64,000 nucleotides of DNA from Stenotrophomonas maltophilia (GTDB lineage: Bacteria > Pseudomonadota > Gammaproteobacteria > Xanthomonadales > Xanthomonadaceae): NCBI RefSeq assembly GCF_900186865.1, contig NZ_LT906480.1, forward strand, positions 1,196,001 through 1,260,000, given 5' to 3'. Shown piece after piece: positions 1 to 64,000 of the stretch. The first letter of the stretch is position 1. Each line of letters starts with the position of its first letter. Under the pieces are notes generated by a model. That model ran no database searches, was not told where the DNA came from, and saw only the letters and a list, made by a program, of their open reading frames with translations. The translations under genes were made by a program, and so were the position numbers.

Positions 1-274
1 CCTGCAGGTTGGTCGCACCGGTTTCGGCGATCAGCTTCTCCGACACGATCGACACCGACTTCGGGGTGTCCAGCAGCTCGGCGGTGAACTTCGGCGAGGA
101 CGGGTTGAACCAGCTGCCGCGCACCTGCACCTTGTCCAGCTCGGTGGCGTTGCGGGAACCGGCGTCGGCGCCGTCGGCAGCCTGCGCAGCCAGCGGAGCA
201 AAGCCCGCGGCCAGGGTGGCGGTGGCGAGCAGGGAAACGCGCGGGGCGTGCTTGCGGGACGTGATGTGGGTCAT
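1..274 (-). CDS. TonB-dependent siderophore receptor, N-terminal part (runs off the window)
   Basis: This is the first 91 codons of an outer-membrane receptor that continues past the left edge. The reading frame starts at an ATG at 274 and opens with a signal peptide (basic MTHITSRKH, then an alanine-rich core ending AAQA). A TonB-box-like segment follows (ELDKVQVRGS), then the start of a plug domain (LDTPKSVSIVSEKLIAE), which is typical of catecholate/ferric siderophore receptors of the Fiu/FecA group. Such receptors import ferric siderophores using TonB-ExbBD energy. A Fur-box-like site and a small membrane-protein gene lie upstream on the same strand, so iron-regulated expression is likely. 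The substrate cannot be told from the plug start alone. Confidence 0.8.
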   Translation of the reverse strand, partial: MTHITSRKHAPRVSLLATATLAAGFAPLAAQAADGADAGSRNATELDKVQVRGSWFNPSSPKFTAELLDTPKSVSIVSEKLIAETGATNLQ

Positions 275-359
275 GGCGGTGGGTAGTGGCTTGGATCGGG
301 AAAGGGCGAGCGCGAGCCGGCGCAGATGGGCATGCGGCGACAGGCGGGAGGTGGGTGCT

Positions 360-382
360 GTAGAGCCGAGCCAGGCTCGGCT
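360..382 (+). repeat. SMAG/GTAG-type REP palindrome
   Basis: A GTAG head is followed by a palindrome (AGCCGAGC, short loop, GCTCGGCT). It lies between the receptor gene and the small membrane-protein gene upstream of it. GTAG-headed hairpins of this form are the known SMAG elements of Stenotrophomonas maltophilia. In this position the element could stabilise or attenuate a message spanning the two genes. Confidence 0.6.
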
Positions 383-425
383 GGCGGGAACGCAATCAGG
401 CGCACGGCAACGGCCGCAGGGCGCC

Positions 426-830
426 TCAGCTGGCGTGCGGTGCGGGCGGTGCGTGGCCGGGGTTCAACCGCAGCGCGGGATCATGCAACTGCCAGCGCAG
501 GGCATCGGAGCGCCACAGCGGGATACGCGCGACCAGAGCGGCGCGTGCAGGGACCAGACCGGTGCAGGGCGAGGTGCCCTCGCCATCAAACGGAGGCTCC
601 GGTGCTGGTGCGGCGTGCTGCGGGCATTCGTCGGCTGGCGGTTGCGGCAGCGGCATCGCCTGCAGCAGATCTTCAGCGTGTGCCTGCCAGCCATGCGCAG
701 CCGGATCGCCGCCACGTCCTTCGTGCAAGGCCGACCAGCCCAGCAGCAACGTCAGCAGCACGGCCACGAGCAGTGGCCACCCTTGGCGGGCGAGCTGGCA
801 CAGCGTGGCGGTGGGCGCGGGCGAAGCCAT
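426..830 (-). CDS. Small single-pass membrane protein of unknown function, probably iron-regulated
   Basis: A 134-residue protein that I do not recognise. It has a short N-terminus, one membrane helix at about residues 17-34 (WPLLVAVLLTLLLGWSAL), and a proline/alanine-rich tail with two cysteines that would lie outside the cytoplasm. The ATG at 830 lies about 50 bp from a Fur-box-like site, and the siderophore receptor gene follows on the same strand after about 150 bp containing a REP hairpin. Inference: it may be an accessory of the receptor. Small proteins of this kind are often found near TonB receptors, but no catalytic motif supports a specific role. The coding frame is convincing because it is long, uses GC-rich third positions and has a plausible topology. 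Confidence 0.6.
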   Translation of the reverse strand: MASPAPTATLCQLARQGWPLLVAVLLTLLLGWSALHEGRGGDPAAHGWQAHAEDLLQAMPLPQPPADECPQHAAPAPEPPFDGEGTSPCTGLVPARAALVARIPLWRSDALRWQLHDPALRLNPGHAPPAPHAS

Positions 831-879
831 GGCGCAGGGGCGATGTCGTTACGAAGATGTTACGTAGAATAACATCAAC

Positions 880-898
880 GATAATGATTCGCATATGC
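880..898 (-). promoter_or_regulatory. Fur-box-like operator
   Basis: The 19 bp at this site begin GATAATGATT and match about 13 of 19 positions of the Escherichia coli Fur consensus, including the whole left GATAATGAT half. It sits in an AT-rich island within GC-rich DNA, about 50 bp upstream of the small membrane-protein gene that precedes the siderophore receptor. This is the place expected for Fur repression of an iron-uptake unit. Confidence 0.6.
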
Positions 899-1030
899 GC
901 AATCGGGTTGCCGATCTGGATGGCCTGGAAGGGCCCTGGAGGGCCCCTCAGTGCACTCCAGTGGATCACCCCATGGGTGGATGCTCTCCCGCGAGGCGCC
1001 CTCTGGGGGCTCTCCGGGCCCAGCGCCGCC

Positions 1031-1363
1031 TCAATCCCGGTCGTCGCGGGTCCAGATCGCGTCGTGCTCGCGCTTCACCGGGAACTTGGGCACAGGGCTG
1101 TAGGCCGGGGCGCACAGGGCGCGGCCATCGCGCACGTCGAAGCGCGCGCCGTGCAGCACGCACTCCACGCTGCCTTCGGTCGTGTTGAACTCGCCCGAGG
1201 ACAGTTCGAACTCTTCATGCGTGCACTGGTCTTCCAGTGCGTACAGCTCGCCGTCGAGGTTGAATACCACGATCGGCGTGCCGGTCACTTCGTCGAACAC
1301 GCTCTTCATTTCACCCGGCAGCAGCTCGTTGCCGGCACAGACAAAGGTCCAGGCCTCACTCAC
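1031..1363 (-). CDS. Rieske [2Fe-2S] ferredoxin-type protein
   Basis: A 110-residue soluble Rieske-fold protein of the NirD/biphenyl-dioxygenase-ferredoxin type. The cluster ligands are visible as CTH at about residues 44-46 and CVLH about 20 residues later, giving the C-x-H...C-x2-H pattern. The size is that of a single Rieske domain. The GTG start at 1363 overlaps the stop codon of the upstream acetyltransferase by four bases, so the two are probably translationally coupled. No oxygenase gene lies nearby. Its position after the suf genes suggests an electron carrier or a client protein of the iron-sulfur machinery, but its partner is unknown. Confidence 0.85.
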   Translation of the reverse strand: MSEAWTFVCAGNELLPGEMKSVFDEVTGTPIVVFNLDGELYALEDQCTHEEFELSSGEFNTTEGSVECVLHGARFDVRDGRALCAPAYSPVPKFPVKREHDAIWTRDDRD

Positions 1364-1899
1364 GCGGCGGCTCCGTTCAGCGGCTTTTCCAGGATCTCGA
1401 AGCGCAGGTCGTCGCGCTTCGGGATGCCGAAGCGTTCGTCGCCATACGGGAACGGCTTCTTGATGCCGGTACGGCTGTAGCCGCGGCGCTCGTAGAAGGC
1501 GATCAGCTCGTCGCGCACGTCGATGACGGTCATCTGCATCACCGGTACGTTCCATTCGCGCGCGGCGTGTGCTTCGGCGGCATCCATCAGCTGCTTGCCG
1601 ACGCCGCCGCCCTGCTGGGCCGGATCGACCGAGAACATGCCGAAGTAGCCCTTGCCGTCGACATCGGCGACGTGGGCGCAGGCCACCAGCTGGTCCCCGC
1701 GCTCGGCCAGCAGGATGGTCGAGCGCGGGCGGTCGAGGTCGGCCTGGATGCCTTCGGCGTCGATGCGGGCGCCATCCAGCAGGTCGGCTTCGGTGGTCCA
1801 GCCGACGCGGCTGGCGTCGCCACGGTAGGCCGAGGTGACGAGGGCGATCAGGGCGGGGATGTCGGCCGGCGTGGCGGCGCGGAAGGTCAGGGTGCTCAT
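1360..1899 (-). CDS. GNAT family N-acetyltransferase
   Basis: A 179-residue protein with the GNAT fold. N-terminal strands begin MSTLTFRAATPADIPAL. The acetyl-CoA-binding motif A is seen as VDPAQQGGGVGKQLMDAAE (about residues 92-110). A conserved late segment, FYERRGYSRTG, follows. It would transfer an acetyl group from acetyl-CoA to a small amine or protein N-terminus; the substrate cannot be read from sequence. It is the first gene of a two-gene unit with the Rieske protein (four-base overlap). Upstream of it lies the palindromic repeat that separates it from the lipoprotein gene and the suf operon. Confidence 0.85.
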   Translation of the reverse strand: MSTLTFRAATPADIPALIALVTSAYRGDASRVGWTTEADLLDGARIDAEGIQADLDRPRSTILLAERGDQLVACAHVADVDGKGYFGMFSVDPAQQGGGVGKQLMDAAEAHAAREWNVPVMQMTVIDVRDELIAFYERRGYSRTGIKKPFPYGDERFGIPKRDDLRFEILEKPLNGAAA

Positions 1900-1942
1900 G
1901 GCCCCATTCTAGGTTGGGCGTGGGCGGGCGCAAATGGGGGGA

Positions 1943-1983
1943 GGGGGCAGATCCCTTTCGCAACGCGGAGGAGCTCTGCCCCC
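1943..1983. repeat. Palindromic repeat, family B (GGGGnCAGATCCCTTT type)
   Basis: An imperfect inverted repeat whose outer arms are GGGGGCAGA and CTCTGCCCCC. It shares the inner word ATCCCTTTCG with the elements at 2514-2554 and 20210-20248. It lies just upstream of the lipoprotein gene, in opposite orientation to the copy that follows that gene. It is distinct from the GTAG-headed SMAG elements. Confidence 0.6.
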
Positions 1984-2062
1984 GGAGCACCGGCTATGCT
2001 CGCCGTTCATCGCTTTCCCGCAGGAGGCAGAAATGGGTTGGCAAGGCGGAGACGGAGGGGCC

Positions 2063-2503
2063 ATGAAGGTCGCTACGCTCGGCATGATCGTGGCGATGTC
2101 GGTCCTGCTCGCGTGCACGGATGCCTCCGTCGTGGGCAGGGACGCTTCCTTCAACAGTTTTGCCTGCCCTGGGTTCAACCCGGCACGTGCACTTCCTGTC
2201 GCCCTGGAGGAACTGCGTGCGCACCCTGTCCGCTTTCAGGGCCGCTTGGTAAAGGTGCGGGGTGCCTACGTCGGAGGCTGGGAAATGTCGGCGCTGCATC
2301 CAGGACCGCCGGTACGTGACCCGTGGGCGGCAGACGGCATCTGGGTGGAGGGAATCGCGCCGGTGACGTTGCCGACGGAGCAGGCTTTTGAAATGACCGG
2401 GATCGTGTCGGCGGCGCGGCCGGATGCGGTGAGCGGCAAGGGGCATCTTGGCCAGTGGCCTGCCGAACTATGTGTGTCGTCGGTGCGGCGGCTGCAGGAG
2501 TGA
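2063..2503 (+). CDS. Putative lipoprotein of unknown function
   Basis: A 146-residue protein with a lipoprotein signal: a hydrophobic stretch after MKVATLGM ends in the lipobox LLAC, with the lipidated cysteine at residue 18. The mature part has two further cysteines (near FACPGF and AELCVSS) and a region, QGRLVKVRGAYVGG, that resembles an OB-fold-like strand pattern; I cannot assign a family. Two starts are plausible. ATG 2063 follows GGAGGGG. An in-frame ATG at 2033 follows a stronger AGGAGG and would add ten residues before the signal. The gene runs against its neighbours and is bracketed by two family B palindromes in opposite orientation, which suggests a recently inserted cassette. Confidence 0.7.
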   Translation: MKVATLGMIVAMSVLLACTDASVVGRDASFNSFACPGFNPARALPVALEELRAHPVRFQGRLVKVRGAYVGGWEMSALHPGPPVRDPWAADGIWVEGIAPVTLPTEQAFEMTGIVSAARPDAVSGKGHLGQWPAELCVSSVRRLQE

Positions 2504-2513
2504 TCGGTTAGTT

Positions 2514-2554
2514 GGGGTCAGAGCCCATTCGCGATGCGAAAGGGATCTGACCCC
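2514..2554. repeat. Palindromic repeat, family B, between convergent genes
   Basis: The arms are GGGGTCAGAGCCC and its near-complement GGGATCTGACCCC, around an inner GCGATGCGAAA loop region. A second short hairpin (CCCCGG-TCTT-CCGGGG) follows at 2551-2566. It lies between the lipoprotein gene and the end of sufS, which converge, so it could also act as a two-way transcription stop. Confidence 0.65.
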
Positions 2555-2566
2555 GGTCTTCCGGGG

Positions 2567-3823
2567 TTACCCCAACAGCTTCCGCACCTTGGTCAGCGCG
2601 GTCATGAAGCGCTCGATCTCGGCGTGGGTGTTGTAGAACGCCAGCGAGGCACGGCAGGTTGCCGCCACGCCGAAGTACTGCAGCAGCGGGTGCGCGCAGT
2701 GCTGGCCTGACCGCACGGCCACGCCTTCCAGGTCGAGCAGGGTTGCCAGGTCGTGGGCATGCGCGCCGTCGATCAGGAACGAGACCACGGCGGCCTTCTC
2801 CGGTGCTTCGCCGATGATGCGCAGACCGTCGACGCGGCGCAGCTCTTCGGTGAAATGCGCCAGCAGTTCAGCCTCGCGTGCTTCCACGTTCTCCTGGCCA
2901 AGCTGCTGCAGGTAGTCGGCGGCCACGCCCAGGCCGATGAAGCCGGCGATGTTCGGGGTGCCGGCTTCGAACTTGTGCGGGGCATCGTTGAACACGGTGC
3001 CGTCGAAGCTGACTTCCTTGATCATCTCGCCGCCGCCAAGGAACGGCGGCATCGCATCCAGGTGCTCGCGGCGGGCCCACAGCGCACCGGTGCCGGTCGG
3101 ACCACACATTTTGTGGCCGGTGATGGCGTAGAAGTCACAGCCGATCGCGGCCACGTCGACCTTGCGGTGCGGCACGGCCTGCGAGCCATCAACCACGGTG
3201 ATGATGCCGCGCTTGCGCGCTTCACGGCAGATCTCGCGCACCGGGTTGACCGTGCCCAGCACGTTGGACACGTGGGTGACCGCCAGCAGCTTGACCTCCG
3301 GGGTCATTGCCGCGCGCAGCGCATCCAGATCGAGTGCGCCGTCAGGCGTGATCTCGGCCACGCGGATGGTGGCGCCGGTACGCTGTGCGACCAGCTGCCA
3401 CGGCACGATGTTGGCGTGGTGTTCCATGCGCGTGATCAGGATCACGTCGCCGGCCTTCAATCGCGGCAGGGCCCACGAATACGCCACCAGGTTGATGGCG
3501 AAGGTAGTGCCGCTGCACAGCACCAAGTCGCTGGGGCGCACGTTGAGGAAGCGTGCCAGCTTGTTGCGCGCGCCTTCGTAGGCGTCGGTGGCTTCGCTGC
3601 CGAGCGCGTGCACCGCGCGGCTGACATTGGCGTTGTAGCGGCGGTAGAACTCGTCCACCGCGCCGATCACCTGCACCGGCTTCTGGCCGGTGTTGGCATT
3701 GTCGAAATAGACCAGCGGCTTGCCGTGCACTTCACGCATCAGCAGCGGGAAGTCGAGGCGGACGCGATCCCAATCGGGCGCGCCGGTGCGTTCTTCGATC
3801 GGGCGCGGGGTGGACAGGTTCAT
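2567..3823 (-). CDS. sufS: Cysteine desulfurase SufS
   Basis: A PLP enzyme of 418 residues that takes sulfur from L-cysteine and passes it as a persulfide to the SufBCD scaffold for iron-sulfur cluster assembly in the cytoplasm. The PLP lysine is K238 in ITGHKMCGPTG. The persulfide cysteine is C376 in RSGQHCAHPLL, the group II arrangement. The substrate-binding histidine region TRMEHHANIVPWQ is at about 131-143. Length matches the family (about 406-420). It is the last suf gene of the operon, and its ATG overlaps the sufD stop by four bases. No sufE or sufU activator gene is present nearby, so the sulfur-transfer partner must be encoded elsewhere. Confidence 0.97.
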   Translation of the reverse strand: MNLSTPRPIEERTGAPDWDRVRLDFPLLMREVHGKPLVYFDNANTGQKPVQVIGAVDEFYRRYNANVSRAVHALGSEATDAYEGARNKLARFLNVRPSDLVLCSGTTFAINLVAYSWALPRLKAGDVILITRMEHHANIVPWQLVAQRTGATIRVAEITPDGALDLDALRAAMTPEVKLLAVTHVSNVLGTVNPVREICREARKRGIITVVDGSQAVPHRKVDVAAIGCDFYAITGHKMCGPTGTGALWARREHLDAMPPFLGGGEMIKEVSFDGTVFNDAPHKFEAGTPNIAGFIGLGVAADYLQQLGQENVEAREAELLAHFTEELRRVDGLRIIGEAPEKAAVVSFLIDGAHAHDLATLLDLEGVAVRSGQHCAHPLLQYFGVAATCRASLAFYNTHAEIERFMTALTKVRKLLG

Positions 3824-5082
3824 GCCACACCCGCCTCGGCCAGGGCCTTGTCCAAACGGCGTGCCAGCTGCTCGCGCAGGGCTTCCGGCAGGATCTTCAG
3901 CGGCTCGTGGCAGAATGCGGCGCTCAGCAGTGCCTGCGCCTGTGCCTGCGGCAGGCCGCGCGAGCGCAGGTAGAACAGCGCGTTGGCATCGAGCTGGCCG
4001 ACGGTGGCGCCATGCGCGGCCTTCACTTCATCGGCGTCGATGACCAGCGTCGGCTGGGTATCGATCTCGGCGTCGGCCGACAGCAGCAGGTTCTTGTTGG
4101 ACAGGTTCGCATCGGTGCCGTCGGCGCCTTCGCGGATCTGGATGCCACCATGGAACACCACGCGGCTGCGGTTGGCGGCAACGCCACGCCACAGCAGCTC
4201 GCAACTCGTATCGCGCGCGATGTGGTCGATGCCCAGGCGGGTCTCGACGTGGCGTCGGCCATTGCCGAGCAGCACGCCGTTGGCGGTCAGCTGGGCGTTG
4301 TCGCCTTCCAGGCGCACGTTCAGTTCGTGGCGGCTGAGTGCTGCGCCCAGTTCCAGGTCGACGCGGTGGTACCGCGCGTCGCGGGCCAGCACCGCGTCGG
4401 TACGCAGGAAGCTGGTCTGGCGCGCGCTGCCGGCCTGCACGCGGGCGTGCTTGAGCACGGCATCGCGGGCGACATGGGCGTGCAGCACGGTGTTGTCCAG
4501 GTGCGCCGAATCGCCGACGCTGAGGCGGTGCTCGACCACGCCCAGGCTGGCGCCGGCACGCAGTTCGATCAGGTGGCGGTGGTGCCAGGCCAGGTCGGTA
4601 TCGCCGGCGACGCTGGCGAACACCAGCTGCAGCGGCGCTTCCACCTGCACGCCTTCGTCCACGCGCATCACCACGCCTTCATCGGCCAGCGCGGCATTCA
4701 GGCGGGCGAAGATCTCTTCGCTGCGCTCGTAGCGGCGGCCAAGGAAACGCACGGCGTCTTCGCCGGAGGCCAGTGCGGCCGACAGCGGCTGCAGCTGCAC
4801 GCCGGCCGGCAGGCTCTGCACATCGCTCAGCGCGGCATCCAGACGGCCGTTGACGAACACCAGGCGCGGTGCCGGGATGTCCTCCAGCAGCGCGGCGTCC
4901 AGCGCCGGGCCCTGCAGCGGTGCCGCCGCGAACGCACGGCGTTCCAGCTGGCGCAGCGAGGTGTACTTCCAGGCTTCGTTGCGCGCGGCCGGCAGGCCGT
5001 CACGCAGGGCCGCGTCCAGCACTTCGCGGCGCGCGTCGCTGCCGCAGAAGGCCTGGGCCATGGAGTCGAGCAGGGCGCTCAT
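3820..5082 (-). CDS. sufD: Fe-S cluster assembly protein SufD
   Basis: A 420-residue SufD, the partner of SufB and SufC in the cytoplasmic SufBC2D scaffold. The N-terminus contains the family signature GLPAARNEAWKYTSL (about 28-42). The C-terminal beta-helix core includes ELLWRGVAANRSRVVFHGGI and the late helix segment SRGLPQAQAQALLSAAF. The gene overlaps sufS downstream by four bases and sufC upstream by one base, so the products are probably made in a coupled manner. Regulation is expected from the sufR-led promoter about 4 kb upstream. Confidence 0.96.
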   Translation of the reverse strand: MSALLDSMAQAFCGSDARREVLDAALRDGLPAARNEAWKYTSLRQLERRAFAAAPLQGPALDAALLEDIPAPRLVFVNGRLDAALSDVQSLPAGVQLQPLSAALASGEDAVRFLGRRYERSEEIFARLNAALADEGVVMRVDEGVQVEAPLQLVFASVAGDTDLAWHHRHLIELRAGASLGVVEHRLSVGDSAHLDNTVLHAHVARDAVLKHARVQAGSARQTSFLRTDAVLARDARYHRVDLELGAALSRHELNVRLEGDNAQLTANGVLLGNGRRHVETRLGIDHIARDTSCELLWRGVAANRSRVVFHGGIQIREGADGTDANLSNKNLLLSADAEIDTQPTLVIDADEVKAAHGATVGQLDANALFYLRSRGLPQAQAQALLSAAFCHEPLKILPEALREQLARRLDKALAEAGVA

Positions 5083-5852
5083 CAGACCGCCGCCTCGCGC
5101 ACCACGCGATCCTTGAGGAAATCGTAGCCGTGCGCTTCCAGTTCCAGCGCCAGTTCCGGGCCACCGGTCTTGACGATGCGGCCATCGGCCAGCACGTGCA
5201 CCACGTCCGGCTTGATGTAGTCCAGCAGGCGTTGGTAGTGGGTGATGACCAGGAACGAACGGTCAGCGGCACGCAGCGCGTTGACGCCGTCGGCCACGCT
5301 CTTCAGCGCGTCGATGTCCAGGCCCGAATCGGTTTCGTCCAGGATCGCCAGCTTCGGCTCGAGCACGGCCAGCTGGAAGATCTCGTTGCGCTTCTTCTCG
5401 CCACCGGAAAAGCCTTCGTTGACGCCACGGTGCAGCAGTTCGTCCTTCAGGTGCAGCACGGCCAGCTTCTGGCGCACCAGCTTGAGGAACTGCATGGAAT
5501 CGAGTTCCTCCTCACCGCGTGCCTTGCGCTGGGCGTTCAGTGCCGCGCGCAGGAAGTAGGTGTTGTTCACGCCCGGGATCTCCACCGGGTACTGGAACGC
5601 CAGGAACAGGCCGGCGGCGGCGCGCGCTTCCGGGTCCTGCTCCAGCAGGTCGACGCCGTCGAACTGCACGCTGCCTTCGGTCACTTCATAGCCGTCGCGG
5701 CCTGCCAGGACATTGCCCAGGGTGGACTTGCCGGCGCCGTTGGGGCCCATGATGGCGTGCACCTGGCCGGGCTTAACATCCAGCGACAGGCCCTTGAGGA
5801 TTTCCTTGTCGCCGATGCGGGCGTGGAGGTTTTCGATCTTCAGCATGGTCAT
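5082..5852 (-). CDS. sufC: Fe-S cluster assembly ATPase SufC
   Basis: A 256-residue ABC-type ATPase that drives conformational change in the SufBCD scaffold. Walker A is GPNGAGKS at 36-43. The Q-loop lies in FLAFQYPVEIPGV, the ABC signature is FSGGEKKR, Walker B is LAILDETDSGLD, and the switch histidine is in VITHYQRLL. Unlike transport ATPases it has no membrane partner. The annotated start gives MTMLKIEN; the second ATG, two codons later, is equally possible. Its start overlaps the stop of the secreted TonB-C-like protein by four bases, which places that unusual gene inside the operon. Confidence 0.97.
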   Translation of the reverse strand: MTMLKIENLHARIGDKEILKGLSLDVKPGQVHAIMGPNGAGKSTLGNVLAGRDGYEVTEGSVQFDGVDLLEQDPEARAAAGLFLAFQYPVEIPGVNNTYFLRAALNAQRKARGEEELDSMQFLKLVRQKLAVLHLKDELLHRGVNEGFSGGEKKRNEIFQLAVLEPKLAILDETDSGLDIDALKSVADGVNALRAADRSFLVITHYQRLLDYIKPDVVHVLADGRIVKTGGPELALELEAHGYDFLKDRVVREAAV

Positions 5853-6253
5853 GGCTTGGTAGGTTTCGGGGCTGCGGGGGCGATGCGGACGATCTGCACC
5901 GTGCCGTTGCCGGGCTGCCCAGGTTGAGCGGGGAGGGCGGAGAAAACCACGATGATCTCTTCACCGGGTTCTTGCAGGCAGGAGACTGCGAGGGAGGCCT
6001 GTCGGATGGATTCGGCAGCGGCGCGATCCAGCTCACGGTTGCCCGAGCTCAGGCGAGCCCGGATCGCGCCGAAGCTGCCGTCCTGCCCCGTTGTCAGCAC
6101 TATCGAAAATTCTTTCGGCGCGGAGATGACCGTGCTGGCGGGCAATCTGACCGGGGTGGCACCCACCAGGTCTTCGGGGGTGCAGGACGCGTTGGCCAGG
6201 GCCCAGGGCGAAAGGCCCAGCAGCAACAGTGCGGGCAAAGACGTACGCATCAT
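5849..6253 (-). CDS. Secreted TonB-C-terminal-like protein embedded in the suf operon
   Basis: A 134-residue protein with a clear signal peptide ([20 protein letters not shown], cleavage near ANA-SC). The mature part resembles a lone TonB C-terminal domain: a phrase of the type [18 protein letters not shown] precedes a terminal strand, [10 protein letters not shown], and two cysteines could form a disulfide. It lacks the membrane anchor and proline spacer of a full TonB, so it should be a free periplasmic protein. Two ATGs are adjacent (6253 and 6250); the first overlaps the sufB stop by four bases. Its own stop overlaps the sufC start by four bases. This tight embedding implies co-translation with cytoplasmic cluster-assembly proteins, although it is predicted to be exported. 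Its function is unknown. Confidence 0.8.
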
Positions 6254-7725
6254 CCGACGCTTCCTTCCAGCGAGACTTCCAGCAGCTTCTTGGCCTCCAC
6301 CGCGAACTCCATCGGCAGTTCGCGGAACACCTGCTTGCAGAAGCCGTCGACGATCATCGACACCGCGTCTTCCTGGCTGATGCCACGGGCGCGGCAGTAG
6401 AACAGCTGGTCGTCGGAAATCTTCGAGGTGGTGGCCTCGTGTTCGACGGTGGCGCCCGGGTTCTTCACCTCGATGTAGGGGAAGGTGTGTGCGCCACACT
6501 GCTTGCCGATCAGCAGCGAATCGCACTGGGTGTAGTTGCGCGCGCCATCGGCGTTGCGGTCCACCCGCACCAGGCCGCGGTAGGTGTTCTGGCCACGGCC
6601 GGCACTGATGCCCTTGCTGACGATCTTGCTCTTGGTGCGCTTGCCGACGTGGATCATCTTGGTGCCGGTGTCCGCCTGCTGGCGGTGATGGGTCAGCGCC
6701 ACGGAGTGGAACTCACCGACCGCGTCGTCGCCGAGCAGCACGCAGGACGGGTACTTCCAGGTGATCGCCGAACCGGTTTCGACCTGGGTCCAGGTGACCT
6801 TGCTGCGCGCGCCACGGCATTCGGCACGCTTGGTGACGAAGTTGTAGATGCCGCCGACGCCGTTCTCGTCGCCCGGGTACCAGTTCTGCACGGTGGAGTA
6901 CTTGATCTCCGCGTCTTCCAGCGCGACCAGCTCGACCACCGCTGCGTGCAGCTGGTTCTCGTCGCGCATCGGCGCGGTGCAGCCTTCCAGGTAGGACACG
7001 TAGGCCTTGTCCTCGCACACGATCAGGGTGCGCTCGAACTGGCCGGTGTGGCCGGCATTGATGCGGAAGTAGGTGCTCAGTTCCATCGGGCAACGCACGC
7101 CCTTGGGAATGAACACGAAGCTGCCATCGGAGAACACCGCCGAATTGAGCGCGGCGAAGTAGTTGTCGCCTACCGGCACCACGGTGCCCAGGTACTGGCG
7201 GACCAGTTCCGGATGTTCCTTGATGGCCTCGGACATCGAGCAGAAGATGATGCCCTTCTCGGCCAGTTCCTTGCGGAACGTGGTACCGACGGACACCGAG
7301 TCGAACACCGCGTCCACCGCCACGCCTGCAAGCTTGGCACGCTCGTGCAGCGGCACGCCCAGCTTGTCGTAGGTGTCGAGCAGTTCCTTTGGCACGTCAT
7401 CCAGCGAGGCGTACTTCGGGCCCTTGGGCGCGGAGTAGTAGCTGAGCGCCTGCAGGTCGATCGGCGCGATCTCCAGCTTGGCCCAGTCCGGCATCGGCAT
7501 GGTCAGGAAGTGGCGGTAGGCGTCCAGGCGCCACTGCGTCATCCACTCCGGCTCGTCCTTCTTGGCCGACAGGGCACGGATGGTGTCCTCGTCCAGGCCC
7601 GGCGGCAGGGAGTCCGATTCGATCTCGGTGATGAAGCCGGCCGAATACTTGCGGCCGAGCTGCTCGTGGATCTCGCGGTTGGGGGTGTCGTCGTGGGCGA
7701 CGTTTTCGATGGTTTCGGTGGCCAT
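6250..7725 (-). CDS. sufB: Fe-S cluster assembly scaffold SufB
   Basis: A 491-residue SufB, the scaffold subunit on which the nascent iron-sulfur cluster is built together with SufC and SufD. Family landmarks include [17 protein letters not shown] near residue 56, [20 protein letters not shown] in the middle, and a conserved C-terminal half with [19 protein letters not shown] and [18 protein letters not shown]. The length agrees with the usual 480-495. It is the first structural gene after the regulator, 17 bp downstream of sufR. It overlaps the TonB-C-like gene by four bases. Confidence 0.97.
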
Positions 7726-7742
7726 GGGGGGCTGCCTGTGGA

Positions 7743-8198
7743 TCAGGAGACGACGTCGACAGCGATGGTGCGGCGCTGTTCGTCATCGGCAAGGGGAAGA
7801 GGGGGCAGGATCTGGGCGAGGGTGACATCGCGCAGGGCCTCGGAGACCACGTCGTTGATCAGCCGCCAGCTGCGGCGCGCGCCGCACTTGGGCGCCATGC
7901 CGCACTGGTGGTGGTCGTGGCTGCATTCGGTCAGGGCCAATGGCCCTTCCATCGCTTCGACCACTTCGAACAGCGAGATCTCGATGGCCGGGCGGGTCAG
8001 GCGGTAGCCGCCACGGACACCGCGCAGGCCTTCGACCAGGCCGGCCTGCGCCAGCGGCTTGAGCACCTTGCTGACGGTGGGCGGCTCCAGGCCGGTGAAT
8101 TCGGCCAGCTCAGTGGCACTGAGCACCTCGCCCGGACGGGCGGCAAGCACGGTCAGCACCACGGTGGCGTAATCGGTGAGCTTGGTGACACGCAACAT
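7743..8198 (-). CDS. Rrf2-family Fe-S-sensing regulator of the suf operon (SufR/IscR type)
   Basis: A 151-residue Rrf2 regulator. The winged helix is at about residues 1-70 ([42 protein letters not shown]). The three cluster cysteines are C92, C99 and C105, close to IscR positions 92/98/104, so it probably senses cluster status through a [2Fe-2S] cluster. It heads the suf operon and is followed by sufB after 17 bp. Autoregulation is likely: an IscR type 1-like site lies just upstream. The open frame extends much further upstream, but the ATG at 8198 is chosen because homologues start with this [11 protein letters not shown] motif. Confidence 0.92.
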
Positions 8199-8217
8199 GG
8201 GAATGCGAGCGGTTCTT

Positions 8218-8242
8218 AAAGCGGACTGAAATTGTACGCTTT
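8218..8242 (-). promoter_or_regulatory. Candidate operator of the suf regulator (IscR type 1-like)
   Basis: The inner segment GACTGAAATTGTAC (8224-8237) fits most of the E. coli IscR type 1 pattern GACTrwwwyaGTC. It is enclosed by a perfect AAAGCG...CGCTTT inverted repeat. It lies about 20-45 bp upstream of the regulator start in the shared region with the divergent SET-domain gene, so it could control one or both. Confidence 0.45.
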
Positions 8243-8406
8243 TATTCGCCGGCATCCAACCCGGGCATTCAGCCGGCGCTGGGACGGACCGGGACGACGC
8301 ACCGGGGCCACCGCCGGGGCGCCATGCTGCGCCAACGGGGTGATTTTCGCAATCACCCGGAATGGGCGAGAATCCCGGTTCCATCCGCTGCAAACAGCCC
8401 GTGCCG

Positions 8407-8874
8407 ATGCCGAAGAAGATCCAAGCCCGCAAGTCCGCCATCCATGGCAACGGCGTGTTCGCCGTGGCCCCGATCAAGCAGGGCGAGCGCGTGATCCAGT
8501 ACAAGGGCCTGCTGCGCAGCCACGGCGACGTTGATGCCGATGACAGCGGCGACGTTGAAAGCGGCCATACCTTCCTGTTCACCCTCAACGATGACTGGGT
8601 GATCGATGCCAACTACAAGGGCAACGATGCGCGCTGGATCAACCACAGCTGCGACCCGAACTGCGAGGCGGTGATCGAGGAAGACGAGGACGGTGACAGC
8701 CGTGGCGACAAGGTGTTCATCGAGGCGCTGCGTGACATCAAGGCCGGCGAAGAGCTGACCTACAACTACGGCATCACCCTGGCCGAGCGTCACACCGCCA
8801 AGCTGAAGAAGATCTGGGAGTGCCGCTGCGGCTCGCCCAAGTGCACCGGCACCATGCTGCAGCCCAAGCGCTGA
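8407..8874 (+). CDS. SET domain-containing protein (lysine methyltransferase-like)
   Basis: A 155-residue protein made almost entirely of a SET domain followed by a post-SET cysteine motif. SET landmarks are KSAIHGNGVFAVAPIKQGE near the N-terminus, the pseudoknot motif WINHSCDPNC, and EELTYNYG. The end carries CRCGSPKC, which in eukaryotic enzymes binds zinc with a cysteine of the pseudoknot. All catalytic landmarks are present, so S-adenosylmethionine-dependent methylation of a lysine is plausible; the target is unknown. I chose the ATG at 8407, directly before the conserved KKIQARKS segment; an in-frame ATG at 8362 would add 15 residues. It is divergent from sufR. Confidence 0.88.
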   Translation: MPKKIQARKSAIHGNGVFAVAPIKQGERVIQYKGLLRSHGDVDADDSGDVESGHTFLFTLNDDWVIDANYKGNDARWINHSCDPNCEAVIEEDEDGDSRGDKVFIEALRDIKAGEELTYNYGITLAERHTAKLKKIWECRCGSPKCTGTMLQPKR

Positions 8875-8884
8875 CCGGTACCGG

Positions 8885-8944
8885 GTAGTGCCGGCCGCTG
8901 GCCGGCAAGGCGCAATCCAGGTGCCGGCCAGCGGCCGGCACCAC
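8885..8944. repeat. SMAG/GTAG REP pair (inverted dimer)
   Basis: Two copies of the GTAG-headed palindrome (GTAGTGCCGGCCGCTGGCCG and its reverse) face each other across about 14 bp. The element sits just after the SET-domain gene. Paired inverted REPs of this kind (BIME-like) often follow genes and can block exonucleases or terminate transcription. Confidence 0.75.
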
Positions 8945-9036
8945 CCGGAGGCTCTCCACCTGCCGTGCACGGCAGGGTCACCGCCGTGCAAGGGCCGTTC
9001 TTCCATTCTGTCGGCACCCCCAACCGGAGTGCACCC

Positions 9037-9579
9037 ATGGCAGAACGATTGAAGGGCAAGCAGATTGCCATCCTTGCCACCCACGGCTTTGAACAGTCCG
9101 AACTGACCGAACCCAAGCGTCTGCTGGAAGCCGAAGGCGCGCGCGTCAGCGTCGTGTCGCCTGCAAAGGAGGCGACGATCAAGGGCTGGAAAGAGAAGAA
9201 CTGGGGCGACGCCGTTGCAGTGGATATTCCGCTGGATGAGGCCGATCCGGCCAGCTTCGATGCCCTGGTGCTGCCGGGAGGGGTCATCAATCCGGACACG
9301 CTGCGTACCGACGAGGCTGTACTCGGCTTCGTCCGCGCAGTAGACGAAGCCGGCAAGCCTGTGGCGGCGATCTGCCATGGCCCGTGGCTGCTGATCAACA
9401 GTGGCCTCGCCGATGGCCGCGAGCTGACGTCCTGGCCGTCCCTGCAGCAGGATCTGACCAATGCGGGGGCGAACTGGCGCGATGCCGAGGTCGTGGTCGA
9501 CGGCAACGTGATCACCAGCCGCAAGCCGGACGACATCCCAGCCTTCAGTGAGGCGGTGGTCAAGGCACTCGCCGCCTGA
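9037..9579 (+). CDS. PfpI/DJ-1 family protein (YhbO-like)
   Basis: A 180-residue cytoplasmic protein of the PfpI branch of the DJ-1 superfamily. It opens with KGKQIAILATHGFEQSELTE. The nucleophile elbow cysteine is in VAAICHGPWLLI, and an acidic residue is in the FEQSEL loop. Members act in stress protection, with glyoxalase III or protein deglycase activity reported and debated for YhbO/YajL. The ATG at 9037 is preceded by CCGGAG at suitable spacing; the frame stays open upstream but that part looks non-coding. It stands alone between REP elements. Confidence 0.88.
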   Translation: MAERLKGKQIAILATHGFEQSELTEPKRLLEAEGARVSVVSPAKEATIKGWKEKNWGDAVAVDIPLDEADPASFDALVLPGGVINPDTLRTDEAVLGFVRAVDEAGKPVAAICHGPWLLINSGLADGRELTSWPSLQQDLTNAGANWRDAEVVVDGNVITSRKPDDIPAFSEAVVKALAA

Positions 9580-9589
9580 TGCGCTGCCG

Positions 9590-9611
9590 GTAGTGCCGGC
9601 CGCTGGCCGAC
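9590..9611 (+). repeat. SMAG/GTAG REP palindrome (single)
   Basis: A single GTAGTGCCGGCCGCTGGCC-type hairpin lies in the 38-bp gap between the convergent PfpI and DUF1439 genes. It is the only possible transcription stop there. Confidence 0.7.
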
Positions 9612-9617
9612 ACCACC

Positions 9618-10214
9618 TTACTTGCCCAGCACGCCTGCCGGCACCAGGTTGCCCAGGTTCTGGTTGAAGGTGACCACCAGCTTGCCGTTCTTCACCTGTG
9701 CCGATTGCACCTGCAGCGCGCCAAGCACGCCGGCCACGGCCGGGTCCAGCTTGTAGATCGGCTCCCGCTGGGCGTAGTCGCTCAGCCAGGCGTTGAGCAG
9801 GCCACGGGTACGGGAGTCGAGACGACCGCCCTGGTTGGCCGGCGTGAAGTCATCCACGCTCGGCTGCTGCAGATGGAATCCCTGGGTCTGCGCGTCGTAG
9901 CGCAGGCCGCTGCTGAGCTTCACCGTACCCAGTTTGGCCGGATTGCCACCGGCAGTGGCCAGTGCCACGTCCATGCCAAGGTTCAAGCGCTCGCCGGCCG
10001 GGAGGCTCAGCTGGGGGTGGCTCATGGTGAGGGCGATCAGTCCGCCCAACGCGTCCTGGGTGCGCGGGAAGCTGCCATCGAGATACTGCTGCACATCGCT
10101 GGCGCCGACCGACAGTTCGCGGCCGGAAATGGATGGGGCGGCCTGCGCGCCAATCGCGGCGGCGATCAGCACGGTGGAGGCGGCGAGGCGGGTCATCAGG
10201 GAACGCAGGCGCAT
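9618..10214 (-). CDS. DUF1439 domain-containing secreted protein (YceB-like)
   Basis: A 198-residue protein with an N-terminal signal peptide (MRLRSLMTRLAAS, hydrophobic core, IGAQA) and a DUF1439/YceB-type body. The body has a segment, VQQYLDGSFPRTQDALGGLI, then alternating amphipathic strands and a late NGKLVVTFNQN motif. YceB-like proteins are periplasmic or lipid-anchored beta-rich proteins of unknown role. No lipobox cysteine is seen here, so it should be soluble in the periplasm. The ATG at 10214 was chosen because it starts the signal peptide; the upstream open frame lacks plausible features. Confidence 0.8.
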   Translation of the reverse strand: MRLRSLMTRLAASTVLIAAAIGAQAAPSISGRELSVGASDVQQYLDGSFPRTQDALGGLIALTMSHPQLSLPAGERLNLGMDVALATAGGNPAKLGTVKLSSGLRYDAQTQGFHLQQPSVDDFTPANQGGRLDSRTRGLLNAWLSDYAQREPIYKLDPAVAGVLGALQVQSAQVKNGKLVVTFNQNLGNLVPAGVLGK

Positions 10215-10296
10215 GGCGGTGACCGCTGGACTGGGAAAGGATGGAGGAAAGAGTAGCCGGGACGGCTGAATCGCGCGTGCATGCCGCTGCAATGGT

Positions 10297-10827
10297 TCAG
10301 TCCAGCGTTGGCCGCAGTTGCGCCGACTGGATCTGCCAGCCGCGGCCATCAGCACTGGGCTGCACGCGGTACCAGCCGCCGAAGCGGAAGGTCCCTTGGG
10401 TGGTGACCGCGCGGATCCGCACCGGCACTTCCAGCAGCTGGGGAGGATGCTGGCCGTCGCGTGCCACCGGGGGCTCGCTGTCCAGCCGCAGCGTACGCAC
10501 GCCCTGCAGCTGGCGTATGGCAGCGTCATCTGCGCGGTGCGGGTCGGCCGGTGGAATCGCCCATGCCGCGTCGCTGGCGCTGCGGTTGCGGTTGAGCAGC
10601 GCGATCACGTAGCGGTTGAGCATCACCGATGGTGGTTGGGCGTCGGCAGCGACCGCAGCGAACAGCGGATCGATCGCCGGTGTCTGCAGGGACGCCGCTT
10701 CGGAGCCGGCGATGCCCTGCGTTCCGGCGCCGGCGACAGCCGGCGCTGGCGCAACATCGGGCGCTGCCGCAGGCCTGGAGCAGCCGAGCAGCGCCAGGGG
10801 CGCGATCAGGAAAAGCGTCCTGCGCAT
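10297..10827 (-). CDS. Putative lipoprotein of unknown function
   Basis: A 176-residue protein with a textbook lipoprotein signal: MRRTLFLIAPLAL followed by the lipobox LLGC, cysteine at residue 16. An alanine/proline-rich linker follows (about residues 18-55). A C-terminal domain then contains LEVPVRIRAVTTQGTFRF and ends in a short beta-rich part. I do not recognise a family. It lies in a leftward run of small envelope or unknown genes, with 82 bp to the DUF1439 gene downstream, so the two may be co-transcribed. Confidence 0.72.
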   Translation of the reverse strand: MRRTLFLIAPLALLGCSRPAAAPDVAPAPAVAGAGTQGIAGSEAASLQTPAIDPLFAAVAADAQPPSVMLNRYVIALLNRNRSASDAAWAIPPADPHRADDAAIRQLQGVRTLRLDSEPPVARDGQHPPQLLEVPVRIRAVTTQGTFRFGGWYRVQPSADGRGWQIQSAQLRPTLD

Positions 10828-10878
10828 GCCTCCTCCCCGAGGCGATGTGGGGGAGACAGTGTATCGGCTGCGCGGGAA

Positions 10879-11187
10879 TCAGCGGGAGGAGGGCAACTGC
10901 TCCAGCGCATCCAGTGCCGGCAGCACCTGCCCGGCGATGGCGGCCAACGCATGTCCATCGGTCTCCGCGTGGCGCTGCACGATGTCGCGCAGCAGCTGGG
11001 TGGCGATCACCAGGGTCGCGCGTTCATCACCGCTGATGCCAGCGGTGCGTGGCGCCGCTTCCAGCAGGCGCATCAGGTCGCGGCTGGCGCGATGTTCCAG
11101 TTCGATGGTGCAGCGCCCGGTGCACTGCAACCCGTCCTTTTCGATGGGGGTCACCGAGATCCGGTAGCGGGTGGAGGGGCTGGCCAT
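10879..11187 (-). CDS. DUF3861 family protein
   Basis: A 102-residue acidic-to-neutral cytoplasmic protein that matches the DUF3861 pattern: an N-terminal strand, YRISVTPIEK; a CTIELEHRASRDLMRLLEA segment; then GDERATLVIATQLL and a helical end. Homologues in proteobacteria are stand-alone and without known function. It precedes the lipoprotein gene on the same strand with a 51-bp gap. Two cysteines (QCTGRC) are close together near residue 24; whether they bind metal is not known. Confidence 0.78.
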   Translation of the reverse strand: MASPSTRYRISVTPIEKDGLQCTGRCTIELEHRASRDLMRLLEAAPRTAGISGDERATLVIATQLLRDIVQRHAETDGHALAAIAGQVLPALDALEQLPSSR

Positions 11188-11427
11188 GAGGGGATGCTCG
11201 CCGTAGCTGTGGAGGATGTGCCCACCTTAGGCAAGGCCGTGCGCGGCGGCGATGGCCGGGGCTGCACGCAGTGTTCCACCCGGTACGTTCCAGGGCCTGC
11301 CCAGGCCGCGCCTGGCTAATGGCGACGGGCTTGAACGGGGATTTTCCAGTATGCGGCAACGCTGTGTTGCGAATGCCCCGGGGCGGCGCATCCACACGTG
11401 GCGTGGACCTGCTGCCGGGAACGTGCA

Positions 11428-11459
11428 AAAGAAAACGGGACGGCCAGAGCCGTCCCGTC
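11428..11459 (-). terminator. Rho-independent terminator of the HU gene
   Basis: Read on the minus strand, a GC-rich stem (ACGGGACGGCTC and its complement around a short loop) is followed by TTTTCTTTT. It lies about 25 bp after the HU-family gene stop and fits an intrinsic terminator. Confidence 0.8.
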
Positions 11460-11482
11460 GGAATCCGCGTTGGGGCGCGCGC

Positions 11483-11881
11483 TTACAGCGCGGCGTCCTT
11501 CAGCTTCTTCAGCGGACGCACCTTCAGCTTGGTGGTGGCCGGCTTGGCAGCGAACCACTGCTCTTCCTTGGTGAACGGGTTGATGCCCTTGCGCTTCGGC
11601 TTGGCCGGCACATTGACGGTGGTGATCTTCAGCAGGCCCGGCAGGGTGAAGGAGCCAGCGCCCTTCTTGTGCACCGAGGAGGCAACGGCGCTTTCCAGCG
11701 AGGCCAGCACAGCGCGGACGTCCTTGGCGACGACGCCGGAGGCTTCAGCGATGTGTGCAACCAGGCCGGACTTGGTCAGCACTTCCTTGATCGGCTTCGG
11801 AGCGGCCGGCTTGGCGGCTGCCTTCGTCGCGACTTTCTTCACTGCCTTCTTCGGGGCAGCCTTCTTAGCGGTCTTTGCCAT
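11483..11881 (-). CDS. HU-family DNA-binding protein with lysine/alanine-rich N-terminal tail
   Basis: A 132-residue nucleoid protein in two parts. Residues 1 to about 33 form a basic tail of AKK/PKK repeats (MAKTAKKAAPKKAVKK and following) resembling histone H1 tails. Residues 34-132 form an HU/IHF-like fold with LTKSGLVAHIAEASGV, then GSFTLPGLLKI, and the arm region KRKGINPFTKEE. It should bind and compact DNA; the tail probably adds non-specific affinity. The ATG at 11881 has a GGAAACC-type ribosome site, and a terminator follows the gene. A promoter-like pair lies 60-90 bp upstream. The frame stays open upstream, but without a better start. Confidence 0.9.
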   Translation of the reverse strand: MAKTAKKAAPKKAVKKVATKAAAKPAAPKPIKEVLTKSGLVAHIAEASGVVAKDVRAVLASLESAVASSVHKKGAGSFTLPGLLKITTVNVPAKPKRKGINPFTKEEQWFAAKPATTKLKVRPLKKLKDAAL

Positions 11882-11941
11882 GGTTTCCTGTTCCGTGAAC
11901 GGTTGGTTGTTTGGTCGGCGCCGAACCCCGTCGGCAAGCGC

Positions 11942-11970
11942 AATGTAGGGCAACTCTTGGGCGCCGCCAA
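11942..11970 (-). promoter_or_regulatory. Candidate sigma-70 promoter of the HU gene
   Basis: On the minus strand TTGGCG (11970-11965) and TACATT (11947-11942) are separated by exactly 17 bp, about 60 bp before the HU start. The rest of the 372-bp gap between the HU gene and the OsmC gene (11882-12253) shows no further gene. It is AT-richer around 11990-12130 and probably also holds the OsmC promoter. Confidence 0.45.
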
Positions 11971-12253
11971 TAGCCCGAAGCGCGGAAAGTGCATGTTTTT
12001 TCATATCCAGGCCGATTCAGTACATGGCGCGCCGTGGGAGACGGGGGTGTGGCAACGTGCGCTACGGCCCACGCCCGCCCATCGGCGGAATGCGCGAAAC
12101 CACTGAAAACAAGAGAAAAATGCGTTTCCGGCTGGTAAGAAAGTGTCCACGCGCCGGGTTCGGAAGGCGACCTGCGGCGTGCGGCGGAGCGACGCAGGGC
12201 TAACGCCTCCCGTGCGAGGGTGACCGTTCATCACCGTCACGCAGGAGCAGCAC

Positions 12254-12685
12254 ATGGGAATCTCGCGACACGCCACCGCGCACTGGGAAGGCGATCTGAA
12301 GTCGGGCAAGGGGCAGCTGAGCACGCCGCAGAGCGGGCTGCTGGACAAGACACGCTACGGCTTCAACAGCCGTTTCGGCGACGAAAAGGGCACCAATCCG
12401 GAAGAGCTCATCGCTGCTGCGCACGCCGGTTGCTTCACCATGGCGCTGTCGGCCAAGCTCGGCGAAGCCGGCTTTACCCCGACCTCGCTGGATACCGAAG
12501 CCAAGGTCGATCTGTCATTGGAGGGCGGCCCGCAGCTGTCGCAGATCCGGCTGAAGGTGAAGGCAGTGGTGCCGGGTATCGACGCGACGCAGTTCCGTGC
12601 GATTGCCGATGACGCCAAGCAGAACTGCCCGGTGTCCAAGGCGCTGAGCGCGGTGCCGATCAGCCTGGAAGCCGAGCTGGGCTGA
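12254..12685 (+). CDS. OsmC family peroxiredoxin
   Basis: A 143-residue OsmC-type thiol peroxidase that reduces organic hydroperoxides in the cytoplasm. The two redox cysteines are C60 in AAHAGCFTMAL and C125 in AKQNCPVSKAL, the standard spacing. The N-terminus MGISRHATAHWEGDLKSGKG and the phrase EKGTNPEELIAAAHAGC are typical of the OsmC (rather than Ohr) branch. The ATG at 12254 follows AGGAGC. It stands alone downstream of a 370-bp gap and before a degenerate REP region. Stress induction is plausible but no operator is recognised. Confidence 0.92.
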   Translation: MGISRHATAHWEGDLKSGKGQLSTPQSGLLDKTRYGFNSRFGDEKGTNPEELIAAAHAGCFTMALSAKLGEAGFTPTSLDTEAKVDLSLEGGPQLSQIRLKVKAVVPGIDATQFRAIADDAKQNCPVSKALSAVPISLEAELG

Positions 12686-12687
12686 GG

Positions 12688-12773
12688 GTAGTGGCGGCCG
12701 CTGGCCGGCAACCGCATGATCTCGAGGTCCAGGTAACAGCCGGCCAGCGTTATGGCGGCCTTCCTGGCCGCCA
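12688..12773. repeat. Degenerate SMAG REP pair and adjacent palindrome
   Basis: A GTAG-headed hairpin (GTAGTGGCGGCCGCTGGCCG) at 12688 is followed by a decayed inverted partner near 12740 and a TGGCGGCC...GGCCGCCA palindrome at about 12753-12773. It lies between the convergent OsmC and PhzF genes and may be the only stop signal there. Confidence 0.5.
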
Positions 12774-12843
12774 CCCTCCGGGCCGTCGCGTCCGACGTTG
12801 GCAGCGGCTCCTGCCGCTGCCTTCGGCTCTACCTCGATGGTGT

Positions 12844-13722
12844 TTACCAATCGATGGTGCCGCTGATCACCGTCTGCACCTGCCCGCCAGACCAGACCTC
12901 GCCGTCCTGGTCGACCAGCAGGGTCAGGCGCGCGTCATGGCCGACTTCGCGGCCCTGGCTGACTTCAAACGGCGTCCGTCCACGCGGCAGCGCGTCACGC
13001 AGGTCCAGCCACGCGGCCAGCACCGCATTGGCCGCACCCGAGGCGGCGTCCTCGAAGCGGCGTCCATTGCCGACGAAGGCACGTACGGCCAGGTCGAAAC
13101 CCTCGCTGCCATCGCTGAAGGCATAGGCGAACACGCCCATGCTGTCGGTGGATTCAGCCAGTGCGGCCACTGCATCCCAGTCTGGCTGCAGCGCGCGCAA
13201 TGCGGCCTCGTCGGCCACCTGCACCACCCACCAGCTGCGGCCGCCCTGCATGCGTGCCGGCGGCAGTGTGCCCAGCGGCCAGTCCTTCAGCGCGGCCTGC
13301 AGGCGCGGATCGGTGGCCTCAGCGGTTTCGGCCAGCTGCGCGCGCGGGGTGCGGATGGCGATGCGCTGCTGCGTACCTTCACCGCTGACGCGCAGCGGCA
13401 GCGCGCCGGCAATGCCGTCCTGCACCAGCACGCCGTCGACCGCTGCGGCCAGGCCCGCCTGCAGCACCGCGTGCGCGGTACCGACGCTGGGATGGCCCGC
13501 GAACGGTACTTCCTTCTGCGGGCTGAACATGCGCAATCGATAGCTGGCGCCCGGCACCCGCGGCGGGAACACGAAGGTGGTTTCGGGCAGGCGCGTCCAG
13601 CGCGCGATGGCCTGCATGCTGGCGTCGTCCAGGCCCTCGGCATCGAGTACCACGGCCAGCGGATTGCCAGCGCCGGCGCGCGGGGAGAACACGTCCAGCT
13701 GCAGGAAACGGCGGGTGGTCAT
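12844..13722 (-). CDS. PhzF family isomerase/epimerase (paralogue 1)
   Basis: A 292-residue two-domain PhzF-fold protein, relatives of which catalyse isomerisation or epimerisation without cofactor. The N-terminal half has FLQLDVFSPRAGAGNPLAVV and the catalytic-glutamate motif LPETTFVFPP (E47). The second half has VRAFVGNGRRFEDAASGAANAV, where many homologues have DPVTGSA, and the terminal VWSGGQVQTVISGTI. No phenazine genes are nearby, so a phenazine role is not supported. A second paralogue lies directly upstream in the same direction, separated by a 77-bp inverted repeat. Confidence 0.85.
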   Translation of the reverse strand: MTTRRFLQLDVFSPRAGAGNPLAVVLDAEGLDDASMQAIARWTRLPETTFVFPPRVPGASYRLRMFSPQKEVPFAGHPSVGTAHAVLQAGLAAAVDGVLVQDGIAGALPLRVSGEGTQQRIAIRTPRAQLAETAEATDPRLQAALKDWPLGTLPPARMQGGRSWWVVQVADEAALRALQPDWDAVAALAESTDSMGVFAYAFSDGSEGFDLAVRAFVGNGRRFEDAASGAANAVLAAWLDLRDALPRGRTPFEVSQGREVGHDARLTLLVDQDGEVWSGGQVQTVISGTIDW

Positions 13723-13769
13723 CAGGCGGCACTCCAGTAAACAGGCCGCATAGCGTAGCGCGGAGCACC

Positions 13770-13846
13770 AAAAAGGGGACGGAGGGAATTAAGTCGCTTT
13801 TGCCTCATGTGCCATAAGCGACTTAATTCCCTCCGTCCCCTTTTTT
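13770..13846. repeat. MITE-like long inverted repeat, family C
   Basis: Nearly perfect inverted arms of about 31 bp begin AAAAAGGGGACGGAGGGAAT and enclose about 12 bp. The ends match the element at 20901-21013. It fills the gap between the two PhzF genes. The A-tract and T-tract at the outer ends give terminator-like form in both directions, so it could insulate the paralogues from each other. Confidence 0.75.
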
Positions 13847-13853
13847 CCGTGGG

Positions 13854-14726
13854 CTACCAGCGGATGCTGCCGTCGATCACGCACTGCACCTGGCCGCCGA
13901 TCCACACCGTGCCCTGCGCATCAACCTCGACCTGTACGCGACCATCGCGGCCGACTTCGCGGCCCTGGCTGGCGACGTAGCGGCCCTCGCGGCCGGGCAG
14001 GGCATTGCGCTGGCGCAGCCAGGCACCGATCAGCGCATTGGCGCTGCCTGTCACTGGATCCTCGGGCACGGCGGCTGCATCAGCCGGGCAGAAGGCGCGC
14101 ACCACCCGGGTGTGGTCGCCGCCGGCCTCGTCGGCGAACACGGCCACACCGGTCGCGTCGGTGGCGAGGCTCCAGTCGGCCAGCGTGGCCATGTCCGGCA
14201 CAAGGTTGCGTACGGCAGCGGCGTCGCGCAGCGGCAGCAGCCACCAGCGTGCGCCGTTGTCCCACAGTTCGGGCGCGTGCCCGCTGGCAGCCAGCGCCAG
14301 CAGCTCCTTCGGCGCGGCGTCCGCCATCGTGTCCAGTTGTCGTGCCGGTGGGCTGGCCAGCTGGATTTCCGGCGCCTCGGCCGGACCGCTGACCCGTACC
14401 GGCAGCAACCCCGCCTCGCATTGCTGCAGCAGGGCACCGTTGCGCGGTTGCGCCAGGCCGCAGGTCACCGCCGCCCAGGCGGCGCCGACGCTGGGGTGGC
14501 CGGCGAAGGCCAGCTCGCGGGTCGGGGTGAAGATGCGGATGTGGTAGTCGGCGCCCGGCGTGCTGGGGCGCAGGAAGAACACCGTCTCGGACAGGTTCAG
14601 CCAGGCGGCCAGGGCCTGCATCTGGCTGCTGGAGAGCCCGTCGGCGTCCAGGATGACGCCCAGCGGGTTGCCGGTGCCGGGGCGGGGGGCGAAGACATCG
14701 AGCTGCAGGTAACGGAGGACGGCCAT
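13854..14726 (-). CDS. PhzF family isomerase/epimerase (paralogue 2)
   Basis: A 290-residue PhzF-fold protein similar throughout to the neighbouring paralogue (shared LQLDVFAPRPGTGNPLGVIL start and GGQVQCVIDGSI end). The catalytic glutamate is in NLSETVFFLRP, and the second-domain glycine motif PEDPVTGSANALIG is closer to the family consensus than in paralogue 1. The substrate is unknown. It begins 75 bp from the divergent lysAC gene, so the two share a promoter region. The pair probably arose by tandem duplication, with the inverted repeat inserted between them afterwards. Confidence 0.86.
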   Translation of the reverse strand: MAVLRYLQLDVFAPRPGTGNPLGVILDADGLSSSQMQALAAWLNLSETVFFLRPSTPGADYHIRIFTPTRELAFAGHPSVGAAWAAVTCGLAQPRNGALLQQCEAGLLPVRVSGPAEAPEIQLASPPARQLDTMADAAPKELLALAASGHAPELWDNGARWWLLPLRDAAAVRNLVPDMATLADWSLATDATGVAVFADEAGGDHTRVVRAFCPADAAAVPEDPVTGSANALIGAWLRQRNALPGREGRYVASQGREVGRDGRVQVEVDAQGTVWIGGQVQCVIDGSIRW

Positions 14727-14801
14727 CTACGGGGATATTGCGCTTAGAATCAAAGGTTCCGCCCCCGAGGGCGGCTTCCCCACATTCTACATAGCCAATC
14801 C

Positions 14802-17396
14802 ATGTCAGCTTCCCCCCTTGTCGATCGTTGGATCGTACTGAAGTTCGGCGGCACCTCGGTGTCGCGTCGTCACCGCTGGGACACGATCGGGAAGCTGGCG
14901 AAAAAACGCGCGGAAGAGACCGGCTCGCGCGTGCTGGTGGTGGTGTCGGCGCTGTCCGGGGTCACCAACGAACTGACCGCGATCGCCGATGGCGCGCCCG
15001 ACAGCCGGGACCGCGTGGCGGCGCTGGTCGAACGCCACGAGGCCTTCCTGGTTGAACTCGGCCTGGGCCGCGAGGTGCTGGCCGATCGCCTGGCGGCGCT
15101 GCAGGGGCTGCTCGACGACGCGCGGGCGGCCACCCGTCCGCTCGACTGGCAGGCCGAAGTGCTGGGCCAGGGCGAGCTGCTGTCCTCCACCCTGGGTGCG
15201 GCCTACCTGCACGCTTCGGGCCTGGACATGGGCTGGATGGATGCCCGCCAGTGGCTGGACGCGATGCCGCCGCAGCCGAACCAGAGCGACTGGTCGCAGC
15301 GCCTGTCGGTGAACTGCCAGTGGCGTGCCGACGCGGAATGGATGCAGCGCTTCCGTGCGCAGCCGACCCGCCTGCTGATCACCCAGGGCTTCATCTCGCG
15401 GCATGCCGATGGCGGTACCGCCATCCTCGGCCGCGGCGGCTCGGATACCTCGGCGGCGTACTTCGGTGCGCTGCTCGGTGCCAGCCGCGTGGAGATCTGG
15501 ACCGATGTGCCGGGCATGTTCAGTGCCAACCCGAAGGATGTGCCGGACGCGCGCCTGCTGACCCGCCTGGACTATTACGAGGCGCAGGAAATCGCCACCA
15601 CCGGCGCCAAGGTGCTGCACCCGCGCTCGATCAAGCCGTGCCGCGATGCCGGCGTACCGATGGCCATCCTCGATACCGAGCGCCCGGAACTGCCGGGCAC
15701 CAGCATCGACGGCAGCGCTGCGCCGGTACCAGGGGTGAAGGCGATCAGCCGCCGCAACGGCATCGTGCTGGTGTCGATGGAAGGCATCGGCATGTGGCAG
15801 CAGGTCGGCTTCCTGGCCGATGTGTTCAATCTGTTCAAGAAGCACGGCCTGTCGGTGGACCTGATCGGTTCGGCCGAAACCAACGTCACCGTGTCGCTGG
15901 ACCCGTCTGAGAATCTGGTCAATACCGATGTGCTGGCCGCGCTGTCGGCCGACCTGTCGCAGATCTGCAAGGTGAAGGTGATCGTGCCGTGTGCGGCGAT
16001 CACCCTGGTGGGCCGTGGCATGCGTTCGCTGCTGCACAAGCTGTCGGACGTGTGGGCGACCTTCGGCCGCGAGCGCGTGCACATGATCTCGCAGTCGTCC
16101 AATGACCTGAACCTGACCTTCGTCATCGACGAGGCCGATGCCGATGGCCTGCTGCCGGTGCTGCACGCCGAGCTGATCGACAGCGGCGCGATGCCGGTGG
16201 AAGAGACCGAAGTATTCGGCCCGCGCTGGCGCGAGATCGCCGGCACCGTGCGCCCGCGTGGCACGCCGTGGTGGCGGGGCCAGCGTGCGCACCTGCTGCA
16301 GCTGGCCGATGCCGGTACGCCGCGCTACGTCTACCATCTGCCGACCGTGCGCGCCCGCGCCCGCGCGCTGGCCGCGATCAAGCCGATCGACCAGCGCTAC
16401 TACGCGATCAAGGCCAACAGCCACCCGGCCATCCTGCAGCTGCTGGAAGCCGAAGGCTTCGGCCTGGAGTGCGTGTCGCATGGCGAACTGAAGCACGTGT
16501 TCCAGCACCTGCCGGAACTGTCGCCCAAGCGCGTGCTGTTCACTCCCAGCTTCTGCCCGCGCAGCGAGTACGAAGCCGCATTCGCGTTGGGCGTGACCGT
16601 GACGGTCGACAACGTCGAGGCACTGCAGCGCTGGCCGGACCTGTTCCGCAACCGCGAGCTGTGGCTGCGCGTCGACCTGGGCCGTGGCGAAGGCCACCAC
16701 GCCAAGGTCCGTACCGGTGGCAAGGAGTCCAAGTTCGGCCTGCCGATCGCCCGTGTCGACGAGTTCGTGCGCGCGGCCACCGATCTGGGCAGCCGCGTGG
16801 TCGGCCTGCATGCGCACCTGGGCAGCGGCGTGGAGACCGCGCAGCACTGGCGCCTGATGTGCGATGAGCTGGCCGGTTTCGCCCGCCGCATCGGCAGCGT
16901 GCAGACCATCGACATCGGTGGCGGCCTGCCGATTCCGTATTCCGCCGAGGACGAGCCGTTCGATCTGGATGCCTGGGCCGAGGGCCTGGCGGAGGTCAAG
17001 GCGCTGCATCCGGCGTTCCGCCTGGCGATCGAGCCGGGCCGCTACCTGGTGGCCGAATCCGGCGTGCTGCTGACCCACGCCACGCAGGTGGTGGAAAAGG
17101 ACGGCGTGCGCCGCGTCGGCCTGGATGCCGGCATGAACGCACTGATGCGCCCGGCGCTGTACGACGCCTGGCACGACATCGAGAACCTAAGCCGCCAGGG
17201 TGGGTATGCCGAGGCGGCGTTCGATGTGGTCGGCCCGATCTGCGAATCCAGCGATGTGTTCGGCAAGCGCCGCAAGCTGCCGGTGTCGACCGCGCCGGAC
17301 GACGTGATGCTGATCGCCGATGCCGGCGCCTACGGCTATTCGATGGCCAACACCTACAACCAGCGGATGCTGCCGCGCGAAGACGTGATCGAATGA
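14802..17396 (+). CDS. lysAC: Bifunctional aspartate kinase / diaminopimelate decarboxylase
   Basis: An 864-residue fusion of the first and last enzymes of the diaminopimelate-lysine pathway. Residues 1 to about 300 are aspartate kinase (KFGGTSV at 14-20; GRGGSDTSA; ATTGAKVLHPR). Two ACT-like regulatory domains follow to about residue 460 (GIGMWQQVGFLADVF; VHMISQSSNDLNLTF). From about 490 to the end it is a PLP-dependent decarboxylase of fold type III: lysine K537 in YAIKANSHP, the phosphate-binding GGGLPIPY, and catalytic C814 in GPICESSD. Fusions of this kind are known in Xanthomonas and Xylella. It allows lysine feedback on a polypeptide that also makes lysine. The murL-murD2 pair follows after 70 bp. 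Confidence 0.96.
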   Translation: MSASPLVDRWIVLKFGGTSVSRRHRWDTIGKLAKKRAEETGSRVLVVVSALSGVTNELTAIADGAPDSRDRVAALVERHEAFLVELGLGREVLADRLAALQGLLDDARAATRPLDWQAEVLGQGELLSSTLGAAYLHASGLDMGWMDARQWLDAMPPQPNQSDWSQRLSVNCQWRADAEWMQRFRAQPTRLLITQGFISRHADGGTAILGRGGSDTSAAYFGALLGASRVEIWTDVPGMFSANPKDVPDARLLTRLDYYEAQEIATTGAKVLHPRSIKPCRDAGVPMAILDTERPELPGTSIDGSAAPVPGVKAISRRNGIVLVSMEGIGMWQQVGFLADVFNLFKKHGLSVDLIGSAETNVTVSLDPSENLVNTDVLAALSADLSQICKVKVIVPCAAITLVGRGMRSLLHKLSDVWATFGRERVHMISQSSNDLNLTFVIDEADADGLLPVLHAELIDSGAMPVEETEVFGPRWREIAGTVRPRGTPWWRGQRAHLLQLADAGTPRYVYHLPTVRARARALAAIKPIDQRYYAIKANSHPAILQLLEAEGFGLECVSHGELKHVFQHLPELSPKRVLFTPSFCPRSEYEAAFALGVTVTVDNVEALQRWPDLFRNRELWLRVDLGRGEGHHAKVRTGGKESKFGLPIARVDEFVRAATDLGSRVVGLHAHLGSGVETAQHWRLMCDELAGFARRIGSVQTIDIGGGLPIPYSAEDEPFDLDAWAEGLAEVKALHPAFRLAIEPGRYLVAESGVLLTHATQVVEKDGVRRVGLDAGMNALMRPALYDAWHDIENLSRQGGYAEAAFDVVGPICESSDVFGKRRKLPVSTAPDDVMLIADAGAYGYSMANTYNQRMLPREDVIE

Positions 17397-17466
17397 TTGC
17401 CGCCCTGCACCCGCCCACCGACACGCCCCGCGCCCTCGCGCGGGCCCGTGCCTGACCGGATACACC

Positions 17467-18819
17467 ATGACTGCTTTCGACAAACACCAGGTTTCCCGCT
17501 TCCGCTTCGTCCGCTGCGAATTCGCCGCGGAGACCGGCGTGGCCAGGCTGGTCTATGCCTTTGATGACGGCCCGGAGATGGTGGAGACCATCACCGTGCC
17601 CGGCGCCCCGTTCGTGCTGGACGAGGCGCGTACCGCCGCCGTGCAGCGCGCGCTGCAGCTGCTGCACCTGATCGCCGGTGTCAGCTACTACAAGGCGGGC
17701 GTGCCGGAGACGGTCAGCATCGACAGCTACAGCATCGATGCCGATACCGCCGCACTGGTGGAGACCATTTACCTCAACGGCCTGGGCGAATTCGCCTACC
17801 GCAATGGCCTGAACCTGCGCGGCCGCTTCCGGTTGCCGGTGCAGGGCGAGGCCGTGCAGGCGCCGTCGCTGGGCCTGCAGCCGCACGCGCTGGTGGCCAT
17901 CGGCGGCGGCAAGGATTCGCTGGTCAGCATCGAAGCGCTGCGCCGTGCCGGCGTGGACGAGACCGTGACCTGGATCGGTGGCTCGCAGCTGATCCGTGCG
18001 TGCGCCGAGCGCACCGGCCTGCCGACATTGAACCTGGGCCGCACGCTGGCACCTGAACTGTTCGAGTTGAATCGCCAGGGCGCATGGAACGGCCATATCC
18101 CGGTGACGGTGGTGAACTCGGCGATCATGGTGCTGGCCGCGTTGCTGCACGGCGTGGACCAGGTGGTGTTCTCCAACGAGCGCTCGGCCAGCTACGGCAG
18201 CCAGATTCCAGGCACCGGCGAAGTGAATCATCAGTGGTCCAAGGGCTGGGCCTGCGAGCAGGCGTTCGGCAGCCATGTGCAGAAGTACGTGGCGGCGGAC
18301 CTGCAGTACTACTCGCTGCTGCGCCCGATGTCCGAGCTGGCGGTGGCCCGCCAGTTCGCCAAGAGTGACTTCTACGACGCGCATTTCTCCAGCTGCAACC
18401 GCAACTTCCACATCCTCGGCGAGCGCCCGGTGAACCGCTGGTGCGGCGTCTGCCCGAAGTGCCATTTCGTGTTCCTGGCACTGGCCCCGTTCATGCCCAA
18501 GACGCGCCTGGTGCGCATCTTCGGCCGCAACCTGCTGGATGATGCCGAGCAGGCCGGTGGCTTCGATGCGCTGCTGGAATTCCAGGACCACAAGCCGTTC
18601 GAGTGCGTGGGCGAAGGCCGCGAATCGCGTGCGGCGATGGCGACCCTGGCGCAACGCCCGGAGTGGAAGGAAGACGTGCTGGTGAAGCGCTTCTGCAACG
18701 AGATCCAGCCGCAGCTGGATGCCGCCGAACTGGAACTGGCACCGCTGCTGCAGCTGCAGGGCGAGCACCGCGTTCCGGCTGCGCTGTGGGAACGGGTGCG
18801 TGAAGATTTCGAAGCTTGA
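17467..18819 (+). CDS. murL: UDP-MurNAc-L-Ala-L-Glu epimerase MurL
   Basis: A 450-residue protein matching MurL of Xanthomonas. There it epimerises the terminal L-glutamate of UDP-MurNAc-L-Ala-L-Glu to D-glutamate with ATP, replacing glutamate racemase. An ATP-binding PP-loop-like motif, IGGGKDS, is at about 145-151. Later cysteine-containing segments ([20 protein letters not shown]) are conserved. It acts in the cytoplasm on peptidoglycan precursors. The start ATG at 17467 begins MTAFDKHQ; the gene ends inside the beginning of murD2 (20-base overlap). The placement after lysAC groups diaminopimelate and D-glutamate supply for the wall. Confidence 0.93.
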
Positions 18820-20209
18820 CGGAAAGCGCGTTGCACTGTGGGGCTGGGGCCGTGAGGGCCGCGCCGCGTTTGCGGTGCTGCGTGAGCGCCTGCCCACGCT
18901 GCCGCTGAGCCTGTTCTGCCCGGCGGCTGAAGTCGAGGCCGCGCGTGCGGAAACGCAGGGCGTGCTGGACGTGCGTGGCGAGCCTTCTGCTGAAGCGCTG
19001 GCCGCGTTTGACGTGGTGATCAAGTCTCCCGGCATCAGCCCCTACCAGCCAATCGCGCTGGCGGCGGAAGGGCAGGGCACCCGCTTCATTGGTGGCACCG
19101 CGCTGTGGTTCGCCGAACACGCGGCCGACGATGGCATCGTGCACGACACCGTGTGCGTGACCGGTACCAAGGGCAAGAGCACCACCACCGCGCTGGTCGC
19201 GCACCTGCTGCGTGCCGCCGGCCACCGTACCGGCCTGGTCGGCAACATCGGCCTGCCGCTGCTGGAAGTGCTGGACCCGCAGCCCGCGCCCGAGTACTGG
19301 GCGGTGGAACTGTCCAGCTACCAGACCGGCGAAGTGGCACGCAGTGGCGCCCGCCCGCAGGTGGCGGTGGTGCTGAACCTGTTCCCGGAACACCTGGACT
19401 GGCACGGCAGCGAACAGCGTTACATCGAAGACAAGCTGCGGCTGGTGACTGAAGCCGCACCGCGCATCGCCGTGCTCAATGCCGCCGATCCGCACCTGGC
19501 CGCGCTGTCGCTGCCCGACAGCGAAGTGGTCTGGTTCAACCAGCCGCAGGGCTGGCACATGCGCGGCGACATCGTGCATCGTGGTGAGCAGGCCGTGTTT
19601 GATACCCGCAACACGCCGCTGCCGGGCCGCCACAACCGTGGCAACCTGTGCGCGGTGCTGGCCGCGCTGGAAGCGCTGGGGCTGGATGCCGCGGCGCTTG
19701 CGCCGGCGGTGCAGGACTTCCGTCCGCTGCCGAACCGTCTGCAGCGCATCGGCGTGGCCGATGGCCTGACCTACGTCAACGATTCGATCAGCACCACGCC
19801 GCATGCCAGCCTGGCCGCGCTGGAGTGCTTCGCCGGGCAGCGCATCGCGCTGCTGGTGGGCGGGCATGACCGTGGCCTGGACTGGACCGATTTCATGCAG
19901 CACATGGCGCACGACGTGCCGCCGGTGGAGATCGTGACCATGGGCAGCAACGGCCCGCGCATCCACGCCATGCTGCAGCCGCTGGCCGATGCCGGTCGCT
20001 TCGGTCTGCACGCTGCAGGTGATCTGCCCGAGGCGATGGCCTTGGCGCGCGCCGCGCTGGGGGTGCAGGGTGGGGTGGTGCTGCTGTCGCCGGGCGCGCC
20101 GAGCTTTGGTGCGTACCGCGATTACGTGGCGCGTGGCCGTCATTTCGCCGAGCTGGCCGGATTCGACCCGGACAGCATCAGCGCGATTCCGGGGCTGGGC
20201 ATCGCCTGA
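18800..20209 (+). CDS. murD2: UDP-MurNAc-L-Ala--L-glutamate ligase MurD2
   Basis: A 469-residue Mur ligase that adds L-glutamate (not D-glutamate) to UDP-MurNAc-L-Ala; MurL then corrects the stereochemistry. Mur landmarks are the N-terminal Rossmann WGWGREGRA, the ATP P-loop GTKGKST at about 122-128, [20 protein letters not shown], and the C-terminal [10 protein letters not shown] and [11 protein letters not shown]. The start is a GTG at 18800 ([13 protein letters not shown]), chosen because the conserved Rossmann strand begins here. It lies within the last 20 bases of murL, implying coupling. The stop codon abuts a family B palindrome that may serve as terminator. Confidence 0.93.
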
Positions 20210-20248
20210 GGGGTCGGATCCCTTTCCGCAGGAAAGGGCTCTGACCCC
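20210..20248. repeat. Palindromic repeat, family B, directly after murD2
   Basis: The arms are GGGGTCGGATCCCTTTC and its near-complement GAAAGGGCTCTGACCCC around CGCAG. It starts at the base following the murD2 stop codon and is nearly identical to 2514-2554 in reverse. It could form a stable mRNA 3' hairpin. Confidence 0.65.
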
Positions 20249-20283
20249 AACGGGATTCTGGCCGGCAACCCTCCGGAGAAATT

Positions 20284-20307
20284 CATCCACGCATGGCGTG
20301 GATCTAC
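20284..20307 (-). repeat. SMAG/GTAG REP hairpin that supplies a stop codon
   Basis: On the minus strand it reads GTAG followed by ATCCACGCCATGCGTGGAT, a GTAG-headed palindrome. The TAG of its head (20306-20304) is the stop codon of the SUKH-protein gene. Confidence 0.65.
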
Positions 20308-20897
20308 TGCTCCTCGTCGATGAACGCGTAGCCGCCGTCGATCAATTGCTGCAGATACGCATCGAAGCTGGGGGCGATCACCGCATAGCTGTCCGGGTCG
20401 TGCAGGTAACGCACCACCTGGCCGGCAACGCCGCCGGGTGCCGGATCAAAATCCAGGTACAGCATCGAGGTGCCGCCGTTGTTCATGCAGTGCGAGAAGC
20501 ACAGGCGGCGGTTCATCGGCAGATCCGCGTCGATGCCTTCACCCAGAATCTCCGGCTCGTCATCCAGCCACTCTTCGTAGATGGAACGGATGCTGTCGTC
20601 CCATTGCTGCTGGTCCTCGAAGATCTGCGCGACCGAGCGCAGGTAGTACGGATAGCCGCCGTCTTCCACGTCCGAGCCGAGCATCAGCACGCAGACCCCG
20701 CCGCCGGGGTACTCGCGGAAATGGGTGCCATCGACGCGGGACAACAGTTCCACCAGGCTGTCAGGCACCTGCGGCCATTGCATGCGCAGGCGCTGCAGGT
20801 CTTGTGCGCTGGCGCCCTGGACGTGAGCCCATTGCGGGGCATCGTCGGCAGGCAGGCGTGGGATCAGGCCAGACAGAAAGCGATCAACAAGGTTCAT
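20304..20897 (-). CDS. SMI1/KNR4 (SUKH) family protein
   Basis: A 197-residue cytoplasmic acidic protein with SUKH-superfamily features: a PDSLVELLSRVDGTHF segment typical of the SMI1/KNR4 core, then strand-rich parts with DFDPAPGGVAGQVVRYLHD and an SFDAYLQQLIDGGY end. SUKH proteins are often immunity proteins against polymorphic toxins, but stand-alone copies with other or unknown roles are common. No toxin gene is adjacent, so an immunity role is only a possibility. The stop codon is provided by a REP element. The start lies next to a 113-bp inverted repeat shared with the divergent hydrolase gene. Confidence 0.8.
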   Translation of the reverse strand: MNLVDRFLSGLIPRLPADDAPQWAHVQGASAQDLQRLRMQWPQVPDSLVELLSRVDGTHFREYPGGGVCVLMLGSDVEDGGYPYYLRSVAQIFEDQQQWDDSIRSIYEEWLDDEPEILGEGIDADLPMNRRLCFSHCMNNGGTSMLYLDFDPAPGGVAGQVVRYLHDPDSYAVIAPSFDAYLQQLIDGGYAFIDEEQ

Positions 20898-20900
20898 GCG

Positions 20901-21013
20901 AAAAAGGGGACGGAGGGGATTAAGTCGTATCCAACCACACCTGCGTCACGTCGCCAATGCAGAATGCGACGCGGGAGGGGCGAATACGGCTTAATCCCCT
21001 CCGTCCCCTTTTT
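20901..21013. repeat. MITE-like inverted repeat, family C, between divergent genes
   Basis: Inverted arms of about 29 bp (AAAAAGGGGACGGAGGGGAT outward ends, one mismatch) enclose about 55 bp that itself contains a GCGTC...GACGC pair. The outer ends match 13770-13846, but the centre differs in length and sequence. It occupies almost the whole space between the divergent SUKH and hydrolase genes, so promoters for both must lie in or at the edge of it. Confidence 0.75.
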
Positions 21014-21029
21014 CTCGCGGAGCAGGCGC

Positions 21030-21821
21030 ATGAACCGATGGCGTTGTGGTGTGGCGATGGTGCTCGGCCTGGCGGCGATGCCGGCGTGGGCGGCAATGAA
21101 GACGCAGCCGGTGGAGTGGAAACACCAGGGCACGACTTTCAGTGGCGTGCTGGTCTATGACGACGGCGACAACGACAAGCGCCCTGGCCTGGTGATGGTG
21201 CCGAACTGGAAGGGTGTGAACGAATCGGCCATCGAGAAGGCCAAACAGCTGGCCGGCGATGATTACGTGGTGCTGGTGGCCGATGTCTACGGCAAGGGTG
21301 TGCGGCCGAAGACCGATGCCGAGGCCGGGCCGGTGGCGACCAAGCTGCGCAACGATCGGCCGCTGCTGCGCGCGCGTGCACTGGAAGCGGTGAACGCGCT
21401 CAAGGCGCAGGCCGGGAAGGTGCCGCTGGATGCCAGCCGGATCGGTGCGGTGGGCTTCTGCTTCGGCGGTACCACCGTGCTGGAGCTGGCCCGTGCCGGT
21501 GCGCCGTTGGCCGGTGTGGTCAGCCTGCACGGTGGGCTGGGCTCGCCATTGCCGGCGCAGGCCGGTGGCAGCCATCCTTCGGTGCTGGTGCTCAACGGTG
21601 CTGACGACAAGAGCGTGACCGCCGAGGACATCGCCGGTTTCCAGGAGGAAATGAACGCGGCCAAGGTCGACTGGGAGTTCACCAACTACAGCGGGGCGGT
21701 GCACTGCTTTGCCGAGCGCGATGCCAACAGCCCGCCGGGGTGCCAGTACAACGAGCGGGCGGCCAAGCGCGCGTGGAAGGCGCTGGATGAGTTCTTCGAG
21801 GAGCGCTTCGAGAAACGTTGA
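21030..21821 (+). CDS. Secreted dienelactone hydrolase family protein
   Basis: A 263-residue alpha/beta hydrolase of the dienelactone hydrolase family with an N-terminal signal peptide (MNRWRCGVAMVLGLAAMPAWA). The nucleophile is the cysteine of GFCFGGTT. The acid lies near LVLNGADDKSV and the histidine is in AVHCFAER. A periplasmic location is unusual for the chloroaromatic-pathway enzyme, and no such pathway is nearby. It is more likely a general ester or lactone hydrolase. The ATG at 21030 was chosen because it starts the signal peptide and has GGAGCAGG upstream; longer frames run through the inverted repeat. Confidence 0.87.
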   Translation: MNRWRCGVAMVLGLAAMPAWAAMKTQPVEWKHQGTTFSGVLVYDDGDNDKRPGLVMVPNWKGVNESAIEKAKQLAGDDYVVLVADVYGKGVRPKTDAEAGPVATKLRNDRPLLRARALEAVNALKAQAGKVPLDASRIGAVGFCFGGTTVLELARAGAPLAGVVSLHGGLGSPLPAQAGGSHPSVLVLNGADDKSVTAEDIAGFQEEMNAAKVDWEFTNYSGAVHCFAERDANSPPGCQYNERAAKRAWKALDEFFEERFEKR

Positions 21822-21832
21822 TCCGTGCAGCG

Positions 21833-21907
21833 GTAGTGCCGGCCGCTGGCCGGCATTCCCGTGGCATCGGCAGCCTCAGGAGGTTGCCGGCCAGCGGCCG
21901 GCACTAC
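21833..21907. repeat. SMAG/GTAG REP pair (inverted dimer)
   Basis: A GTAG-headed palindrome (GTAGTGCCGGCCGCTGGCCG) and its inverse (ending CCGGCACTAC) enclose about 30 bp. It lies between the hydrolase gene and the convergent ispB gene. Confidence 0.75.
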
Positions 21908-21948
21908 AATGCGGTCGATGCGAGGGGTTGGCACCCACCGATGTTTCC

Positions 21949-21970
21949 GTGCCGACCAACGGTCGGCACG
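21949..21970. repeat. REP-like hairpin at the ispB 3' end
   Basis: A CGTGCCGACC-AA-CGGTCGGCACG palindrome lies 7 bp beyond the ispB stop codon. It resembles the REP palindromes nearby but lacks a clear GTAG head. It probably protects or ends the ispB message. Confidence 0.5.
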
Positions 21971-21976
21971 CCGCCA

Positions 21977-22975
21977 TCAATGCGAACGCTGCACCGCGTA
22001 ACGCGCCAGGCCACGCAGGGCCGCCACGGCATCGTTGTCGCCCAGGCCATCGAGCGCGCGCTCGGCGGCTTCGGCATATTCCTCGGCACGCGCGCGGCTG
22101 TACTCCAGGCCGCCGGTGGAGCGGATCGCGGCCAGTACTTCCGGCATCGCCGAAGCGTCGCCGTCCTGCACGATGGTGCGCAGGCGCTCGCGGGTGGCGT
22201 CGTCGGAATGGGCCATGGCATGGATCAGCGGCAGCGTGGCCTTGCCCTCGGCGAGGTCGTCGCCCAGGTTCTTGCCCAGTTCCTCGGCATTGGCCGAGTA
22301 GTCCAGCACGTCGTCGGCGATCTGGAACGCGTAGCCCAGGTGCATGCCGTAGTCGAACAGGGCCTGCTGGGTGGCTTCGTCCACGCCGCTGGCCAGCGCA
22401 CCCAGGCGGGTGCCGGCGGCGAACAGCACCGCGGTCTTGCGCTCGATCACGCGCAGGTAGGCGGCTTCGTCGGTATCCGGGTTGTGCACGTGCAGCAGCT
22501 GCAGCACTTCACCCTCGGCGATGCGGTTGGTGGCGTCGGCCAGGATCTGCATCACCGGCATGCGCTCCAGCTCGACCATCAGCTGGAAGCTGCGCGAGTA
22601 CAGGAAGTCGCCGACCAGCACGCTGGGCGCGTTGCCCCACAGCGCGTTGGCGGTGCTGCGGCCACGGCGCAGGCTGGATTCATCCACCACGTCATCGTGC
22701 AGCAGGGTGGAGGTATGGATGAACTCGATGATCGCCGCCAGCTGGTGGTGCTCCGGACCGGCCTGGCCGACCGCGTGACCCGCCAGCATCACCAGCATCG
22801 GGCGCAGGCGCTTGCCGCCGGCGGAAATGATGTGGTCGGCGATCTGGTTGATCAGCACGACGTCCGAGGACAGCCGGCGCCGGATCAGGGCGTCGACGGC
22901 GGCCATGTCGGCCGCGGCAAGCGACTGGATCTGGGGCAGGCCCAGGGCGGGACGGGTGTCTTCGGTGATGGTCAT
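21977..22975 (-). CDS. ispB: Octaprenyl diphosphate synthase (polyprenyl synthase)
   Basis: A 332-residue trans-polyprenyl synthase that elongates farnesyl diphosphate with isopentenyl diphosphate to make the ubiquinone side chain. The first aspartate-rich motif is HDDVVDE at about 93-99. The second is IADDVLD at about 219-225. GGKRLRP at about 53-59 is the usual substrate-binding segment. The length fits IspB. It stands alone on the minus strand with a 214-bp upstream region shared with the divergent alpha-glucosidase gene. Confidence 0.93.
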   Translation of the reverse strand: MTITEDTRPALGLPQIQSLAAADMAAVDALIRRRLSSDVVLINQIADHIISAGGKRLRPMLVMLAGHAVGQAGPEHHQLAAIIEFIHTSTLLHDDVVDESSLRRGRSTANALWGNAPSVLVGDFLYSRSFQLMVELERMPVMQILADATNRIAEGEVLQLLHVHNPDTDEAAYLRVIERKTAVLFAAGTRLGALASGVDEATQQALFDYGMHLGYAFQIADDVLDYSANAEELGKNLGDDLAEGKATLPLIHAMAHSDDATRERLRTIVQDGDASAMPEVLAAIRSTGGLEYSRARAEEYAEAAERALDGLGDNDAVAALRGLARYAVQRSH

Positions 22976-23080
22976 GCGATCAGGCTTTCAGGCTCACCAC
23001 CGATTATAGGCGCTGGCCGTGAATTCGGGCGCAAACGGGGCTGGCCGGCGTTCCCGGCGCCGCAAACGCTGCCGCCTGCG

Positions 23081-23094
23081 TGAATACGTATGCA
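23081..23094. promoter_or_regulatory. LacI-type operator of the alpha-glucan regulon (copy 1)
   Basis: TGAATACGTATGCA, centred on an 8-bp ATACGTAT palindrome, lies about 100 bp before the GH13 alpha-glucosidase start. The identical 14-mer occurs at 27890-27903 (reverse) and 30107-30120, each before a gene of the same pathway. A central CG dyad is typical of LacI-family operators. Confidence 0.75.
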
Positions 23095-23189
23095 GGTTGC
23101 GCCATGCCCGCGAGGCCGCCGCTAAGCTTGCCGGAACAGGATTTCGGCCCGCTACTGGCGGGTCCCGCATGCCCGGAGGGGGGCTGTCG

Positions 23190-24803
23190 ATGTCGCACTA
23201 TCCATGGTGGCGCGGAGCCGTCATCTACCAGATCTACCCGCGCAGCTACCTCGATGCCAACGGCGATGGCGTGGGCGACCTGCCGGGCATCATCCAGCGC
23301 CTGGACCATATTGCCGCGCTGGGCGTGGACGCGATCTGGATCTCGCCGTTCTTCAAGTCGCCGATGGCCGACTTCGGCTACGACATCGCCGACTATCGCG
23401 ACGTCGACCCGCTGTTCGGCAGCCTGGACGACTTCGACCGCCTGCTGGCCAAGGCGCACGACCTGGGCCTGAAGGTGATGATCGACCAGGTGTTGAGCCA
23501 TACCTCGATCGAGCACGCCTGGTTCCGCGAGAGCCGCCAGGACCGCAGCAATCCGAAGGCCGACTGGTACGTCTGGGCCGACCCGCGCGAGGACGGCACC
23601 CCGCCCAACAACTGGCTGTCGCTGTTCGGCGGCGGCGCCTGGCAGTGGGAACCGCGCCGTGAGCAGTACTACCTGCACAACTTCCTGGTCGACCAGCCGG
23701 ACCTGAACTTCCACAACCCGGACGTGCAGCAGGCCACCCTGGACAACGTGCGCTTCTGGCTGGACCGCGGCGTGGACGGCTTCCGCCTGGATGCGATCAA
23801 CTTCTGCTTCCACGACGCGCAGCTGCGCGATAACCCGCCCAAGCCGGCGGACAAGCGCGTGGGCCGCGGCTTCAGTCCGGACAACCCGTACGCCTACCAG
23901 TACCACTTCTACAACAACACCCAACCGGAGAACCTGCCATTCCTGGAGCAGCTGCGCGCGCTGCTGGATGAGTATCCGGGCGCGGTGAGCCTGGGCGAGA
24001 TCTCGTCGGAAGACTCGCTGGCCACCACCGCCGAGTACACGCAGGACGGCCGCCTGCACATGGGCTACAGCTTCGAGCTGCTGGTGGACGACTACAGCGC
24101 GGCCTACATCCGCGACACAGTCTCCCGGCTGGAAGCGGCGATGACCGAAGGCTGGCCGTGCTGGGCGGTTTCGAATCACGATGTGGAACGCGCGGTCAGC
24201 CGCTGGGGCGGCTATCCGGCAGATCCGCGCTTGGCGCGGATGCTGGTGGCGATGCTGTGCTCGCTGCGCGGCTCGGTCTGCCTGTACCAGGGCGAGGAGC
24301 TGGGCCTGGCCGAGGCCGAGGTGCCGTTCGAGGCGCTGCAGGACCCGTATGGCATCACCTTCTGGCCGAATTTCAAGGGCCGCGACGGTTGCCGTACCCC
24401 GCTGCCGTGGACCGACGCTCCGCTGGCTGGCTTTACCTCCGGCACGCCCTGGCTGCCGATCCCGGCCGAGCACCGGGCGGCGGCGGTGGCCGTGCAGGAG
24501 CGCGACCCGCACTCGGTCCTGGCGGCGTTCCGCGCCTTCCTGGCCTGGCGGCGTAGCCAGCCGGCGCTCCTGCATGGCAGCATCCGGTTCATCGAAAGCG
24601 CCGAGCCAGTGCTGCTGTTCGAGCGTATGCTTGCAGATGAATCCCTCCTGCTGGCCTTCAACCTGTCGGCCGAAGCGGTGAGCCATCCGCTGCCGCCGGG
24701 CAACTGGCAGCAGGTGGCGGTGCCGGGCCCGGATGCGGGCACGGTGCAGGGCAATGAACTCCAGCTGCCGCCGCGCGCGGTGTATTGCGCCCGACGCAGC
24801 TGA
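23190..24803 (+). CDS. Alpha-glucosidase, GH13 (oligo-1,6/maltose type)
   Basis: A 537-residue cytoplasmic GH13 enzyme that hydrolyses short alpha-glucosides such as maltose to glucose. It lacks a signal peptide. The barrel begins WWRGAVIYQIYPRSY. The catalytic nucleophile is D201 in GFRLDAINF, the acid/base is E270 in LGEISSE, and the third acid is D331 in VSNHDVERA. The ATG at 23190 was chosen because GGAGGGG precedes it and homologues begin close to WWRGA; an ATG at 23169 adds seven residues. A LacI-type operator lies about 100 bp upstream, and a strong terminator follows. It is the likely last step of the locus. Confidence 0.93.
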   Translation: MSHYPWWRGAVIYQIYPRSYLDANGDGVGDLPGIIQRLDHIAALGVDAIWISPFFKSPMADFGYDIADYRDVDPLFGSLDDFDRLLAKAHDLGLKVMIDQVLSHTSIEHAWFRESRQDRSNPKADWYVWADPREDGTPPNNWLSLFGGGAWQWEPRREQYYLHNFLVDQPDLNFHNPDVQQATLDNVRFWLDRGVDGFRLDAINFCFHDAQLRDNPPKPADKRVGRGFSPDNPYAYQYHFYNNTQPENLPFLEQLRALLDEYPGAVSLGEISSEDSLATTAEYTQDGRLHMGYSFELLVDDYSAAYIRDTVSRLEAAMTEGWPCWAVSNHDVERAVSRWGGYPADPRLARMLVAMLCSLRGSVCLYQGEELGLAEAEVPFEALQDPYGITFWPNFKGRDGCRTPLPWTDAPLAGFTSGTPWLPIPAEHRAAAVAVQERDPHSVLAAFRAFLAWRRSQPALLHGSIRFIESAEPVLLFERMLADESLLLAFNLSAEAVSHPLPPGNWQQVAVPGPDAGTVQGNELQLPPRAVYCARRS

Positions 24804-24830
24804 CCGTTTTCTCCGGTGGCGGTACTTGCG

Positions 24831-24862
24831 GGGACGGGGCCGAAGCGCCCCGTCCCTTTTTT
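24831..24862 (+). terminator. Rho-independent terminator of the alpha-glucosidase gene
   Basis: The stem GGGACGGGGC/GCCCCGTCCC around a CGAA loop is followed by six T residues. It begins 28 bp after the alpha-glucosidase stop. Confidence 0.85.
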
Positions 24863-24894
24863 GTGGGTGGGATTGCGGTGAAGGGCATTCGCGC

Positions 24895-24926
24895 AAAAGA
24901 AAACCCGCTGCCTGCGCAGCGGGTTT
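24895..24926 (-). terminator. Rho-independent terminator of the TonB receptor gene
   Basis: Read on the minus strand, AAACCCGCTG and CAGCGGGTTT form a stem around a short loop and are followed by TTTTCTTTT. It lies downstream of the receptor gene, facing the terminator of the convergent alpha-glucosidase gene. Confidence 0.8.
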
Positions 24927-24950
24927 CCGGTCCTGCTCCCTGTTTTCTGT

Positions 24951-24973
24951 TGCCGGCCAGCGGCCGGCACTAC
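24951..24973 (-). repeat. SMAG/GTAG REP palindrome (single)
   Basis: On the minus strand it reads GTAG followed by TGCCGGCCGCTGGCCGGC. It lies between the receptor gene and its terminator. Confidence 0.7.
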
Positions 24974-25008
24974 CGAGTCCGGGGCGCCGGGCAGGGCCCG
25001 GCGCGACC

Positions 25009-27765
25009 TCAGAACTTGTAGTTCACGCCCAGCATGTAGGTGCGGCCCCATTCGATGTACTCCAGCGGGCGGTCCTTGCTGCCGGCGTAGGTGCGGTACG
25101 GCTCGTTGGTCAGGTTGCTGCCCTGCAGCAGCAGGGTCAGCCCCCGCAGGGCGCTGCTGTCGCTGAAGGTGTAGCTGACCTGCGCATCGGTCACGTTTTC
25201 GCCCACCACGTAGCGCAGGCTGCGATTGCCGTTGAAATTGCCGATCTCGCCGATGAAGTCCGAACGTCGGCGCTGGCTGACGCGTGCTTCAAAGCCACTG
25301 CGCTCGTAGTAGGCGGTGAAGTTGTACACGCGCTTGGACAGGCCCGGCAGGCTGATCGGGTCACTGCCCACGCTGGACGCGCTTTCCGGATCCAGGATGG
25401 TGATGTCGCTCTTGTTGAAGGTCGCGCTGGCCTGCACGCCGAAGCCACGCAGGCTGTCGGTCAGCATCTCCAGCGGGAACGATGCGGTCAGCTCCAGGCC
25501 CTTCAGCGTGCCGCCCTTGCCGTTCTGCGGCGCGGAGAAGGTGCCGGTGGTCAGCACCGGTGCGGTCATGCCCGGCGGCGGTACGTAGCTGCCCAGCAGC
25601 GCGGTGAAGTCGTAGTTGTCCACCGACTGGGTGTAGACGTAGCTCTTCAGGTCCTTGTAGAAGATCGCGGCGGCCACGTAAGCCTTCTCGCCGAAGTACT
25701 TCTCATAGGACAGGTCCAGTGCGGTGGCGCGCCACGGGTCCAGCAAAGGGTTGCCGCCACTGCCACCGGGGCGGCCGGTGCCGGTATCCACGCCGAACTC
25801 CAGGCCGGCACGCATCTGGTCCACGCGCGGGCGTGCGACCTGCTTGCCGGCGGCAAAGCGCAGCGTCTGCTGGTGCGGGAACATGAAGGCCAGGTTCAAG
25901 CTCGGCAGCCAGTCGTTGTACTTGCGGCCAGCGGAGTAGGGCTGGATGTTGCTGCCAGCCGGCTGCGAGCTGTCCCAGTAGCGCGAATCCGAGCTCTGGT
26001 CGGTGTGCTGCATCTGCACGCCGATGTTGCCGCGCACGCCGACCACGCCGATGTCGGTGTTGATGTTCAGGCGCGCCCACGCGGTGGTGATCTTTTCCTG
26101 CACCGTCCACGACTTGGGAATCAGGTAGTCCAGGTTGTCGACCGGGTTGAAGGTCATGTAGCGACCGACCGCGGCCGGCACGTTCCAGGCCGGGATGGTG
26201 CCGAGGCCGGCGAAGCTCAGGTCGACCGGGCGGTACTGCAGGTCCGAGGCGATGTTGGCATCACCCTGTGCACCGAGCAGGATGTTGCCTTCGGACTGGG
26301 TCTTCACCTTGCGGCGGTCGGCATAGTTCACGCCGATGTCGAGGTCTGGCGCCCACGAGGCAATGGCCTCGGGCAGCGCAATCGTGGCGGCCAGCTTGCC
26401 GCCCTTCAGGCGGTCTTCCACCTGCGGCACCTTGCCGTAGCCGGAACCGTAGATGGTGTTGGTCAGGAACAGCGCGTCGGGATTGGAGTAGTTCAGGCCC
26501 GGGTTGATCTGCGAGAAGCCATTCTGACGGATCGACACGCCAACCGTGTCCAGCTGCGGCATCGGGGTCAGCTGCAGGTTGTTTTCCAGGTTCAGCTCAG
26601 CGCGCGTGGCCTTGGAGTAGTTCAGGTCGGCGACCAGCTTGACGCCGCTGAAGTTGAACTCGTTGTTCCAGCCGAACGCATCGATCTTGTCCTTGCGCTT
26701 GTTGTACATGCCGCGCACCAGCGGATACACGCCGCTGGCGGTGCCGCCGGTGAACGAGCCGTTGGCGTTGATCTGCGGGTTGCTGACCAGCAGGCCCGGG
26801 GTGTAGTTGCCGTTGTAGTTGCTGAGGTTCAGCTCGAACTGGTTGGCGGTGTCGATCTGCTCGGCTTCGGTGTGGAACGCATCGAAGGTGCTGGTCCAGC
26901 TGTTGTTCGGCCGGAACTGGATCGTGGCCATCACGCCGTCGCGCTTGTTGTTGCCGGTGCGGCGCAGCGCCTTGATGCCATCGGAGAAGTAGGTGCCGGC
27001 GCCCACGCCCGGGCGCTCGCCCTTGTCGGTGTGTTCGGTGGTCCACGGTTCGTACAGGCCGACCTGGTTCTCCTGGATCGGCATGTCGCTGTGCGCGTAG
27101 CCGATGGCAATGCCCAGGGTCTTGTCCAGGAACTGGTCGATGTAGCTGGCGCTGAAGCGGTTGCCGTACGGATCGACGTTGGCGGCGCGGCCCAGCGAAC
27201 TCTTCTGGTAGCGGCCGCTGACCGCGATCACGCGCTCGCCAAAGCTGAGCGGGCGTGCAGTCTGCATGTCGATGGTGCCCGACAGGCCCTGGCCGACCAG
27301 CGCCGCGTCCGGGGTCTTGTAGACGGTCACGCCGTTGACCAGCTCGGACGGGTACTGGTCGAACTCGACACCGCGGTTGTCGCCGGTGCTGACCACTTCA
27401 CGGCCATTGAGCAGGGTGGTGGCGAAGTCCGGCGACAGGCCGCGCACGCTGATCACCTGCGCACGGCCGGCCACGCGCTGGGCGGCCAGGCCGGGCAGGC
27501 GCGAGATGGATTCGGCGATGCTGACGTCGGGCAGCTTGCCGATGTCTTCGGCGGAAATCGCCTCGACCACCGAGGTGGCGTCCTGCTTGACCGCGATCGC
27601 GTTCTCGATGCCGCGGCGGATGCCGGTGACCTGCACCGTATCCAGGTTGGTGGCGGCGGTGGTGGCCGGCGTGGTGGTGCTCTGCGTGGACTGTGCCGAC
27701 GCCAGCGTCGGCGCCAGCACAACGGCCAGCGCGAGACTCAGCGCACTGCGCTTGTGGTTCAACAT
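25009..27765 (-). CDS. TonB-dependent receptor for maltodextrins/alpha-glucans (MalA type, inferred)
   Basis: A 918-residue outer-membrane receptor. The signal peptide is MLNHKRSALSLALAVVLA...ASA. A TonB box-like NLDTVQVTGIRRGIE follows. The plug has ISAEDIGKLPDVSIAESISRL, a phrase typical of carbohydrate-type Xanthomonas/Caulobacter receptors. A barrel follows, ending in a terminal aromatic (MLGVNYKF). Length and plug type differ from siderophore receptors. Its position between GH13 and GH97 genes, with the shared operator 125 bp upstream, suggests maltodextrin uptake. The start has GGAGGGGAAA upstream, the same leader as the GH97 gene. It is transcribed alone. Confidence 0.9.
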   Translation of the reverse strand: MLNHKRSALSLALAVVLAPTLASAQSTQSTTTPATTAATNLDTVQVTGIRRGIENAIAVKQDATSVVEAISAEDIGKLPDVSIAESISRLPGLAAQRVAGRAQVISVRGLSPDFATTLLNGREVVSTGDNRGVEFDQYPSELVNGVTVYKTPDAALVGQGLSGTIDMQTARPLSFGERVIAVSGRYQKSSLGRAANVDPYGNRFSASYIDQFLDKTLGIAIGYAHSDMPIQENQVGLYEPWTTEHTDKGERPGVGAGTYFSDGIKALRRTGNNKRDGVMATIQFRPNNSWTSTFDAFHTEAEQIDTANQFELNLSNYNGNYTPGLLVSNPQINANGSFTGGTASGVYPLVRGMYNKRKDKIDAFGWNNEFNFSGVKLVADLNYSKATRAELNLENNLQLTPMPQLDTVGVSIRQNGFSQINPGLNYSNPDALFLTNTIYGSGYGKVPQVEDRLKGGKLAATIALPEAIASWAPDLDIGVNYADRRKVKTQSEGNILLGAQGDANIASDLQYRPVDLSFAGLGTIPAWNVPAAVGRYMTFNPVDNLDYLIPKSWTVQEKITTAWARLNINTDIGVVGVRGNIGVQMQHTDQSSDSRYWDSSQPAGSNIQPYSAGRKYNDWLPSLNLAFMFPHQQTLRFAAGKQVARPRVDQMRAGLEFGVDTGTGRPGGSGGNPLLDPWRATALDLSYEKYFGEKAYVAAAIFYKDLKSYVYTQSVDNYDFTALLGSYVPPPGMTAPVLTTGTFSAPQNGKGGTLKGLELTASFPLEMLTDSLRGFGVQASATFNKSDITILDPESASSVGSDPISLPGLSKRVYNFTAYYERSGFEARVSQRRRSDFIGEIGNFNGNRSLRYVVGENVTDAQVSYTFSDSSALRGLTLLLQGSNLTNEPYRTYAGSKDRPLEYIEWGRTYMLGVNYKF

Positions 27766-27889
27766 TTTCCCCTCCCAGGCAATGTTGCAGATCGATTTGT
27801 GAGCGTTCCGGCGGTGCCGTGAACGTGCGACGCGGTGGCCGCTGTCGTCGCCGCTATGGTAGGCAGCGCGTTGTTCGCGGGAATCACCC

Positions 27890-27903
27890 TGCATACGTAT
27901 TCA
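27890..27903. promoter_or_regulatory. LacI-type operator of the alpha-glucan regulon (copy 2)
   Basis: TGCATACGTATTCA is the exact reverse complement of the 14-mer at 23081 and 30107. It lies 125 bp upstream of the TonB receptor start and reads in the same sense as that gene. Confidence 0.75.
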
Positions 27904-27950
27904 ATGGCGTCTGCAGGGGTGTAATCGCTTTCAGATCCTGCTTGCGGTGG

Positions 27951-27973
27951 TGCCGGCCAGCGGCCGGCACTAC
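27951..27973 (-). repeat. SMAG/GTAG REP palindrome (single)
   Basis: On the minus strand it reads GTAGTGCCGGCCGCTGGCC and onward. It lies just after the GH97 stop, between that gene and the promoter region of the receptor gene. Confidence 0.7.
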
Positions 27974-27981
27974 CGGGGCAT

Positions 27982-30033
27982 TCACAGCGGCGTGAAGCGA
28001 ATGGCCTGTCCACCGCCCGGTGCCAGCACCAGCGTCAGTGCATCGGCGCTGGTCACCTCGCGGGTTTCGCGTGCGAACGCGAACGGGTTTCTGCGGAAAT
28101 CAGCGCCCTCGCCATCGCGGTAGATCTCGGCGCGATAGCGCACGCCGGGCTCCAGGAAGCCCAGTGACACCGGCAGCACGCGGCCGTGTTCGTCGGTGAT
28201 GCTGCCGAGGAACCAGTCACGGCTGTTGCGGTCACGGCGCACGATCGTCACGTAGTCGCCCACTTCGCCATCGAGCACGCGGCTCTGCTCCCAGTCCACC
28301 GCCACGTCCTCGATGAAGCGGAATGCCTCGCGATGCTGCAGGTAGTGCTCGGGCAGGTCGGCGGCCATCTGGATCGGGCTGTACAGCACCACGTACAGCG
28401 CCAGCTGGCGGGCCAGCGTGCTGGGAATGGCCTGGCCGTGGCGGCCCTTCAGGCTGAGGATGCCGGGGGTGTAATCCATCGGCCCGGCCAGCATGCGGGT
28501 GAACACCAGGTTGACCTCGTGCTCCGGCGGGTTCGGCGGCTGGCCCCAGGCGTTGTACTCCATGCCGCGCGCGCCTTCGCGCGAGATCCAGTTGGGGTAG
28601 GTGCGGCGCAGGCCGGTGTCCTTGATCGGCTCATGCGGGTTCACCGACAGGTGCCGGCGCGCAGCCTCCTGCACCACCTTCAGGTGATGGCGGGCCATGA
28701 ACTGCCCGTCGTGCCACTCGCGCCACAGCGGGCCCCCCGTGGGATTGCGGCGGTCGACCTGGCCATCGTCGCAGACGTAGCCGGTCTTGAACTGGTCCAC
28801 GCCCAGCCGTGCGTACAGGTCCAGCGCGGCGCCCAGCTGCTCCTCGTAGTGCTCGATGGCGCAGCCGGTTTCGTGGTGCCCGATCAGGTGCACACCTTTC
28901 TTCAGGCCATACGCCGACAGCGCCTCGATGTCGAAATCGGGCGTGGCGCGGGTGAAATCGAAGTCGTAGCCATTGCCCACCCACATGCCGTCCCAGCCCG
29001 GGTTCCAGCCTTCCACCAGCACGCCACGGAAGCCGTGCGCGGCGGCGAAGTCGATCACCTTCTTCGTCTTGGCGGTGGTGGCAGCGTGCTTCCGCCCCGT
29101 AGCCCAGCTCTCGTTGTCCAGGTGCATCGACCACCACACGCCCACGTACTTGGCCGGCTTCACCCAGCTCACATCGCCCAGCGCATTGGGCTCGTTGAGG
29201 TTGAGGATCAGGTCCGATTCGACCAGGCCACCGGCGCGGTCTGCGATCTGCAGCGTGCGCCACGGCGTGGCGAAGGGCAGGGCACGACGCACCTTCCAGC
29301 CTTCGGCCGAGGGTGACAGCTGCGCGCGCAGGCGTTGCCCCTCGGTGCGCCGCAGCCACATGCCGGCGTAGTCCACCAGAGCGGCCTCGTGAATGGCCAC
29401 ATGCAGGCCATCGCGGCTGCGCACGGTCATCGGCGTATGCACCAGCGGCACCTCGCGCAGCGGGGTGCGCTGGTACAGATATTCGTAGTGGATCGGCTCG
29501 CCGGCGGGGATCCACCAGGCGGTGGATTCAGGCGCGATGGCGAACTCGGTCAGTTCGTCATCGATGATCGCCTCGTGCAGGTTCGGCTGTTCGGGGAATA
29601 CATAGCGGAAGCCCAGGCCATCGTCGTAGGCGCGGAACACCACATCCAGCCGACGCTTGCTGCCGGTGGTTTCGGCCAGCTGCACGGTCAGCTCGTTGAA
29701 GTGGTTGCGGGTGAGCCGGCGCTCGCCCCACGGCTGCTCCCAGCGGTCGTCGACGCTGCGCCGCTGCAGGCCAAGCAGGGCGAAATCGCGGTCCAGGCGG
29801 CCGTCGCGCAGGGCGAAGCCGAGCTTCGAATCGTCCACCACGGGTTCGCCGAAACGCTCGACGCGGTAGCGGGCGGTGCCGCCGTCCAGCACGAGGCTGA
29901 CCTTGAGCACCTTGCCGGGTGATTCGACGCTGGCGACCTGTGGCGCGGCCTGCGCCAGCGTGGCCACGCCCAACAGGGCCAGGCCGAACATGTGCGCGAA
30001 CAGCGCGCGTACAACCGTGTGTGGCATCGGCAT
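27982..30033 (-). CDS. GH97 alpha-glucosidase (SusB-like), periplasmic
   Basis: A 683-residue glycoside hydrolase family 97 enzyme with a signal peptide (MPMPHTVVRALFAHMFGLAL...AQAA). The N-terminal beta-sandwich includes LAETTGSKRRLDVVFRAYDDG. The barrel carries the acidic motifs HHETG, NPHEPIKDTG and GMEYNAW, matching the glutamates used by inverting SusB-type enzymes, so alpha-1,4 hydrolysis with inversion is expected. It releases glucose from maltodextrins in the periplasm. Its ATG at 30033 follows GGAGGGGAA. It is divergent from the six-hairpin glycosidase gene; the operator at 30107 lies between them and may control both directions. Confidence 0.93.
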   Translation of the reverse strand: MPMPHTVVRALFAHMFGLALLGVATLAQAAPQVASVESPGKVLKVSLVLDGGTARYRVERFGEPVVDDSKLGFALRDGRLDRDFALLGLQRRSVDDRWEQPWGERRLTRNHFNELTVQLAETTGSKRRLDVVFRAYDDGLGFRYVFPEQPNLHEAIIDDELTEFAIAPESTAWWIPAGEPIHYEYLYQRTPLREVPLVHTPMTVRSRDGLHVAIHEAALVDYAGMWLRRTEGQRLRAQLSPSAEGWKVRRALPFATPWRTLQIADRAGGLVESDLILNLNEPNALGDVSWVKPAKYVGVWWSMHLDNESWATGRKHAATTAKTKKVIDFAAAHGFRGVLVEGWNPGWDGMWVGNGYDFDFTRATPDFDIEALSAYGLKKGVHLIGHHETGCAIEHYEEQLGAALDLYARLGVDQFKTGYVCDDGQVDRRNPTGGPLWREWHDGQFMARHHLKVVQEAARRHLSVNPHEPIKDTGLRRTYPNWISREGARGMEYNAWGQPPNPPEHEVNLVFTRMLAGPMDYTPGILSLKGRHGQAIPSTLARQLALYVVLYSPIQMAADLPEHYLQHREAFRFIEDVAVDWEQSRVLDGEVGDYVTIVRRDRNSRDWFLGSITDEHGRVLPVSLGFLEPGVRYRAEIYRDGEGADFRRNPFAFARETREVTSADALTLVLAPGGGQAIRFTPL

Positions 30034-30106
30034 TTCCCCTCCCAAGGCGCCGTTGGCAGACCCGGACCATAAGCCAGCGCAGCAGGCGCGCTACCGCGTG
30101 GCGCCA

Positions 30107-30120
30107 TGAATACGTATGCA
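30107..30120. promoter_or_regulatory. LacI-type operator of the alpha-glucan regulon (copy 3, divergent promoter)
   Basis: TGAATACGTATGCA lies 74 bp from the GH97 start and 150 bp from the six-hairpin glycosidase start, in the only intergenic region of the divergent pair. It is identical to copy 1 and the reverse of copy 2. Confidence 0.75.
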
Positions 30121-30270
30121 GCTGGACGCAGCCGACAGCCCCGCGTCTACCATGGGGCCAAGGCACCTTGAGGGAGGGGCCGCGCCCGCCCGTCGGCAAC
30201 GACGGTGCGGACCTACAACGCGTGCAGAGAGGGAGGGAGGCCGACGGGCGCAAGCCGGTCCGCCGCTTCG

Positions 30271-32463
30271 ATGCTGAAGATCATTTGCCTGACCGCTGCC
30301 CTGGGGGCAGCGCTGGGATCGACCGCGCAGGCGGCCGACCTGCAATTCGACGGCCGCCATGCGCGCGCCGAAGCCGCTGCCAACGGCAGCTTCGTGCTGC
30401 ATGCGCCGAAGGGCGCAGTGCAGATCGCAGCCGCACCGATGCGCAGCCAGACCGGCAGCGTGATGTTCGACGCGTTGTTCGCGCTGGCCCAGCAGGAGAT
30501 GGACCAGGACCGCGTGGACGCGATTCGCGATCCCGCGTTCGACGAAGGCCGACCGGTGCCGTGCGAGTGCTTCCAGACCGGCGCGCGCTGGCCCTATGTG
30601 TGGACCCGCGATGTCAGCTTCGCCGCCGATCTGGCGCTGGCGCGGCTGGACCCGGAGCGCACCCGGCAGTCGCTGCAGTTCAAGCTGTCGGTGACGCGCG
30701 ACGGGCACACGCCCGGCCTGTTCGTGGCGCAGGACACCGGTTCCGGTGGCAGCTGGCCGATCAGCAGCGATCGCGTGGTGTGGTTCCTGGCGGCACGTCA
30801 TCTGCTGGAGGATCGCGCGTTTGCCGACCAGGTCTGGCAGGCGCTGAAGAGCACGCTGGCGCAGGACCGCGCGATGGTGTTCGACGCGCAGGTGGGCCTG
30901 TACCGTGGCGAGACCTCGTTCCTGGACTGGCGCGAGCAGACCTATCCGGACTGGACCCGCGAGGACGTGCGCTTCATCGGTGATTCCTACGCATTGTCCA
31001 CCAACGTGCTGCACTACCAGGCACTGCGCCTGGCCGAACGCCTGGCCGGCCAGCACGGCGACGCCCGCGCGGCCGACTACAAGGCGTGGGCCGATGCGTT
31101 GGCGCAGCAGATCGATGCGCGCTTCTGGCGCGAGGATATCGGCCAGTACATGAGCTACATCGGCGAAGCCGCGCACCCGGTGCCGTACGCCAAGGTCGAT
31201 CTGCTGGGCCTGTCGCTGGGCATCCTCGCCGGGGTGCTGCCGCCCGAGCGCGCACGCCGTGCACTGGCTGCTTACCCGATGGGGCCAGCCGGCAGCCCCG
31301 TGGTCTGGCCGCAGGAAGCGCAGCAGCCGATCTACCACAACCGTGCGATCTGGCCGTTTGTCAGCGCCTACTCGCTGCGTGCGGCGCGGCAGCTGGACGA
31401 TGCGCCGCGCATCGCCGCCGAGATCCGTTCGCTGATGCGGGGCGCCGCGCTGGCCGGTTCCAACATGGAGAACTACGAGCTGGTCAGCCAGGCCGTGCAT
31501 GTCGAGGAAGGCGCGCTGAGCGGCCCGGTGGTCAACTCCGAACGCCAGCTGTGGTCGGTGGCCGGGTATCTGTCGATGGTGGTCGAAGGGGTGTTCGGCG
31601 TGCAGGACGATGGCCGCGTGCAGCCCAAGCTGCCGGCGGTGCTGGTGCCGGAACTGTTCGGCACGCAGCGCAGCATCAGCCTGGAAGTCACTGGCAAGCG
31701 CTATGTGCTGGAGCGTCCGCAGAGCGTGGGCGATGGCTTGCTGGTGGCGGGCAGGACCACCACGCGCGGCACGACCACCACGGTGCAGCTGGTGACTGCC
31801 CCGGCAGCAACAGGCTTCGCTGCCACGACTGCGGATGCCAACGCGCGTGCGCCCGCAACACCCGCGGCACCGCAGGCCCTGCGCAGGGGCACGGGTTGGA
31901 ACGTTCCGGTGCAAGCCGGGCAGGTTCTGTGGAAGGACGGCAGGGCCGTCGTCGCCAGCAACGGCCAGGTGCAGATCAGCGACGATGGGCTGCAGCATTG
32001 CCTCAGCCTGACCCGACGCGAAGGCGCGTTGGAATCGCTGCACAGCCCAATGGTCTGCGTCGGTCCGCAGCAGGTGCTGAAGGGTGCGCAGCGCTGGCAG
32101 TTCACCTCGGCCAAGGCCGGGCAGGTTCGCCTGCGCCTGCAATATCGAAACCCGAACGGACCGATCAACACCGGCGTCACGGCTGCGGTCAAGCAGCTGG
32201 TGCTGCAGTGCCCGGGCCAGCCGTTGCAGCGGCATACGGTCACGCTGCCGCACAGCGTGGCCGTGCAGGACTCGACCTCGGCAACATTCACGGTGCCAAA
32301 GGGGCAGTGCACGGTCGCGCTTGAAGAGGGCTTCAACATGAGCGCGCTTGAACATTTCGCGCACTACACCGGGGGCAAGGGCGGCCGCGAAGGCGTGCTC
32401 AACCAGGCCCAGGTGCAGGCGCTGACGGTGGCGCCGGTGGCGATGGAAGAGGGTGCACGATGA
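30271..32463 (+). CDS. Periplasmic six-hairpin glycosidase (glucoamylase/debranching-like)
   Basis: A 730-residue protein with a signal peptide (MLKIICLTAALGAALG...AQAA). A helical (alpha/alpha)6-barrel-like catalytic part follows (about residues 90-500): WPYVWTRDVSFAADLALARL, GDSYALSTNVLHYQALRLAE, and NYELVSQAVHVEEGALSG. A threonine/alanine-rich linker at about 520-555 leads to a C-terminal beta-rich domain. It resembles proteins annotated as glycogen-debranching or MGH1-type glycosidases; I cannot name the linkage. The ATG at 30271 begins the signal peptide but lacks a good ribosome site; a GGGAGG lies some 30 bases upstream. It heads an operon with the transporter (four-base overlap) and amylase. 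Confidence 0.82.
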   Translation: MLKIICLTAALGAALGSTAQAADLQFDGRHARAEAAANGSFVLHAPKGAVQIAAAPMRSQTGSVMFDALFALAQQEMDQDRVDAIRDPAFDEGRPVPCECFQTGARWPYVWTRDVSFAADLALARLDPERTRQSLQFKLSVTRDGHTPGLFVAQDTGSGGSWPISSDRVVWFLAARHLLEDRAFADQVWQALKSTLAQDRAMVFDAQVGLYRGETSFLDWREQTYPDWTREDVRFIGDSYALSTNVLHYQALRLAERLAGQHGDARAADYKAWADALAQQIDARFWREDIGQYMSYIGEAAHPVPYAKVDLLGLSLGILAGVLPPERARRALAAYPMGPAGSPVVWPQEAQQPIYHNRAIWPFVSAYSLRAARQLDDAPRIAAEIRSLMRGAALAGSNMENYELVSQAVHVEEGALSGPVVNSERQLWSVAGYLSMVVEGVFGVQDDGRVQPKLPAVLVPELFGTQRSISLEVTGKRYVLERPQSVGDGLLVAGRTTTRGTTTTVQLVTAPAATGFAATTADANARAPATPAAPQALRRGTGWNVPVQAGQVLWKDGRAVVASNGQVQISDDGLQHCLSLTRREGALESLHSPMVCVGPQQVLKGAQRWQFTSAKAGQVRLRLQYRNPNGPINTGVTAAVKQLVLQCPGQPLQRHTVTLPHSVAVQDSTSATFTVPKGQCTVALEEGFNMSALEHFAHYTGGKGGREGVLNQAQVQALTVAPVAMEEGAR

Positions 32464-33947
32464 ATCGTCCCGCCAAACCGCAGCTGTCGTTCTGGCAGAT
32501 CTGGAACATGTGTTTCGGCTTCCTCGGCATCCAGTTCGGGTTCGCCCTGCAGAACGCCAACGCCAGCCGCATCTTCGAGACGCTGGGTGCGGACATCGAC
32601 GCGGTACCCGGGCTGTGGATTGCCGCGCCGCTGACCGGCCTGCTGGTGCAACCGGTGATCGGTTACCTGTCCGACCGCACCTGGACCCGCTGGGGTCGTC
32701 GTCGTCCGTACTTCATGATCGGTGCGGTGTTGACCACGCTGGCGCTGCTGGTGATGCCGAACTCGCCGACGCTGTGGATCGCGGCCGGCACGCTGTGGGT
32801 GCTGGATGCCTCGATCAACGTATCGATGGAGCCGTTCCGTGCCTTTGTCGGCGACCAGCTGGCGCCACGCCAGCGTCCGGCCGGCTACGCGATGCAGAGC
32901 TTCTTCATCGGCGTGGGCGCCATCGTCGCCAGCTTCCTGCCATTCATCCTGGCCCACTTCGGCGTTGCCAACACCGCGGCCGCCGGGGAAGTGCCCGACA
33001 CTGTGCGCTATGCGTTCTACTTCGGCGCGGTGGTGCTGCTCGCGGCGATCACCTGGACGGTGGTCAGCACCCGCGAATATTCACCGGCGGAGCTGGCCGG
33101 GTTCGATGATGCCGAGCCACCGGAACATCACGCGGCGGCCGCGATCAACGGCCCGGCTTCATGGACGCGGGTGACCCTGTGGCTTGGATTGGGTGTGTTG
33201 CTGGCGCTGCTGATCACCTGGCGGCAAGGCGACAGGATGCTGTACGTGCTGGCCGGCCTGTGCGCCGGCTACGGCCTGCTGCTGGCGGCGGCGCGCGCGC
33301 TGCCGGCCACGCATATGCTGGCCGCCATCGTCGGCGACCTGCGCGCGATGCCGGTCACCATGCGCCGCCTGGCGTGGGTGCAGTTCTTCTCGTGGTTCGC
33401 GCTGTTCGCCATGTGGATCTACACCACCGCTGCGGTGGCCGGTACCCACTTCGGTTCGACCGATCCACAGTCGGCCGCCTACAACGAAGGTGCCAACTGG
33501 GTGGGCGTGCTGTTTGGCGCCTACAACGGCTTCGCTGCGCTGGCGGCGGTGCTGATTCCGCCGATGGTGCGTGCGATCGGCCTGCGCTGGAGCCACCTGG
33601 TCAACCTGTGGCTGGGCGGTGCCGGCCTGGTCTCGCTGATGTTCATCCGCGACCCGCACTGGCTGCTGCTGTCGATGGTGGGTGTGGGCTTTGCCTGGGC
33701 CTCGATCCTGTCGTTGCCGTATGCACTGCTGTCCGACAGCGTGCCGGCGTCGAAGATGGGTGTGTACATGGGAATCTTCAATTTCTTCATCGTGATCCCG
33801 CAGCTGGTGGCGGCCAGCGCGCTTGGCTTTGCCCTGCGCGCATGGCTGGGTGGCCAGCCGATGCATGTGCTGGTGCTGGGCGGCTGCAGCCTGTTCCTGG
33901 CCGGCTTGTGCGTGCTGCGGGTTCCGTCCCGTCCGGAGGTGGTGTGA
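32460..33947 (+). CDS. SLC45-type MFS sugar symporter (maltose/maltodextrin, inferred)
   Basis: A 495-residue inner-membrane transporter with 12 predicted helices. It begins SFWQIWNMCFGFLGIQFGFA. The loop 2-3 motif GYLSDRTWTRWGRRRPYFM is that of the sucrose/maltose (SLC45, GPH-related) branch, and NASRIFETLGAD is conserved. It would bring maltose or short maltodextrins into the cytoplasm with protons, supplying the cytoplasmic GH13 enzyme. Its start overlaps the six-hairpin gene by four bases (ATGA), and its stop overlaps the amylase start by one base, so all three are one operon. Confidence 0.9.
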   Translation: MNRPAKPQLSFWQIWNMCFGFLGIQFGFALQNANASRIFETLGADIDAVPGLWIAAPLTGLLVQPVIGYLSDRTWTRWGRRRPYFMIGAVLTTLALLVMPNSPTLWIAAGTLWVLDASINVSMEPFRAFVGDQLAPRQRPAGYAMQSFFIGVGAIVASFLPFILAHFGVANTAAAGEVPDTVRYAFYFGAVVLLAAITWTVVSTREYSPAELAGFDDAEPPEHHAAAAINGPASWTRVTLWLGLGVLLALLITWRQGDRMLYVLAGLCAGYGLLLAAARALPATHMLAAIVGDLRAMPVTMRRLAWVQFFSWFALFAMWIYTTAAVAGTHFGSTDPQSAAYNEGANWVGVLFGAYNGFAALAAVLIPPMVRAIGLRWSHLVNLWLGGAGLVSLMFIRDPHWLLLSMVGVGFAWASILSLPYALLSDSVPASKMGVYMGIFNFFIVIPQLVAASALGFALRAWLGGQPMHVLVLGGCSLFLAGLCVLRVPSRPEVV

Positions 33948-35662
33948 TGCGTGGTGTCCTGGCTGTTGCTGTTTCCCTTGCCCTGTTCGCCGGCCAGGCC
34001 GCGGCCGCGCCGCTTCCGGACTACGTCGGCACCACCGAGCCGTTCGCCAGCGATGCGGTGTACTTCGTGGTCACCGACCGCTTTGTCAACGGTGACCCGT
34101 CCAACGACCATCGTGACCAGGGTGGCGCGCACCGCACCTTCGATATCCCGGTGCCGTGCCCGGACAAGGTGGACGGCAACATCGGCTATCTCGGCGGCGA
34201 CTTTCGCGGCGTGCTCGACAATGCGCAGTACATCCGCAACCTGGGCTTCGGTGCGGTGTGGATCACGCCCATCGTCGACAACCCGGACGAGGCCTTTACC
34301 GGCAGCAAGCCGATCAGCTGCACCAGCACGCTGACCGACCGCGGCAAGACCGGTTACCACGGCTACTGGGGCATCAATTTCTACAAGCTCGACGAGCACC
34401 TGCCGAGCAGGGACCTGGACTTCGCCGGGCTGACCAAGGGCCTGCACGGTGCTGGCTTGAAGGTGGTGCTGGATATCGTAGGCAACCACGGTTCGCCGGC
34501 CTGGACCATGCCGACACGGCAGCCCCAGTTCGGACAGATCTTCGACAAGGACGGAAAATTGATCGCCGACCACCAGAACCTGCCGCCGCGGAAACTGGAT
34601 CCGAAGCACAACCCGTTGCACGCGTTCTACAACAACATCGGTCCGGTCGACAGCAAGGACGGCTCGATCTTCGACGGCAACCTGGCCGAGCTGTCGGACT
34701 TCAACCAGGACAATCCGGCGGTGATGGACTACCTGGTCGGCGCCTACCTGCAGTGGACCGCGCAGGGCGTGGACGCGTTGCGCATCGACACCATCGGCTG
34801 GCTGCCGCACCCGTGGTGGCATGAATTCGTCAAGCGCATCCGCGCCGAGCATCCGGGCATGTTCATGTTCGGCGAAGCGTTCGACTACGATGCCGCGCGC
34901 ATCGCCGAGCACACCTGGCCCGCCAACGCGAACGTGAGCGTGCTGGATTTCCCGTTGCGCGGCGCACTGGAGCAGAGCTTCGGCACCGCCAACAAGGGCT
35001 TCGAGACCCTGGCTGAGCCACTGCACCTGAGCGGTGGCCCGTATGCCAATCCGTACGAGCTGATGAGCTTCTACGACAACCACGACATGCCGCGCCTTCA
35101 GGCCAGTGACAACGGCTTCATCGATGCGCACAACTGGCTGTTCACCGCGCGCGGCATTCCGGTGGTCTACTACGGTTCGGAGACGGGCTTCATGCGTGGC
35201 CGTGCCGAGCATGCCGGCAATCGTGCGTACTTCGGCCAGCCGCGTGTGGATGCGGCGCCGAAGAGCCCGATCTTCGCGCCGCTGCAGCGTATCGCCAGGC
35301 TGCGCGCAGCCACCCCGGCGCTGCAGCGCGGCCTGCAGGTGAACGAGCGCCTGCAGGGCGATGAGGCAGTGTTCTTCCGCGTGCTGCAGCATGGCGAGGT
35401 GGCGCAGACCGCGCTGGTGCTGCTGAACAAGGGCGACAGGGCAAAGAGCTTCACTGTGTCGCGTTACGTCCAGGCGGGCCGCTGGCGCGATGCGCTGGAC
35501 GGCGGTTCGTTGCAGGTGAACGGTCTGCTGAAGGCCGACGTGCCCGCGCACGGCGTGAAGGTCTATGTGCTGGACGCTGCCGTGCAGCAGCCGGCGCTGC
35601 AGGCCGAGCTGGACAAGGCGATGGCCGACCAGAAGACGCGGGACCAGCGTCTGGGGCGGTAG
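33947..35662 (+). CDS. Secreted GH13 alpha-amylase/cyclomaltodextrinase-like enzyme
   Basis: A 571-residue GH13 enzyme with a signal peptide (MRGVLAVAVSLALFAGQAAA). The barrel includes DAVYFVVTDRFVNGDPSNDH (as in amylases and CGTases) and VLDIVGNHGSP. The nucleophile is D281 in ALRIDTIGW, the acid/base E310 in MFGEAFD, and the third acid D380 in YDNHDMPR. A C-terminal beta domain ends with a short charged helix. It would cut larger dextrins in the periplasm or outside. The start ATG at 33947 follows GGAGGTGG and overlaps the transporter stop. The TAG stop codon is the TAG of the GTAG head of the following REP element. Confidence 0.92.
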   Translation: MRGVLAVAVSLALFAGQAAAAPLPDYVGTTEPFASDAVYFVVTDRFVNGDPSNDHRDQGGAHRTFDIPVPCPDKVDGNIGYLGGDFRGVLDNAQYIRNLGFGAVWITPIVDNPDEAFTGSKPISCTSTLTDRGKTGYHGYWGINFYKLDEHLPSRDLDFAGLTKGLHGAGLKVVLDIVGNHGSPAWTMPTRQPQFGQIFDKDGKLIADHQNLPPRKLDPKHNPLHAFYNNIGPVDSKDGSIFDGNLAELSDFNQDNPAVMDYLVGAYLQWTAQGVDALRIDTIGWLPHPWWHEFVKRIRAEHPGMFMFGEAFDYDAARIAEHTWPANANVSVLDFPLRGALEQSFGTANKGFETLAEPLHLSGGPYANPYELMSFYDNHDMPRLQASDNGFIDAHNWLFTARGIPVVYYGSETGFMRGRAEHAGNRAYFGQPRVDAAPKSPIFAPLQRIARLRAATPALQRGLQVNERLQGDEAVFFRVLQHGEVAQTALVLLNKGDRAKSFTVSRYVQAGRWRDALDGGSLQVNGLLKADVPAHGVKVYVLDAAVQQPALQAELDKAMADQKTRDQRLGR

Positions 35663-35729
35663 TGCCGGCCGCTGGCCGGCAGCCCCGGATTCCGGGTATC
35701 TGCAGGTGCCGGCCAGTGGCCGGCACTAC
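35659..35729. repeat. SMAG/GTAG REP pair; its head supplies the amylase stop codon
   Basis: A GTAG-headed palindrome and an inverted partner (ending CCGGCACTAC) enclose about 25 bp. The GTAG head begins at 35659, and bases 35660-35662 are the in-frame TAG of the amylase gene. Confidence 0.78.
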
Positions 35730-35783
35730 CGGGTTTGGCCGCATCCGGCACAATAGGCACCCCTCACGCCCCGCCGTATCGCC

Positions 35784-36170
35784 ATGACCGACCTCGCCCC
35801 GCAGACCCCGATCGAAACCCTGCTGAAGGCGGCGATGGACGGTGCGGTGCCGATCCGCGCCTTCATGGAGGCCTTCGTCGCTTCCGAGGTAGTGCTGCTG
35901 ACCGGCAGCCTGGTCACCCCGGACGGCAGCGGCTTCGACCCGCTGCTGTTCGACAAGCAGGGCACCCTGCACGTGGCGGTGTTCACCGAGCCGTCGCGGG
36001 TGGGCGTCTACAGCCAGCAGGCCGAACACCAGATCCGCTGGCTGATGCTGGACGTGCTGCGCCGCGTGCCGGGTGGCTACGGCGTGGTGATCAACCCGGG
36101 TACTTCGCTGGGCTTTGAGATCTCACCCAGCGGCGTTGGCGAGATCCTGAAGGACTTCGCCCAAGGCTGA
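35784..36170 (+). CDS. SseB N-terminal-domain protein
   Basis: A 128-residue protein resembling the SseB/YjbA enhanced-serine-sensitivity N-terminal domain: it begins with PIETLLKAAMDGAVPIRAFM, has a central LFDKQGTLHVAVFTEPSR strand pair, and ends GVVINPGTSLGFEISPSGV, the most conserved part. The E. coli SseB name comes from a serine-sensitivity phenotype; the biochemical role is unknown. It is a cytoplasmic stand-alone gene between REP elements. The ATG at 35784 begins the conserved helix with a short lead. Confidence 0.8.
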   Translation: MTDLAPQTPIETLLKAAMDGAVPIRAFMEAFVASEVVLLTGSLVTPDGSGFDPLLFDKQGTLHVAVFTEPSRVGVYSQQAEHQIRWLMLDVLRRVPGGYGVVINPGTSLGFEISPSGVGEILKDFAQG

Positions 36171-36188
36171 GTTGCCGTCGCGCCATTT

Positions 36189-36256
36189 GTAGCGCCGAGC
36201 CATACTCGACTGCCTTTCGCGCATGGCTTGATGTGTCGAGCATGGCTCGACGCTAC
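36189..36256. repeat. SMAG/GTAG REP pair (GCCGAGC subtype)
   Basis: A GTAGCGCCGAGCCATACTCG head element and an inverted partner ending GGCTCGACGCTAC enclose about 24 bp. The stem sequence differs from the CCGGCC subtype used elsewhere. Confidence 0.65.
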
Positions 36257-36320
36257 AGAAGGCTTCCCTTCGGGCGCCGTCCATGATCCCCTTGGGTGAC
36301 ATCGGGATCGAGGCATTGCC

Positions 36321-36779
36321 ATGGAATTCAGGGGACTACCCGCCGACGCACCGGAACGGCAGCAATTGGCGCAGTGGTACCACGCGGAACGGGGCCAGGA
36401 CGCCGGCCTGACACTGGAACAGGAACTGCAGCGGCTCAATCCGCTACAGGATGCCGAAGGTTTCCCGCACCTGATCGCCGCATTCGATGACGGTCAGGTG
36501 GTTGGCGCAGTCCAGCTCAAGCGGCGGGAAATGCAGGCGTTCCCACAGTACGAACATTGGCTGGGCAGCGTGTTCGTGGCCGACAGCCATCGCGGGCGTG
36601 GGCTGGCTGGTGCGCTGGTGGAGCAGGCAGCGGCGCAGGCGGTGAGGATGGGGGTTTCCGACCTGTACCTGCAGACCGAAGCGCTGGATGGAGGCCTTTA
36701 CGCCCGGCTGGGCTGGAAGCCGCTGCAGGAAGCCGACAACTGCAGCCATCGCGTGCTGGTGATGGTGCGTTCGCTGTAG
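36321..36779 (+). CDS. GNAT family N-acetyltransferase
   Basis: A 152-residue GNAT enzyme. Motif A for acetyl-CoA is VFVADSHRGRGLAGALVEQA (about 91-110), with the canonical R-G-x-G-x-A pattern. A conserved late segment, GGLYARLGWKPLQ, follows. An acetyl group would be moved to an unknown amine. It stands alone; the preceding REP pair and the downstream leftward accessory pair suggest a shuffled region. Confidence 0.85.
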   Translation: MEFRGLPADAPERQQLAQWYHAERGQDAGLTLEQELQRLNPLQDAEGFPHLIAAFDDGQVVGAVQLKRREMQAFPQYEHWLGSVFVADSHRGRGLAGALVEQAAAQAVRMGVSDLYLQTEALDGGLYARLGWKPLQEADNCSHRVLVMVRSL

Positions 36780-36906
36780 GAGAAGTGCCCTGGTGCTTCG
36801 TCCAGGCGGTGAGCTGGATGTGCCGGTTGAATGAGCTTGGGAGCTCCGGCTCACTGCTGTCGGAAAGGGCCTGCCCCAGGGCTTGGAAACTTCGGGCATC
36901 GCATGC

Positions 36907-37281
36907 TCAATCGGCAGCCAGGTTGCCCGCCACGAAGACAGCGTTGCGTCGTACATCGTCACGCTCGATGTATCGCAGGAGGTCCTGTGCGAGTACGCGT
37001 TTGCTGATTGTTGCCAAACGCTCATTCTCCGCATCCGATTTTGCCGATGAGCTGGCTGAGAGCAACAGCATGTTAACGATGTGGGATGAGATTCTGGACT
37101 GCAGTTCAGCCTGGGATCTTGCTTCACCATCCTCGTCGAAAAGCACGTGGATGGACATCGCAAGATCATCGCTGTACTGCTGCTTCAGACTGGGTAGTCC
37201 ATGGGTGATGTGAAAGGCTCCCAGAAGCGAGAACGCAATGGCGACCAGGGAATGTGATCCCAACTGCAACCATATCTTCAT
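36907..37281 (-). CDS. Small membrane-associated protein of unknown function
   Basis: A 124-residue protein that I do not recognise. An N-terminal hydrophobic segment (about residues 9-24, HSLVAIAFSLLGAFHI) could be an anchor or uncleaved signal. A largely helical hydrophilic part follows, with a serine/alanine run (LLLSASSSAKSDAENE). It starts at ATG 37281 after AGGAG, ten bases after the stop of the secreted-protein gene, so the two form an operon. Base composition is less GC-rich than the neighbours, with many A/T third positions, which suggests acquisition from elsewhere. Confidence 0.65.
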   Translation of the reverse strand: MKIWLQLGSHSLVAIAFSLLGAFHITHGLPSLKQQYSDDLAMSIHVLFDEDGEARSQAELQSRISSHIVNMLLLSASSSAKSDAENERLATISKRVLAQDLLRYIERDDVRRNAVFVAGNLAAD

Positions 37282-37291
37282 GACGGAACTC

Positions 37292-38191
37292 CTAGCGGGG
37301 ACGGACCCATTCGCAGCGGTCCAGCTTTCCGTTTACCGATCCGCATCGGTAATAGCCGCCACTAAAGTTGTAGCGGATCTCACGTGGCCAATCCCCCTTG
37401 TCGATATCGATATCAATCTGTCCCCCATTCTTGATGGTGTCTGATTCAGGCAATGCCTGGCCAAGAACATCCCTGGCGGTGTCTTTGATCAGTCGAGCCG
37501 CCCCTCTTGCCATTGGATTGATCTGCCAGCAAGCGGTGTCGCCGTTGTCCATCAGCAGGCAGCCGCCAACGCCTCTCCCGAAGAAGTACTCGAGCGACCG
37601 GAAGAGCGAGCCAATGAGGTTTCCATTGATCTGCCCGTGTTGCCAGGCTGGATTGTTTGCGGTGTGCGCGATTCGGATAGCATCGTCCACTGCGGGGATG
37701 AACTGGTTTGCGACATGCAGGCTTGAGAAGTAGCCGCTGTCGTTTACGGGTTTTATGAACACCCATTCTTTCGACATGCGGACGATCGCTTCAAGCTGAA
37801 GTCGTTCGCCGTCTGCCAGGCCCTGTGAACTGCTGTCGAAGTCACCTTGCCCATACCGGGTCAGCACCGGTTGGCTCGGTAGGCGCCAGCTTGGAACGTT
37901 GATGTCGGCAGCGACTCCCAGATCGCCCTGGGAAGGGACCTGGTGGAAGCGTCTGGGAACCTCGCCAGGAGGAATGTAGTTGACGGTGACGTAAAGCGCT
38001 TGGGCGGTGTTGGGGTTGACCACGAGGTAGACCTCCCAGCCACGACGGAACCCATGAGCCATCTCGCCAGCGGATTCGTATTGCCAGGATTGAGTGCAGT
38101 TGCCACAGGTGACTACCTGGACCGCGTGCGCCTCGAACGGGGAAAGCGCGGAGCCTGCCAGAATCAAGGTGGCTGCAGAGATCATTTTCAC
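37292..38191 (-). CDS. Secreted protein of unknown function, accessory pair with the small membrane protein
   Basis: A 299-residue protein with a signal peptide (VKMISAATLILAGSALSPFEAHA) and a CGNC motif right after cleavage (VTCGNCTQSW). There are three more cysteines in the last third (GGCLLMDNGDTACWQ, YYRCGSVNGKLDRC), suggesting disulfides. The central part, GWEVYLVVNPNTAQALYVTV, looks like a beta-rich start. I cannot assign a family. A GTG at 38191 is favoured since AAGGAG lies seven bases upstream; an ATG two codons later is the alternative. Lower GC than its surroundings and isolation from other systems point to horizontal transfer. Confidence 0.68.
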   Translation of the reverse strand: MKMISAATLILAGSALSPFEAHAVQVVTCGNCTQSWQYESAGEMAHGFRRGWEVYLVVNPNTAQALYVTVNYIPPGEVPRRFHQVPSQGDLGVAADINVPSWRLPSQPVLTRYGQGDFDSSSQGLADGERLQLEAIVRMSKEWVFIKPVNDSGYFSSLHVANQFIPAVDDAIRIAHTANNPAWQHGQINGNLIGSLFRSLEYFFGRGVGGCLLMDNGDTACWQINPMARGAARLIKDTARDVLGQALPESDTIKNGGQIDIDIDKGDWPREIRYNFSGGYYRCGSVNGKLDRCEWVRPR

Positions 38192-38427
38192 AAAGTGACT
38201 CCTTGGACGAGTGGGTGTACCTGCGGGTACACCTTCCTGATCCACGGTGTTCCCACGCATTCACCTTGCGCTTCATGGCGACTGCCGCGTATCGGTATCC
38301 GCCGTGCGGTTCGTCAGAGATCCGAGGGTCTTGATGTCAGGCATCCAATCTGACCCCTGCTGCACCCAAGGTCAGTCAGCGCTATTCTGGAGGCGGACTC
38401 CATCTTCTGGTGGCTGATAACGTGACC

Positions 38428-38715
38428 ATGGCTGTACCCCGCCATTCCCGCTCCGCCCTGATCTTCCTGATTGCGGCGATCGTTGCCGCGCTGGTGTCCA
38501 TGCCCCTGCTGCGCGCGGTGGGCATGGTGCTGTGGCCGGTGTTCGTCATTGCCTGGCTGATCAACCTGGGCGCAGCCTGGCATCTGGCCCAGTGGGCGCG
38601 CCAGCAGGGCCGTTCGGCGTGGGCATTCGGGTTGCCGGCGGCGCTCGGCACCGTCGCCTCGATCGTGGTCTTCGTGCTGCTGGCGTTGCTGGGGCCCAAG
38701 TCCCCGGTGCGCTGA
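38428..38715 (+). CDS. Small three-helix membrane protein of unknown function
   Basis: A 95-residue very hydrophobic protein with about three membrane spans (SALIFLIAAIVAALVSMPLL; GMVLWPVFVIAWLINLGAAW; GTVASIVVFVLLALLG). A short basic loop, QWARQQGRSAW, separates the last two. No family is recognised. The ATG at 38428 gives a compact N-terminus, MAVPRHSR; an upstream GTG at 38410 is in frame. It lies alone between the leftward secreted-protein gene and a REP element. Confidence 0.6.
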   Translation: MAVPRHSRSALIFLIAAIVAALVSMPLLRAVGMVLWPVFVIAWLINLGAAWHLAQWARQQGRSAWAFGLPAALGTVASIVVFVLLALLGPKSPVR

Positions 38716-38739
38716 ACTTCGCGGCTGTCGTGGACAATG

Positions 38740-38762
38740 TGCCGAGCATGGCTCGGCACTAC
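38740..38762 (-). repeat. SMAG/GTAG REP palindrome (GCCGAGC subtype)
   Basis: On the minus strand it reads GTAGTGCCGAGCCATGCTCGG. It lies between the small membrane-protein gene and the convergent ABC permease-peptidase gene. Confidence 0.65.
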
Positions 38763-38829
38763 AGTAAGGCCGAGCCAAGCCCGCACGTGTTGCGTGGAGC
38801 GCCGGCGCATAGGCCGGCGCCCCGTTGCC

Positions 38830-41800
38830 TCACATCGTTACCTTGCGCCGGTTGTCATCGCTCACCCGGTCGATCAGCTTGTTGTAGGGATCGAAGCCTG
38901 CTTCGTCCGGCTTTTCATCCACCGTCACTGTGATCTTCGGCTCGGCGCTGGTGATGTGGTGGCGCTGCAGGTACAGCACCTTCTGGTCGCGCTCCTTGCC
39001 CGACGGACCATTGGCGAACACGCCGACCTCGACCCAGTCATCCAGCTTTCCGTCGCTTTCCTTGCCCTTGCCGTCGGCGTACTGCTTGGCGGCGTGCAGG
39101 TCCAGGGTCACGTCGTAGCGGCCGTCATCGCGCTTGCGGGCGCTGGCGGCCATCACGCGGTTGTCGTAGAAGCTGATCTTCTCGAACAGGTCGGTGACCA
39201 GCTGCTGGCGGTCGGCCGGGGTCTCGGCCCTGATGTAGTCCAGCAGCTCGCGTGAGGTGGTGTACGGCGGTTGCTGGTACCCCTTGTCCTGCAGGAAGCG
39301 CTTCAATGCCCGGTTAAGCGCCTGCTCGCCGATCTCCTCGCGCAGCCGGTAGAACACCAGCGAACCCTTCTGGTAGTGGATGTACTGCTGGTTCTCCACG
39401 CGCTCCAGCGGCTGTTCCTCGATGGCCTCGCCACCGCGGCCGGACAGGTAGCCGTCCAGTTCGCGCTTGAGGAACTGGCGCATGTGCTGGCGGCCGTACT
39501 CCTGCTCCATCACCATCAGTGCCGAATACTGCGACAGCGATTCGGACAGCACCGTCGCGCCCTGCACGTTGGCACCGATCACCTGGTGCGCCCACCACTG
39601 GTGCGCAATCTCGTGCGCGGTTACGTAGAACACGTAGTCCACCTTGTCCGGGTCACGCAGGTCGGCGATGAAACCGATGGCCTCGGAGTAGGGGATGGTG
39701 TTGGCGAACGACTGCGCGAAGCGGGCATAACCCGGGAACTCGATGATGCGCACCTGGCGATGCTGGTACGGGGTGAAGTTCGCCTCGTAGTAGGCCAGCG
39801 ATTTCTGCACCGCTTCGATCATCCGGTCCACGTTGTAGCCGTGCGCCGGGTCGAAGTAGACCTCCACCGGGATGTCCTTGTACTTCGCCTTGCGCACCTC
39901 CCAGCCTGCCGACAGATAGGCGTAGAAGTTCAGCATCGGCCGGTCCATGGCGTAGCTGAAGCAGCGTCGGCCGTTGACCGTGGTCTCATGCTGCAGGTAG
40001 CCCGGGGCCAGCGCCACCTGGTCTGGTGCCGTGCAGATCGTGGTGCGGAAGTCGAGCCAGTCGGCATCGTTGGCTATGTACGTGTTGGCACGCGCGGCTT
40101 CGTCTTCCAGCTTGGGCATGCGCCGCGGCTCACCCAGGTCGCGCTTGCGCCGCTCGTTGCGGTCGCTGATCTCGGCGCCTTCGTTGTAGCCGAACGACGG
40201 CAGTACGCGGCTGTTGAAGAAGGTGCCGTTGTCGACGATGTTGCTTGGTGCTTGGCCCGCGGTGATGCCGTTGGGCTTCTGCACCACGCGGAAATGCACG
40301 CTGCGGGTTTCACCCGGTTGCAGCGGTTTCTGCAGGCGGTAGATGCGGTAGCCGAGATCGGCGTCATGCATCGATAGTGTCTGCCCACCCAGGTCGACCG
40401 CGACCAGCTGCTTGTCATCGCCCATCGAGACGTGCACGTCCTGGATCGGCGTGGCGTGGGTATTGCGCACCGTCCAGTTCGCATCGATCACCATCGACTG
40501 CGATTCGGGGGACAGGTCCACGCGGTTGTCCACCGCCACGATGCGGGGCTGCGGCAGGTTGCGGTACTTCGACAGCTCGCGCTCGTAGCGGGCCTGCAGG
40601 TCCAGCTGCTGGTCGGGCGAGACGAACTCGTTGCGGATGTTGGTGCTCCAGTACAGCCAGCCACCCACGGCGACAAAGGCCAGGGCGGCCACTGCGGCGA
40701 AGGCACCGGTCGGGCCGCGCAGGCGGCGGCCGGCCAGGGCCAGGCGCTGACGCAGGCCCTGGCTGACACCTCGTACCCAGAAGGCTGACGCCAGGCACAT
40801 CAAGGTCAGCAGGAACAGGGCCCAGTAGCCCTGGAACGCCAGTTGCCCGGTCAGGAAGTGGCCGTAGCCGTTCATGTCCGAATAGGGCGCGTTGGGCCAG
40901 CTGCCGAAGTTGTACAGGTTCTGCGTGTAGTCGAGCATGCCCAGCACGCCCTGGCCGATCATCACCACGATCAGCAGCGCATAACCGACGAACTTGTTGT
41001 TGGTGAGCACCTGCAGCACCAGCGCCAGGCCCCCCATCAGGATGTAGACCACCGAATCCAGCGCCAGGCTCCGCAGGTACAGCAGCGGCTCCAGATGCGT
41101 GTAGCCCTTGGCCAGCTGAACGCCCATCGCGGCCAGCGCGCCGGCGGCCTGGAAGCAGATGATCACCGCCAGCAGTGCGGTGAACTTGGCCAGCAGCGGC
41201 ACCCAGTTCGGCACCGGCATGGCATCGGTCACTTCATTGATGCGCGCACTGCGTTCCTTCCAGACCAGCTCACCGGCGAAGAACAGCACGATGATCACCA
41301 GCAGCCAGCTGAAGGCCCCCTGCAGGCCCATGATCATCTGCGAGGTGACCGGCCAGATCGAGGTGCCGTACAGGGTCTGCCGGAACAGCGCGCTGGGCAG
41401 GAAGTTGGCCAGGCCCAGCACCAGCAGCACGATGAACGGCACGCTGCGCAGGACGCCGCGTGTATCGAAGCGGACCTGGCGCAGGAACTGCTGCCACGCC
41501 GTGCTGGCAGTGAACGCCGGTATCACGCGCGGCAGTGTCGCGCGGGTGGGGCGGACCACGCTGGCATCGGCAGCCGGTTGCGCCTGCCTGCGGCCCCAGC
41601 GCGGACGGCCACTGCCGCTGCGTTCGGTGCGGAACAGCGCGAAGGTGGCGGCGAACAGCGCGGCAGCCACGCCCAACCACAGGGCGCGATTGGCCAGCAG
41701 GTAACCGGCCAGCTCGGGAATCCCGTTGTTGCGTTCGGCGGTGGACCAGTAGCGGATGGTGCGGCCGAGTGCGCGCATGCCCAGCGGCTCGCTCAGCACT

Positions 41801-42414
41801 GCGATCCACGTGTTATCGATGTCGCGCAGCAGGGCCGCGCTGGCGCCATACAGCACCAGGTAGGCCACCAGGCCGATGTAGACCCACAGGATCGAGCGGG
41901 TCAACGCCGCCAGCAGCGACAGCAGCGCGGTGGTGAACAACAGGTTCGGAATGACGATGACCGCGAACGTCCACGCATAGCCCTGCCAGCTGATCGGGCC
42001 CATGCGCTCGGGATCGACCCACGGCATGAACGGCGCCAGCCACAGGCCGAATGCGATCAGGATGTAGACCAACAGCCCGGCCGCCAGGGCGGCAGCGATG
42101 CGCCCGGCCAGGTAATCGCGGCGTTTCACCGGGCTGGCGAAGATCAGTTCGGCGGTGCCTAGCTCGAAGTCACGCAACAGCGCGTTGCTGACGAACAGCG
42201 CGGTGACCAGCATGCCGAGCAGGGTGAAGATGCCCAGCATCTGCGCGATCACGGTGGGCGCGTTGCTGTGCACGTTGCCGGCGCCGCCACCGATCTGCAC
42301 GGCGTCGCTGGAGGCGGCGGCGAAGGCGAGCAGGGCGAACAGCCCGGCCAGCAGCCACAGCAGCGGGGAACGCAGCTGCTCGCGCAGCTCGAAGCGGAAG
42401 AAGTTGAGGATCAT
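38830..42414 (-). CDS. ABC transporter permease fused to an M1-type metallopeptidase
   Basis: A 1194-residue inner-membrane protein in two parts. Residues 1 to about 590 contain two ABC-2-type permease-like blocks with around a dozen membrane helices (start FFRFELREQLRSPLLWLLAG; a second block near 300-590). After a helix near 590-610 the rest is periplasmic and ends in a gluzincin catalytic region: H934-E935-x2-H938 in TAHEIAHQWWAHQ, and the third ligand glutamate in LSESLSQYSAL about 20 residues later. It may process or sense a peptide at the membrane, powered by the adjacent ATPase. The ATPase gene lies upstream with a 12-bp gap in one operon. Confidence 0.9.
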   Translation of the reverse strand: MILNFFRFELREQLRSPLLWLLAGLFALLAFAAASSDAVQIGGGAGNVHSNAPTVIAQMLGIFTLLGMLVTALFVSNALLRDFELGTAELIFASPVKRRDYLAGRIAAALAAGLLVYILIAFGLWLAPFMPWVDPERMGPISWQGYAWTFAVIVIPNLLFTTALLSLLAALTRSILWVYIGLVAYLVLYGASAALLRDIDNTWIAVLSEPLGMRALGRTIRYWSTAERNNGIPELAGYLLANRALWLGVAAALFAATFALFRTERSGSGRPRWGRRQAQPAADASVVRPTRATLPRVIPAFTASTAWQQFLRQVRFDTRGVLRSVPFIVLLVLGLANFLPSALFRQTLYGTSIWPVTSQMIMGLQGAFSWLLVIIVLFFAGELVWKERSARINEVTDAMPVPNWVPLLAKFTALLAVIICFQAAGALAAMGVQLAKGYTHLEPLLYLRSLALDSVVYILMGGLALVLQVLTNNKFVGYALLIVVMIGQGVLGMLDYTQNLYNFGSWPNAPYSDMNGYGHFLTGQLAFQGYWALFLLTLMCLASAFWVRGVSQGLRQRLALAGRRLRGPTGAFAAVAALAFVAVGGWLYWSTNIRNEFVSPDQQLDLQARYERELSKYRNLPQPRIVAVDNRVDLSPESQSMVIDANWTVRNTHATPIQDVHVSMGDDKQLVAVDLGGQTLSMHDADLGYRIYRLQKPLQPGETRSVHFRVVQKPNGITAGQAPSNIVDNGTFFNSRVLPSFGYNEGAEISDRNERRKRDLGEPRRMPKLEDEAARANTYIANDADWLDFRTTICTAPDQVALAPGYLQHETTVNGRRCFSYAMDRPMLNFYAYLSAGWEVRKAKYKDIPVEVYFDPAHGYNVDRMIEAVQKSLAYYEANFTPYQHRQVRIIEFPGYARFAQSFANTIPYSEAIGFIADLRDPDKVDYVFYVTAHEIAHQWWAHQVIGANVQGATVLSESLSQYSALMVMEQEYGRQHMRQFLKRELDGYLSGRGGEAIEEQPLERVENQQYIHYQKGSLVFYRLREEIGEQALNRALKRFLQDKGYQQPPYTTSRELLDYIRAETPADRQQLVTDLFEKISFYDNRVMAASARKRDDGRYDVTLDLHAAKQYADGKGKESDGKLDDWVEVGVFANGPSGKERDQKVLYLQRHHITSAEPKITVTVDEKPDEAGFDPYNKLIDRVSDDNRRKVTM

Positions 42415-42426
42415 GGCGTGCTCCGC

Positions 42427-43329
42427 TCAGGCTGCCGCGCGGGCACGGGCCTGCAGGCGCAGGCGCTGGAAGTACACGTCCTCGAGGTCGGGAGCTACGG
42501 CCGCGAAGCCGTCGCCGGGGTCGTTGGCGCTGTGCACGTGGATCACCGGGCGACCACCGACCAGGCGGGTGGACAGCACCACGTAGCGTGCTTCATGGTC
42601 GGCCAGTTCCGAAGGATCGACCTGCTTGCGCCAGACCTGGTGCTGCAGGGCGTCGATGGCTTCGGCAGGACGGCCGGTCAGCAGCACCTGGCCCTTGTTC
42701 ATGATCGCCATCGTCGGGCATAGATCGGTCACGTCCTCGACAATGTGGGTGGATAGGATCACCGCCACGTTCTCGCCGATGGCCGCCAGCAGATTGAGGA
42801 AGCGGTTGCGCTCTTCCGGGTCGAGGCCGGCGGTGGGTTCATCGACGATCACCAGCCGCGGGTCACCCAGCAGTGCCTGGGCGATGCCGAAGCGCTGGCG
42901 CATGCCGCCGGAGTAGGTGCCCAGCTTGCGTTTGCGGGCGTCCCACAGGTTCACCTGCTGCAGCAGCCCATCGACCACCTCGCGGCGCTGCGCGCGCTGG
43001 GTCAGGCCCTTGAGCACCGCGAAATGTTCCAGCAGGTCCAGCGCGCTGACTTTCGGGTACACGCCGAAATCCTGCGGCAGGTAGCCCAGCCGGCGGCGCA
43101 CCGCGTCCTTGTCGCGCAGTACGTCGATCGGCGCCTCGCCTGGAATGGTGAGCGTCGCCGTGCCGCTGTCGGCCTCCTGCAGGGTGGACAGCGTACGCAT
43201 CAGCGACGACTTGCCGGCGCCGTTGGGGCCGAGCAGGCCGAACATGCCGCGCGGGATGTCCAGGTTGACGTTGTTGAGGGCATGCACGCCGTTGGCGTAC
43301 GTCTTGGACAGCGAATCGATCTTCAGCAT
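42427..43329 (-). CDS. ABC transporter ATP-binding protein
   Basis: A 300-residue ABC ATPase, partner of the permease-peptidase fusion. Walker A is GPNGAGKSS at about 35-43. The Q-loop is in GYLPQDFGVYP, the signature is YSGGMRQRFG, Walker B is LVIVDEPTAGLD, and the switch histidine is in ILSTHIVEDV. The C-terminal about 90 residues (AIDALQHQVWRKQV onward) form an accessory domain. The single ATPase would dimerise with two fused permease halves. It lies 12 bp upstream of the fusion gene. Confidence 0.93.
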   Translation of the reverse strand: MLKIDSLSKTYANGVHALNNVNLDIPRGMFGLLGPNGAGKSSLMRTLSTLQEADSGTATLTIPGEAPIDVLRDKDAVRRRLGYLPQDFGVYPKVSALDLLEHFAVLKGLTQRAQRREVVDGLLQQVNLWDARKRKLGTYSGGMRQRFGIAQALLGDPRLVIVDEPTAGLDPEERNRFLNLLAAIGENVAVILSTHIVEDVTDLCPTMAIMNKGQVLLTGRPAEAIDALQHQVWRKQVDPSELADHEARYVVLSTRLVGGRPVIHVHSANDPGDGFAAVAPDLEDVYFQRLRLQARARAAA

Positions 43330-43459
43330 GCGACGTACACCTTTCCTTGGGCGTGTCTGCGCGTTATCCGCGCATCAGCCTCCGTGCGCATCCGCCGTTG
43401 GTCATGGGGGGAGAATTCCGCCGTCGCACGTTGGGGCGTGGTGGGAGGCCTGGCGGCGC

Positions 43460-44491
43460 CTACCGGCGCAGCGACGATTCCCGCACCACCAGCTTCACCG
43501 GGATGCTCTGGCTCTCCACCGGCTGTCGGCCGATCAGCGCCAGCAGGCGTTCCACCAGCAGCTGGCCGGCCTGCTTGGTGTCCTGCTGCACCGTGGTCAG
43601 CGCCGGGGATACCGAGGCTGCCAGCGGGATGTCGTCGAAGCCGGTCACCGCTACGTCCTGTGGCACCCGCAGGCCGGCCTCACGCAGGGCCCGCATCGCG
43701 CCGATGGCGATCAGGTCGCTGGCGGCGCAGATCGCATCGATCGGTTCACCGCGTGCCAACAGTGCCTGGCAGGCCTCCTGGCCGGAAGCCTCGGTGGTGA
43801 TCGCATCGTGCTGCAGCGCCGGTTCGGCGGCCAGGCCGTGGTCCTGCAGGGCCGCGACATGGCCGCGGTAGCGTTCCTGGAATTCGGGGTAATGGCTGGA
43901 GGCATGGCCGAGAAAGGCGATGCGGCGGCAGCCCTGCTGCAGGAGGTGGGTGGTGATGTCATGCCCGCCCTGGAAGTTGTCGCTGCCGATCGAGACACCG
44001 GGTTGGCCGGGCAGGGCGGCGCCCCAGCGCACGAAGTGCGTGCCCTGTTCGACCAGCCGCTGCAGGCGGTCGCGCGATTCGTGGTAGTCGCCGTAGCCGA
44101 GCAGGATGATGCCGTCGGCTTTGTTGCTGTCCTCGTAATCGGCCTGCCAGTCGGTGGACAGCTGCTGGAACGAGACCAGCAGGTCCTGCCCGTGCAGGGC
44201 GCAGGCGCGGGTGATCGAGCCCAGCATCGAATGGAAGAACGGGTTGATCAGCGAATCGTCGTTGGTCGGGTCCTCGAAGAACAGCAGGGCCAGCGTGCCG
44301 GCATTGCGCAGGCGCAGGCTGGAGGCGTTCTTGTCGACCTTGTAGTTCAGCTCGCGGGCGATGCGCAGGATGCGCTCGCGGGTCTCGGCGTTGACCATCG
44401 GGCTGCCACGCAGGGCCCGCGACACGGTCGGCTGGGAGACCCCGGCCAGGTGGGCGATGTCCAGGGAGGTGGCTTTGCCTTTGATCGTCAT
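43460..44491 (-). CDS. LacI family transcriptional regulator (candidate alpha-glucan regulator)
   Basis: A 343-residue LacI-family repressor. The helix-turn-helix at residues 5-50 has SLDIAHLAGVSQPTVSRALRGS. The hinge-like segment KNASSLRLRNAGTLALLF and a periplasmic-binding-protein core follow (VAVTGFDDIPLAASVSPALTTV). The start at 44491 is fixed by the DNA-binding domain. It is about 14 kb from the nearest alpha-glucan gene and next to unrelated genes, so no target is certain. It is nevertheless one of only two LacI proteins in the window. The other one sits by its own operator, so this one is the better candidate for TGAATACGTATGCA, unless the true regulator lies elsewhere in the genome. 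Confidence 0.9.
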   Translation of the reverse strand: MTIKGKATSLDIAHLAGVSQPTVSRALRGSPMVNAETRERILRIARELNYKVDKNASSLRLRNAGTLALLFFEDPTNDDSLINPFFHSMLGSITRACALHGQDLLVSFQQLSTDWQADYEDSNKADGIILLGYGDYHESRDRLQRLVEQGTHFVRWGAALPGQPGVSIGSDNFQGGHDITTHLLQQGCRRIAFLGHASSHYPEFQERYRGHVAALQDHGLAAEPALQHDAITTEASGQEACQALLARGEPIDAICAASDLIAIGAMRALREAGLRVPQDVAVTGFDDIPLAASVSPALTTVQQDTKQAGQLLVERLLALIGRQPVESQSIPVKLVVRESSLRR

Positions 44492-44783
44492 GGGAACGCG
44501 GGAGGGGGCAGGGGGAGGAGCTTGGGCATGATGCCATGGGCAGACGCCAATGCCCCTCCGGATGTCCACCGAAGCGAGGGTAAGTCATTGCCGGACAAGG
44601 AAATCAGTTCAATCCTCCTGCGCGGCCGGGGTCTTCTGACCGGGCGGATGGCGGCGGCAATGCTAAGATGCATCGTTCTCGCATTCCCCCAAATTTCAAC
44701 AGGGGCGGCCTCGCCTACTGCACCCCCGCCCGGGGCTGTGCTATCACTGGCGGTCTGCCCCTGGACAACGGACGAAGGTACCT

Positions 44784-45365
44784 ATGGCGCGCGGCATCAA
44801 CAAAGTCATCCTGGTCGGCAATCTCGGCAACGACCCGGACGTGAAGTACACCCAGGGCGGCATGGCGATCACCCGCATCAGCCTGGCCACCACCAGCGTC
44901 CGCAAGGACAAGGATGGCAACCAGCAGGAGCGCACCGAGTGGCACCGCGTGGTGTTCTTCGGCAAGCTCGGCGAGATCGCCGGCGAGTACCTGCGCAAGG
45001 GCAGCTCGGTCTACGTCGAAGGCAGCCTGCGCTACGACAAGTACACCGGCCAGGACGGCGTGGAGAAGTACTCCACCGACATCATTGCCGATGAAATGCA
45101 GATGCTGGGCGGCCGCGGTGAAGGCGGTGGCGGCGGCGGTGGTGGCAACTACGGCGGCGATCGTCCGCAGCGCCAGCAGGCTCCGCGCCAGGAGTATGGC
45201 GGCGGTGGTGGCGGTGGCGGCCAGCGTGGTGGCCAGGGCGGTGGCTATGGCAACCAGGGCGGCAACCAGGGCGGCGGTTACGGCAACCAGGGTGGCAACC
45301 AGCGTCCGCAGCCGCAGCAGGCGCCGCCGATGGATGACTTCGCTGACGACGATATTCCGTTCTGA
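44784..45365 (+). CDS. ssb: Single-stranded DNA-binding protein
   Basis: A 193-residue SSB. The OB-fold is at residues 1 to about 110 ([54 protein letters not shown]). A glycine/glutamine-rich disordered linker at about 112-180 has repeats of GNQGG. The acidic tip [11 protein letters not shown] binds partner proteins of replication, repair and recombination. It forms tetramers on single-stranded DNA. The linker is internally repetitive at DNA level and probably length-variable between strains. A terminator follows. Roughly 290 bp upstream, shared with the divergent LacI gene, presumably holds both promoters. Confidence 0.97.
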
Positions 45366-45385
45366 TCGAACGCTCGTTCGCAGCA

Positions 45386-45423
45386 GAAAAGAAAGCCCCG
45401 CTCATGCGGGGCTTTTCTTTTTG
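45386..45423 (+). terminator. Rho-independent terminator of ssb
   Basis: The stem AAAGCCCCGC/GCGGGGCTTT is followed by TCTTTTT, with an A-rich 5' side, so it could also work in reverse. It starts about 20 bp after the ssb stop. Confidence 0.88.
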
Positions 45424-45505
45424 CGCGATGCCATCTGCGTTGTGCCTCGCACCATCAGTTTTTCGTGCACCGCGACTTGCAAACAGACAATTTCCTCCCC
45501 TATGG

Positions 45506-45519
45506 TGCAATCGATTGCA
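45506..45519. promoter_or_regulatory. LacI-type operator of the 3-keto-glycoside system (left end)
   Basis: A perfect 14-bp palindrome, TGCAATCGATTGCA, lies about 50 bp before the first gene of the rightward operon. The identical sequence lies at 54198-54211 at the other end of the gene set, beside the LacI gene. Confidence 0.8.
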
Positions 45520-45567
45520 TTGCTGTGAATCGTTGCGTTTGATACCGGTTGGGAGGCCGGAAGGTGG

Positions 45568-46473
45568 ATGACCATCCATTCGATCAGACCGGCTCCTTCG
45601 AGGGGGCTCACGCGGCGCGATGCGCTGCGCATCGCAGTTGCCGGCAGCATTGGCCTGGGGGCCGCGACAACCGCGGGCGCATTGCCCGCATTCGCCGCCA
45701 CGGCGCCGCTCAAGGGCAACCTGAAGCATTCCGTCGCCCGCTGGACCTTCCCGCAGCTGTCCGTCGCCCAGCTTTGCGCGACGGTGAAGGACATCGGTTC
45801 TTCCGCGATCGACCTGGTCGGCCCGGAAGACTGGCCCACGCTGAAGGCCCATGGCGTCTACAGCTCGATGTGCAACGGCGCAGAGCTGGGCCTGACCAAG
45901 GGCTTTGCCGGCCGTGAGTTCCACGACCAATTGGTGGAGCGCTACACGCGGCACATCGATCTGGTGGCCGACGCTGGTTACCGCAATCTCATCTGCTTCT
46001 CCGGCAACCGCAACGGCATGGACCCGCAGGACGGCATGGCCAATGCCGAGGCAGGTCTCAAGCGCATCCTCGGGCATGCCGAGAAGCGCGGCGTGGTGCT
46101 GGTGATGGAGCTGCTGAACTCCAGGGTCGATCACCACGACTACCTGTGCGATCACTCCGCCTGGGGCGTGGAGCTGTGCCAGCGGCTCGGCTCGGACAAC
46201 TTCGGCCTGCTCTACGACATCTACCACATGCAGATCATGGAAGGCGACATCATCGCCACCATCGGCAAGCATCACGCCTGCTTCAAGCACTACCACACCG
46301 CAGGCGTGCCCGGCCGGAACGAGATCGGAGACCAGCAGGAGCTCCACTATCCGGCCATCTGTCGCGCGATCCGCGACACCGGCTTCAAGGGGTATCTGGC
46401 GCAGGAGTTCACGCCTGCAGCGCCCGATCCCGTTGCCTCATTGCGCGAGGCGATCCGCCTCTGCGACGTCTGA
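45568..46473 (+). CDS. Tat-exported TIM-barrel isomerase/epimerase-like protein
   Basis: A 301-residue protein with a twin-arginine signal (TRRDALRIAVAGSIGLG, cleavage near AFAA). A sugar-phosphate isomerase/epimerase (AP endonuclease 2) type TIM barrel follows, nearest to hydroxypyruvate isomerase-like proteins. Likely metal ligands are in VLVMELLNSR, NFGLLYDIYHMQI, FKHYHTAGVPGRNE and YLAQEFTP. Export in a folded state suggests a metal-bound enzyme acting in the periplasm. In related 3-keto-glycoside pathways, members of this fold act as lyases or epimerases on oxidised sugars; that role is inferred here. It is the first gene after the left operator, with 27 bp to the GMC gene. Confidence 0.85.
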   Translation: MTIHSIRPAPSRGLTRRDALRIAVAGSIGLGAATTAGALPAFAATAPLKGNLKHSVARWTFPQLSVAQLCATVKDIGSSAIDLVGPEDWPTLKAHGVYSSMCNGAELGLTKGFAGREFHDQLVERYTRHIDLVADAGYRNLICFSGNRNGMDPQDGMANAEAGLKRILGHAEKRGVVLVMELLNSRVDHHDYLCDHSAWGVELCQRLGSDNFGLLYDIYHMQIMEGDIIATIGKHHACFKHYHTAGVPGRNEIGDQQELHYPAICRAIRDTGFKGYLAQEFTPAAPDPVASLREAIRLCDV

Positions 46474-46500
46474 AACGATATCCACCCAGGTGAGAGACCC

Positions 46501-48186
46501 ATGGCAGATAATCACTACGACGCCATTGTTGTTGGCTCGGGAATCAGTGGCGGTTGGGCGGCGAAGGAGCTGACCGAAAAGGGCCTGAAGGTCCTGATGC
46601 TGGAACGCGGGCGCAACATCGAGCACGTCAAGGACTACGTCAACGCGATGAAGGAGGCGTGGGATTTCCCGCACCGCAACCGGCCAACGCAGGCAATGAA
46701 GGCCGAGTTCCCGGTGCTGATGCGCGACTACGGCCTGGCCGAGAACCTGGAAGGGATGTGGGCCAACGAACAGGAATCGCCCTACATCGAGACCAAGCGC
46801 TTCGACTGGTTCCGTGGCTACCACGTCGGTGGTCGTTCCTTGATGTGGGGCCGGCAGAGCTATCGCTTCTCCGATCTGGATTTCGAGGCGAACCTCAAGG
46901 ACGGCCTCGCGACCGACTGGCCGATCCGCTACGCCGACATCGCGCCGTGGTACGACCACGTGGAAAAGTTTGCCGGCATCGCCGGCACGCGCGAAGGACT
47001 GGACGTGCTGCCGGACGGCGAGTTCCTGCCGCCGATTCCCTTGAACATCGTCGAGAAGGATGTGGCCGCGCGTATCAAGAAGGCCTTCGGCGGAACGCGC
47101 CATATGATCCACTCGCGCACTGCCAACATCACCCAGCCGATGCCCGAGCAGGGGCGCGTCAATTGCCAGTACCGCAACAAGTGCATCCTGGGCTGTCCCT
47201 TCGGTGCCTACTTCTCGACCCAGGCGGCGACGCTGCCGGCGGCGATGAAGACCGGGAACCTGACCTTGCGGCCGTTCTCGATCGTCAAGGAAGTGCTCTA
47301 CGACAAGGATCGCAAGCGTGCGCGTGGCGTGGAGGTGATCGACGCCGAGACCGGGCAGACCTACCAGTACACGGCCAAGGTCATTTTCCTCAACGCGTCG
47401 TCGTTCAACTCGACGTGGCTGCTGATGAATTCGGCCACCGACGTCTGGGACGGCGGGCTGGGCTCTTCGTCCGGCGAGTTGGGGCACAACGTGATGGACC
47501 ATCATTTCGGTGCGGGTGCCTCGGGCCGGGTCGAGGGTTACGAAGACAAGTACTACTTCGGCCGCCGTCCCTGCGGCTTCTACATTCCGCGGTTCCGCAA
47601 CGTCGCGGCCGACAAGCGCGGCTACCTGCGCGGGTTCGGCTACCAGGGCGGTGCCAGCCGCACCGGATGGTCGCGCGAGATCGCCGAGCTCAACATCGGT
47701 GCCGATCTGAAGGAGGCACTGACCGTGCCGGGTGACTGGCGCATCGGCATGACCGGGTTCGGTGAAATGCTGCCGCACCACGACAACACGATCCGCCTGG
47801 ACCACGACCGCAAGGACAAATGGGGACTGCCGGTGCTGGCGATGGACGTGTCCATGCGCGCCAATGAACTGGCGATGCGCAAGGACATGGCCGCCGATGC
47901 CGCCGAGATGCTGGAGGCGGCCGGGGTCAAGGAGGTGAAGATGCACGACAACGACTATGCCCCGGGCAAGGGCATCCACGAGATGGGGACCGCACGCATG
48001 GGACGTGATCGGAAAAGCTCGGTATTGAATGCGCACAACCAGGTCTGGGATGCCCCCAATGTCTATGTGACCGATGGTGCCTGCATGACCTCCAGCGCCT
48101 GCGTGAATCCCTCGCTGACCTATATGGCGCTGACCGCGCGCGCGGCCGACCATGCGGTACGCGAACTGAAAGCGGGGAACCTCTGA
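46501..48186 (+). CDS. GMC-family dehydrogenase large subunit (glucoside 3-dehydrogenase type)
   Basis: A 561-residue FAD oxidoreductase. The dinucleotide fold is at IVVGSGISGG (about 9-18). The GMC catalytic pair is probably H493 (GIHEMGTARMG) and N536 (SACVNPSLTY). Three cysteines C222, C228 and C232 have the spacing of the iron-sulfur ligands in bacterial FAD-glucose dehydrogenase catalytic subunits. It lacks its own signal peptide and is followed at a one-base overlap by a Tat-signal small subunit, so it is probably exported as a complex. Glucoside 3-dehydrogenases of this architecture oxidise C3 of glucose units, and such activity is known from Stenotrophomonas. The exact substrate is inferred. 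Confidence 0.9.
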   Translation: MADNHYDAIVVGSGISGGWAAKELTEKGLKVLMLERGRNIEHVKDYVNAMKEAWDFPHRNRPTQAMKAEFPVLMRDYGLAENLEGMWANEQESPYIETKRFDWFRGYHVGGRSLMWGRQSYRFSDLDFEANLKDGLATDWPIRYADIAPWYDHVEKFAGIAGTREGLDVLPDGEFLPPIPLNIVEKDVAARIKKAFGGTRHMIHSRTANITQPMPEQGRVNCQYRNKCILGCPFGAYFSTQAATLPAAMKTGNLTLRPFSIVKEVLYDKDRKRARGVEVIDAETGQTYQYTAKVIFLNASSFNSTWLLMNSATDVWDGGLGSSSGELGHNVMDHHFGAGASGRVEGYEDKYYFGRRPCGFYIPRFRNVAADKRGYLRGFGYQGGASRTGWSREIAELNIGADLKEALTVPGDWRIGMTGFGEMLPHHDNTIRLDHDRKDKWGLPVLAMDVSMRANELAMRKDMAADAAEMLEAAGVKEVKMHDNDYAPGKGIHEMGTARMGRDRKSSVLNAHNQVWDAPNVYVTDGACMTSSACVNPSLTYMALTARAADHAVRELKAGNL

Positions 48187-48761
48187 TGGATCGCCGCGAA
48201 CTGTTGAAGATGATCGTTGCCGCTACCGGTGCGGCCATGGTTGGCCTGCCTGCGCTGGTGCATGGCAAGGTGCCGGCTGCCGGGGCGATGCCCGCGTTCT
48301 CCGATGCCGACATCGGCATGCTGGACGAGATCGCCGAAACCATCCTGCCGCGGACAAGGACGCCCGGGGCCAAGGACGCGGGTGCCGGTGCGTTCATGGC
48401 GACGTTCGTCAGCGACTGTTACACCGCCCGGCAGCAGGCGACGTTCCGCGCCGGCCTGGCCGACATCGACACGCGCGCCGGTGGCCGTTTCGTATCGCTC
48501 ACGCCGGAAGCCCGCACCGGGTTGCTGCGAACGCTGGACGCCGAAGCCAAGGCACGCAATGCCGACGTGACCGAGACCGGCACTCCCGAGGAAGGCGAGG
48601 CCATGCCGCATTACTTCACGATGATCAAGCAGCTGGCCATCTTCGGCTTCTTCACTTCAAAGGTCGGGGCGACCGGTGTGCTGCAGTACGTCGCCGTGCC
48701 GGGCCGCTACGACGGTGACCTGGCCTATGTCCCCGGTACGCCCGCGTGGGGGACCAGCTGA
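48186..48761 (+). CDS. Gluconate 2-dehydrogenase subunit 3-like small subunit with Tat signal
   Basis: A 191-residue protein with an N-terminal twin-arginine-like signal (MDRRELLKMIVAATGAAMVG). A body of the gluconate 2-dehydrogenase subunit 3 family follows (DADIGMLDEIAETILPRTRT near 40-59; MPHYFTMIKQLAIFGFFTS; VPGRYDGDLAYVPG near the end). It would escort the GMC subunit through Tat and hold it in the periplasm. Its start overlaps the GMC stop by one base and its stop overlaps the DUF1080 gene by one base, so expression is tightly coupled. In FAD-glucose dehydrogenases the equivalent subunit is needed for maturation of the large subunit. Confidence 0.9.
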   Translation: MDRRELLKMIVAATGAAMVGLPALVHGKVPAAGAMPAFSDADIGMLDEIAETILPRTRTPGAKDAGAGAFMATFVSDCYTARQQATFRAGLADIDTRAGGRFVSLTPEARTGLLRTLDAEAKARNADVTETGTPEEGEAMPHYFTMIKQLAIFGFFTSKVGATGVLQYVAVPGRYDGDLAYVPGTPAWGTS

Positions 48762-49519
48762 TGGACACCATCCTGATGATCCGCCCTGCGTTGATCACGG
48801 CCGGCCTGCTGGCCGCTGCATCTGCATTCGCTCAGGACGGTACCGACGCTGCGCGTGACCCGAAGAAGACCGAAGTGTGGACGCCCGTGCCCGCAGTCGT
48901 GGCCACGCCGCCAGGCAAGGCCCCCTCCGATGCCATCGTGCTGTTCGATGGCAAGGATGTCTCGGCGTGGGAGGCAGAGCAGGGCGGGCGCGTGTCCTGG
49001 ACGGTTGCCGATGGCGCCATGACCGTCGTTCCGGGCAGCAAGGGCATCCGCACCCGGCAACGCTTCTGCGATGTCCAGCTGCATGTCGAATGGCGTACCC
49101 CCACCGAGACGAAGGGCTTCGACGGCCAGAACCGGGGCAACAGCGGCATCTTCCTGCAGGAACTGTACGAGCTGCAGGTGCTCGACAGTTACAACAACCC
49201 GACGTATGCCAACGGCCAGGCGGGTTCGATCTACAAGCAGGCCATGCCACGGGTGAACGCCTCGCGCGCACCGGGCCAGTGGCAGGTCTACGACATCATC
49301 TGGAAGGCACCGCGCTTCTCGCAGGGCGGCGGCCTGACGTCGCCCGCGCGCATCACCGTGCTGCACAACGGCGTACTCGTGCAGGACGACACCGTGCTGG
49401 CAGGCAGGACCGAGTACATCGGTGCGCCTTCGTACGCACCCCATGCGTGCGCGCCGCTCTATCTGCAGGAGCATGACTCCAGGGTCAGCTACCGCAACAT
49501 CTGGGTGCGCGAACTGTAG
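48761..49519 (+). CDS. DUF1080 / 3-keto-disaccharide hydrolase domain protein, secreted
   Basis: A 252-residue protein with a signal peptide (MDTILMIRPALITAGLLAAA...AQ) and a single DUF1080 domain (concanavalin-like fold): AIVLFDGKDVSAWEAEQGG, KGFDGQNRGNSGIFLQELYE, and a terminal APLYLQEHDSRVSYRNIWVR. Members of this family hydrolyse glycosidic bonds of 3-keto-disaccharides, the products of glucoside 3-dehydrogenase. Its direct coupling to the dehydrogenase genes fits that role well. The start ATG at 48761 overlaps the small-subunit stop; the frame is open for five codons further upstream. It is the last gene of the rightward operon. Confidence 0.9.
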   Translation: MDTILMIRPALITAGLLAAASAFAQDGTDAARDPKKTEVWTPVPAVVATPPGKAPSDAIVLFDGKDVSAWEAEQGGRVSWTVADGAMTVVPGSKGIRTRQRFCDVQLHVEWRTPTETKGFDGQNRGNSGIFLQELYELQVLDSYNNPTYANGQAGSIYKQAMPRVNASRAPGQWQVYDIIWKAPRFSQGGGLTSPARITVLHNGVLVQDDTVLAGRTEYIGAPSYAPHACAPLYLQEHDSRVSYRNIWVREL

Positions 49520-49525
49520 CGGCAC

Positions 49526-49549
49526 GCGGCCGGCGTGGTCGCCGGCCGC
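49526..49549. terminator. Hairpin between the two convergent operons
   Basis: A perfect 10-bp stem, GCGGCCGGCG/CGCCGGCCGC, with a four-base loop occupies nearly the whole 30-bp gap between the DUF1080 and cytochrome genes. There is no T-tract, so it is at best a pausing or 3'-protecting structure for both messages. Confidence 0.5.
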
Positions 49550-49846
49550 CTACTTCGCCAGATAGCTGGCGAGGTCGTCGATCTCCTGCTGCGACAGCTG
49601 GGCAAAGGGCGGCATCAATCCTCCGCCCTTCCTGATCTTGTCCTTGACCTGGGCGGGCTGAAGCCGCTTGCCGACGTCGGTGAGCGCCGGGAAGGTAGGC
49701 GGTACGCCGGCGCGTTCAGCACCGTGGCAGGCAGTGCAGTGCTGGGCATAGAGTTTCGCGCCGGCGGCAGGATCGTCCTTGGCCCGGGCTGCCGTTGAAG
49801 TGCTCATGCCGCCCAGGGCCAGGGCCAGGGCCAGGATCATCTTCAT
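49550..49846 (-). CDS. Small periplasmic cytochrome c (class I)
   Basis: A 98-residue monohaem cytochrome c with a signal peptide (MKMILALALALGGMSTSTAARA). The haem-binding motif is CTACH at about residues 37-41, and an axial methionine is in GGGLMPPFAQLSQQE near residue 78. It probably accepts electrons from the GMC dehydrogenase and passes them to the respiratory chain. It is the last gene of the leftward operon, 18 bp after the TIM-barrel gene, and converges with the dehydrogenase operon. Confidence 0.92.
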   Translation of the reverse strand: MKMILALALALGGMSTSTAARAKDDPAAGAKLYAQHCTACHGAERAGVPPTFPALTDVGKRLQPAQVKDKIRKGGGLMPPFAQLSQQEIDDLASYLAK

Positions 49847-49864
49847 GTGGGGCTCCTTGATGCG

Positions 49865-50728
49865 TCAGCGCCGTGCACGGGTGGGCACGTTGGCGGGCAG
49901 GTGTTCACGCAGGTAGTCCGCGCCGGTCTGGATGACCTTGGCCGGGTCGCGTGGCTGGTCGTGCTCGACGATGTACCACTGCACCTTGGCCGCCGCAGCG
50001 GCGGGCAGGATCGCGTTCCAGTCCAGCACGCCCTGGCCCACGGCGGCGAATCCGTCTTCGTCCTGGGCCTGGCCCTTGGGCGCATTGTCCTTGGCGTGCA
50101 CCGCGAACACGCGACCGCGGAATTTTCCCAGCATCACCGCCGGGTCCAGGCCCGCACGTGCGACCCAGGCCAGGTCCAGCTCGGTCTGCAGGTCGGGGCC
50201 GGCCGCTGCGAACAGCAGCTCCAGCCCGGTCTGGCCGTCGAAGTCGGCCAGCTCGAAGTCGTGGTTGTGATAGGCCAGGCGCATGCCCTTGCCGCGCACC
50301 TGCTTGGCGATGCGGCCCAGCTCCTTGCCCAATGCGGTCCAACCCGCGGCATCGGTTGGGCGGTCCTTCTGGTCCAGGTAAGGCACCACCAGCGTGCTGT
50401 TGCCGATCGACCGGTTGAACGTCACCACACCATCCAGGTTGCCCCGCAGCTCGGCCAGTGGCACGTGCGACGAAACCGCCTTGATCGAATACCGGTCCAG
50501 CAGCTGCTTGAGTTCGGTGGCGCTGGTGTTCTGCGTACCGACCGTTTCCACCGCACGGACGCCCGCGTCGTGGACGATCTTCAACTGCTGATCGAGCGAG
50601 CCTGCATTGCGCAGGGTGTACATCTGCACCGCGATCGGCTTCTGCGTGGTGGCGGCTTCGCTCGCGAAGGCGGGCAGGGCAGCGAGCAGCAGGATGAGAC
50701 TTGCACTTCTACGGAAAAGAGCTTTCAT
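49865..50728 (-). CDS. Sec-exported TIM-barrel isomerase/epimerase-like protein
   Basis: A 287-residue protein with a cleavable signal (MKALFRRSASLILLLAALPAFA) and an AP endonuclease 2-type TIM barrel. Likely metal-site segments are MRLAYHNHDFELA, LQTELDLAWVARAG, VFAVHAKDN and WYIVEHDQ. It resembles the DgpC-like/3-keto-glucoside lyase group in general form, but the catalytic step is not proven by sequence. The start at ATG 50728 follows GGAGGATC. It lies between the Gfo/Idh gene and cytochrome c in one operon. Together with the Tat-exported barrel this gives two periplasmic members of the fold. Confidence 0.87.
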   Translation of the reverse strand: MKALFRRSASLILLLAALPAFASEAATTQKPIAVQMYTLRNAGSLDQQLKIVHDAGVRAVETVGTQNTSATELKQLLDRYSIKAVSSHVPLAELRGNLDGVVTFNRSIGNSTLVVPYLDQKDRPTDAAGWTALGKELGRIAKQVRGKGMRLAYHNHDFELADFDGQTGLELLFAAAGPDLQTELDLAWVARAGLDPAVMLGKFRGRVFAVHAKDNAPKGQAQDEDGFAAVGQGVLDWNAILPAAAAAKVQWYIVEHDQPRDPAKVIQTGADYLREHLPANVPTRARR

Positions 50729-50747
50729 CAACAGATCCTCCCGGAAT

Positions 50748-51872
50748 TCAACCGATGGTGGTCCAGGCACGTGACCTGGCTGATGCAATGACGCGATCGA
50801 CGATCCGTGCCGAGCGCAGGCCGTCTTCGAAGGTGGGCAGGCCCTGCGGCCGCTCGCCCTCAATGGCGCGATAGGTGTCGGCCACAAACGCCTCGAAACA
50901 CTGGGCGTAGCCCTGTGCATGCCCGGCCGGCAGCACGGAAAGGCGGCGTTGTTCGGCGCTGCCGGCACCGGGGCCGCGCATGAAGGTTTCCTCGCGCTGA
51001 TCGGGCAGGCCGATCCAGAGTCGTTCGGCATCCTCCTGGTTGAAGACCACGCTGGCCTTGGCGCCATCGATCTCGAACCAGAGGCGGTTGTGGCGTCCGG
51101 CCGAGACCTGGCTGACCGTCAATGACGCCAGCGTGCCGGCGCCGGTCCTGAACATCGCTGCGGCCACGTCTTCGCTGGTGACAGCCTGCATCGCGCTGGC
51201 GGCCGTTGGCGTGCTGAAGCTCTGCCCGCTGACGGCGCCACGCTGGGCGATCACCGTGGCGAACGCCGCGCTGACCTCGGCGAAGCGTTCGCCGCTGATC
51301 CATTCGACCAGGTCGCACCAGTGCGAACCGATGTCGGCGAACACGCGCGACGTGCCTCCCAGCGCGGGGTCCACGCGCCAGTTGTTGCTGGCCGGATCCA
51401 GCAGCCAGTCCTGCAGGTAGCTGCCGTGGATCAGGTGCAACGGCCCCAGATCGCCCTGGGCGATGCGTGCGCGCGCCTCGCGGACCACCGGGTGGTAGCG
51501 GTAGACGAAGGGCACCGTGGCAACCAATCCGGTCGATGCGGCCAGTGTCGCCAGCGCCCGCGCATCGTCCAGCGTCGTCGCCAGCGGCTTCTCGCAGATC
51601 ACGTGCTTGCCGGCTTCCAGCGCGGCCTGTGCCATGGCGCGGTGCAGATGGTTGGGCGTGCACACGTGCACGACCTGCACCTGAGGATCGGCGATCACCT
51701 CCTCGATAACCCGATAGGCGCGTGGGACATTCCAGGACTGCGCGGCCTCATGCGCGCGCTGCGGTGACGAGGCGGCGACGCCGCGTACCTCGGCGCCCGC
51801 CAGCAGTGCAGCGCGACGATGCACGGCACCGATCATGCCAGCGCCGACGATGGCGATTCCAAGCTTGGGCAT
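50748..51872 (-). CDS. Gfo/Idh/MocA family oxidoreductase
   Basis: A 374-residue NAD(P)-dependent cytoplasmic oxidoreductase. The Rossmann motif is GIAIVGAGMIGAVH (about 5-18). The catalytic lysine is in HVICEKPLATT near residue 95. The substrate-domain histidine segment is IGSHWCDLVEWISG. Family members reduce or oxidise sugar carbonyls; in 3-keto-glucoside pathways they turn 3-ketoglucose into glucose or the reverse. No signal peptide is present, so it would handle the product after import. It lies in the middle of the leftward operon, 12 bp after the MFS gene. Confidence 0.92.
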   Translation of the reverse strand: MPKLGIAIVGAGMIGAVHRRAALLAGAEVRGVAASSPQRAHEAAQSWNVPRAYRVIEEVIADPQVQVVHVCTPNHLHRAMAQAALEAGKHVICEKPLATTLDDARALATLAASTGLVATVPFVYRYHPVVREARARIAQGDLGPLHLIHGSYLQDWLLDPASNNWRVDPALGGTSRVFADIGSHWCDLVEWISGERFAEVSAAFATVIAQRGAVSGQSFSTPTAASAMQAVTSEDVAAAMFRTGAGTLASLTVSQVSAGRHNRLWFEIDGAKASVVFNQEDAERLWIGLPDQREETFMRGPGAGSAEQRRLSVLPAGHAQGYAQCFEAFVADTYRAIEGERPQGLPTFEDGLRSARIVDRVIASARSRAWTTIG

Positions 51873-51883
51873 CGGGCGGGTCC

Positions 51884-53101
51884 TCAGGGCGTGGAAGGCG
51901 TGGCCACGACCGCCGGCCGGTCGCGGAACAGCAGCAGGAAGGCGATCAGCACCACCAGTGCAACGCCGGCCGGGAACAGCCAGATCTGCTGCCAGTCGGG
52001 GCCGGCCTCGGTGGTGAAGTGCTCCACCACCGCACCGGACAGGAAGGTGCCGATCAGCATTCCCACGCCGTAGGTAGCCAGGGTGATGAAGCCCTGCGCG
52101 CTGCTGCGCGCGGCGGGGCCGGCATGCGCATCGGTGTAGATCTGGCCGGTGACGAAGAAGAAGTCGTAGCAGATGCCGTGCAGCACGATGCCGATCACCA
52201 GCAGCGAGAAGCCGCTGCCCGCATCGCCGAAGGCGAACATGGCGTAGCGCACCACCCAGGCGGCCATGCCGACCGCCAGCATGGTCTTCACTCCCAGCCG
52301 CACGAACAGGAACGGCATGGCCAGCATCAGCAGCACTTCGGAGACCTGGCCCAGCGACTGCAGGCCTGCTGCACCCCGCACGCCCAGGTCGTTGAGATAC
52401 GGATTGGTGAAGTTGTAGTAGAACGACAGCGGGATGCAGATGGCGATGGACGCCAGGAAAAACACCAGATAGGCACGCGATTTCAGCAGACGCAACGAAT
52501 CCAGCCCCAGGATCTGCCCCAGCCCGGCATCGCGCTGCTGTGCCAGTGGCGGCGTGTGCGGCAGGGTGAATGCATACAGGCCCAGCACCAGCGATGCCAG
52601 CGCGGCCATGCGGAAGGTGAGTTCAAGCCGATGGGCCTGTTCCCAGCCCAGCCAGCCGATCAGCACACCGGCGACGATCCAGCCGATGCTACCGGCCACG
52701 CGTACCAGCGGGAACTGTTTCTCGGGCGACTGCATGTGCCGCATCGCCACGCTGTTGGCCAGTGCCAACGTCGGCATGAACAGCAGCATGTAGCCCATCA
52801 CGCAGGCCGAGAACACGCTGAAGCTGGTGGCGGTGGACGCCAGCCACATCAGCACCGCGCCGGCCAGGTGCAGCACCGCGAGGATGCGCTGCGCCGCGAA
52901 GTAGCGGTCGGCGATCAGGCCGACCAGGAACGGCGCAACGATCGCGCCGATGGACTGGCTGAGGAAGGCGGTGGCCACCTGGCTGGCGCTGGCCTGCAGC
53001 GGGCCCTGCACCAGGTAGGTTCCGAGGGTGACGAACCACGCCCCCCAGATGAAGAACTGCAGAAACATCATCGCGCCCAGGCGCGACATGGCGTGCGTCA
53101 T
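51884..53101 (-). CDS. MFS transporter of the nucleoside/proton symporter (NupG-like) family
   Basis: A 405-residue permease with 12 predicted helices, beginning MSRLGAMMFLQFFIWGAWFV, the family-typical opening. It carries SIGAIVAPFLVGLIADRYF and a central hydrophilic loop (TLPHTPPLAQQRDAGLG). Despite the nucleoside name, members near Gfo/Idh and TIM-barrel genes are probably carbohydrate importers. Here it is the only importer in the gene set, so it likely carries the keto-sugar or free monosaccharide from the periplasm. The start is ATG 53101; a second methionine at codon 5 is possible. It lies 27 bp downstream of the cytoplasmic TIM-barrel gene. Confidence 0.88.
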   Translation of the reverse strand: MTHAMSRLGAMMFLQFFIWGAWFVTLGTYLVQGPLQASASQVATAFLSQSIGAIVAPFLVGLIADRYFAAQRILAVLHLAGAVLMWLASTATSFSVFSACVMGYMLLFMPTLALANSVAMRHMQSPEKQFPLVRVAGSIGWIVAGVLIGWLGWEQAHRLELTFRMAALASLVLGLYAFTLPHTPPLAQQRDAGLGQILGLDSLRLLKSRAYLVFFLASIAICIPLSFYYNFTNPYLNDLGVRGAAGLQSLGQVSEVLLMLAMPFLFVRLGVKTMLAVGMAAWVVRYAMFAFGDAGSGFSLLVIGIVLHGICYDFFFVTGQIYTDAHAGPAARSSAQGFITLATYGVGMLIGTFLSGAVVEHFTTEAGPDWQQIWLFPAGVALVVLIAFLLLFRDRPAVVATPSTP

Positions 53102-53128
53102 GGCTTGCCCTCCCGGGGCGGTCTTGGC

Positions 53129-54181
53129 TCAGATTCCCAGCATGCGGTGCAGTGATGCGGCGTCCGTGCCACTGTCGGCAAAGTCGTCGAAGGCGCGGTC
53201 GGTCACGCGGATGATGTGGTCGCGGATGAAGGCGGCACCCTCGCGTGCGCCGTCCTCGGGGTGCTTCAGGCAGCATTCCCATTCCAGTACCGCCCAGCCG
53301 GGGAAGTCGTACTGGGCGAACTTCGAGAAGATCGCCTTGAAGTCGATCTGGCCATCACCGAGCGAACGGAAGCGGCCCGGACGCTCGATCCAGTCCTGGT
53401 AGCCGCCATACACGCCGCTGCTTGCGCTGGGGCGATACTCCGCGTCCTTGACGTGGAAGATGCCGATGCGCGCGTGGTAGCGGTCGATGAAACCCAGGTA
53501 GTCCATCTGCTGCAGCAGCAGGTGGCTGGGGTCGTACAGGATCTTGGCGCGGGGGTGATGATCCACCACATCGAGGAAGCGTTCGAAGGTCGCGCCATCG
53601 TGCAGGTCCTCGCCCGGGTGGATCTCGAAGCAGAGATCCACGCCGCAGGCATCGAAGGCATCGAGGATCGGGCGCCAGCGGCGGCCGAGTTCGGCGAAGG
53701 CTTCTTCCACCAGTCCCGGTGGGCGCTGCGGCCAGGGATAGAAATAGGGCCAGGCCAATGCGCCGGAGAACGTGGCATGCGCGGTCAGCCCCAGCCGCTG
53801 GCTGGCTTTGGCGGCCAACAGAAGCTGCTCCACCGCCCAGGCCTGGCGGGCCGTGGGATCGCCACGTTTGTCCGCGGGTGCGAATCCGTCGAACAGGCTG
53901 TCGTAGGCCGGATGGACCGCGACCAGCTGCCCCTGCAGATGGGTGGACAGCTCGGTGATCTGCACGCCATGACCTGCCAGCATGCCGGCGAGGTCGTCGC
54001 AGTACGCCTGGCTGCGCGCGGCCTCGGCCAGATCGAACAGGTGGGGCGCCGTGGTGGGGACTTGTACGCCAGAATAGCCCAGACCCGCGGCCCATCCGGC
54101 CAGCGTGTCCAGCCGATCAAAAGGAGCCGTGTCGCCGATGAACTGCGCCAGGAACAGCGCTGGACCCTTGAGCGTCTTCAA
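53129..54181 (-). CDS. Cytoplasmic TIM-barrel sugar isomerase/epimerase-like protein
   Basis: A 350-residue xylose-isomerase-like TIM barrel without signal peptide. Probable metal ligands lie in GVDLCFEIHPGEDLHDG, AKILYDPSHLLLQ, RIGIFHVKDAEYR and WAVLEWECC. It would act on the imported sugar. No in-frame ATG lies before LAGMLAGHGV, which is too far inside the barrel. A TTG at 54181 (LKTLKGPALF) with GAGGG upstream is chosen; another TTG at 54202 is possible but lies inside the operator. It is the first gene of the leftward operon and is divergent from the LacI gene. Confidence 0.85.
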   Translation of the reverse strand: MKTLKGPALFLAQFIGDTAPFDRLDTLAGWAAGLGYSGVQVPTTAPHLFDLAEAARSQAYCDDLAGMLAGHGVQITELSTHLQGQLVAVHPAYDSLFDGFAPADKRGDPTARQAWAVEQLLLAAKASQRLGLTAHATFSGALAWPYFYPWPQRPPGLVEEAFAELGRRWRPILDAFDACGVDLCFEIHPGEDLHDGATFERFLDVVDHHPRAKILYDPSHLLLQQMDYLGFIDRYHARIGIFHVKDAEYRPSASSGVYGGYQDWIERPGRFRSLGDGQIDFKAIFSKFAQYDFPGWAVLEWECCLKHPEDGAREGAAFIRDHIIRVTDRAFDDFADSGTDAASLHRMLGI

Positions 54182-54197
54182 CGTGATTCGCCCTCGA

Positions 54198-54211
54198 TGC
54201 AATCGATTGCA
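54198..54211. promoter_or_regulatory. LacI-type operator of the 3-keto-glycoside system (right end)
   Basis: A perfect TGCAATCGATTGCA palindrome (a 16-bp palindrome counting the flanking A/T) lies 17 bp upstream of the TTG start of the leftward operon and 65 bp from the divergent LacI gene. It is identical to 45506-45519. Confidence 0.82.
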
Positions 54212-54242
54212 TTATCCTAGCAGGGGCTTACGCAAGACCTGT

Positions 54243-54255
54243 TGTGCAGTGCACA
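54243..54255. promoter_or_regulatory. Second palindrome upstream of the LacI gene
   Basis: A TGTGC-AGT-GCACA inverted repeat lies 21 bp before the LacI start. It has no copy elsewhere that I found and could be an autoregulatory or effector-protein site. Confidence 0.3.
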
Positions 54256-54276
54256 GCGGGCGGGAGAACTAACGCC

Positions 54277-55284
54277 ATGGCCACCATCTACGACATCGCA
54301 AAGCACGTCGGCGTCTCCGCCGGCACCGTGTCGCGTGCACTTTCGCGGCCGGACAAAGTACTGCCGGCCACGCGCACGCGCATCGAGCAGGCCGCCGCGG
54401 CGTTGGGCTACGTGCCCAACACGGTTGCCCGCACGCTCAAGACCCAGCGCAGCGGCAAGATCCTGGTCACGGTGCCGGATATCGCCAACCCGTTCTTCGC
54501 GCAGATCCTGCAAGGGGCGGAAGACGCCGCGCAGGCTGTCGGCTATGCGGTGCTGCTGGGCGATACGCAGGACCAACCCGACCGCGAGGAACGCTACGCG
54601 CAGATGCTCCGGCGCAACGAGGCCGACGGCATGATCGTGCTTGGCCATCGCCTGCCACCGACGGCGCGCGAGATTGTCCAGCAGAGGGGGGCTGCCGCGC
54701 CGGTGGTCAACGGCTGCGAGTTCGATCCCGCGCTGGGCCTGCCCAGTGTGCACATCGACAATGCCGCCGCCGCACGCGCCGTCATGGAGCACTTGTACGC
54801 ACTGGGCCATGAACGGATCGCCGTGGTCGGTGGGCCGCCGGACAATCCCCTGCACCAGCAGCGCCTGGAAGGGGTACGGGGGGCCGGCAAGGTGCGTGGC
54901 CGCCTGCGCCAGCTGAGCATCGTGCCGGGGGATTTTTCAGTGGAATCCGGCCATGCGGCTGCCATGGCGCTGCTGGACGGCACGTCCGCACCAACGGCGA
55001 TCTTCTGCTTCAGCGACCAGATGGCGCTGGGCACCCTGGCGGCCTGCCGGGAGCTGGGCATCCGCGTGCCGGAAGACCTGTCCATCGTCGGCTTTGATGA
55101 TCTGGCGTCTTCCCGCTACCTCACGCCGCCGCTGACGACCATCCGGCAGCCGATGCGGGAAATCGGCGCGCGCGCGGTCAACCTGCTGCTCGCCATCATC
55201 GAACAGGTGGATGTTCCGCTTCAACAGACGCTGGATTTCAGCCTGATGGTGCGGGGATCGACGGCTGCGCCCCGACGCAGGTGA
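54277..55284 (+). CDS. LacI family repressor of the 3-keto-glycoside system
   Basis: A 335-residue LacI-family regulator. The DNA-binding domain is at the start (TIYDIAKHVGVSAGTVSRAL), with hinge VARTLKTQRSGKILVTVPDI. A sugar-binding core follows, with the conserved segments IAVVGGPPDNPLHQQRLEGV and LSIVGFDDLASSRYLTPPLT. It is divergent from the leftward operon, and the two identical palindromes at the outer ends of the gene set are its most probable operators. The ATG at 54277 is fixed by the helix-turn-helix. The inducer is probably a glucoside or keto-sugar from the pathway; this is inferred. Confidence 0.92.
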   Translation: MATIYDIAKHVGVSAGTVSRALSRPDKVLPATRTRIEQAAAALGYVPNTVARTLKTQRSGKILVTVPDIANPFFAQILQGAEDAAQAVGYAVLLGDTQDQPDREERYAQMLRRNEADGMIVLGHRLPPTAREIVQQRGAAAPVVNGCEFDPALGLPSVHIDNAAAARAVMEHLYALGHERIAVVGGPPDNPLHQQRLEGVRGAGKVRGRLRQLSIVPGDFSVESGHAAAMALLDGTSAPTAIFCFSDQMALGTLAACRELGIRVPEDLSIVGFDDLASSRYLTPPLTTIRQPMREIGARAVNLLLAIIEQVDVPLQQTLDFSLMVRGSTAAPRRR

Positions 55285-55429
55285 CCACGGGGTGGGGCCG
55301 CGGAGCGTGGCAGCCGGCCCGCGCGATATCGTGCAACCTTGATCCCGAATTGACGCAAAGCTGTCAGACTCATCGCAGGCAGCCCGGCAAGGGCCTTAGC
55401 AGCAGGTGCGATCGCGCAAGGGGGCGGCA

Positions 55430-56482
55430 ATGCCATTCTTCACCGATTCGGCGGAAGGCGCGGTCGAAGGCATTGGCGCGGCACGTCGCATCGGGTGGAT
55501 GCGTTTCGTCGGCAATGGACTGGGAGCGATCCCCATCGCCTCGATCATGCTTGAACGCCAGGATGGCGGGCTGGCGTGGGTCCTGCTGCTGCTCAACGCG
55601 CTGGCGTGGCCGGCACTGGCATTGCTGCTGACCCAGCGCTCCCGCCAGCCGGCGGTCGTCCAGTTCCGTTGCATGGTGGCCGACTCCTTCTTCGGCGGTG
55701 GCTGGATCGCCTTCATGGCGTTGAGCGCGGTGCCCAGCGCACTGTTCGCCGCGCTGCTGGTGGCCGACAAGATCGCTGCCGGTGGCGTGCGCCTGGCGAT
55801 GCGCGCCACGCTGGCCCTGCTGCTGGGCTTCGCACTCACCTGGTGGTTGCTCGGCTTCCCTTACCAGCCGGTCACCTCGCAGCGCACGATCGTGCTGAGT
55901 GTCCCGTTCCTGTTCGTGTATGGCATCGGCCTCAGCATTCTCAGCTGGCAGCTGGCGCGCCGGGTCAAATCGCAGAACCGTCAGCTGCAGCGGCTCAGCC
56001 GTATGGACCCGCTGGTCGAGCTGGCCAACCGTGGCTTCCTGATCCTGCGTGCGCAGCAGGCGCTGGACCGGGCCCAGGGCCAGGGCGGCTTTGCCTGCCT
56101 GCTGATGCTCGATGTGGATGATTTCAAGCGCATCAATGACTCGCATGGCCACCGCGCCGGTGACGAGGTGCTGCGGCATATCGCGGCGACATTGCGCACC
56201 TTTGCCCGGCCCGGTGATACGCCCGCGCGGCTGGGGGGCGATGAGTTCGTGGTGCTGCTGTGCGACTGCGCGCCCGTCGATGCGATGCACGTGGCCGAGC
56301 GGGTGCGCCTGCACCTGCTGGAGGCCGCGCGGCAGGCCACGCCGGGCGTGGAGTTCAGCGTGAGTATCGGTATTGCCGCGACGCCGCGTGGCGGTAGTGT
56401 CGAGGACTGGTTGGCACTGGCCGACCGCGCGCTCTACCACGCCAAGCGGCAGGGCAAGAACACAGCCAGCTACGGCGAGTGA
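55430..56482 (+). CDS. MASE2-GGDEF diguanylate cyclase (AdrA/DgcC type)
   Basis: A 350-residue inner-membrane enzyme that makes cyclic di-GMP from two GTP. Residues 1 to about 180 match a MASE2 sensor with several helices (ARRIGWMRFVGNGLGAIPIAS at the start). A short coiled segment, QNRQLQRLSRMDPL, leads to a GGDEF domain. The active loop is GGDEF at 269-273, intact, and an inhibitory RxxD (RPGD) sits five residues before it, so product inhibition is likely. The ATG at 55430 is chosen over one eight codons upstream because a GGGGGCGG precedes it. It follows the LacI gene by 145 bp but is probably unrelated to it. Confidence 0.92.
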   Translation: MPFFTDSAEGAVEGIGAARRIGWMRFVGNGLGAIPIASIMLERQDGGLAWVLLLLNALAWPALALLLTQRSRQPAVVQFRCMVADSFFGGGWIAFMALSAVPSALFAALLVADKIAAGGVRLAMRATLALLLGFALTWWLLGFPYQPVTSQRTIVLSVPFLFVYGIGLSILSWQLARRVKSQNRQLQRLSRMDPLVELANRGFLILRAQQALDRAQGQGGFACLLMLDVDDFKRINDSHGHRAGDEVLRHIAATLRTFARPGDTPARLGGDEFVVLLCDCAPVDAMHVAERVRLHLLEAARQATPGVEFSVSIGIAATPRGGSVEDWLALADRALYHAKRQGKNTASYGE

Positions 56483-56589
56483 ATGCGGCACGGCTGCCGC
56501 CGAACGAGGCCGAAACGCCCGTTCATCCTGCACGCGGAATCGGCACGCCAATCCTCTACCATGGGCCACCCCGCCCGGACGCGCCGCCC

Positions 56590-57615
56590 ATGCAAGACGC
56601 CCTCGTTGCCCAGCCCAAGCCCCCCGTTGCGAGGATCGCGGCCTGGCTGATGATGCTGTTGGGCATGTGGCTGGCGCTGAAGCTCGGCCTGGTGGTAACG
56701 CTGCTGTCGGGCCTGCTGGTGTTCCAGCTGACCCATGTGCTGGCGTCCACCGTGGAAGGCAGGCTGCCGCCGGGGCGGGCGCGGGCGATCGCGGTGATCG
56801 TGTTGTCGGCAATCATCATCAGCGCGCTGGTGCTGGCCGGGATCGGTGTGGCGTCGTTCTTCCGCAACGAGACCGGTGGGCCGGACGCGCTGCTGGCACG
56901 GCTGATGGATATCCTCAATTCGTCGCGCCACCAGGTACCGGCGCTGCTGCAGCCGTATATCCCCGAGGACATGCCGGCGCTGCGTGCGGCGCTGAATGAC
57001 TGGGCCGCCGAGCACCAGCGCCAGCTGGGCGTGGCCGGTACCTCGGTGGTGCAGGTGGGTGTACGCGTACTGATCGGCATGGTGCTGGGCGCGATGATCG
57101 CGCTGTACGATGAACTGCCGCTGCCGACGATGGGGCCGCTGGCGCAGGAGCTGATCGGGCGCACCAGCCGCCTGGCCACCGCGTTCCGCCAGGTGGTGTT
57201 CGCGCAGGTGAAGATCTCCCTGCTCAACACCGTGTTCACCGCGATCTTCCTGCTGGGCGTGCTGCCGTTGTTCGGCGTGCACCTGCCACTGTCCAAGACG
57301 CTGGTATTGATCACCTTCATCGCCGGCCTGCTGCCGGTGGTGGGCAACATCATCTCCAACACGATCATCACCATCGTCGCGCTGTCGGTCTCGTTCTACG
57401 TGGCCGTGGCCGCGCTGCTGTACCTGATCGTGATCCACAAACTGGAATACTTTCTCAACGCGCGCATTGTCGGCGGTGAAATCCAGGCGCGCGCCTGGGA
57501 GCTGCTGCTGGCGATGCTGGTGATGGAAGCGGCGTTCGGCCTGCCCGGCCTGGTGGCGGCACCGGTGTTCTACGCCTACGTGAAGCGCGAACTGGTCGAC
57601 CAGCGCTGGATCTGA
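56590..57615 (+). CDS. AI-2E family transporter-like membrane protein
   Basis: A 341-residue membrane protein of the AI-2E/PerM/YdiK family with about seven helices. Near the N-terminus is AAWLMMLLGMWLALKLGLVV. A long periplasmic or cytoplasmic segment (about 95-170) follows, and the conserved C-terminal part includes ITFIAGLLPVVGNIISNTII and LEYFLNARIVGGEIQARAWE. Some members export autoinducer-2 and others are sodium/proton exchangers, so the substrate is open. The ATG at 56590 precedes the first helix by about 12 residues. An in-frame GTG at 56479 overlapping the upstream stop is possible but would add a proline-rich lead. Confidence 0.87.
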   Translation: MQDALVAQPKPPVARIAAWLMMLLGMWLALKLGLVVTLLSGLLVFQLTHVLASTVEGRLPPGRARAIAVIVLSAIIISALVLAGIGVASFFRNETGGPDALLARLMDILNSSRHQVPALLQPYIPEDMPALRAALNDWAAEHQRQLGVAGTSVVQVGVRVLIGMVLGAMIALYDELPLPTMGPLAQELIGRTSRLATAFRQVVFAQVKISLLNTVFTAIFLLGVLPLFGVHLPLSKTLVLITFIAGLLPVVGNIISNTIITIVALSVSFYVAVAALLYLIVIHKLEYFLNARIVGGEIQARAWELLLAMLVMEAAFGLPGLVAAPVFYAYVKRELVDQRWI

Positions 57616-57777
57616 CGCGGCTGGGCATGACGTATTTGTCCCGGTTCGAATGTTCGCGCGGCCTTGTCGGTGCGTTCGCGGTCGGCAGGGTATACCCACC
57701 GCCACGGTTGGCCCGCGAGTGGCTTGGCGCCTGTGTAGCCGGCCGTTACAGTGTTCGGCACTACAGGGGAAATGTGC

Positions 57778-59520
57778 ATGGCCCGCAAGGCGTCGCCCAT
57801 CGGATTGCGGACCTGGGTCTGGATCCTGGCTGGGCTGTTCGTAGTCTGTACGCTGCCGCTGATGGCCATCGCACTGGTGCAGGGCACGCTGCGCTTCACG
57901 GCCGCCGAGGACAACCTGGCCAGCCTGCGCCAGCTGCGGCAGACCTTCGACCTGGCCAACCTGGTGTCGGCCGAACGCGGCCCCGCCAACAGCCTGCTGG
58001 GGGCCGACCCGGCCGATGCGGCCGAGCAGGCACCGCTGGCCGCGCAGCTGGTGGCCGCGCGCAAGCGGGTCGACGCTGCCCTGCTGCAGCTGGACACCGT
58101 GTTCAAGGCTGATCCGGGAGTGGTCGACGAGCATGGGCTGCTGGCCGACGCGCAACGTCGCCTGCAATCGGCGCGGGCTGCGGTCGACCGGGTCGTGGCG
58201 CAACCCCATGACGCACGCCGCGTGGAGGAGGTGGAGCGTGCGATCAGTGGCATGTTCTCCGTGGTCGATCGCCTGCACCTGCTGACCTCGGCACAGATCA
58301 ACGTGCTGGTCAGCGCCGACCGTGAAGCAGCGATTCCGGCGATGCAGGGCCAGGTGCTGATCGATCTTCGCGAGCATGGTGGCCGCCTGGCCTCGAATGT
58401 GATGGCGCCGGTGGCGGTGCCAGGGGCATGGCGGGAGGAACAGGTACGCGCTGCACTGCAGACCGAGGGTCGCCTGTTGGAGCTGTGGCGGTTGGCGGGC
58501 AGCCACGAGTCGGTGTTCCGCAGTGACCCTGAATTGTCATGGCACTGGGACATGGCGCGTCGGCAGTTCTTCGGCGAATCGCTGCCGATGATCGAGCAGT
58601 TGATCGAAGATGGCCGCCGAGGCCTGCCGCCGCCATGGACCGCCGCCGAATTCACCACGCGCTACGTGCCGACCCTGCAGTCGCTTGAGGCGCTGCGTGA
58701 TGGCTACCTGAGCGTGTCCATCGCCCGCTTTGAACGCACCCGCAATCGCGAGGCCATGCGCCTGGCCGTGCTGGTGGCGACCGCGCTGGGCACACTGGTG
58801 GTGCTGGGCGTGGCATTGCGCATTGCCCACCGGCAGATCCTGCAGCCGTTGCTGCAGGCGCAGGCGCAGGTGATCCAGCTTGCCTCGGATGCACCCGGTC
58901 CGGAGCAGCATATCACCCACCCGCTGGCCGAGATGCAGCGCTTGTTCGACGCCATCGAAGTACTGCGTGAGAAATCGCGCGAGCGCTCGGCACTGACCAG
59001 CGAGCTGCGCCAGCTCGCTGGCACCGACGAGCTGACCGGATTGTTGAACCGGCGCGCGCTGGATGAGGTGGTGCAGCAGAGACACGCGGGGGGCGATGCA
59101 AGCGCCGTGGTGATCCTGCTGGACGTGGATCGCTTCAAGGCGATCAACGATGGCCATGGCCATGATGCCGGCGACGAAGTGCTGGTGCGGGTGGCGCAGT
59201 TGTTGCGGCATCAGCTGCGCCGCAGCGACAGCATCGCCCGTTATGGCGGCGAGGAATTCCTGGTGCTGCTGGCCGACGGTGATCTGGCCGGTGGCCGCCA
59301 GCTGGCCGAGTCATTGCGATTGGCCCTGCAGCAGATGGACATCGCGCTGGCCGGCGGCACCGTGCTGCGGGTGACCGCCAGTTTCGGCGTGGCCGAGGGC
59401 GGCACCGACGCGCTGGGCTGGCGCACCCTGCTACGAGCCGCCGATGCGGCCATGTACCGGGCCAAGGCGCAGGGGCGTGATCGGGTACGGGTGGCGGGTG
59501 GCGGTCGCATCACGCGTTGA
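57778..59520 (+). CDS. Membrane-bound GGDEF diguanylate cyclase with large periplasmic domain
   Basis: A 580-residue cyclic di-GMP synthase. A first helix (WVWILAGLFVVCTLPLMAIA, about 13-32) and a second (AVLVATALGTLVVLGVALRI) flank a helical periplasmic sensor of about 290 residues. A HAMP-like linker follows, then the GGDEF domain. The active loop is GGEEF at 490-494, and the inhibitory RRSD lies five residues before it, so the enzyme should be active and feedback-controlled. The ligand of the periplasmic domain is unknown. The ATG at 57778 follows AGGGGAA; another in-frame ATG lies two codons upstream. Confidence 0.92.
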   Translation: MARKASPIGLRTWVWILAGLFVVCTLPLMAIALVQGTLRFTAAEDNLASLRQLRQTFDLANLVSAERGPANSLLGADPADAAEQAPLAAQLVAARKRVDAALLQLDTVFKADPGVVDEHGLLADAQRRLQSARAAVDRVVAQPHDARRVEEVERAISGMFSVVDRLHLLTSAQINVLVSADREAAIPAMQGQVLIDLREHGGRLASNVMAPVAVPGAWREEQVRAALQTEGRLLELWRLAGSHESVFRSDPELSWHWDMARRQFFGESLPMIEQLIEDGRRGLPPPWTAAEFTTRYVPTLQSLEALRDGYLSVSIARFERTRNREAMRLAVLVATALGTLVVLGVALRIAHRQILQPLLQAQAQVIQLASDAPGPEQHITHPLAEMQRLFDAIEVLREKSRERSALTSELRQLAGTDELTGLLNRRALDEVVQQRHAGGDASAVVILLDVDRFKAINDGHGHDAGDEVLVRVAQLLRHQLRRSDSIARYGGEEFLVLLADGDLAGGRQLAESLRLALQQMDIALAGGTVLRVTASFGVAEGGTDALGWRTLLRAADAAMYRAKAQGRDRVRVAGGGRITR

Positions 59521-59529
59521 GGGCATGCG

Positions 59530-60036
59530 TCAGCCGATGCGTGCATGCACCCGCCGCAGCGTCCGCGCGATCATCCGGCGCGCGATCGGACGTGGTACCG
59601 ATAATCCACGCCAGCGCAGCGCACCCACCCGGAAGGTGGCGGTGGCGGTGGCCAGTACGTTGCCTGCCGGGTCAGTCAGCCAGCCACGCGTGAAGGCGAT
59701 GCTCCCCTTGCTGTGCTCGACTTCGCCCCAACCGATGATGCGCCCTGGTCGTGCCGGACTGACGAAACTGGTCTTGGATTCCACCGTGACCGCGATGCGG
59801 TTGGCGGGCAGTGTGGCGTAGATCGCCGGCCCCATGCAGTCATCCAGCATCGCCGACAGGAAGCCTCCCTGCACGTTGCCCATCGGGTTGGTCAGCATCG
59901 GCCCGGCGTCGAACTCGACATGGATGCGGCGCAGTGCGTCGTCGTAGTCGACGAATCGCCAGCCGAGCAGGGTGCCCGCCTGGGAGGGCGGCAGATCACC
60001 GTTGACCACGCTGTAGAAGATCGATTCGGGATTCAT
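59530..60036 (-). CDS. PaaI-type hotdog thioesterase
   Basis: A 168-residue hotdog-fold protein of the PaaI thioesterase group. The conserved active-site helix is NPMGNVQGGFLSAMLDDCMG. Most PaaI-type enzymes have HGG here; this one has QGG, so the catalytic histidine is not at the usual place. The later strands ESKTSFVSPARPGRIIGWGE and FTRGWLTDPAGNVLATATAT are typical. It should act on acyl-CoA, but the QGG change may alter activity. A start at 60036 is chosen because a GAGG precedes it; an in-frame ATG at 60072 overlaps the upstream stop by four bases and is also possible. Confidence 0.82.
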   Translation of the reverse strand: MNPESIFYSVVNGDLPPSQAGTLLGWRFVDYDDALRRIHVEFDAGPMLTNPMGNVQGGFLSAMLDDCMGPAIYATLPANRIAVTVESKTSFVSPARPGRIIGWGEVEHSKGSIAFTRGWLTDPAGNVLATATATFRVGALRWRGLSVPRPIARRMIARTLRRVHARIG

Positions 60037-60071
60037 GGGAGCCTCGATGGAGGGATAGGAGGGAGCACGCA

Positions 60072-60506
60072 TCAGGACAGTGCCAACAGGGCCAGCACGA
60101 ATCCGATGACCGACAGCAGCACCACCGCGGCGCCGGCGGGCACCGGTGTACGCGCACCGGTGCGTCGCCGCACGCCGGAAGCGACCAGCACCGGCGGCAC
60201 GGTGGCGACCAGGCAGAACAACTGGAAGGCCAGCAGTTGCGGCAGCGCGAAGTGTCCGCCGAAGAAGATCAGCCAGGCCAGCATCACGCCGGCGCCGGCC
60301 AGTGCGATCCAACCGGCGCCGACCACGCGGATGAGTGCCATCAGCAGCAACTGCATGCGCGGTTCGACCTCCTTCCATGGCAGGCCCACGGCCTGGCCGT
60401 GGTAGGGCATGAAGTCGGAGCGTTTCAGGTAGGCCGCAGCAAACAGCGAGACAATGAAGAACGTCAACAGGTAGCAGCCGAACGCGAGCCAGGCGAACAG
60501 GTCCAT
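60072..60506 (-). CDS. Small integral membrane protein of unknown function
   Basis: A 144-residue protein with four likely membrane helices (start DLFAWLAFGCYLLTFFIVSL; AGWIALAGAGVMLAWLIFFG; LLAFQLFCLVATVPPVLVAS; AVVLLSVIGFVLALLAL). A polar loop, KRSDFMPYHGQAVGLPWKEV, separates the first two. The arrangement resembles small DUF-type inner-membrane proteins, but I recognise no family. It is upstream of the thioesterase gene on the same strand and very close to it, so the two are probably one operon. The ATG at 60506 starts directly at the first helix. Confidence 0.7.
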   Translation of the reverse strand: MDLFAWLAFGCYLLTFFIVSLFAAAYLKRSDFMPYHGQAVGLPWKEVEPRMQLLLMALIRVVGAGWIALAGAGVMLAWLIFFGGHFALPQLLAFQLFCLVATVPPVLVASGVRRRTGARTPVPAGAAVVLLSVIGFVLALLALS

Positions 60507-60790
60507 GTGGGGGCCATGCGGTTGCGGAGGGGAGCCCCGGTGATGCCGGCGGCCATGCCGGATGCATCGCGAGGTTGCGCGATTCTCGGGCAATGCCCTG
60601 TTAGAGGCGTGTCGCGGCGTGGAGGACCGTTCCTCCATCCGCCTTTAACGCGGGTGTGGTGGTGAGGAATGCGTCACACACGTGCCATGCGCCCTATCGC
60701 GTTTTCTGTGAAGAGGTCGCAACTGCCCATCCACGCTTCGGTCACCGCTCTGCGCAGACGCTGGGATTCCATCCGACGAGGGACGACGAC

Positions 60791-61222
60791 ATGACTCAGC
60801 TCACCCTGCCTGAACTGTCCAGGAAAATGGCCGGCATCGATTTCACGATGCTGCAGACCCACGCCTGCGGAGAGATTGCCGGTCGTCCGATGAGCAACAA
60901 CGGCGACGTGGACTATGACGGTGACAGCTGGTTCTTCACCACCGAAGACACCGACATGGTGCGCGAGATTGAAGCTGACCCCGCCGTCGCGTTGGGTTTT
61001 TCCGGCAGCAAGTCGCTGCTGGGCAGGCCACCGTTGTTCGTGCACGTGCAGGGCAGGGCAGCGCTGGTGCGCGACCGGGCCACGATGAGCCAGCACTGGG
61101 TGAAGGACCTGGAGCGATGGTTCGAACAGGGCGTGGATACACCGGGACTGGTATTGATTCACGTGCGCGCCAGCCGCATCCACTACTGGGATGGCGAGGA
61201 CGAGGGCGAAATCGTGATCTGA
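60791..61222 (+). CDS. Pyridoxamine 5'-phosphate oxidase-fold stress protein (general stress protein 26-like)
   Basis: A 143-residue split-barrel flavin-binding protein of the general stress protein 26/PNPOx-like family: GEIAGRPMSNNGDVDYDGDS near the start, WFFTTEDTDMVREIEADPAV, then FVHVQGRAALVRDRATM and RASRIHYWDGEDEG. It likely binds FMN or F420-like cofactors; the reaction is unknown. The ATG at 60791 begins the domain. The 284-bp region upstream (60507-60790), shared with the divergent membrane-protein gene, holds no other gene that I can see. Its 3' end overlaps the convergent cupin-like gene by 40 bases. Confidence 0.85.
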   Translation: MTQLTLPELSRKMAGIDFTMLQTHACGEIAGRPMSNNGDVDYDGDSWFFTTEDTDMVREIEADPAVALGFSGSKSLLGRPPLFVHVQGRAALVRDRATMSQHWVKDLERWFEQGVDTPGLVLIHVRASRIHYWDGEDEGEIVI

Positions 61223-62661
61223 GCGGAACCGCGCAGGGCCCGGCGCATCGTGTTCCAGGGGCAGCAGTGCGCAGGGTGTGCTGCCGGATCCCCAACATTG
61301 GCCAGCTCCGGTGCCAAGGCGTGTTCCACCGCACGCCGCAACAGTGCCGGCGCGACATAGTGCCGGTGCCCGGCGTCGATCAGTGCCATGTACATGCCGC
61401 CGAACGCATTGAAGGTCTGCACGCGAGAGCCCAGGCTGATCTCGACATGTCCATCGCTACGCCGCTGCACGCGCACGCTGCTGCGGAAACGCAGGTGCCG
61501 ATCGTCGGCGCCGAGCAGGACTTCGGCGTCGTTGTCCTGCGCATCGATGTGCGAATCCAGCACCGGAAATCGACCAGCGAACAACCGGCTGCGATCGGTC
61601 GACAGCAGTGACGACACCGGGCATCCCAGCGGCGACGTGCGCAACCGCAACGGCGCCACCAGCCGGTTTCGCAGCGCCATCAGATGGCCTACGCCGCTGG
61701 GCGGATTGCGCAGGAAGCCGTCCAGTACATCGGCCAGCAGTGCCGACGCGGAACGGTGAACCACCTGCGAGGGTTCCAGGCACAGGGTGGTCAGGTCCTG
61801 GTAGTGGCTGTGCGGCAGCGCTGTGGGCAGCAGGCCATCGGTGGCGGCGGGCCGCGAACGGATGGGATAGGCCGGTGTGGCACGTTCGACGAACCCGCGC
61901 AGCGGCCGCATGGGGATGCGGCGCAGCGGGCCGAGCAGGGCACGGGTACGCGCGCAGAGATGTGCGCACAGGCTGGGAGGCGCCGCCTGCAGCGACAGTT
62001 GCAACAGCGGTGCCGCCGCAAGCGAGGTGCCCGAAGGCCAGTGCGATTCCGCAAGCACCTCGGTCAGGCTGGGGATATCGGCGGCATTGCGTTGCACCTG
62101 TGCACGCGCCTGCTCGCTCATCGCGCCGGCCAGTTCATTGCTGTGGCAGGACAACGCGAACAGCGCGGGATGTGCAGGATGGTTCGACGCGAACTGGTGC
62201 CAGGTGCCGCCGCCGAAGCGCACGGTAAACAGGCAGTCCGGTGGGATGCGGATGCGCCGAAGCGTGCGCGCGAAGGCACCAGGATCTGCTGCCAGCTGCG
62301 TGTCGGAGGCGGTGGCGAAACGCAGCTCGGCTCCCGCGCTGCCGGCGATGGCGGTGAACATGCGCGGGCCTGCATGGCGATGAAACGGGTGGCCACCGGC
62401 ACCGACGGTGAAGCTGTACAGCGAGGAGGCATCCCCGTGCTGCAGGTGCATGCCACCCAGTCGCGCCGAAGGTTCATCCAACGCATCGATGAACGCCGGG
62501 TGGTGGCGCTGACGCTGGCCGGCGTCACTCACCAGCGCGTCACCGGCACCGATGCCGAGCTGCGCGATCAGGGTGACTTCGGTCGGACTGCCGCCGTCCT
62601 GTGCCGGAAGCTGCACTGCTGGAAACGAACGGCGATCGCGGGTCGAACCAGGCATCGTCAT
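61183..62661 (-). CDS. Cupin-like protein fused to a C-terminal DUF2867 domain
   Basis: A 492-residue cytoplasmic protein with two parts. The N-terminal half (about 1-200) looks cupin-like: GDASSLYSFTVGAGGHPFHRH and RFGGGTWHQFASN carry spaced histidines that could bind a metal. The C-terminal part (about 340-460) matches DUF2867: ALRNRLVAPLRLR, AEVLLGADDRHLRFRSSVRV, and VQTFNAFGGMYMALIDAGHR. I know of no standard protein with this order. A ribosome site, AAGGAG, lies just before the ATG at 62661, and the second ATG two codons on is equally possible. It follows the ArsR gene on the same strand by 18 bp, so it is probably controlled by that repressor. Confidence 0.75.
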   Translation of the reverse strand: MTMPGSTRDRRSFPAVQLPAQDGGSPTEVTLIAQLGIGAGDALVSDAGQRQRHHPAFIDALDEPSARLGGMHLQHGDASSLYSFTVGAGGHPFHRHAGPRMFTAIAGSAGAELRFATASDTQLAADPGAFARTLRRIRIPPDCLFTVRFGGGTWHQFASNHPAHPALFALSCHSNELAGAMSEQARAQVQRNAADIPSLTEVLAESHWPSGTSLAAAPLLQLSLQAAPPSLCAHLCARTRALLGPLRRIPMRPLRGFVERATPAYPIRSRPAATDGLLPTALPHSHYQDLTTLCLEPSQVVHRSASALLADVLDGFLRNPPSGVGHLMALRNRLVAPLRLRTSPLGCPVSSLLSTDRSRLFAGRFPVLDSHIDAQDNDAEVLLGADDRHLRFRSSVRVQRRSDGHVEISLGSRVQTFNAFGGMYMALIDAGHRHYVAPALLRRAVEHALAPELANVGDPAAHPAHCCPWNTMRRALRGSAQITISPSSSPSQ

Positions 62662-62679
62662 GCTCCTTGGCGGGGCGGA

Positions 62680-62991
62680 TCAGCGGGCGGGGGCCTTGCG
62701 ACGGGCGCGGGCTTCACGCTTGAGCGGGCCGCCGACCGGGCAGACTTCGGCCGCCCACGAGAACAACGTGTTGGCCAAACGGTCGGGTACCTGCCTGAAG
62801 TACACGAACTGGCCGCGTTTCTCGCGTTCGATCAGTCCGGCTTCCTCGAGGATGCGCAGGTGGCTGGACAACGCCGGCTTGCTGAAGTCGAAGCGCTCGG
62901 CCAGCTCGCCCGCGCTGAGTTCGCCGGCACTGAGATAGGCCAGGATCTGCCGGCGGGCGGTGGAGGCAAGGGCTTCGAAGATTCGGTCCAT
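62680..62991 (-). CDS. ArsR/SdpR-family winged-helix repressor
   Basis: A 103-residue winged-helix regulator: IFEALASTARRQILAYLSAG at the start, the recognition helix region FSKPALSSHLRILEEAGLIE, and a wing REKRGQFVYFRQV. No metal-binding cysteine pair is present in the recognition helix (the only cysteine is near residue 83), so it is closer to SdpR/PagR-type members than to metal sensors. It is followed at 18 bp by the cupin-like/DUF2867 gene. An AT-rich palindrome lies 11-26 bp before the ATG and is probably its own operator. Confidence 0.9.
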   Translation of the reverse strand: MDRIFEALASTARRQILAYLSAGELSAGELAERFDFSKPALSSHLRILEEAGLIEREKRGQFVYFRQVPDRLANTLFSWAAEVCPVGGPLKREARARRKAPAR

Positions 62992-63001
62992 GGCGAGCTA
63001 A

Positions 63002-63017
63002 TTAACTAATTCGTTAA
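63002..63017. promoter_or_regulatory. Candidate ArsR-type operator
   Basis: TTAAC-TAATTC-GTTAA, a perfect 5-6-5 inverted repeat, lies in an AT-rich island 11 bp upstream of the ArsR-family start. Autoregulators of this family bind such AT-rich dyads. Confidence 0.55.
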
Positions 63018-63120
63018 CTGATAATCCTCCCGCCGGTGGCGGCTGTCAAGCCATGACCCATTGCGCGGCACGCCCGGGCTTTGCCATCCTCCCTGCTGTT
63101 TTCCGTAGCGTGGAATCCCG

Positions 63121-63702
63121 ATGCGTCCTGCGTTCTGGCTGGCTTTGTCCCTGCTGCCCACCCTGGCGGCGGCGCAACCCGCGCGCACGCCCAAGGCCAA
63201 GGCTCCGGCGCAGGATCCCTTCAGCGAGTTGTTCGATACCGCCTGCATGCAGCACATCGGGGCCCCGGCGCGGTTGCAGTCGCTGATGGAATCCAATGGG
63301 CTGTCGCCGCTGCAGCCCGCCGAAGCCGCCACGCTGTTGCAGGGGCAATCGGGCGTGGCCTGGATGGTGCCCCTGGCCAGTGGCCGCTATGCGGTGAGCT
63401 GGGCTGATGATGGCACGTGCACGGTCTACGCCGAGAAGGCCGACGCGGCGGTCGTACAGAAGGGATTCGCCCGGTTGGTGCAGGCCGCGCCGATGCCGTT
63501 GCAGGCGCGCTCGTTGCCGGGACGTGGGCCGCTGTCGGCCGATCAGGTGGCCATCCAGTACGGCTGGGCCACCCCGGGGCAGGGCAAGCTGCAGGTGCGC
63601 TTCCGCCTGGTCACGCGGCAGGCCGCCGATGCCGGCGTGCAGGCGATGGCCTCTGCGACGCCGGGTGAAGCGATGCTGGAGCGTGGCGCGCCCGGGCCCT
63701 GA
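63121..63702 (+). CDS. Secreted protein of unknown function
   Basis: A 193-residue protein with a signal peptide (MRPAFWLALSLLPTLAAA) and a lysine/proline-rich lead (ARTPKAKAPAQDPF). A compact domain follows, with a central YAVSWADDGTCTVYAEKAD strand region and late strands AIQYGWATPGQGKLQVRFRL. Two cysteines (near DTACMQHIG and GTCTVYA) could pair. No family is recognised; many Xanthomonadaceae have such small periplasmic proteins with a similar ADDGxCxV core. The ATG at 63121 fits the signal peptide. It lies divergent from the ArsR gene. Confidence 0.72.
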   Translation: MRPAFWLALSLLPTLAAAQPARTPKAKAPAQDPFSELFDTACMQHIGAPARLQSLMESNGLSPLQPAEAATLLQGQSGVAWMVPLASGRYAVSWADDGTCTVYAEKADAAVVQKGFARLVQAAPMPLQARSLPGRGPLSADQVAIQYGWATPGQGKLQVRFRLVTRQAADAGVQAMASATPGEAMLERGAPGP

Positions 63703-63751
63703 CAGGAGCCACGCCTGCGGTTCAGCCTTTCACGGGGCGTGTGATATATCG

Positions 63752-63763
63752 TTTATCGATAAA
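63752..63763. promoter_or_regulatory. AT-rich palindrome upstream of the edge gene
   Basis: A perfect 12-bp palindrome, TTTATCGATAAA, is preceded by a TATCG direct repeat and lies about 45 bp before the TTG start of the last gene. Its AT-richness in a GC-rich context suggests an operator (PadR-like sites have this form), but no regulator is in view. Confidence 0.4.
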
Positions 63764-63805
63764 TCCATCCCGGGGCGGCGCGTCCACCCCAACACCGGAG
63801 GCCGC

Positions 63806-64000
63806 TTGACCGCTCGTCCCGCCCGCGCCAGACCCGCGCGAGGCCTGTTTGCCCTGGCCCAGGCCGCCGTACAGGCCGTCCGGGCGATGTGCTGGCTGGG
63901 CATCCTGGCCGCACTGCTGGCGGTGCCGCTGGTCGCCCACGACCGTCGCTGGCTGCTCGACAGCGTGCATGACGCCGAGGCCGCTGCCGCGCACGGCAAT
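63806..64000 (+). CDS. N-terminal fragment of a membrane protein (runs off the window)
   Basis: The first 65 codons of a protein that continues past the right edge. The start is a TTG at 63806 with GGAGG four bases upstream. A basic lead (TARPARARPARGLFAL) is followed by one hydrophobic helix (MCWLGILAALLAVPLVA) and a polar region (DRRWLLDSVHDAEAAAA). The topology is that of a protein anchored by its N-terminus. The family cannot be judged from this fragment. Confidence 0.5.
   Translation, partial: MTARPARARPARGLFALAQAAVQAVRAMCWLGILAALLAVPLVAHDRRWLLDSVHDAEAAAAHGN

Follow-up and report, generated by a model that had tools for sequence, protein, structure and literature searches.

What can a bacterium do with a locus in which two convergent operons, bounded by identical palindromes, combine a flavoprotein dehydrogenase with three TIM barrels, a transporter and a LacI-family regulator? 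The locus lies at 45506..55284 of the window, the whole 64,000-nucleotide stretch of Stenotrophomonas maltophilia DNA that we analysed. The nine enzyme and transport genes and the edge LacI gene were all confirmed at the places and on the strands claimed in an earlier note made from the letters alone, with a rightward operon of four genes and a leftward operon of five meeting tail to tail across a 30-bp gap. This gap contains a hairpin with a 10-bp stem (49526..49549), a possible two-way terminator lacking a U tract. RNA folding of 49505-49570 gave -39.5 kcal/mol (z -3.3; 1 of 200 shuffles as good), and a terminator scan that required a T run had no match there. Terminator and sigma-70 promoter scans left both operators, as well as the gap, without a hit. 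Read by eye only, -10-like TATGGT and GATAAT sequences adjoin the operators.

We consider it well supported, at a probability of roughly 85%, that the cluster is a LacI-controlled glycoside catabolic module in which periplasmic oxidation at C3 would be followed by cleavage, import, hydration and reduction. With it, a Stenotrophomonas-type bacterium could probably degrade plant glycosides or disaccharides, oxidising the sugar first and then eliminating or hydrolysing it. The reading is based on sequence: protein families, close homology, catalytic residues of the eliminase, signal-like N-termini and conservation of the operators. Since the predicted eliminase matches AtOGE and the predicted hydratase a keto-glucal hydratase, the cluster would correspond to the published pathway of oxidation, elimination, hydration and reduction (Bitter et al., 2023; PMC10628242), with the addition of a DUF1080 branch (Price et al., 2022; PMC9007349), as far as the consulted parts of these papers describe them. 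The pathway is therefore not new, its route being known from Agrobacterium and, in part, from Caulobacter. The earlier note had arrived at the same succession of periplasmic C3 oxidation, beta-elimination or hydrolysis, import and cytoplasmic reduction, and each of these roles matches a characterised or genetically supported relative; its interpretation is supported as largely right, without the exact families (AtOGE-type eliminase, keto-glucal hydratase) or the prior publication.

The first step would fall to the GMC flavoprotein (46501..48186, +; PF00732/PF05199), the putative catalytic subunit of a glycoside 3-dehydrogenase of the GlycDH/LacA type, which would oxidise the C3 hydroxyl of glycosidic glucose (or galactose) in the periplasm. 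A glucoside 3-dehydrogenase has been purified from S. maltophilia. The GMC protein shares 75-77% identity with its counterparts in eight Agrobacterium/Rhizobium loci; in seven of the eight the LacI, hydratase (HYD), Gfo/Idh, eliminase (OGE) and small-subunit genes are present as well, matching the enzymes of the published operon. Among solved structures it comes closest to glucose and fructose dehydrogenases (about 115 bits), so the assignment of C3 specificity depends on the Agrobacterium relatives. As in the GlycDH pathway, it is accompanied by a Tat small subunit (48186..48761, +; Gluconate_2-dh3 family, PF13618, 108 bits), the sole copy in the genome, whose N-terminus, MDRRELLKMIVAATG, carries a Tat-like RR. 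The GMC protein would be exported together with this subunit and drained by cytochrome c. The likely electron acceptor is the small c-type cytochrome with a signal-like N-terminus encoded at 49550..49846 (-; PF13442). We kept 80 loci for comparison, 33 from Xanthomonadaceae and 47 from other groups, and a cytochrome of this type was detected in 29 of the former and one of the latter. The neighbourhood comparison suggested by the earlier note bore out the arrangement: the whole gene set, with operators at both ends, recurs in all 33 Xanthomonadaceae loci, the cytochrome apart.

After oxidation, the glycosidic bond would be broken in the periplasm by either of two exported enzymes, OGE or the DUF1080 protein. 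The former (49865..50728, -) is a predicted Sec-exported 3-keto-O-glycoside beta-eliminase that matches AtOGE (8bvk) at 326.8 bits and keeps all five active-site residues named in the part of PMC10628242 consulted (H132, H134, D163, H189 and E233 in the 8bvk alignment). This Mn-dependent enzyme would release 2-hydroxy-3-keto-glucal and the aglycone. A comparison with DgpC/CarC-like lyases had also been proposed; the role in beta-elimination stood, but the eliminase belongs to the AtOGE type, for which O-glycoside specificity has been described, and no DgpB/C- or CarB/C-like pair of a two-subunit C-glycoside lyase was found among the ten proteins scanned. The imported keto-glucal would then be hydrated to 3-keto-glucose by the cytoplasmic TIM barrel at 53129..54181 (-), a predicted 2-hydroxy-3-keto-glucal hydratase that aligns with the full length of 8ro4 at 602 bits, 8ro4 having been given that name by its depositors. 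The hydratase is presumably treated in 10.1002/anie.202410681, cited in the part of PMC13273386 that we consulted.

The role of the third TIM barrel, which bears a Tat signal (45568..46473, +), is harder to assign. The presence of three TIM barrels, each in an export class of its own, had been thought unusual, a view that does not hold in the family, where 33 of 33 loci have all three genes. The Tat protein finds its best sequence and fold matches among hydroxypyruvate-isomerase-like proteins, ketose 3-epimerases and YcjR; the fold is in keeping with an epimerase or isomerase of keto-sugars, and the protein probably acts in this way on 3-keto-glycosides or 3-keto-sugars, a step that would let further sugar types enter the pathway. 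Its core pattern was located in 32 of 66 relatives, of which 22 pass our hydrophobicity threshold and 28 have RR, counts on which we place no weight. A serious competitor, to which we give about one chance in three, is that it is a second, distinct eliminase or hydratase acting on other linkages or on alpha-glycosides. The gene lies directly upstream of the GMC gene (within 200 bp) in 66 of the 80 loci, and of the 34 non-Xanthomonadaceae loci that have it, 31 also contain DUF1080, including where a close OGE is lacking; C-glycoside lyase chains (7dre, 8un2) figure among its fold matches, all of which fits a second cleaving enzyme. No C-glycoside lyase tops the fold list, from which being absent would exclude nothing; BLASTP, however, detects no similarity to OGE, and the best matches remain those to isomerases and epimerases, in a TIM-barrel fold whose sharing shows no function.

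The DUF1080 protein (48761..49519, +; 3-keto-disaccharide hydrolase family, PF06439, 146 bits) has a signal-like N-terminus, matches PDB 4qhz at 248 bits and is the sole copy in the genome; for its relatives the signal-peptide count covers only the 3 of 68 in which the core pattern was located. It is conceivable, if rather unlikely, that this enzyme performs the main cleavage in a LacABC-type lactose or disaccharide pathway, with OGE as a side activity and with glucose and a 3-keto-sugar being imported. Such an arrangement agrees with fitness data from Caulobacter on lactose, raffinose and salicin, and with Halomonas titanicae BH1 being named as having LacA and DUF1080 together (consulted part of PMC9007349); the BH1 locus matches the window in OGE, Tat TIM barrel, GMC protein, small subunit, DUF1080, MFS, HYD, Gfo and LacI, while a cytochrome of the window type was not detected there. 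It agrees also with the 20 of 47 other loci where DUF1080 and GMC genes are found in the same locus and an OGE of 50% identity is missing; in Alteromonas-type loci OGE is weak (31-37%) or absent, and most of these retain GMC and DUF1080. Yet the OGE active site is complete in the window, OGE and HYD are kept in 33/33 Xanthomonadaceae loci, and a keto-glucal hydratase would have no evident use if cleavage were purely hydrolytic.

Returning to the module with elimination as a central step, the compartments can be approached through the N-termini. A hydrophobic, signal-peptide-like stretch was scored in 52 of 53 OGE relatives, 3 of 64 HYD and 0 of 25 Gfo relatives, using a threshold of our own choice (1.6 over 12 residues) in frame upstream of the core motif, the starts being unproven; among the 16 OGE-like proteins below 50% identity, only three could be located for this scoring. 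The predicted importer of the small keto-sugar is an MFS protein (51884..53101, -) of the NupG-like Nuc_H_symport family. In the two alphaproteobacterial loci that were annotated (L044 and L049) there is no match to it and PF02653 permeases are present, the family of the RbsC-type permeases, so that an ABC permease appears to stand in for the MFS protein. From the signal-like N-termini of OGE together with this replacement in two loci, we infer the compartment of each step and the transported species, namely periplasmic cleavage followed by import of a free keto-sugar. Taken jointly, the proposals that the substrate is cut wholly outside the inner membrane, that 2-hydroxy-3-keto-glucal (or 3-keto-glucose) enters through the NupG-like MFS or an alphaproteobacterial ribose-type ABC importer, and that the Tat TIM barrel works in the periplasm as a 3-keto-glycoside epimerase feeding galactosides or other sugars to a glucose-specific eliminase form a tentative package that we hold at rather less than even odds. 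If true, this would provide, to our knowledge, the first transporter and the first exported epimerase for the pathway.

The last step would be reduction of 3-keto-glucose to glucose by the Gfo/Idh/MocA oxidoreductase (50748..51872, -; PF01408), the presumed 3-keto-sugar reductase. Its best solved relative is 4h3v (176.9 bits), and its identity to the Gfo matches in non-Xanthomonadaceae loci lies at only 27-34%, so this step may differ. That the module acts on an anhydrosugar, an inositol or a nucleoside instead of on glycosides is very improbable: the top models are levoglucosan dehydrogenase for Gfo (195 bits) and nucleoside permeases for MFS (TIGR00889, 367 bits), the latter protein also exceeds the cut-off of the Pfam nucleoside H+ symporter family (PF03825, 381 bits), and both non-Tat TIM barrels match the IolE model, but the NCBIfam scores are all under their curated cut-offs (650 bits for levoglucosan dehydrogenase, 446 for TIGR00889), OGE and HYD have close homologues among the enzymes of the glucoside pathway, and a PF02653 permease replaces the MFS protein in the two annotated alphaproteobacterial loci.

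How might the two operons be controlled together? As had been noted before, an identical perfect 14-bp palindrome, TGCAATCGATTGCA, marks both outer ends: operator 1 (45506..45519) precedes the rightward operon and operator 2 (54198..54211) lies between the hydratase and LacI genes. No other exact copy exists in the 5,004,261-bp genome, which has no site with one mismatch and 13 with two, making 15 forward matches; the reversed control pattern gives 2. Within the window, four matches at up to three mismatches compare with 2.7 expected; 30 of 100 shuffles reach four, so the exactness is unusual and the loose count is not. The most likely starts, read from the sequence, are TTG 54181 with GAGGG upstream for the hydratase (its open frame reaches 54202) and ATG 54277 for LacI (its open frame begins at GTG 54244), and with these starts operator 2 separates two divergent genes.

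The strongest test of the palindromes is their conservation: in all 33 Xanthomonadaceae loci each outer end bears either the palindrome itself or a form in which T replaces G in one half-site or in both, and operator 1 sits within an upstream block conserved in an alignment of the window with 8 of these loci. The LacI-family regulator (54277..55284, +; PF00356/PF13377) is the presumed cognate repressor. Its recognition helix co-varies with the operator, VSAGTVSR pairing with TGCAATCGATTGCA in 28 loci and VTAGTVSR with the G-to-T half-site in five; these five are all from Xanthomonas, so the co-variation may represent a single event. Farther afield, TGTAANNNNTTACA sites occur near cluster genes in 33 of the 47 non-Xanthomonadaceae loci (two control patterns gave 5 and 2), and none of the seven Agrobacterium/Rhizobium loci having LacI shows the expected type of site. 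Palindromes with a central CG at the operon starts, an adjacent LacI gene and helix-operator co-variation are what is found in a LacI-family regulated operon. Acting at the two identical operators, LacI would repress each operon and probably its own gene, and a pathway sugar binding to it would lift repression, a direction of regulation that we infer.

The edge position of one LacI gene held, with the addition of a second LacI-family gene further out, beyond ssb (43463-44494, -). As a co-regulator this gene was rejected: it is near ssb in only some Stenotrophomonas loci and in no Xanthomonas locus. In a search of the regulon for an outer-membrane uptake gene there was no further exact operator, and open frames were listed by script in a 3-kb segment surrounding each two-mismatch site, 13 in all. 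Ten of these sites lie inside listed open frames, which extend to the earliest start, so that some may be upstream of genes; no listed frame covers the other three (L087, L091, L098). At one further site (L097), a Pfam run on two frames only identified a GH31 protein and a SIS-domain protein, and an outer-membrane partner may lie at one of the other sites. In the main text of Ravcheev et al. (2014; PMC4052901), as far as it was consulted, 'Xanthomonad' and 'Stenotrophomonas' are both absent.

One 10-kb unit thus unites enzymes, a transporter, two operators and a regulator, and offers testable candidates for gaps in the pathway: an importer, a repressor with its operator and an exported TIM barrel. 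Stenotrophomonas, some Xanthomonas, Pseudoxanthomonas, Lysobacter and Luteimonas are likely users of the oxidation-elimination route.

Among known systems, the GlycDH-AtOGE-AtHYD-Gfo glucoside pathway of Agrobacterium tumefaciens, in the part of its description consulted (PMC10628242), shares with the window the GMC protein with Tat small subunit, an OGE with the same active-site residues, HYD and a Gfo/Idh-family protein, and in the Agrobacterium loci inspected OGE also has a signal-peptide-like N-terminus. The window differs in its additional DUF1080, Tat TIM barrel and cytochrome c genes, in an MFS protein where the one annotated Agrobacterium locus has an ABC permease, in its diverged Gfo and in its two convergent operons. 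The lacABC lactose system of Caulobacter crescentus, compared by description from part of PMC9007349, resembles the window in a dehydrogenase of LacA-type GMC protein, small subunit and cytochrome, a nearby exported DUF1080 protein, a transporter, a sugar reductase and two proteins resembling sugar epimerases; there, the DUF1080 gene next to LacABC has lactose fitness support, and the transporter, two epimerases and reductase upstream of lacB also matter. The levoglucosan pathway of Bacillus smithii (PMC7676230, also described in PMC10628242, both consulted in part) proceeds likewise through oxidation, elimination, hydration and reduction, but begins with levoglucosan dehydrogenase where the window has the GMC protein, the window Gfo falling under the cut-off for that enzyme. 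Finally, compared with the YcjQRS guloside pathway of Escherichia coli (NC_000913.3 annotation), the Tat TIM barrel is only 25% identical over 131 residues to YcjR, which, unlike it, is not annotated as exported.

The cluster lies in a genome assembled as one contig of 5.0 Mb, of which the window spans 1,196,001-1,260,000. Its rightward operon (+ strand) comprises genes for a TIM barrel with a twin-arginine N-terminus (Tat TIM, 45568-46473), a GMC flavoprotein (46501-48186), a small subunit with an RR N-terminus (48186-48761) and a DUF1080 protein (48761-49519). On the - strand lie genes for a cytochrome c (49550-49846), a Sec TIM barrel (OGE, 49865-50728), a Gfo/Idh oxidoreductase (50748-51872), an MFS transporter (51884-53101) and a cytoplasmic TIM barrel (HYD, 53129-54181), and a LacI gene starts at about 54277 (+). 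The 30-bp gap where the convergent operons meet is occupied by a strong hairpin according to RNA folding, and a terminator scan found no U tract at this hairpin. The complete, convergent system described in the earlier note is real, complete and well conserved: all nine genes and LacI were located, and the cluster, apart from the cytochrome (29/33), is kept in 33/33 Xanthomonadaceae loci. A second LacI-family gene (43463-44494, - strand) lies past ssb (44784-45365); since it is found near ssb in only part of the Stenotrophomonas loci and none was seen beside the cluster in Xanthomonas loci, it is probably unrelated.

We confirmed at least 593 relatives and kept the best 80 by score, so that locus counts cover close relatives. 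Among these 80, 33 (L005-L037) belong to Stenotrophomonas, Xanthomonas, Lysobacter, Pseudoxanthomonas and Luteimonas, and the window GMC is 97-99% identical to that of the S. geniculata, S. pavanii and S. maltophilia loci. The neighbourhood comparison proposed earlier recovered the full set (Tat TIM, GMC, small subunit, DUF1080, OGE, Gfo, MFS, HYD and LacI) in 33/33 of them, bar the cytochrome (29/33). In the other 47 of the best 80, some of which end at contig ends, we found the small subunit in 47, Tat TIM in 34, DUF1080 in 35, OGE in 40 (24 at ≥50% identity), Gfo in 36, MFS in 24, HYD in 37, LacI in 37 and a window-type cytochrome in one. Tat TIM lies at most 200 bp upstream of GMC in 33/33 of L005-L037 and in 33/47 of these others. 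Within the family the module is patchily distributed, a GMC match at E ≤ 1e-100 being present in 33 of 198 sampled genomes, own genome counted. A plasmid search returned 637 records with a GMC relative, seven of them at ≥60% identity; a 508,653-base Xanthomonas sacchari record from the plasmid collection carries a GMC at 94.7% identity (NZ_CP010410.1:224010-225692). The convergent operons are separated by further genes in some relatives: one for a Melibiase/GH31-like protein in a single Pseudoxanthomonas locus (L031:13088-15586), and in two loci from Luteimonas (L036 and L037, about 13900-16300) an additional GMC and DUF1080 pair, 25-35% identical.

The twin operators (45506-45519 and 54198-54211) reported at the outer ends, with one LacI gene at the edge, recur at both ends in 33/33 Xanthomonadaceae loci (L005-L037, among the best 80 of at least 593). 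Both sites read TGCAATCGATTGCA and the LacI helix VSAGTVSR in 28/33; the helix is VTAGTVSR in five Xanthomonas loci (L019, L022, L026, L027, L028), whose sites all carry T, not G, as the second base in one half-site or in both, loci within one genus not being independent in these counts. In Halomonas, Alteromonas, Agrobacterium and Paracoccus relatives the helix is mostly VSVATVSR or VSIATVSR. When the other 47 loci were searched with the pattern TGTAANNNNTTACA (≤1 mismatch), sites fell near cluster genes in 33/47 loci (71/102 sites), as compared with 5 loci (5/28 sites) and 2 loci (2/11 sites) for two control patterns. Such sites were found in 0/7 Agrobacterium/Rhizobium loci with LacI; the operator there therefore differs or escaped detection. 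Judging from these sequences, we consider with good confidence that the LacI gene encodes the cognate regulator, which would act by repression and have an effector.

An additional partial operator copy immediately precedes that of the rightward operon in Xanthomonas melonis (L026:8974-9006). Between operator and Tat TIM start, the block GGTNGGGAGGCCGG (45547-45560) is kept in 9/9 aligned sequences; it likely contains the ribosome-binding site and exceeds it in length. Elsewhere in the genome, a GH31 gene and a SIS-domain gene flank TGTAATCGCTTGCA (4707186-4707199), which has two mismatches to the operator and may be a site of a different LacI regulon.

Comparison with characterised enzymes, suggested in the earlier note, linked the Sec TIM barrel to AtOGE, the cytoplasmic one to a keto-glucal hydratase and DUF1080 to PF06439. 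OGE aligns with PDB 8bvk (AtOGE) at 326.8 bits across 250 residues and retains all of His132, His134, Asp163, His189 and Glu233, the AtOGE metal ligands and catalytic His (PMC10628242). HYD matches the full length of 8ro4, named 2-hydroxy-3-keto-glucal hydratase by its depositors (602 bits). The DUF1080 protein, a member of PF06439 (named 3-keto-disaccharide hydrolase), matches 4qhz at 248 bits; it and the Gluconate_2-dh3 small subunit each occur once in the genome. The MFS protein is assigned to Nuc_H_symport, and the model nearest to Gfo is levoglucosan dehydrogenase, with a score under its cut-off. Since the nearest solved structures to GMC are glucose and fructose dehydrogenases (about 115 bits), its presumed C3 specificity is taken from Agrobacterium relatives.

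A hydrophobic N-terminal stretch is present in 52 of the 53 scorable OGE relatives (57 at ≥50% identity), in 3/64 HYD and 0/25 Gfo sequences scored, and likewise in the Agrobacterium OGE sequences inspected. The clusters of L049 (Agrobacterium) and L044 (Paracoccus) have no MFS match and include a PF02653 permease, a family that we take to be that of ribose-type ABC importers. Together, the OGE N-termini and this permease suggest periplasmic cleavage of the glycosidic bond, with a free keto-sugar then crossing the membrane. The word 'periplasm' is absent from the main text of PMC10628242.

As for known systems, Price et al. tied lactose use in Caulobacter to a DUF1080 protein and LacABC, and named Halomonas titanicae BH1 as one of three genomes with a similar cluster (PMC9007349). 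We find there OGE, Tat TIM, GMC, small subunit, DUF1080, MFS, HYD, Gfo and LacI, and detected no window-type cytochrome in that locus (L041). In Agrobacterium, according to Bitter et al. (PMC10628242), GlycDH oxidises C3, AtOGE eliminates, AtHYD hydrates, a step described as preliminary, and a Gfo enzyme reduces, and this oxidation-elimination pathway is called widespread among plant-associated bacteria. The biochemistry of the window cluster is of a known kind.
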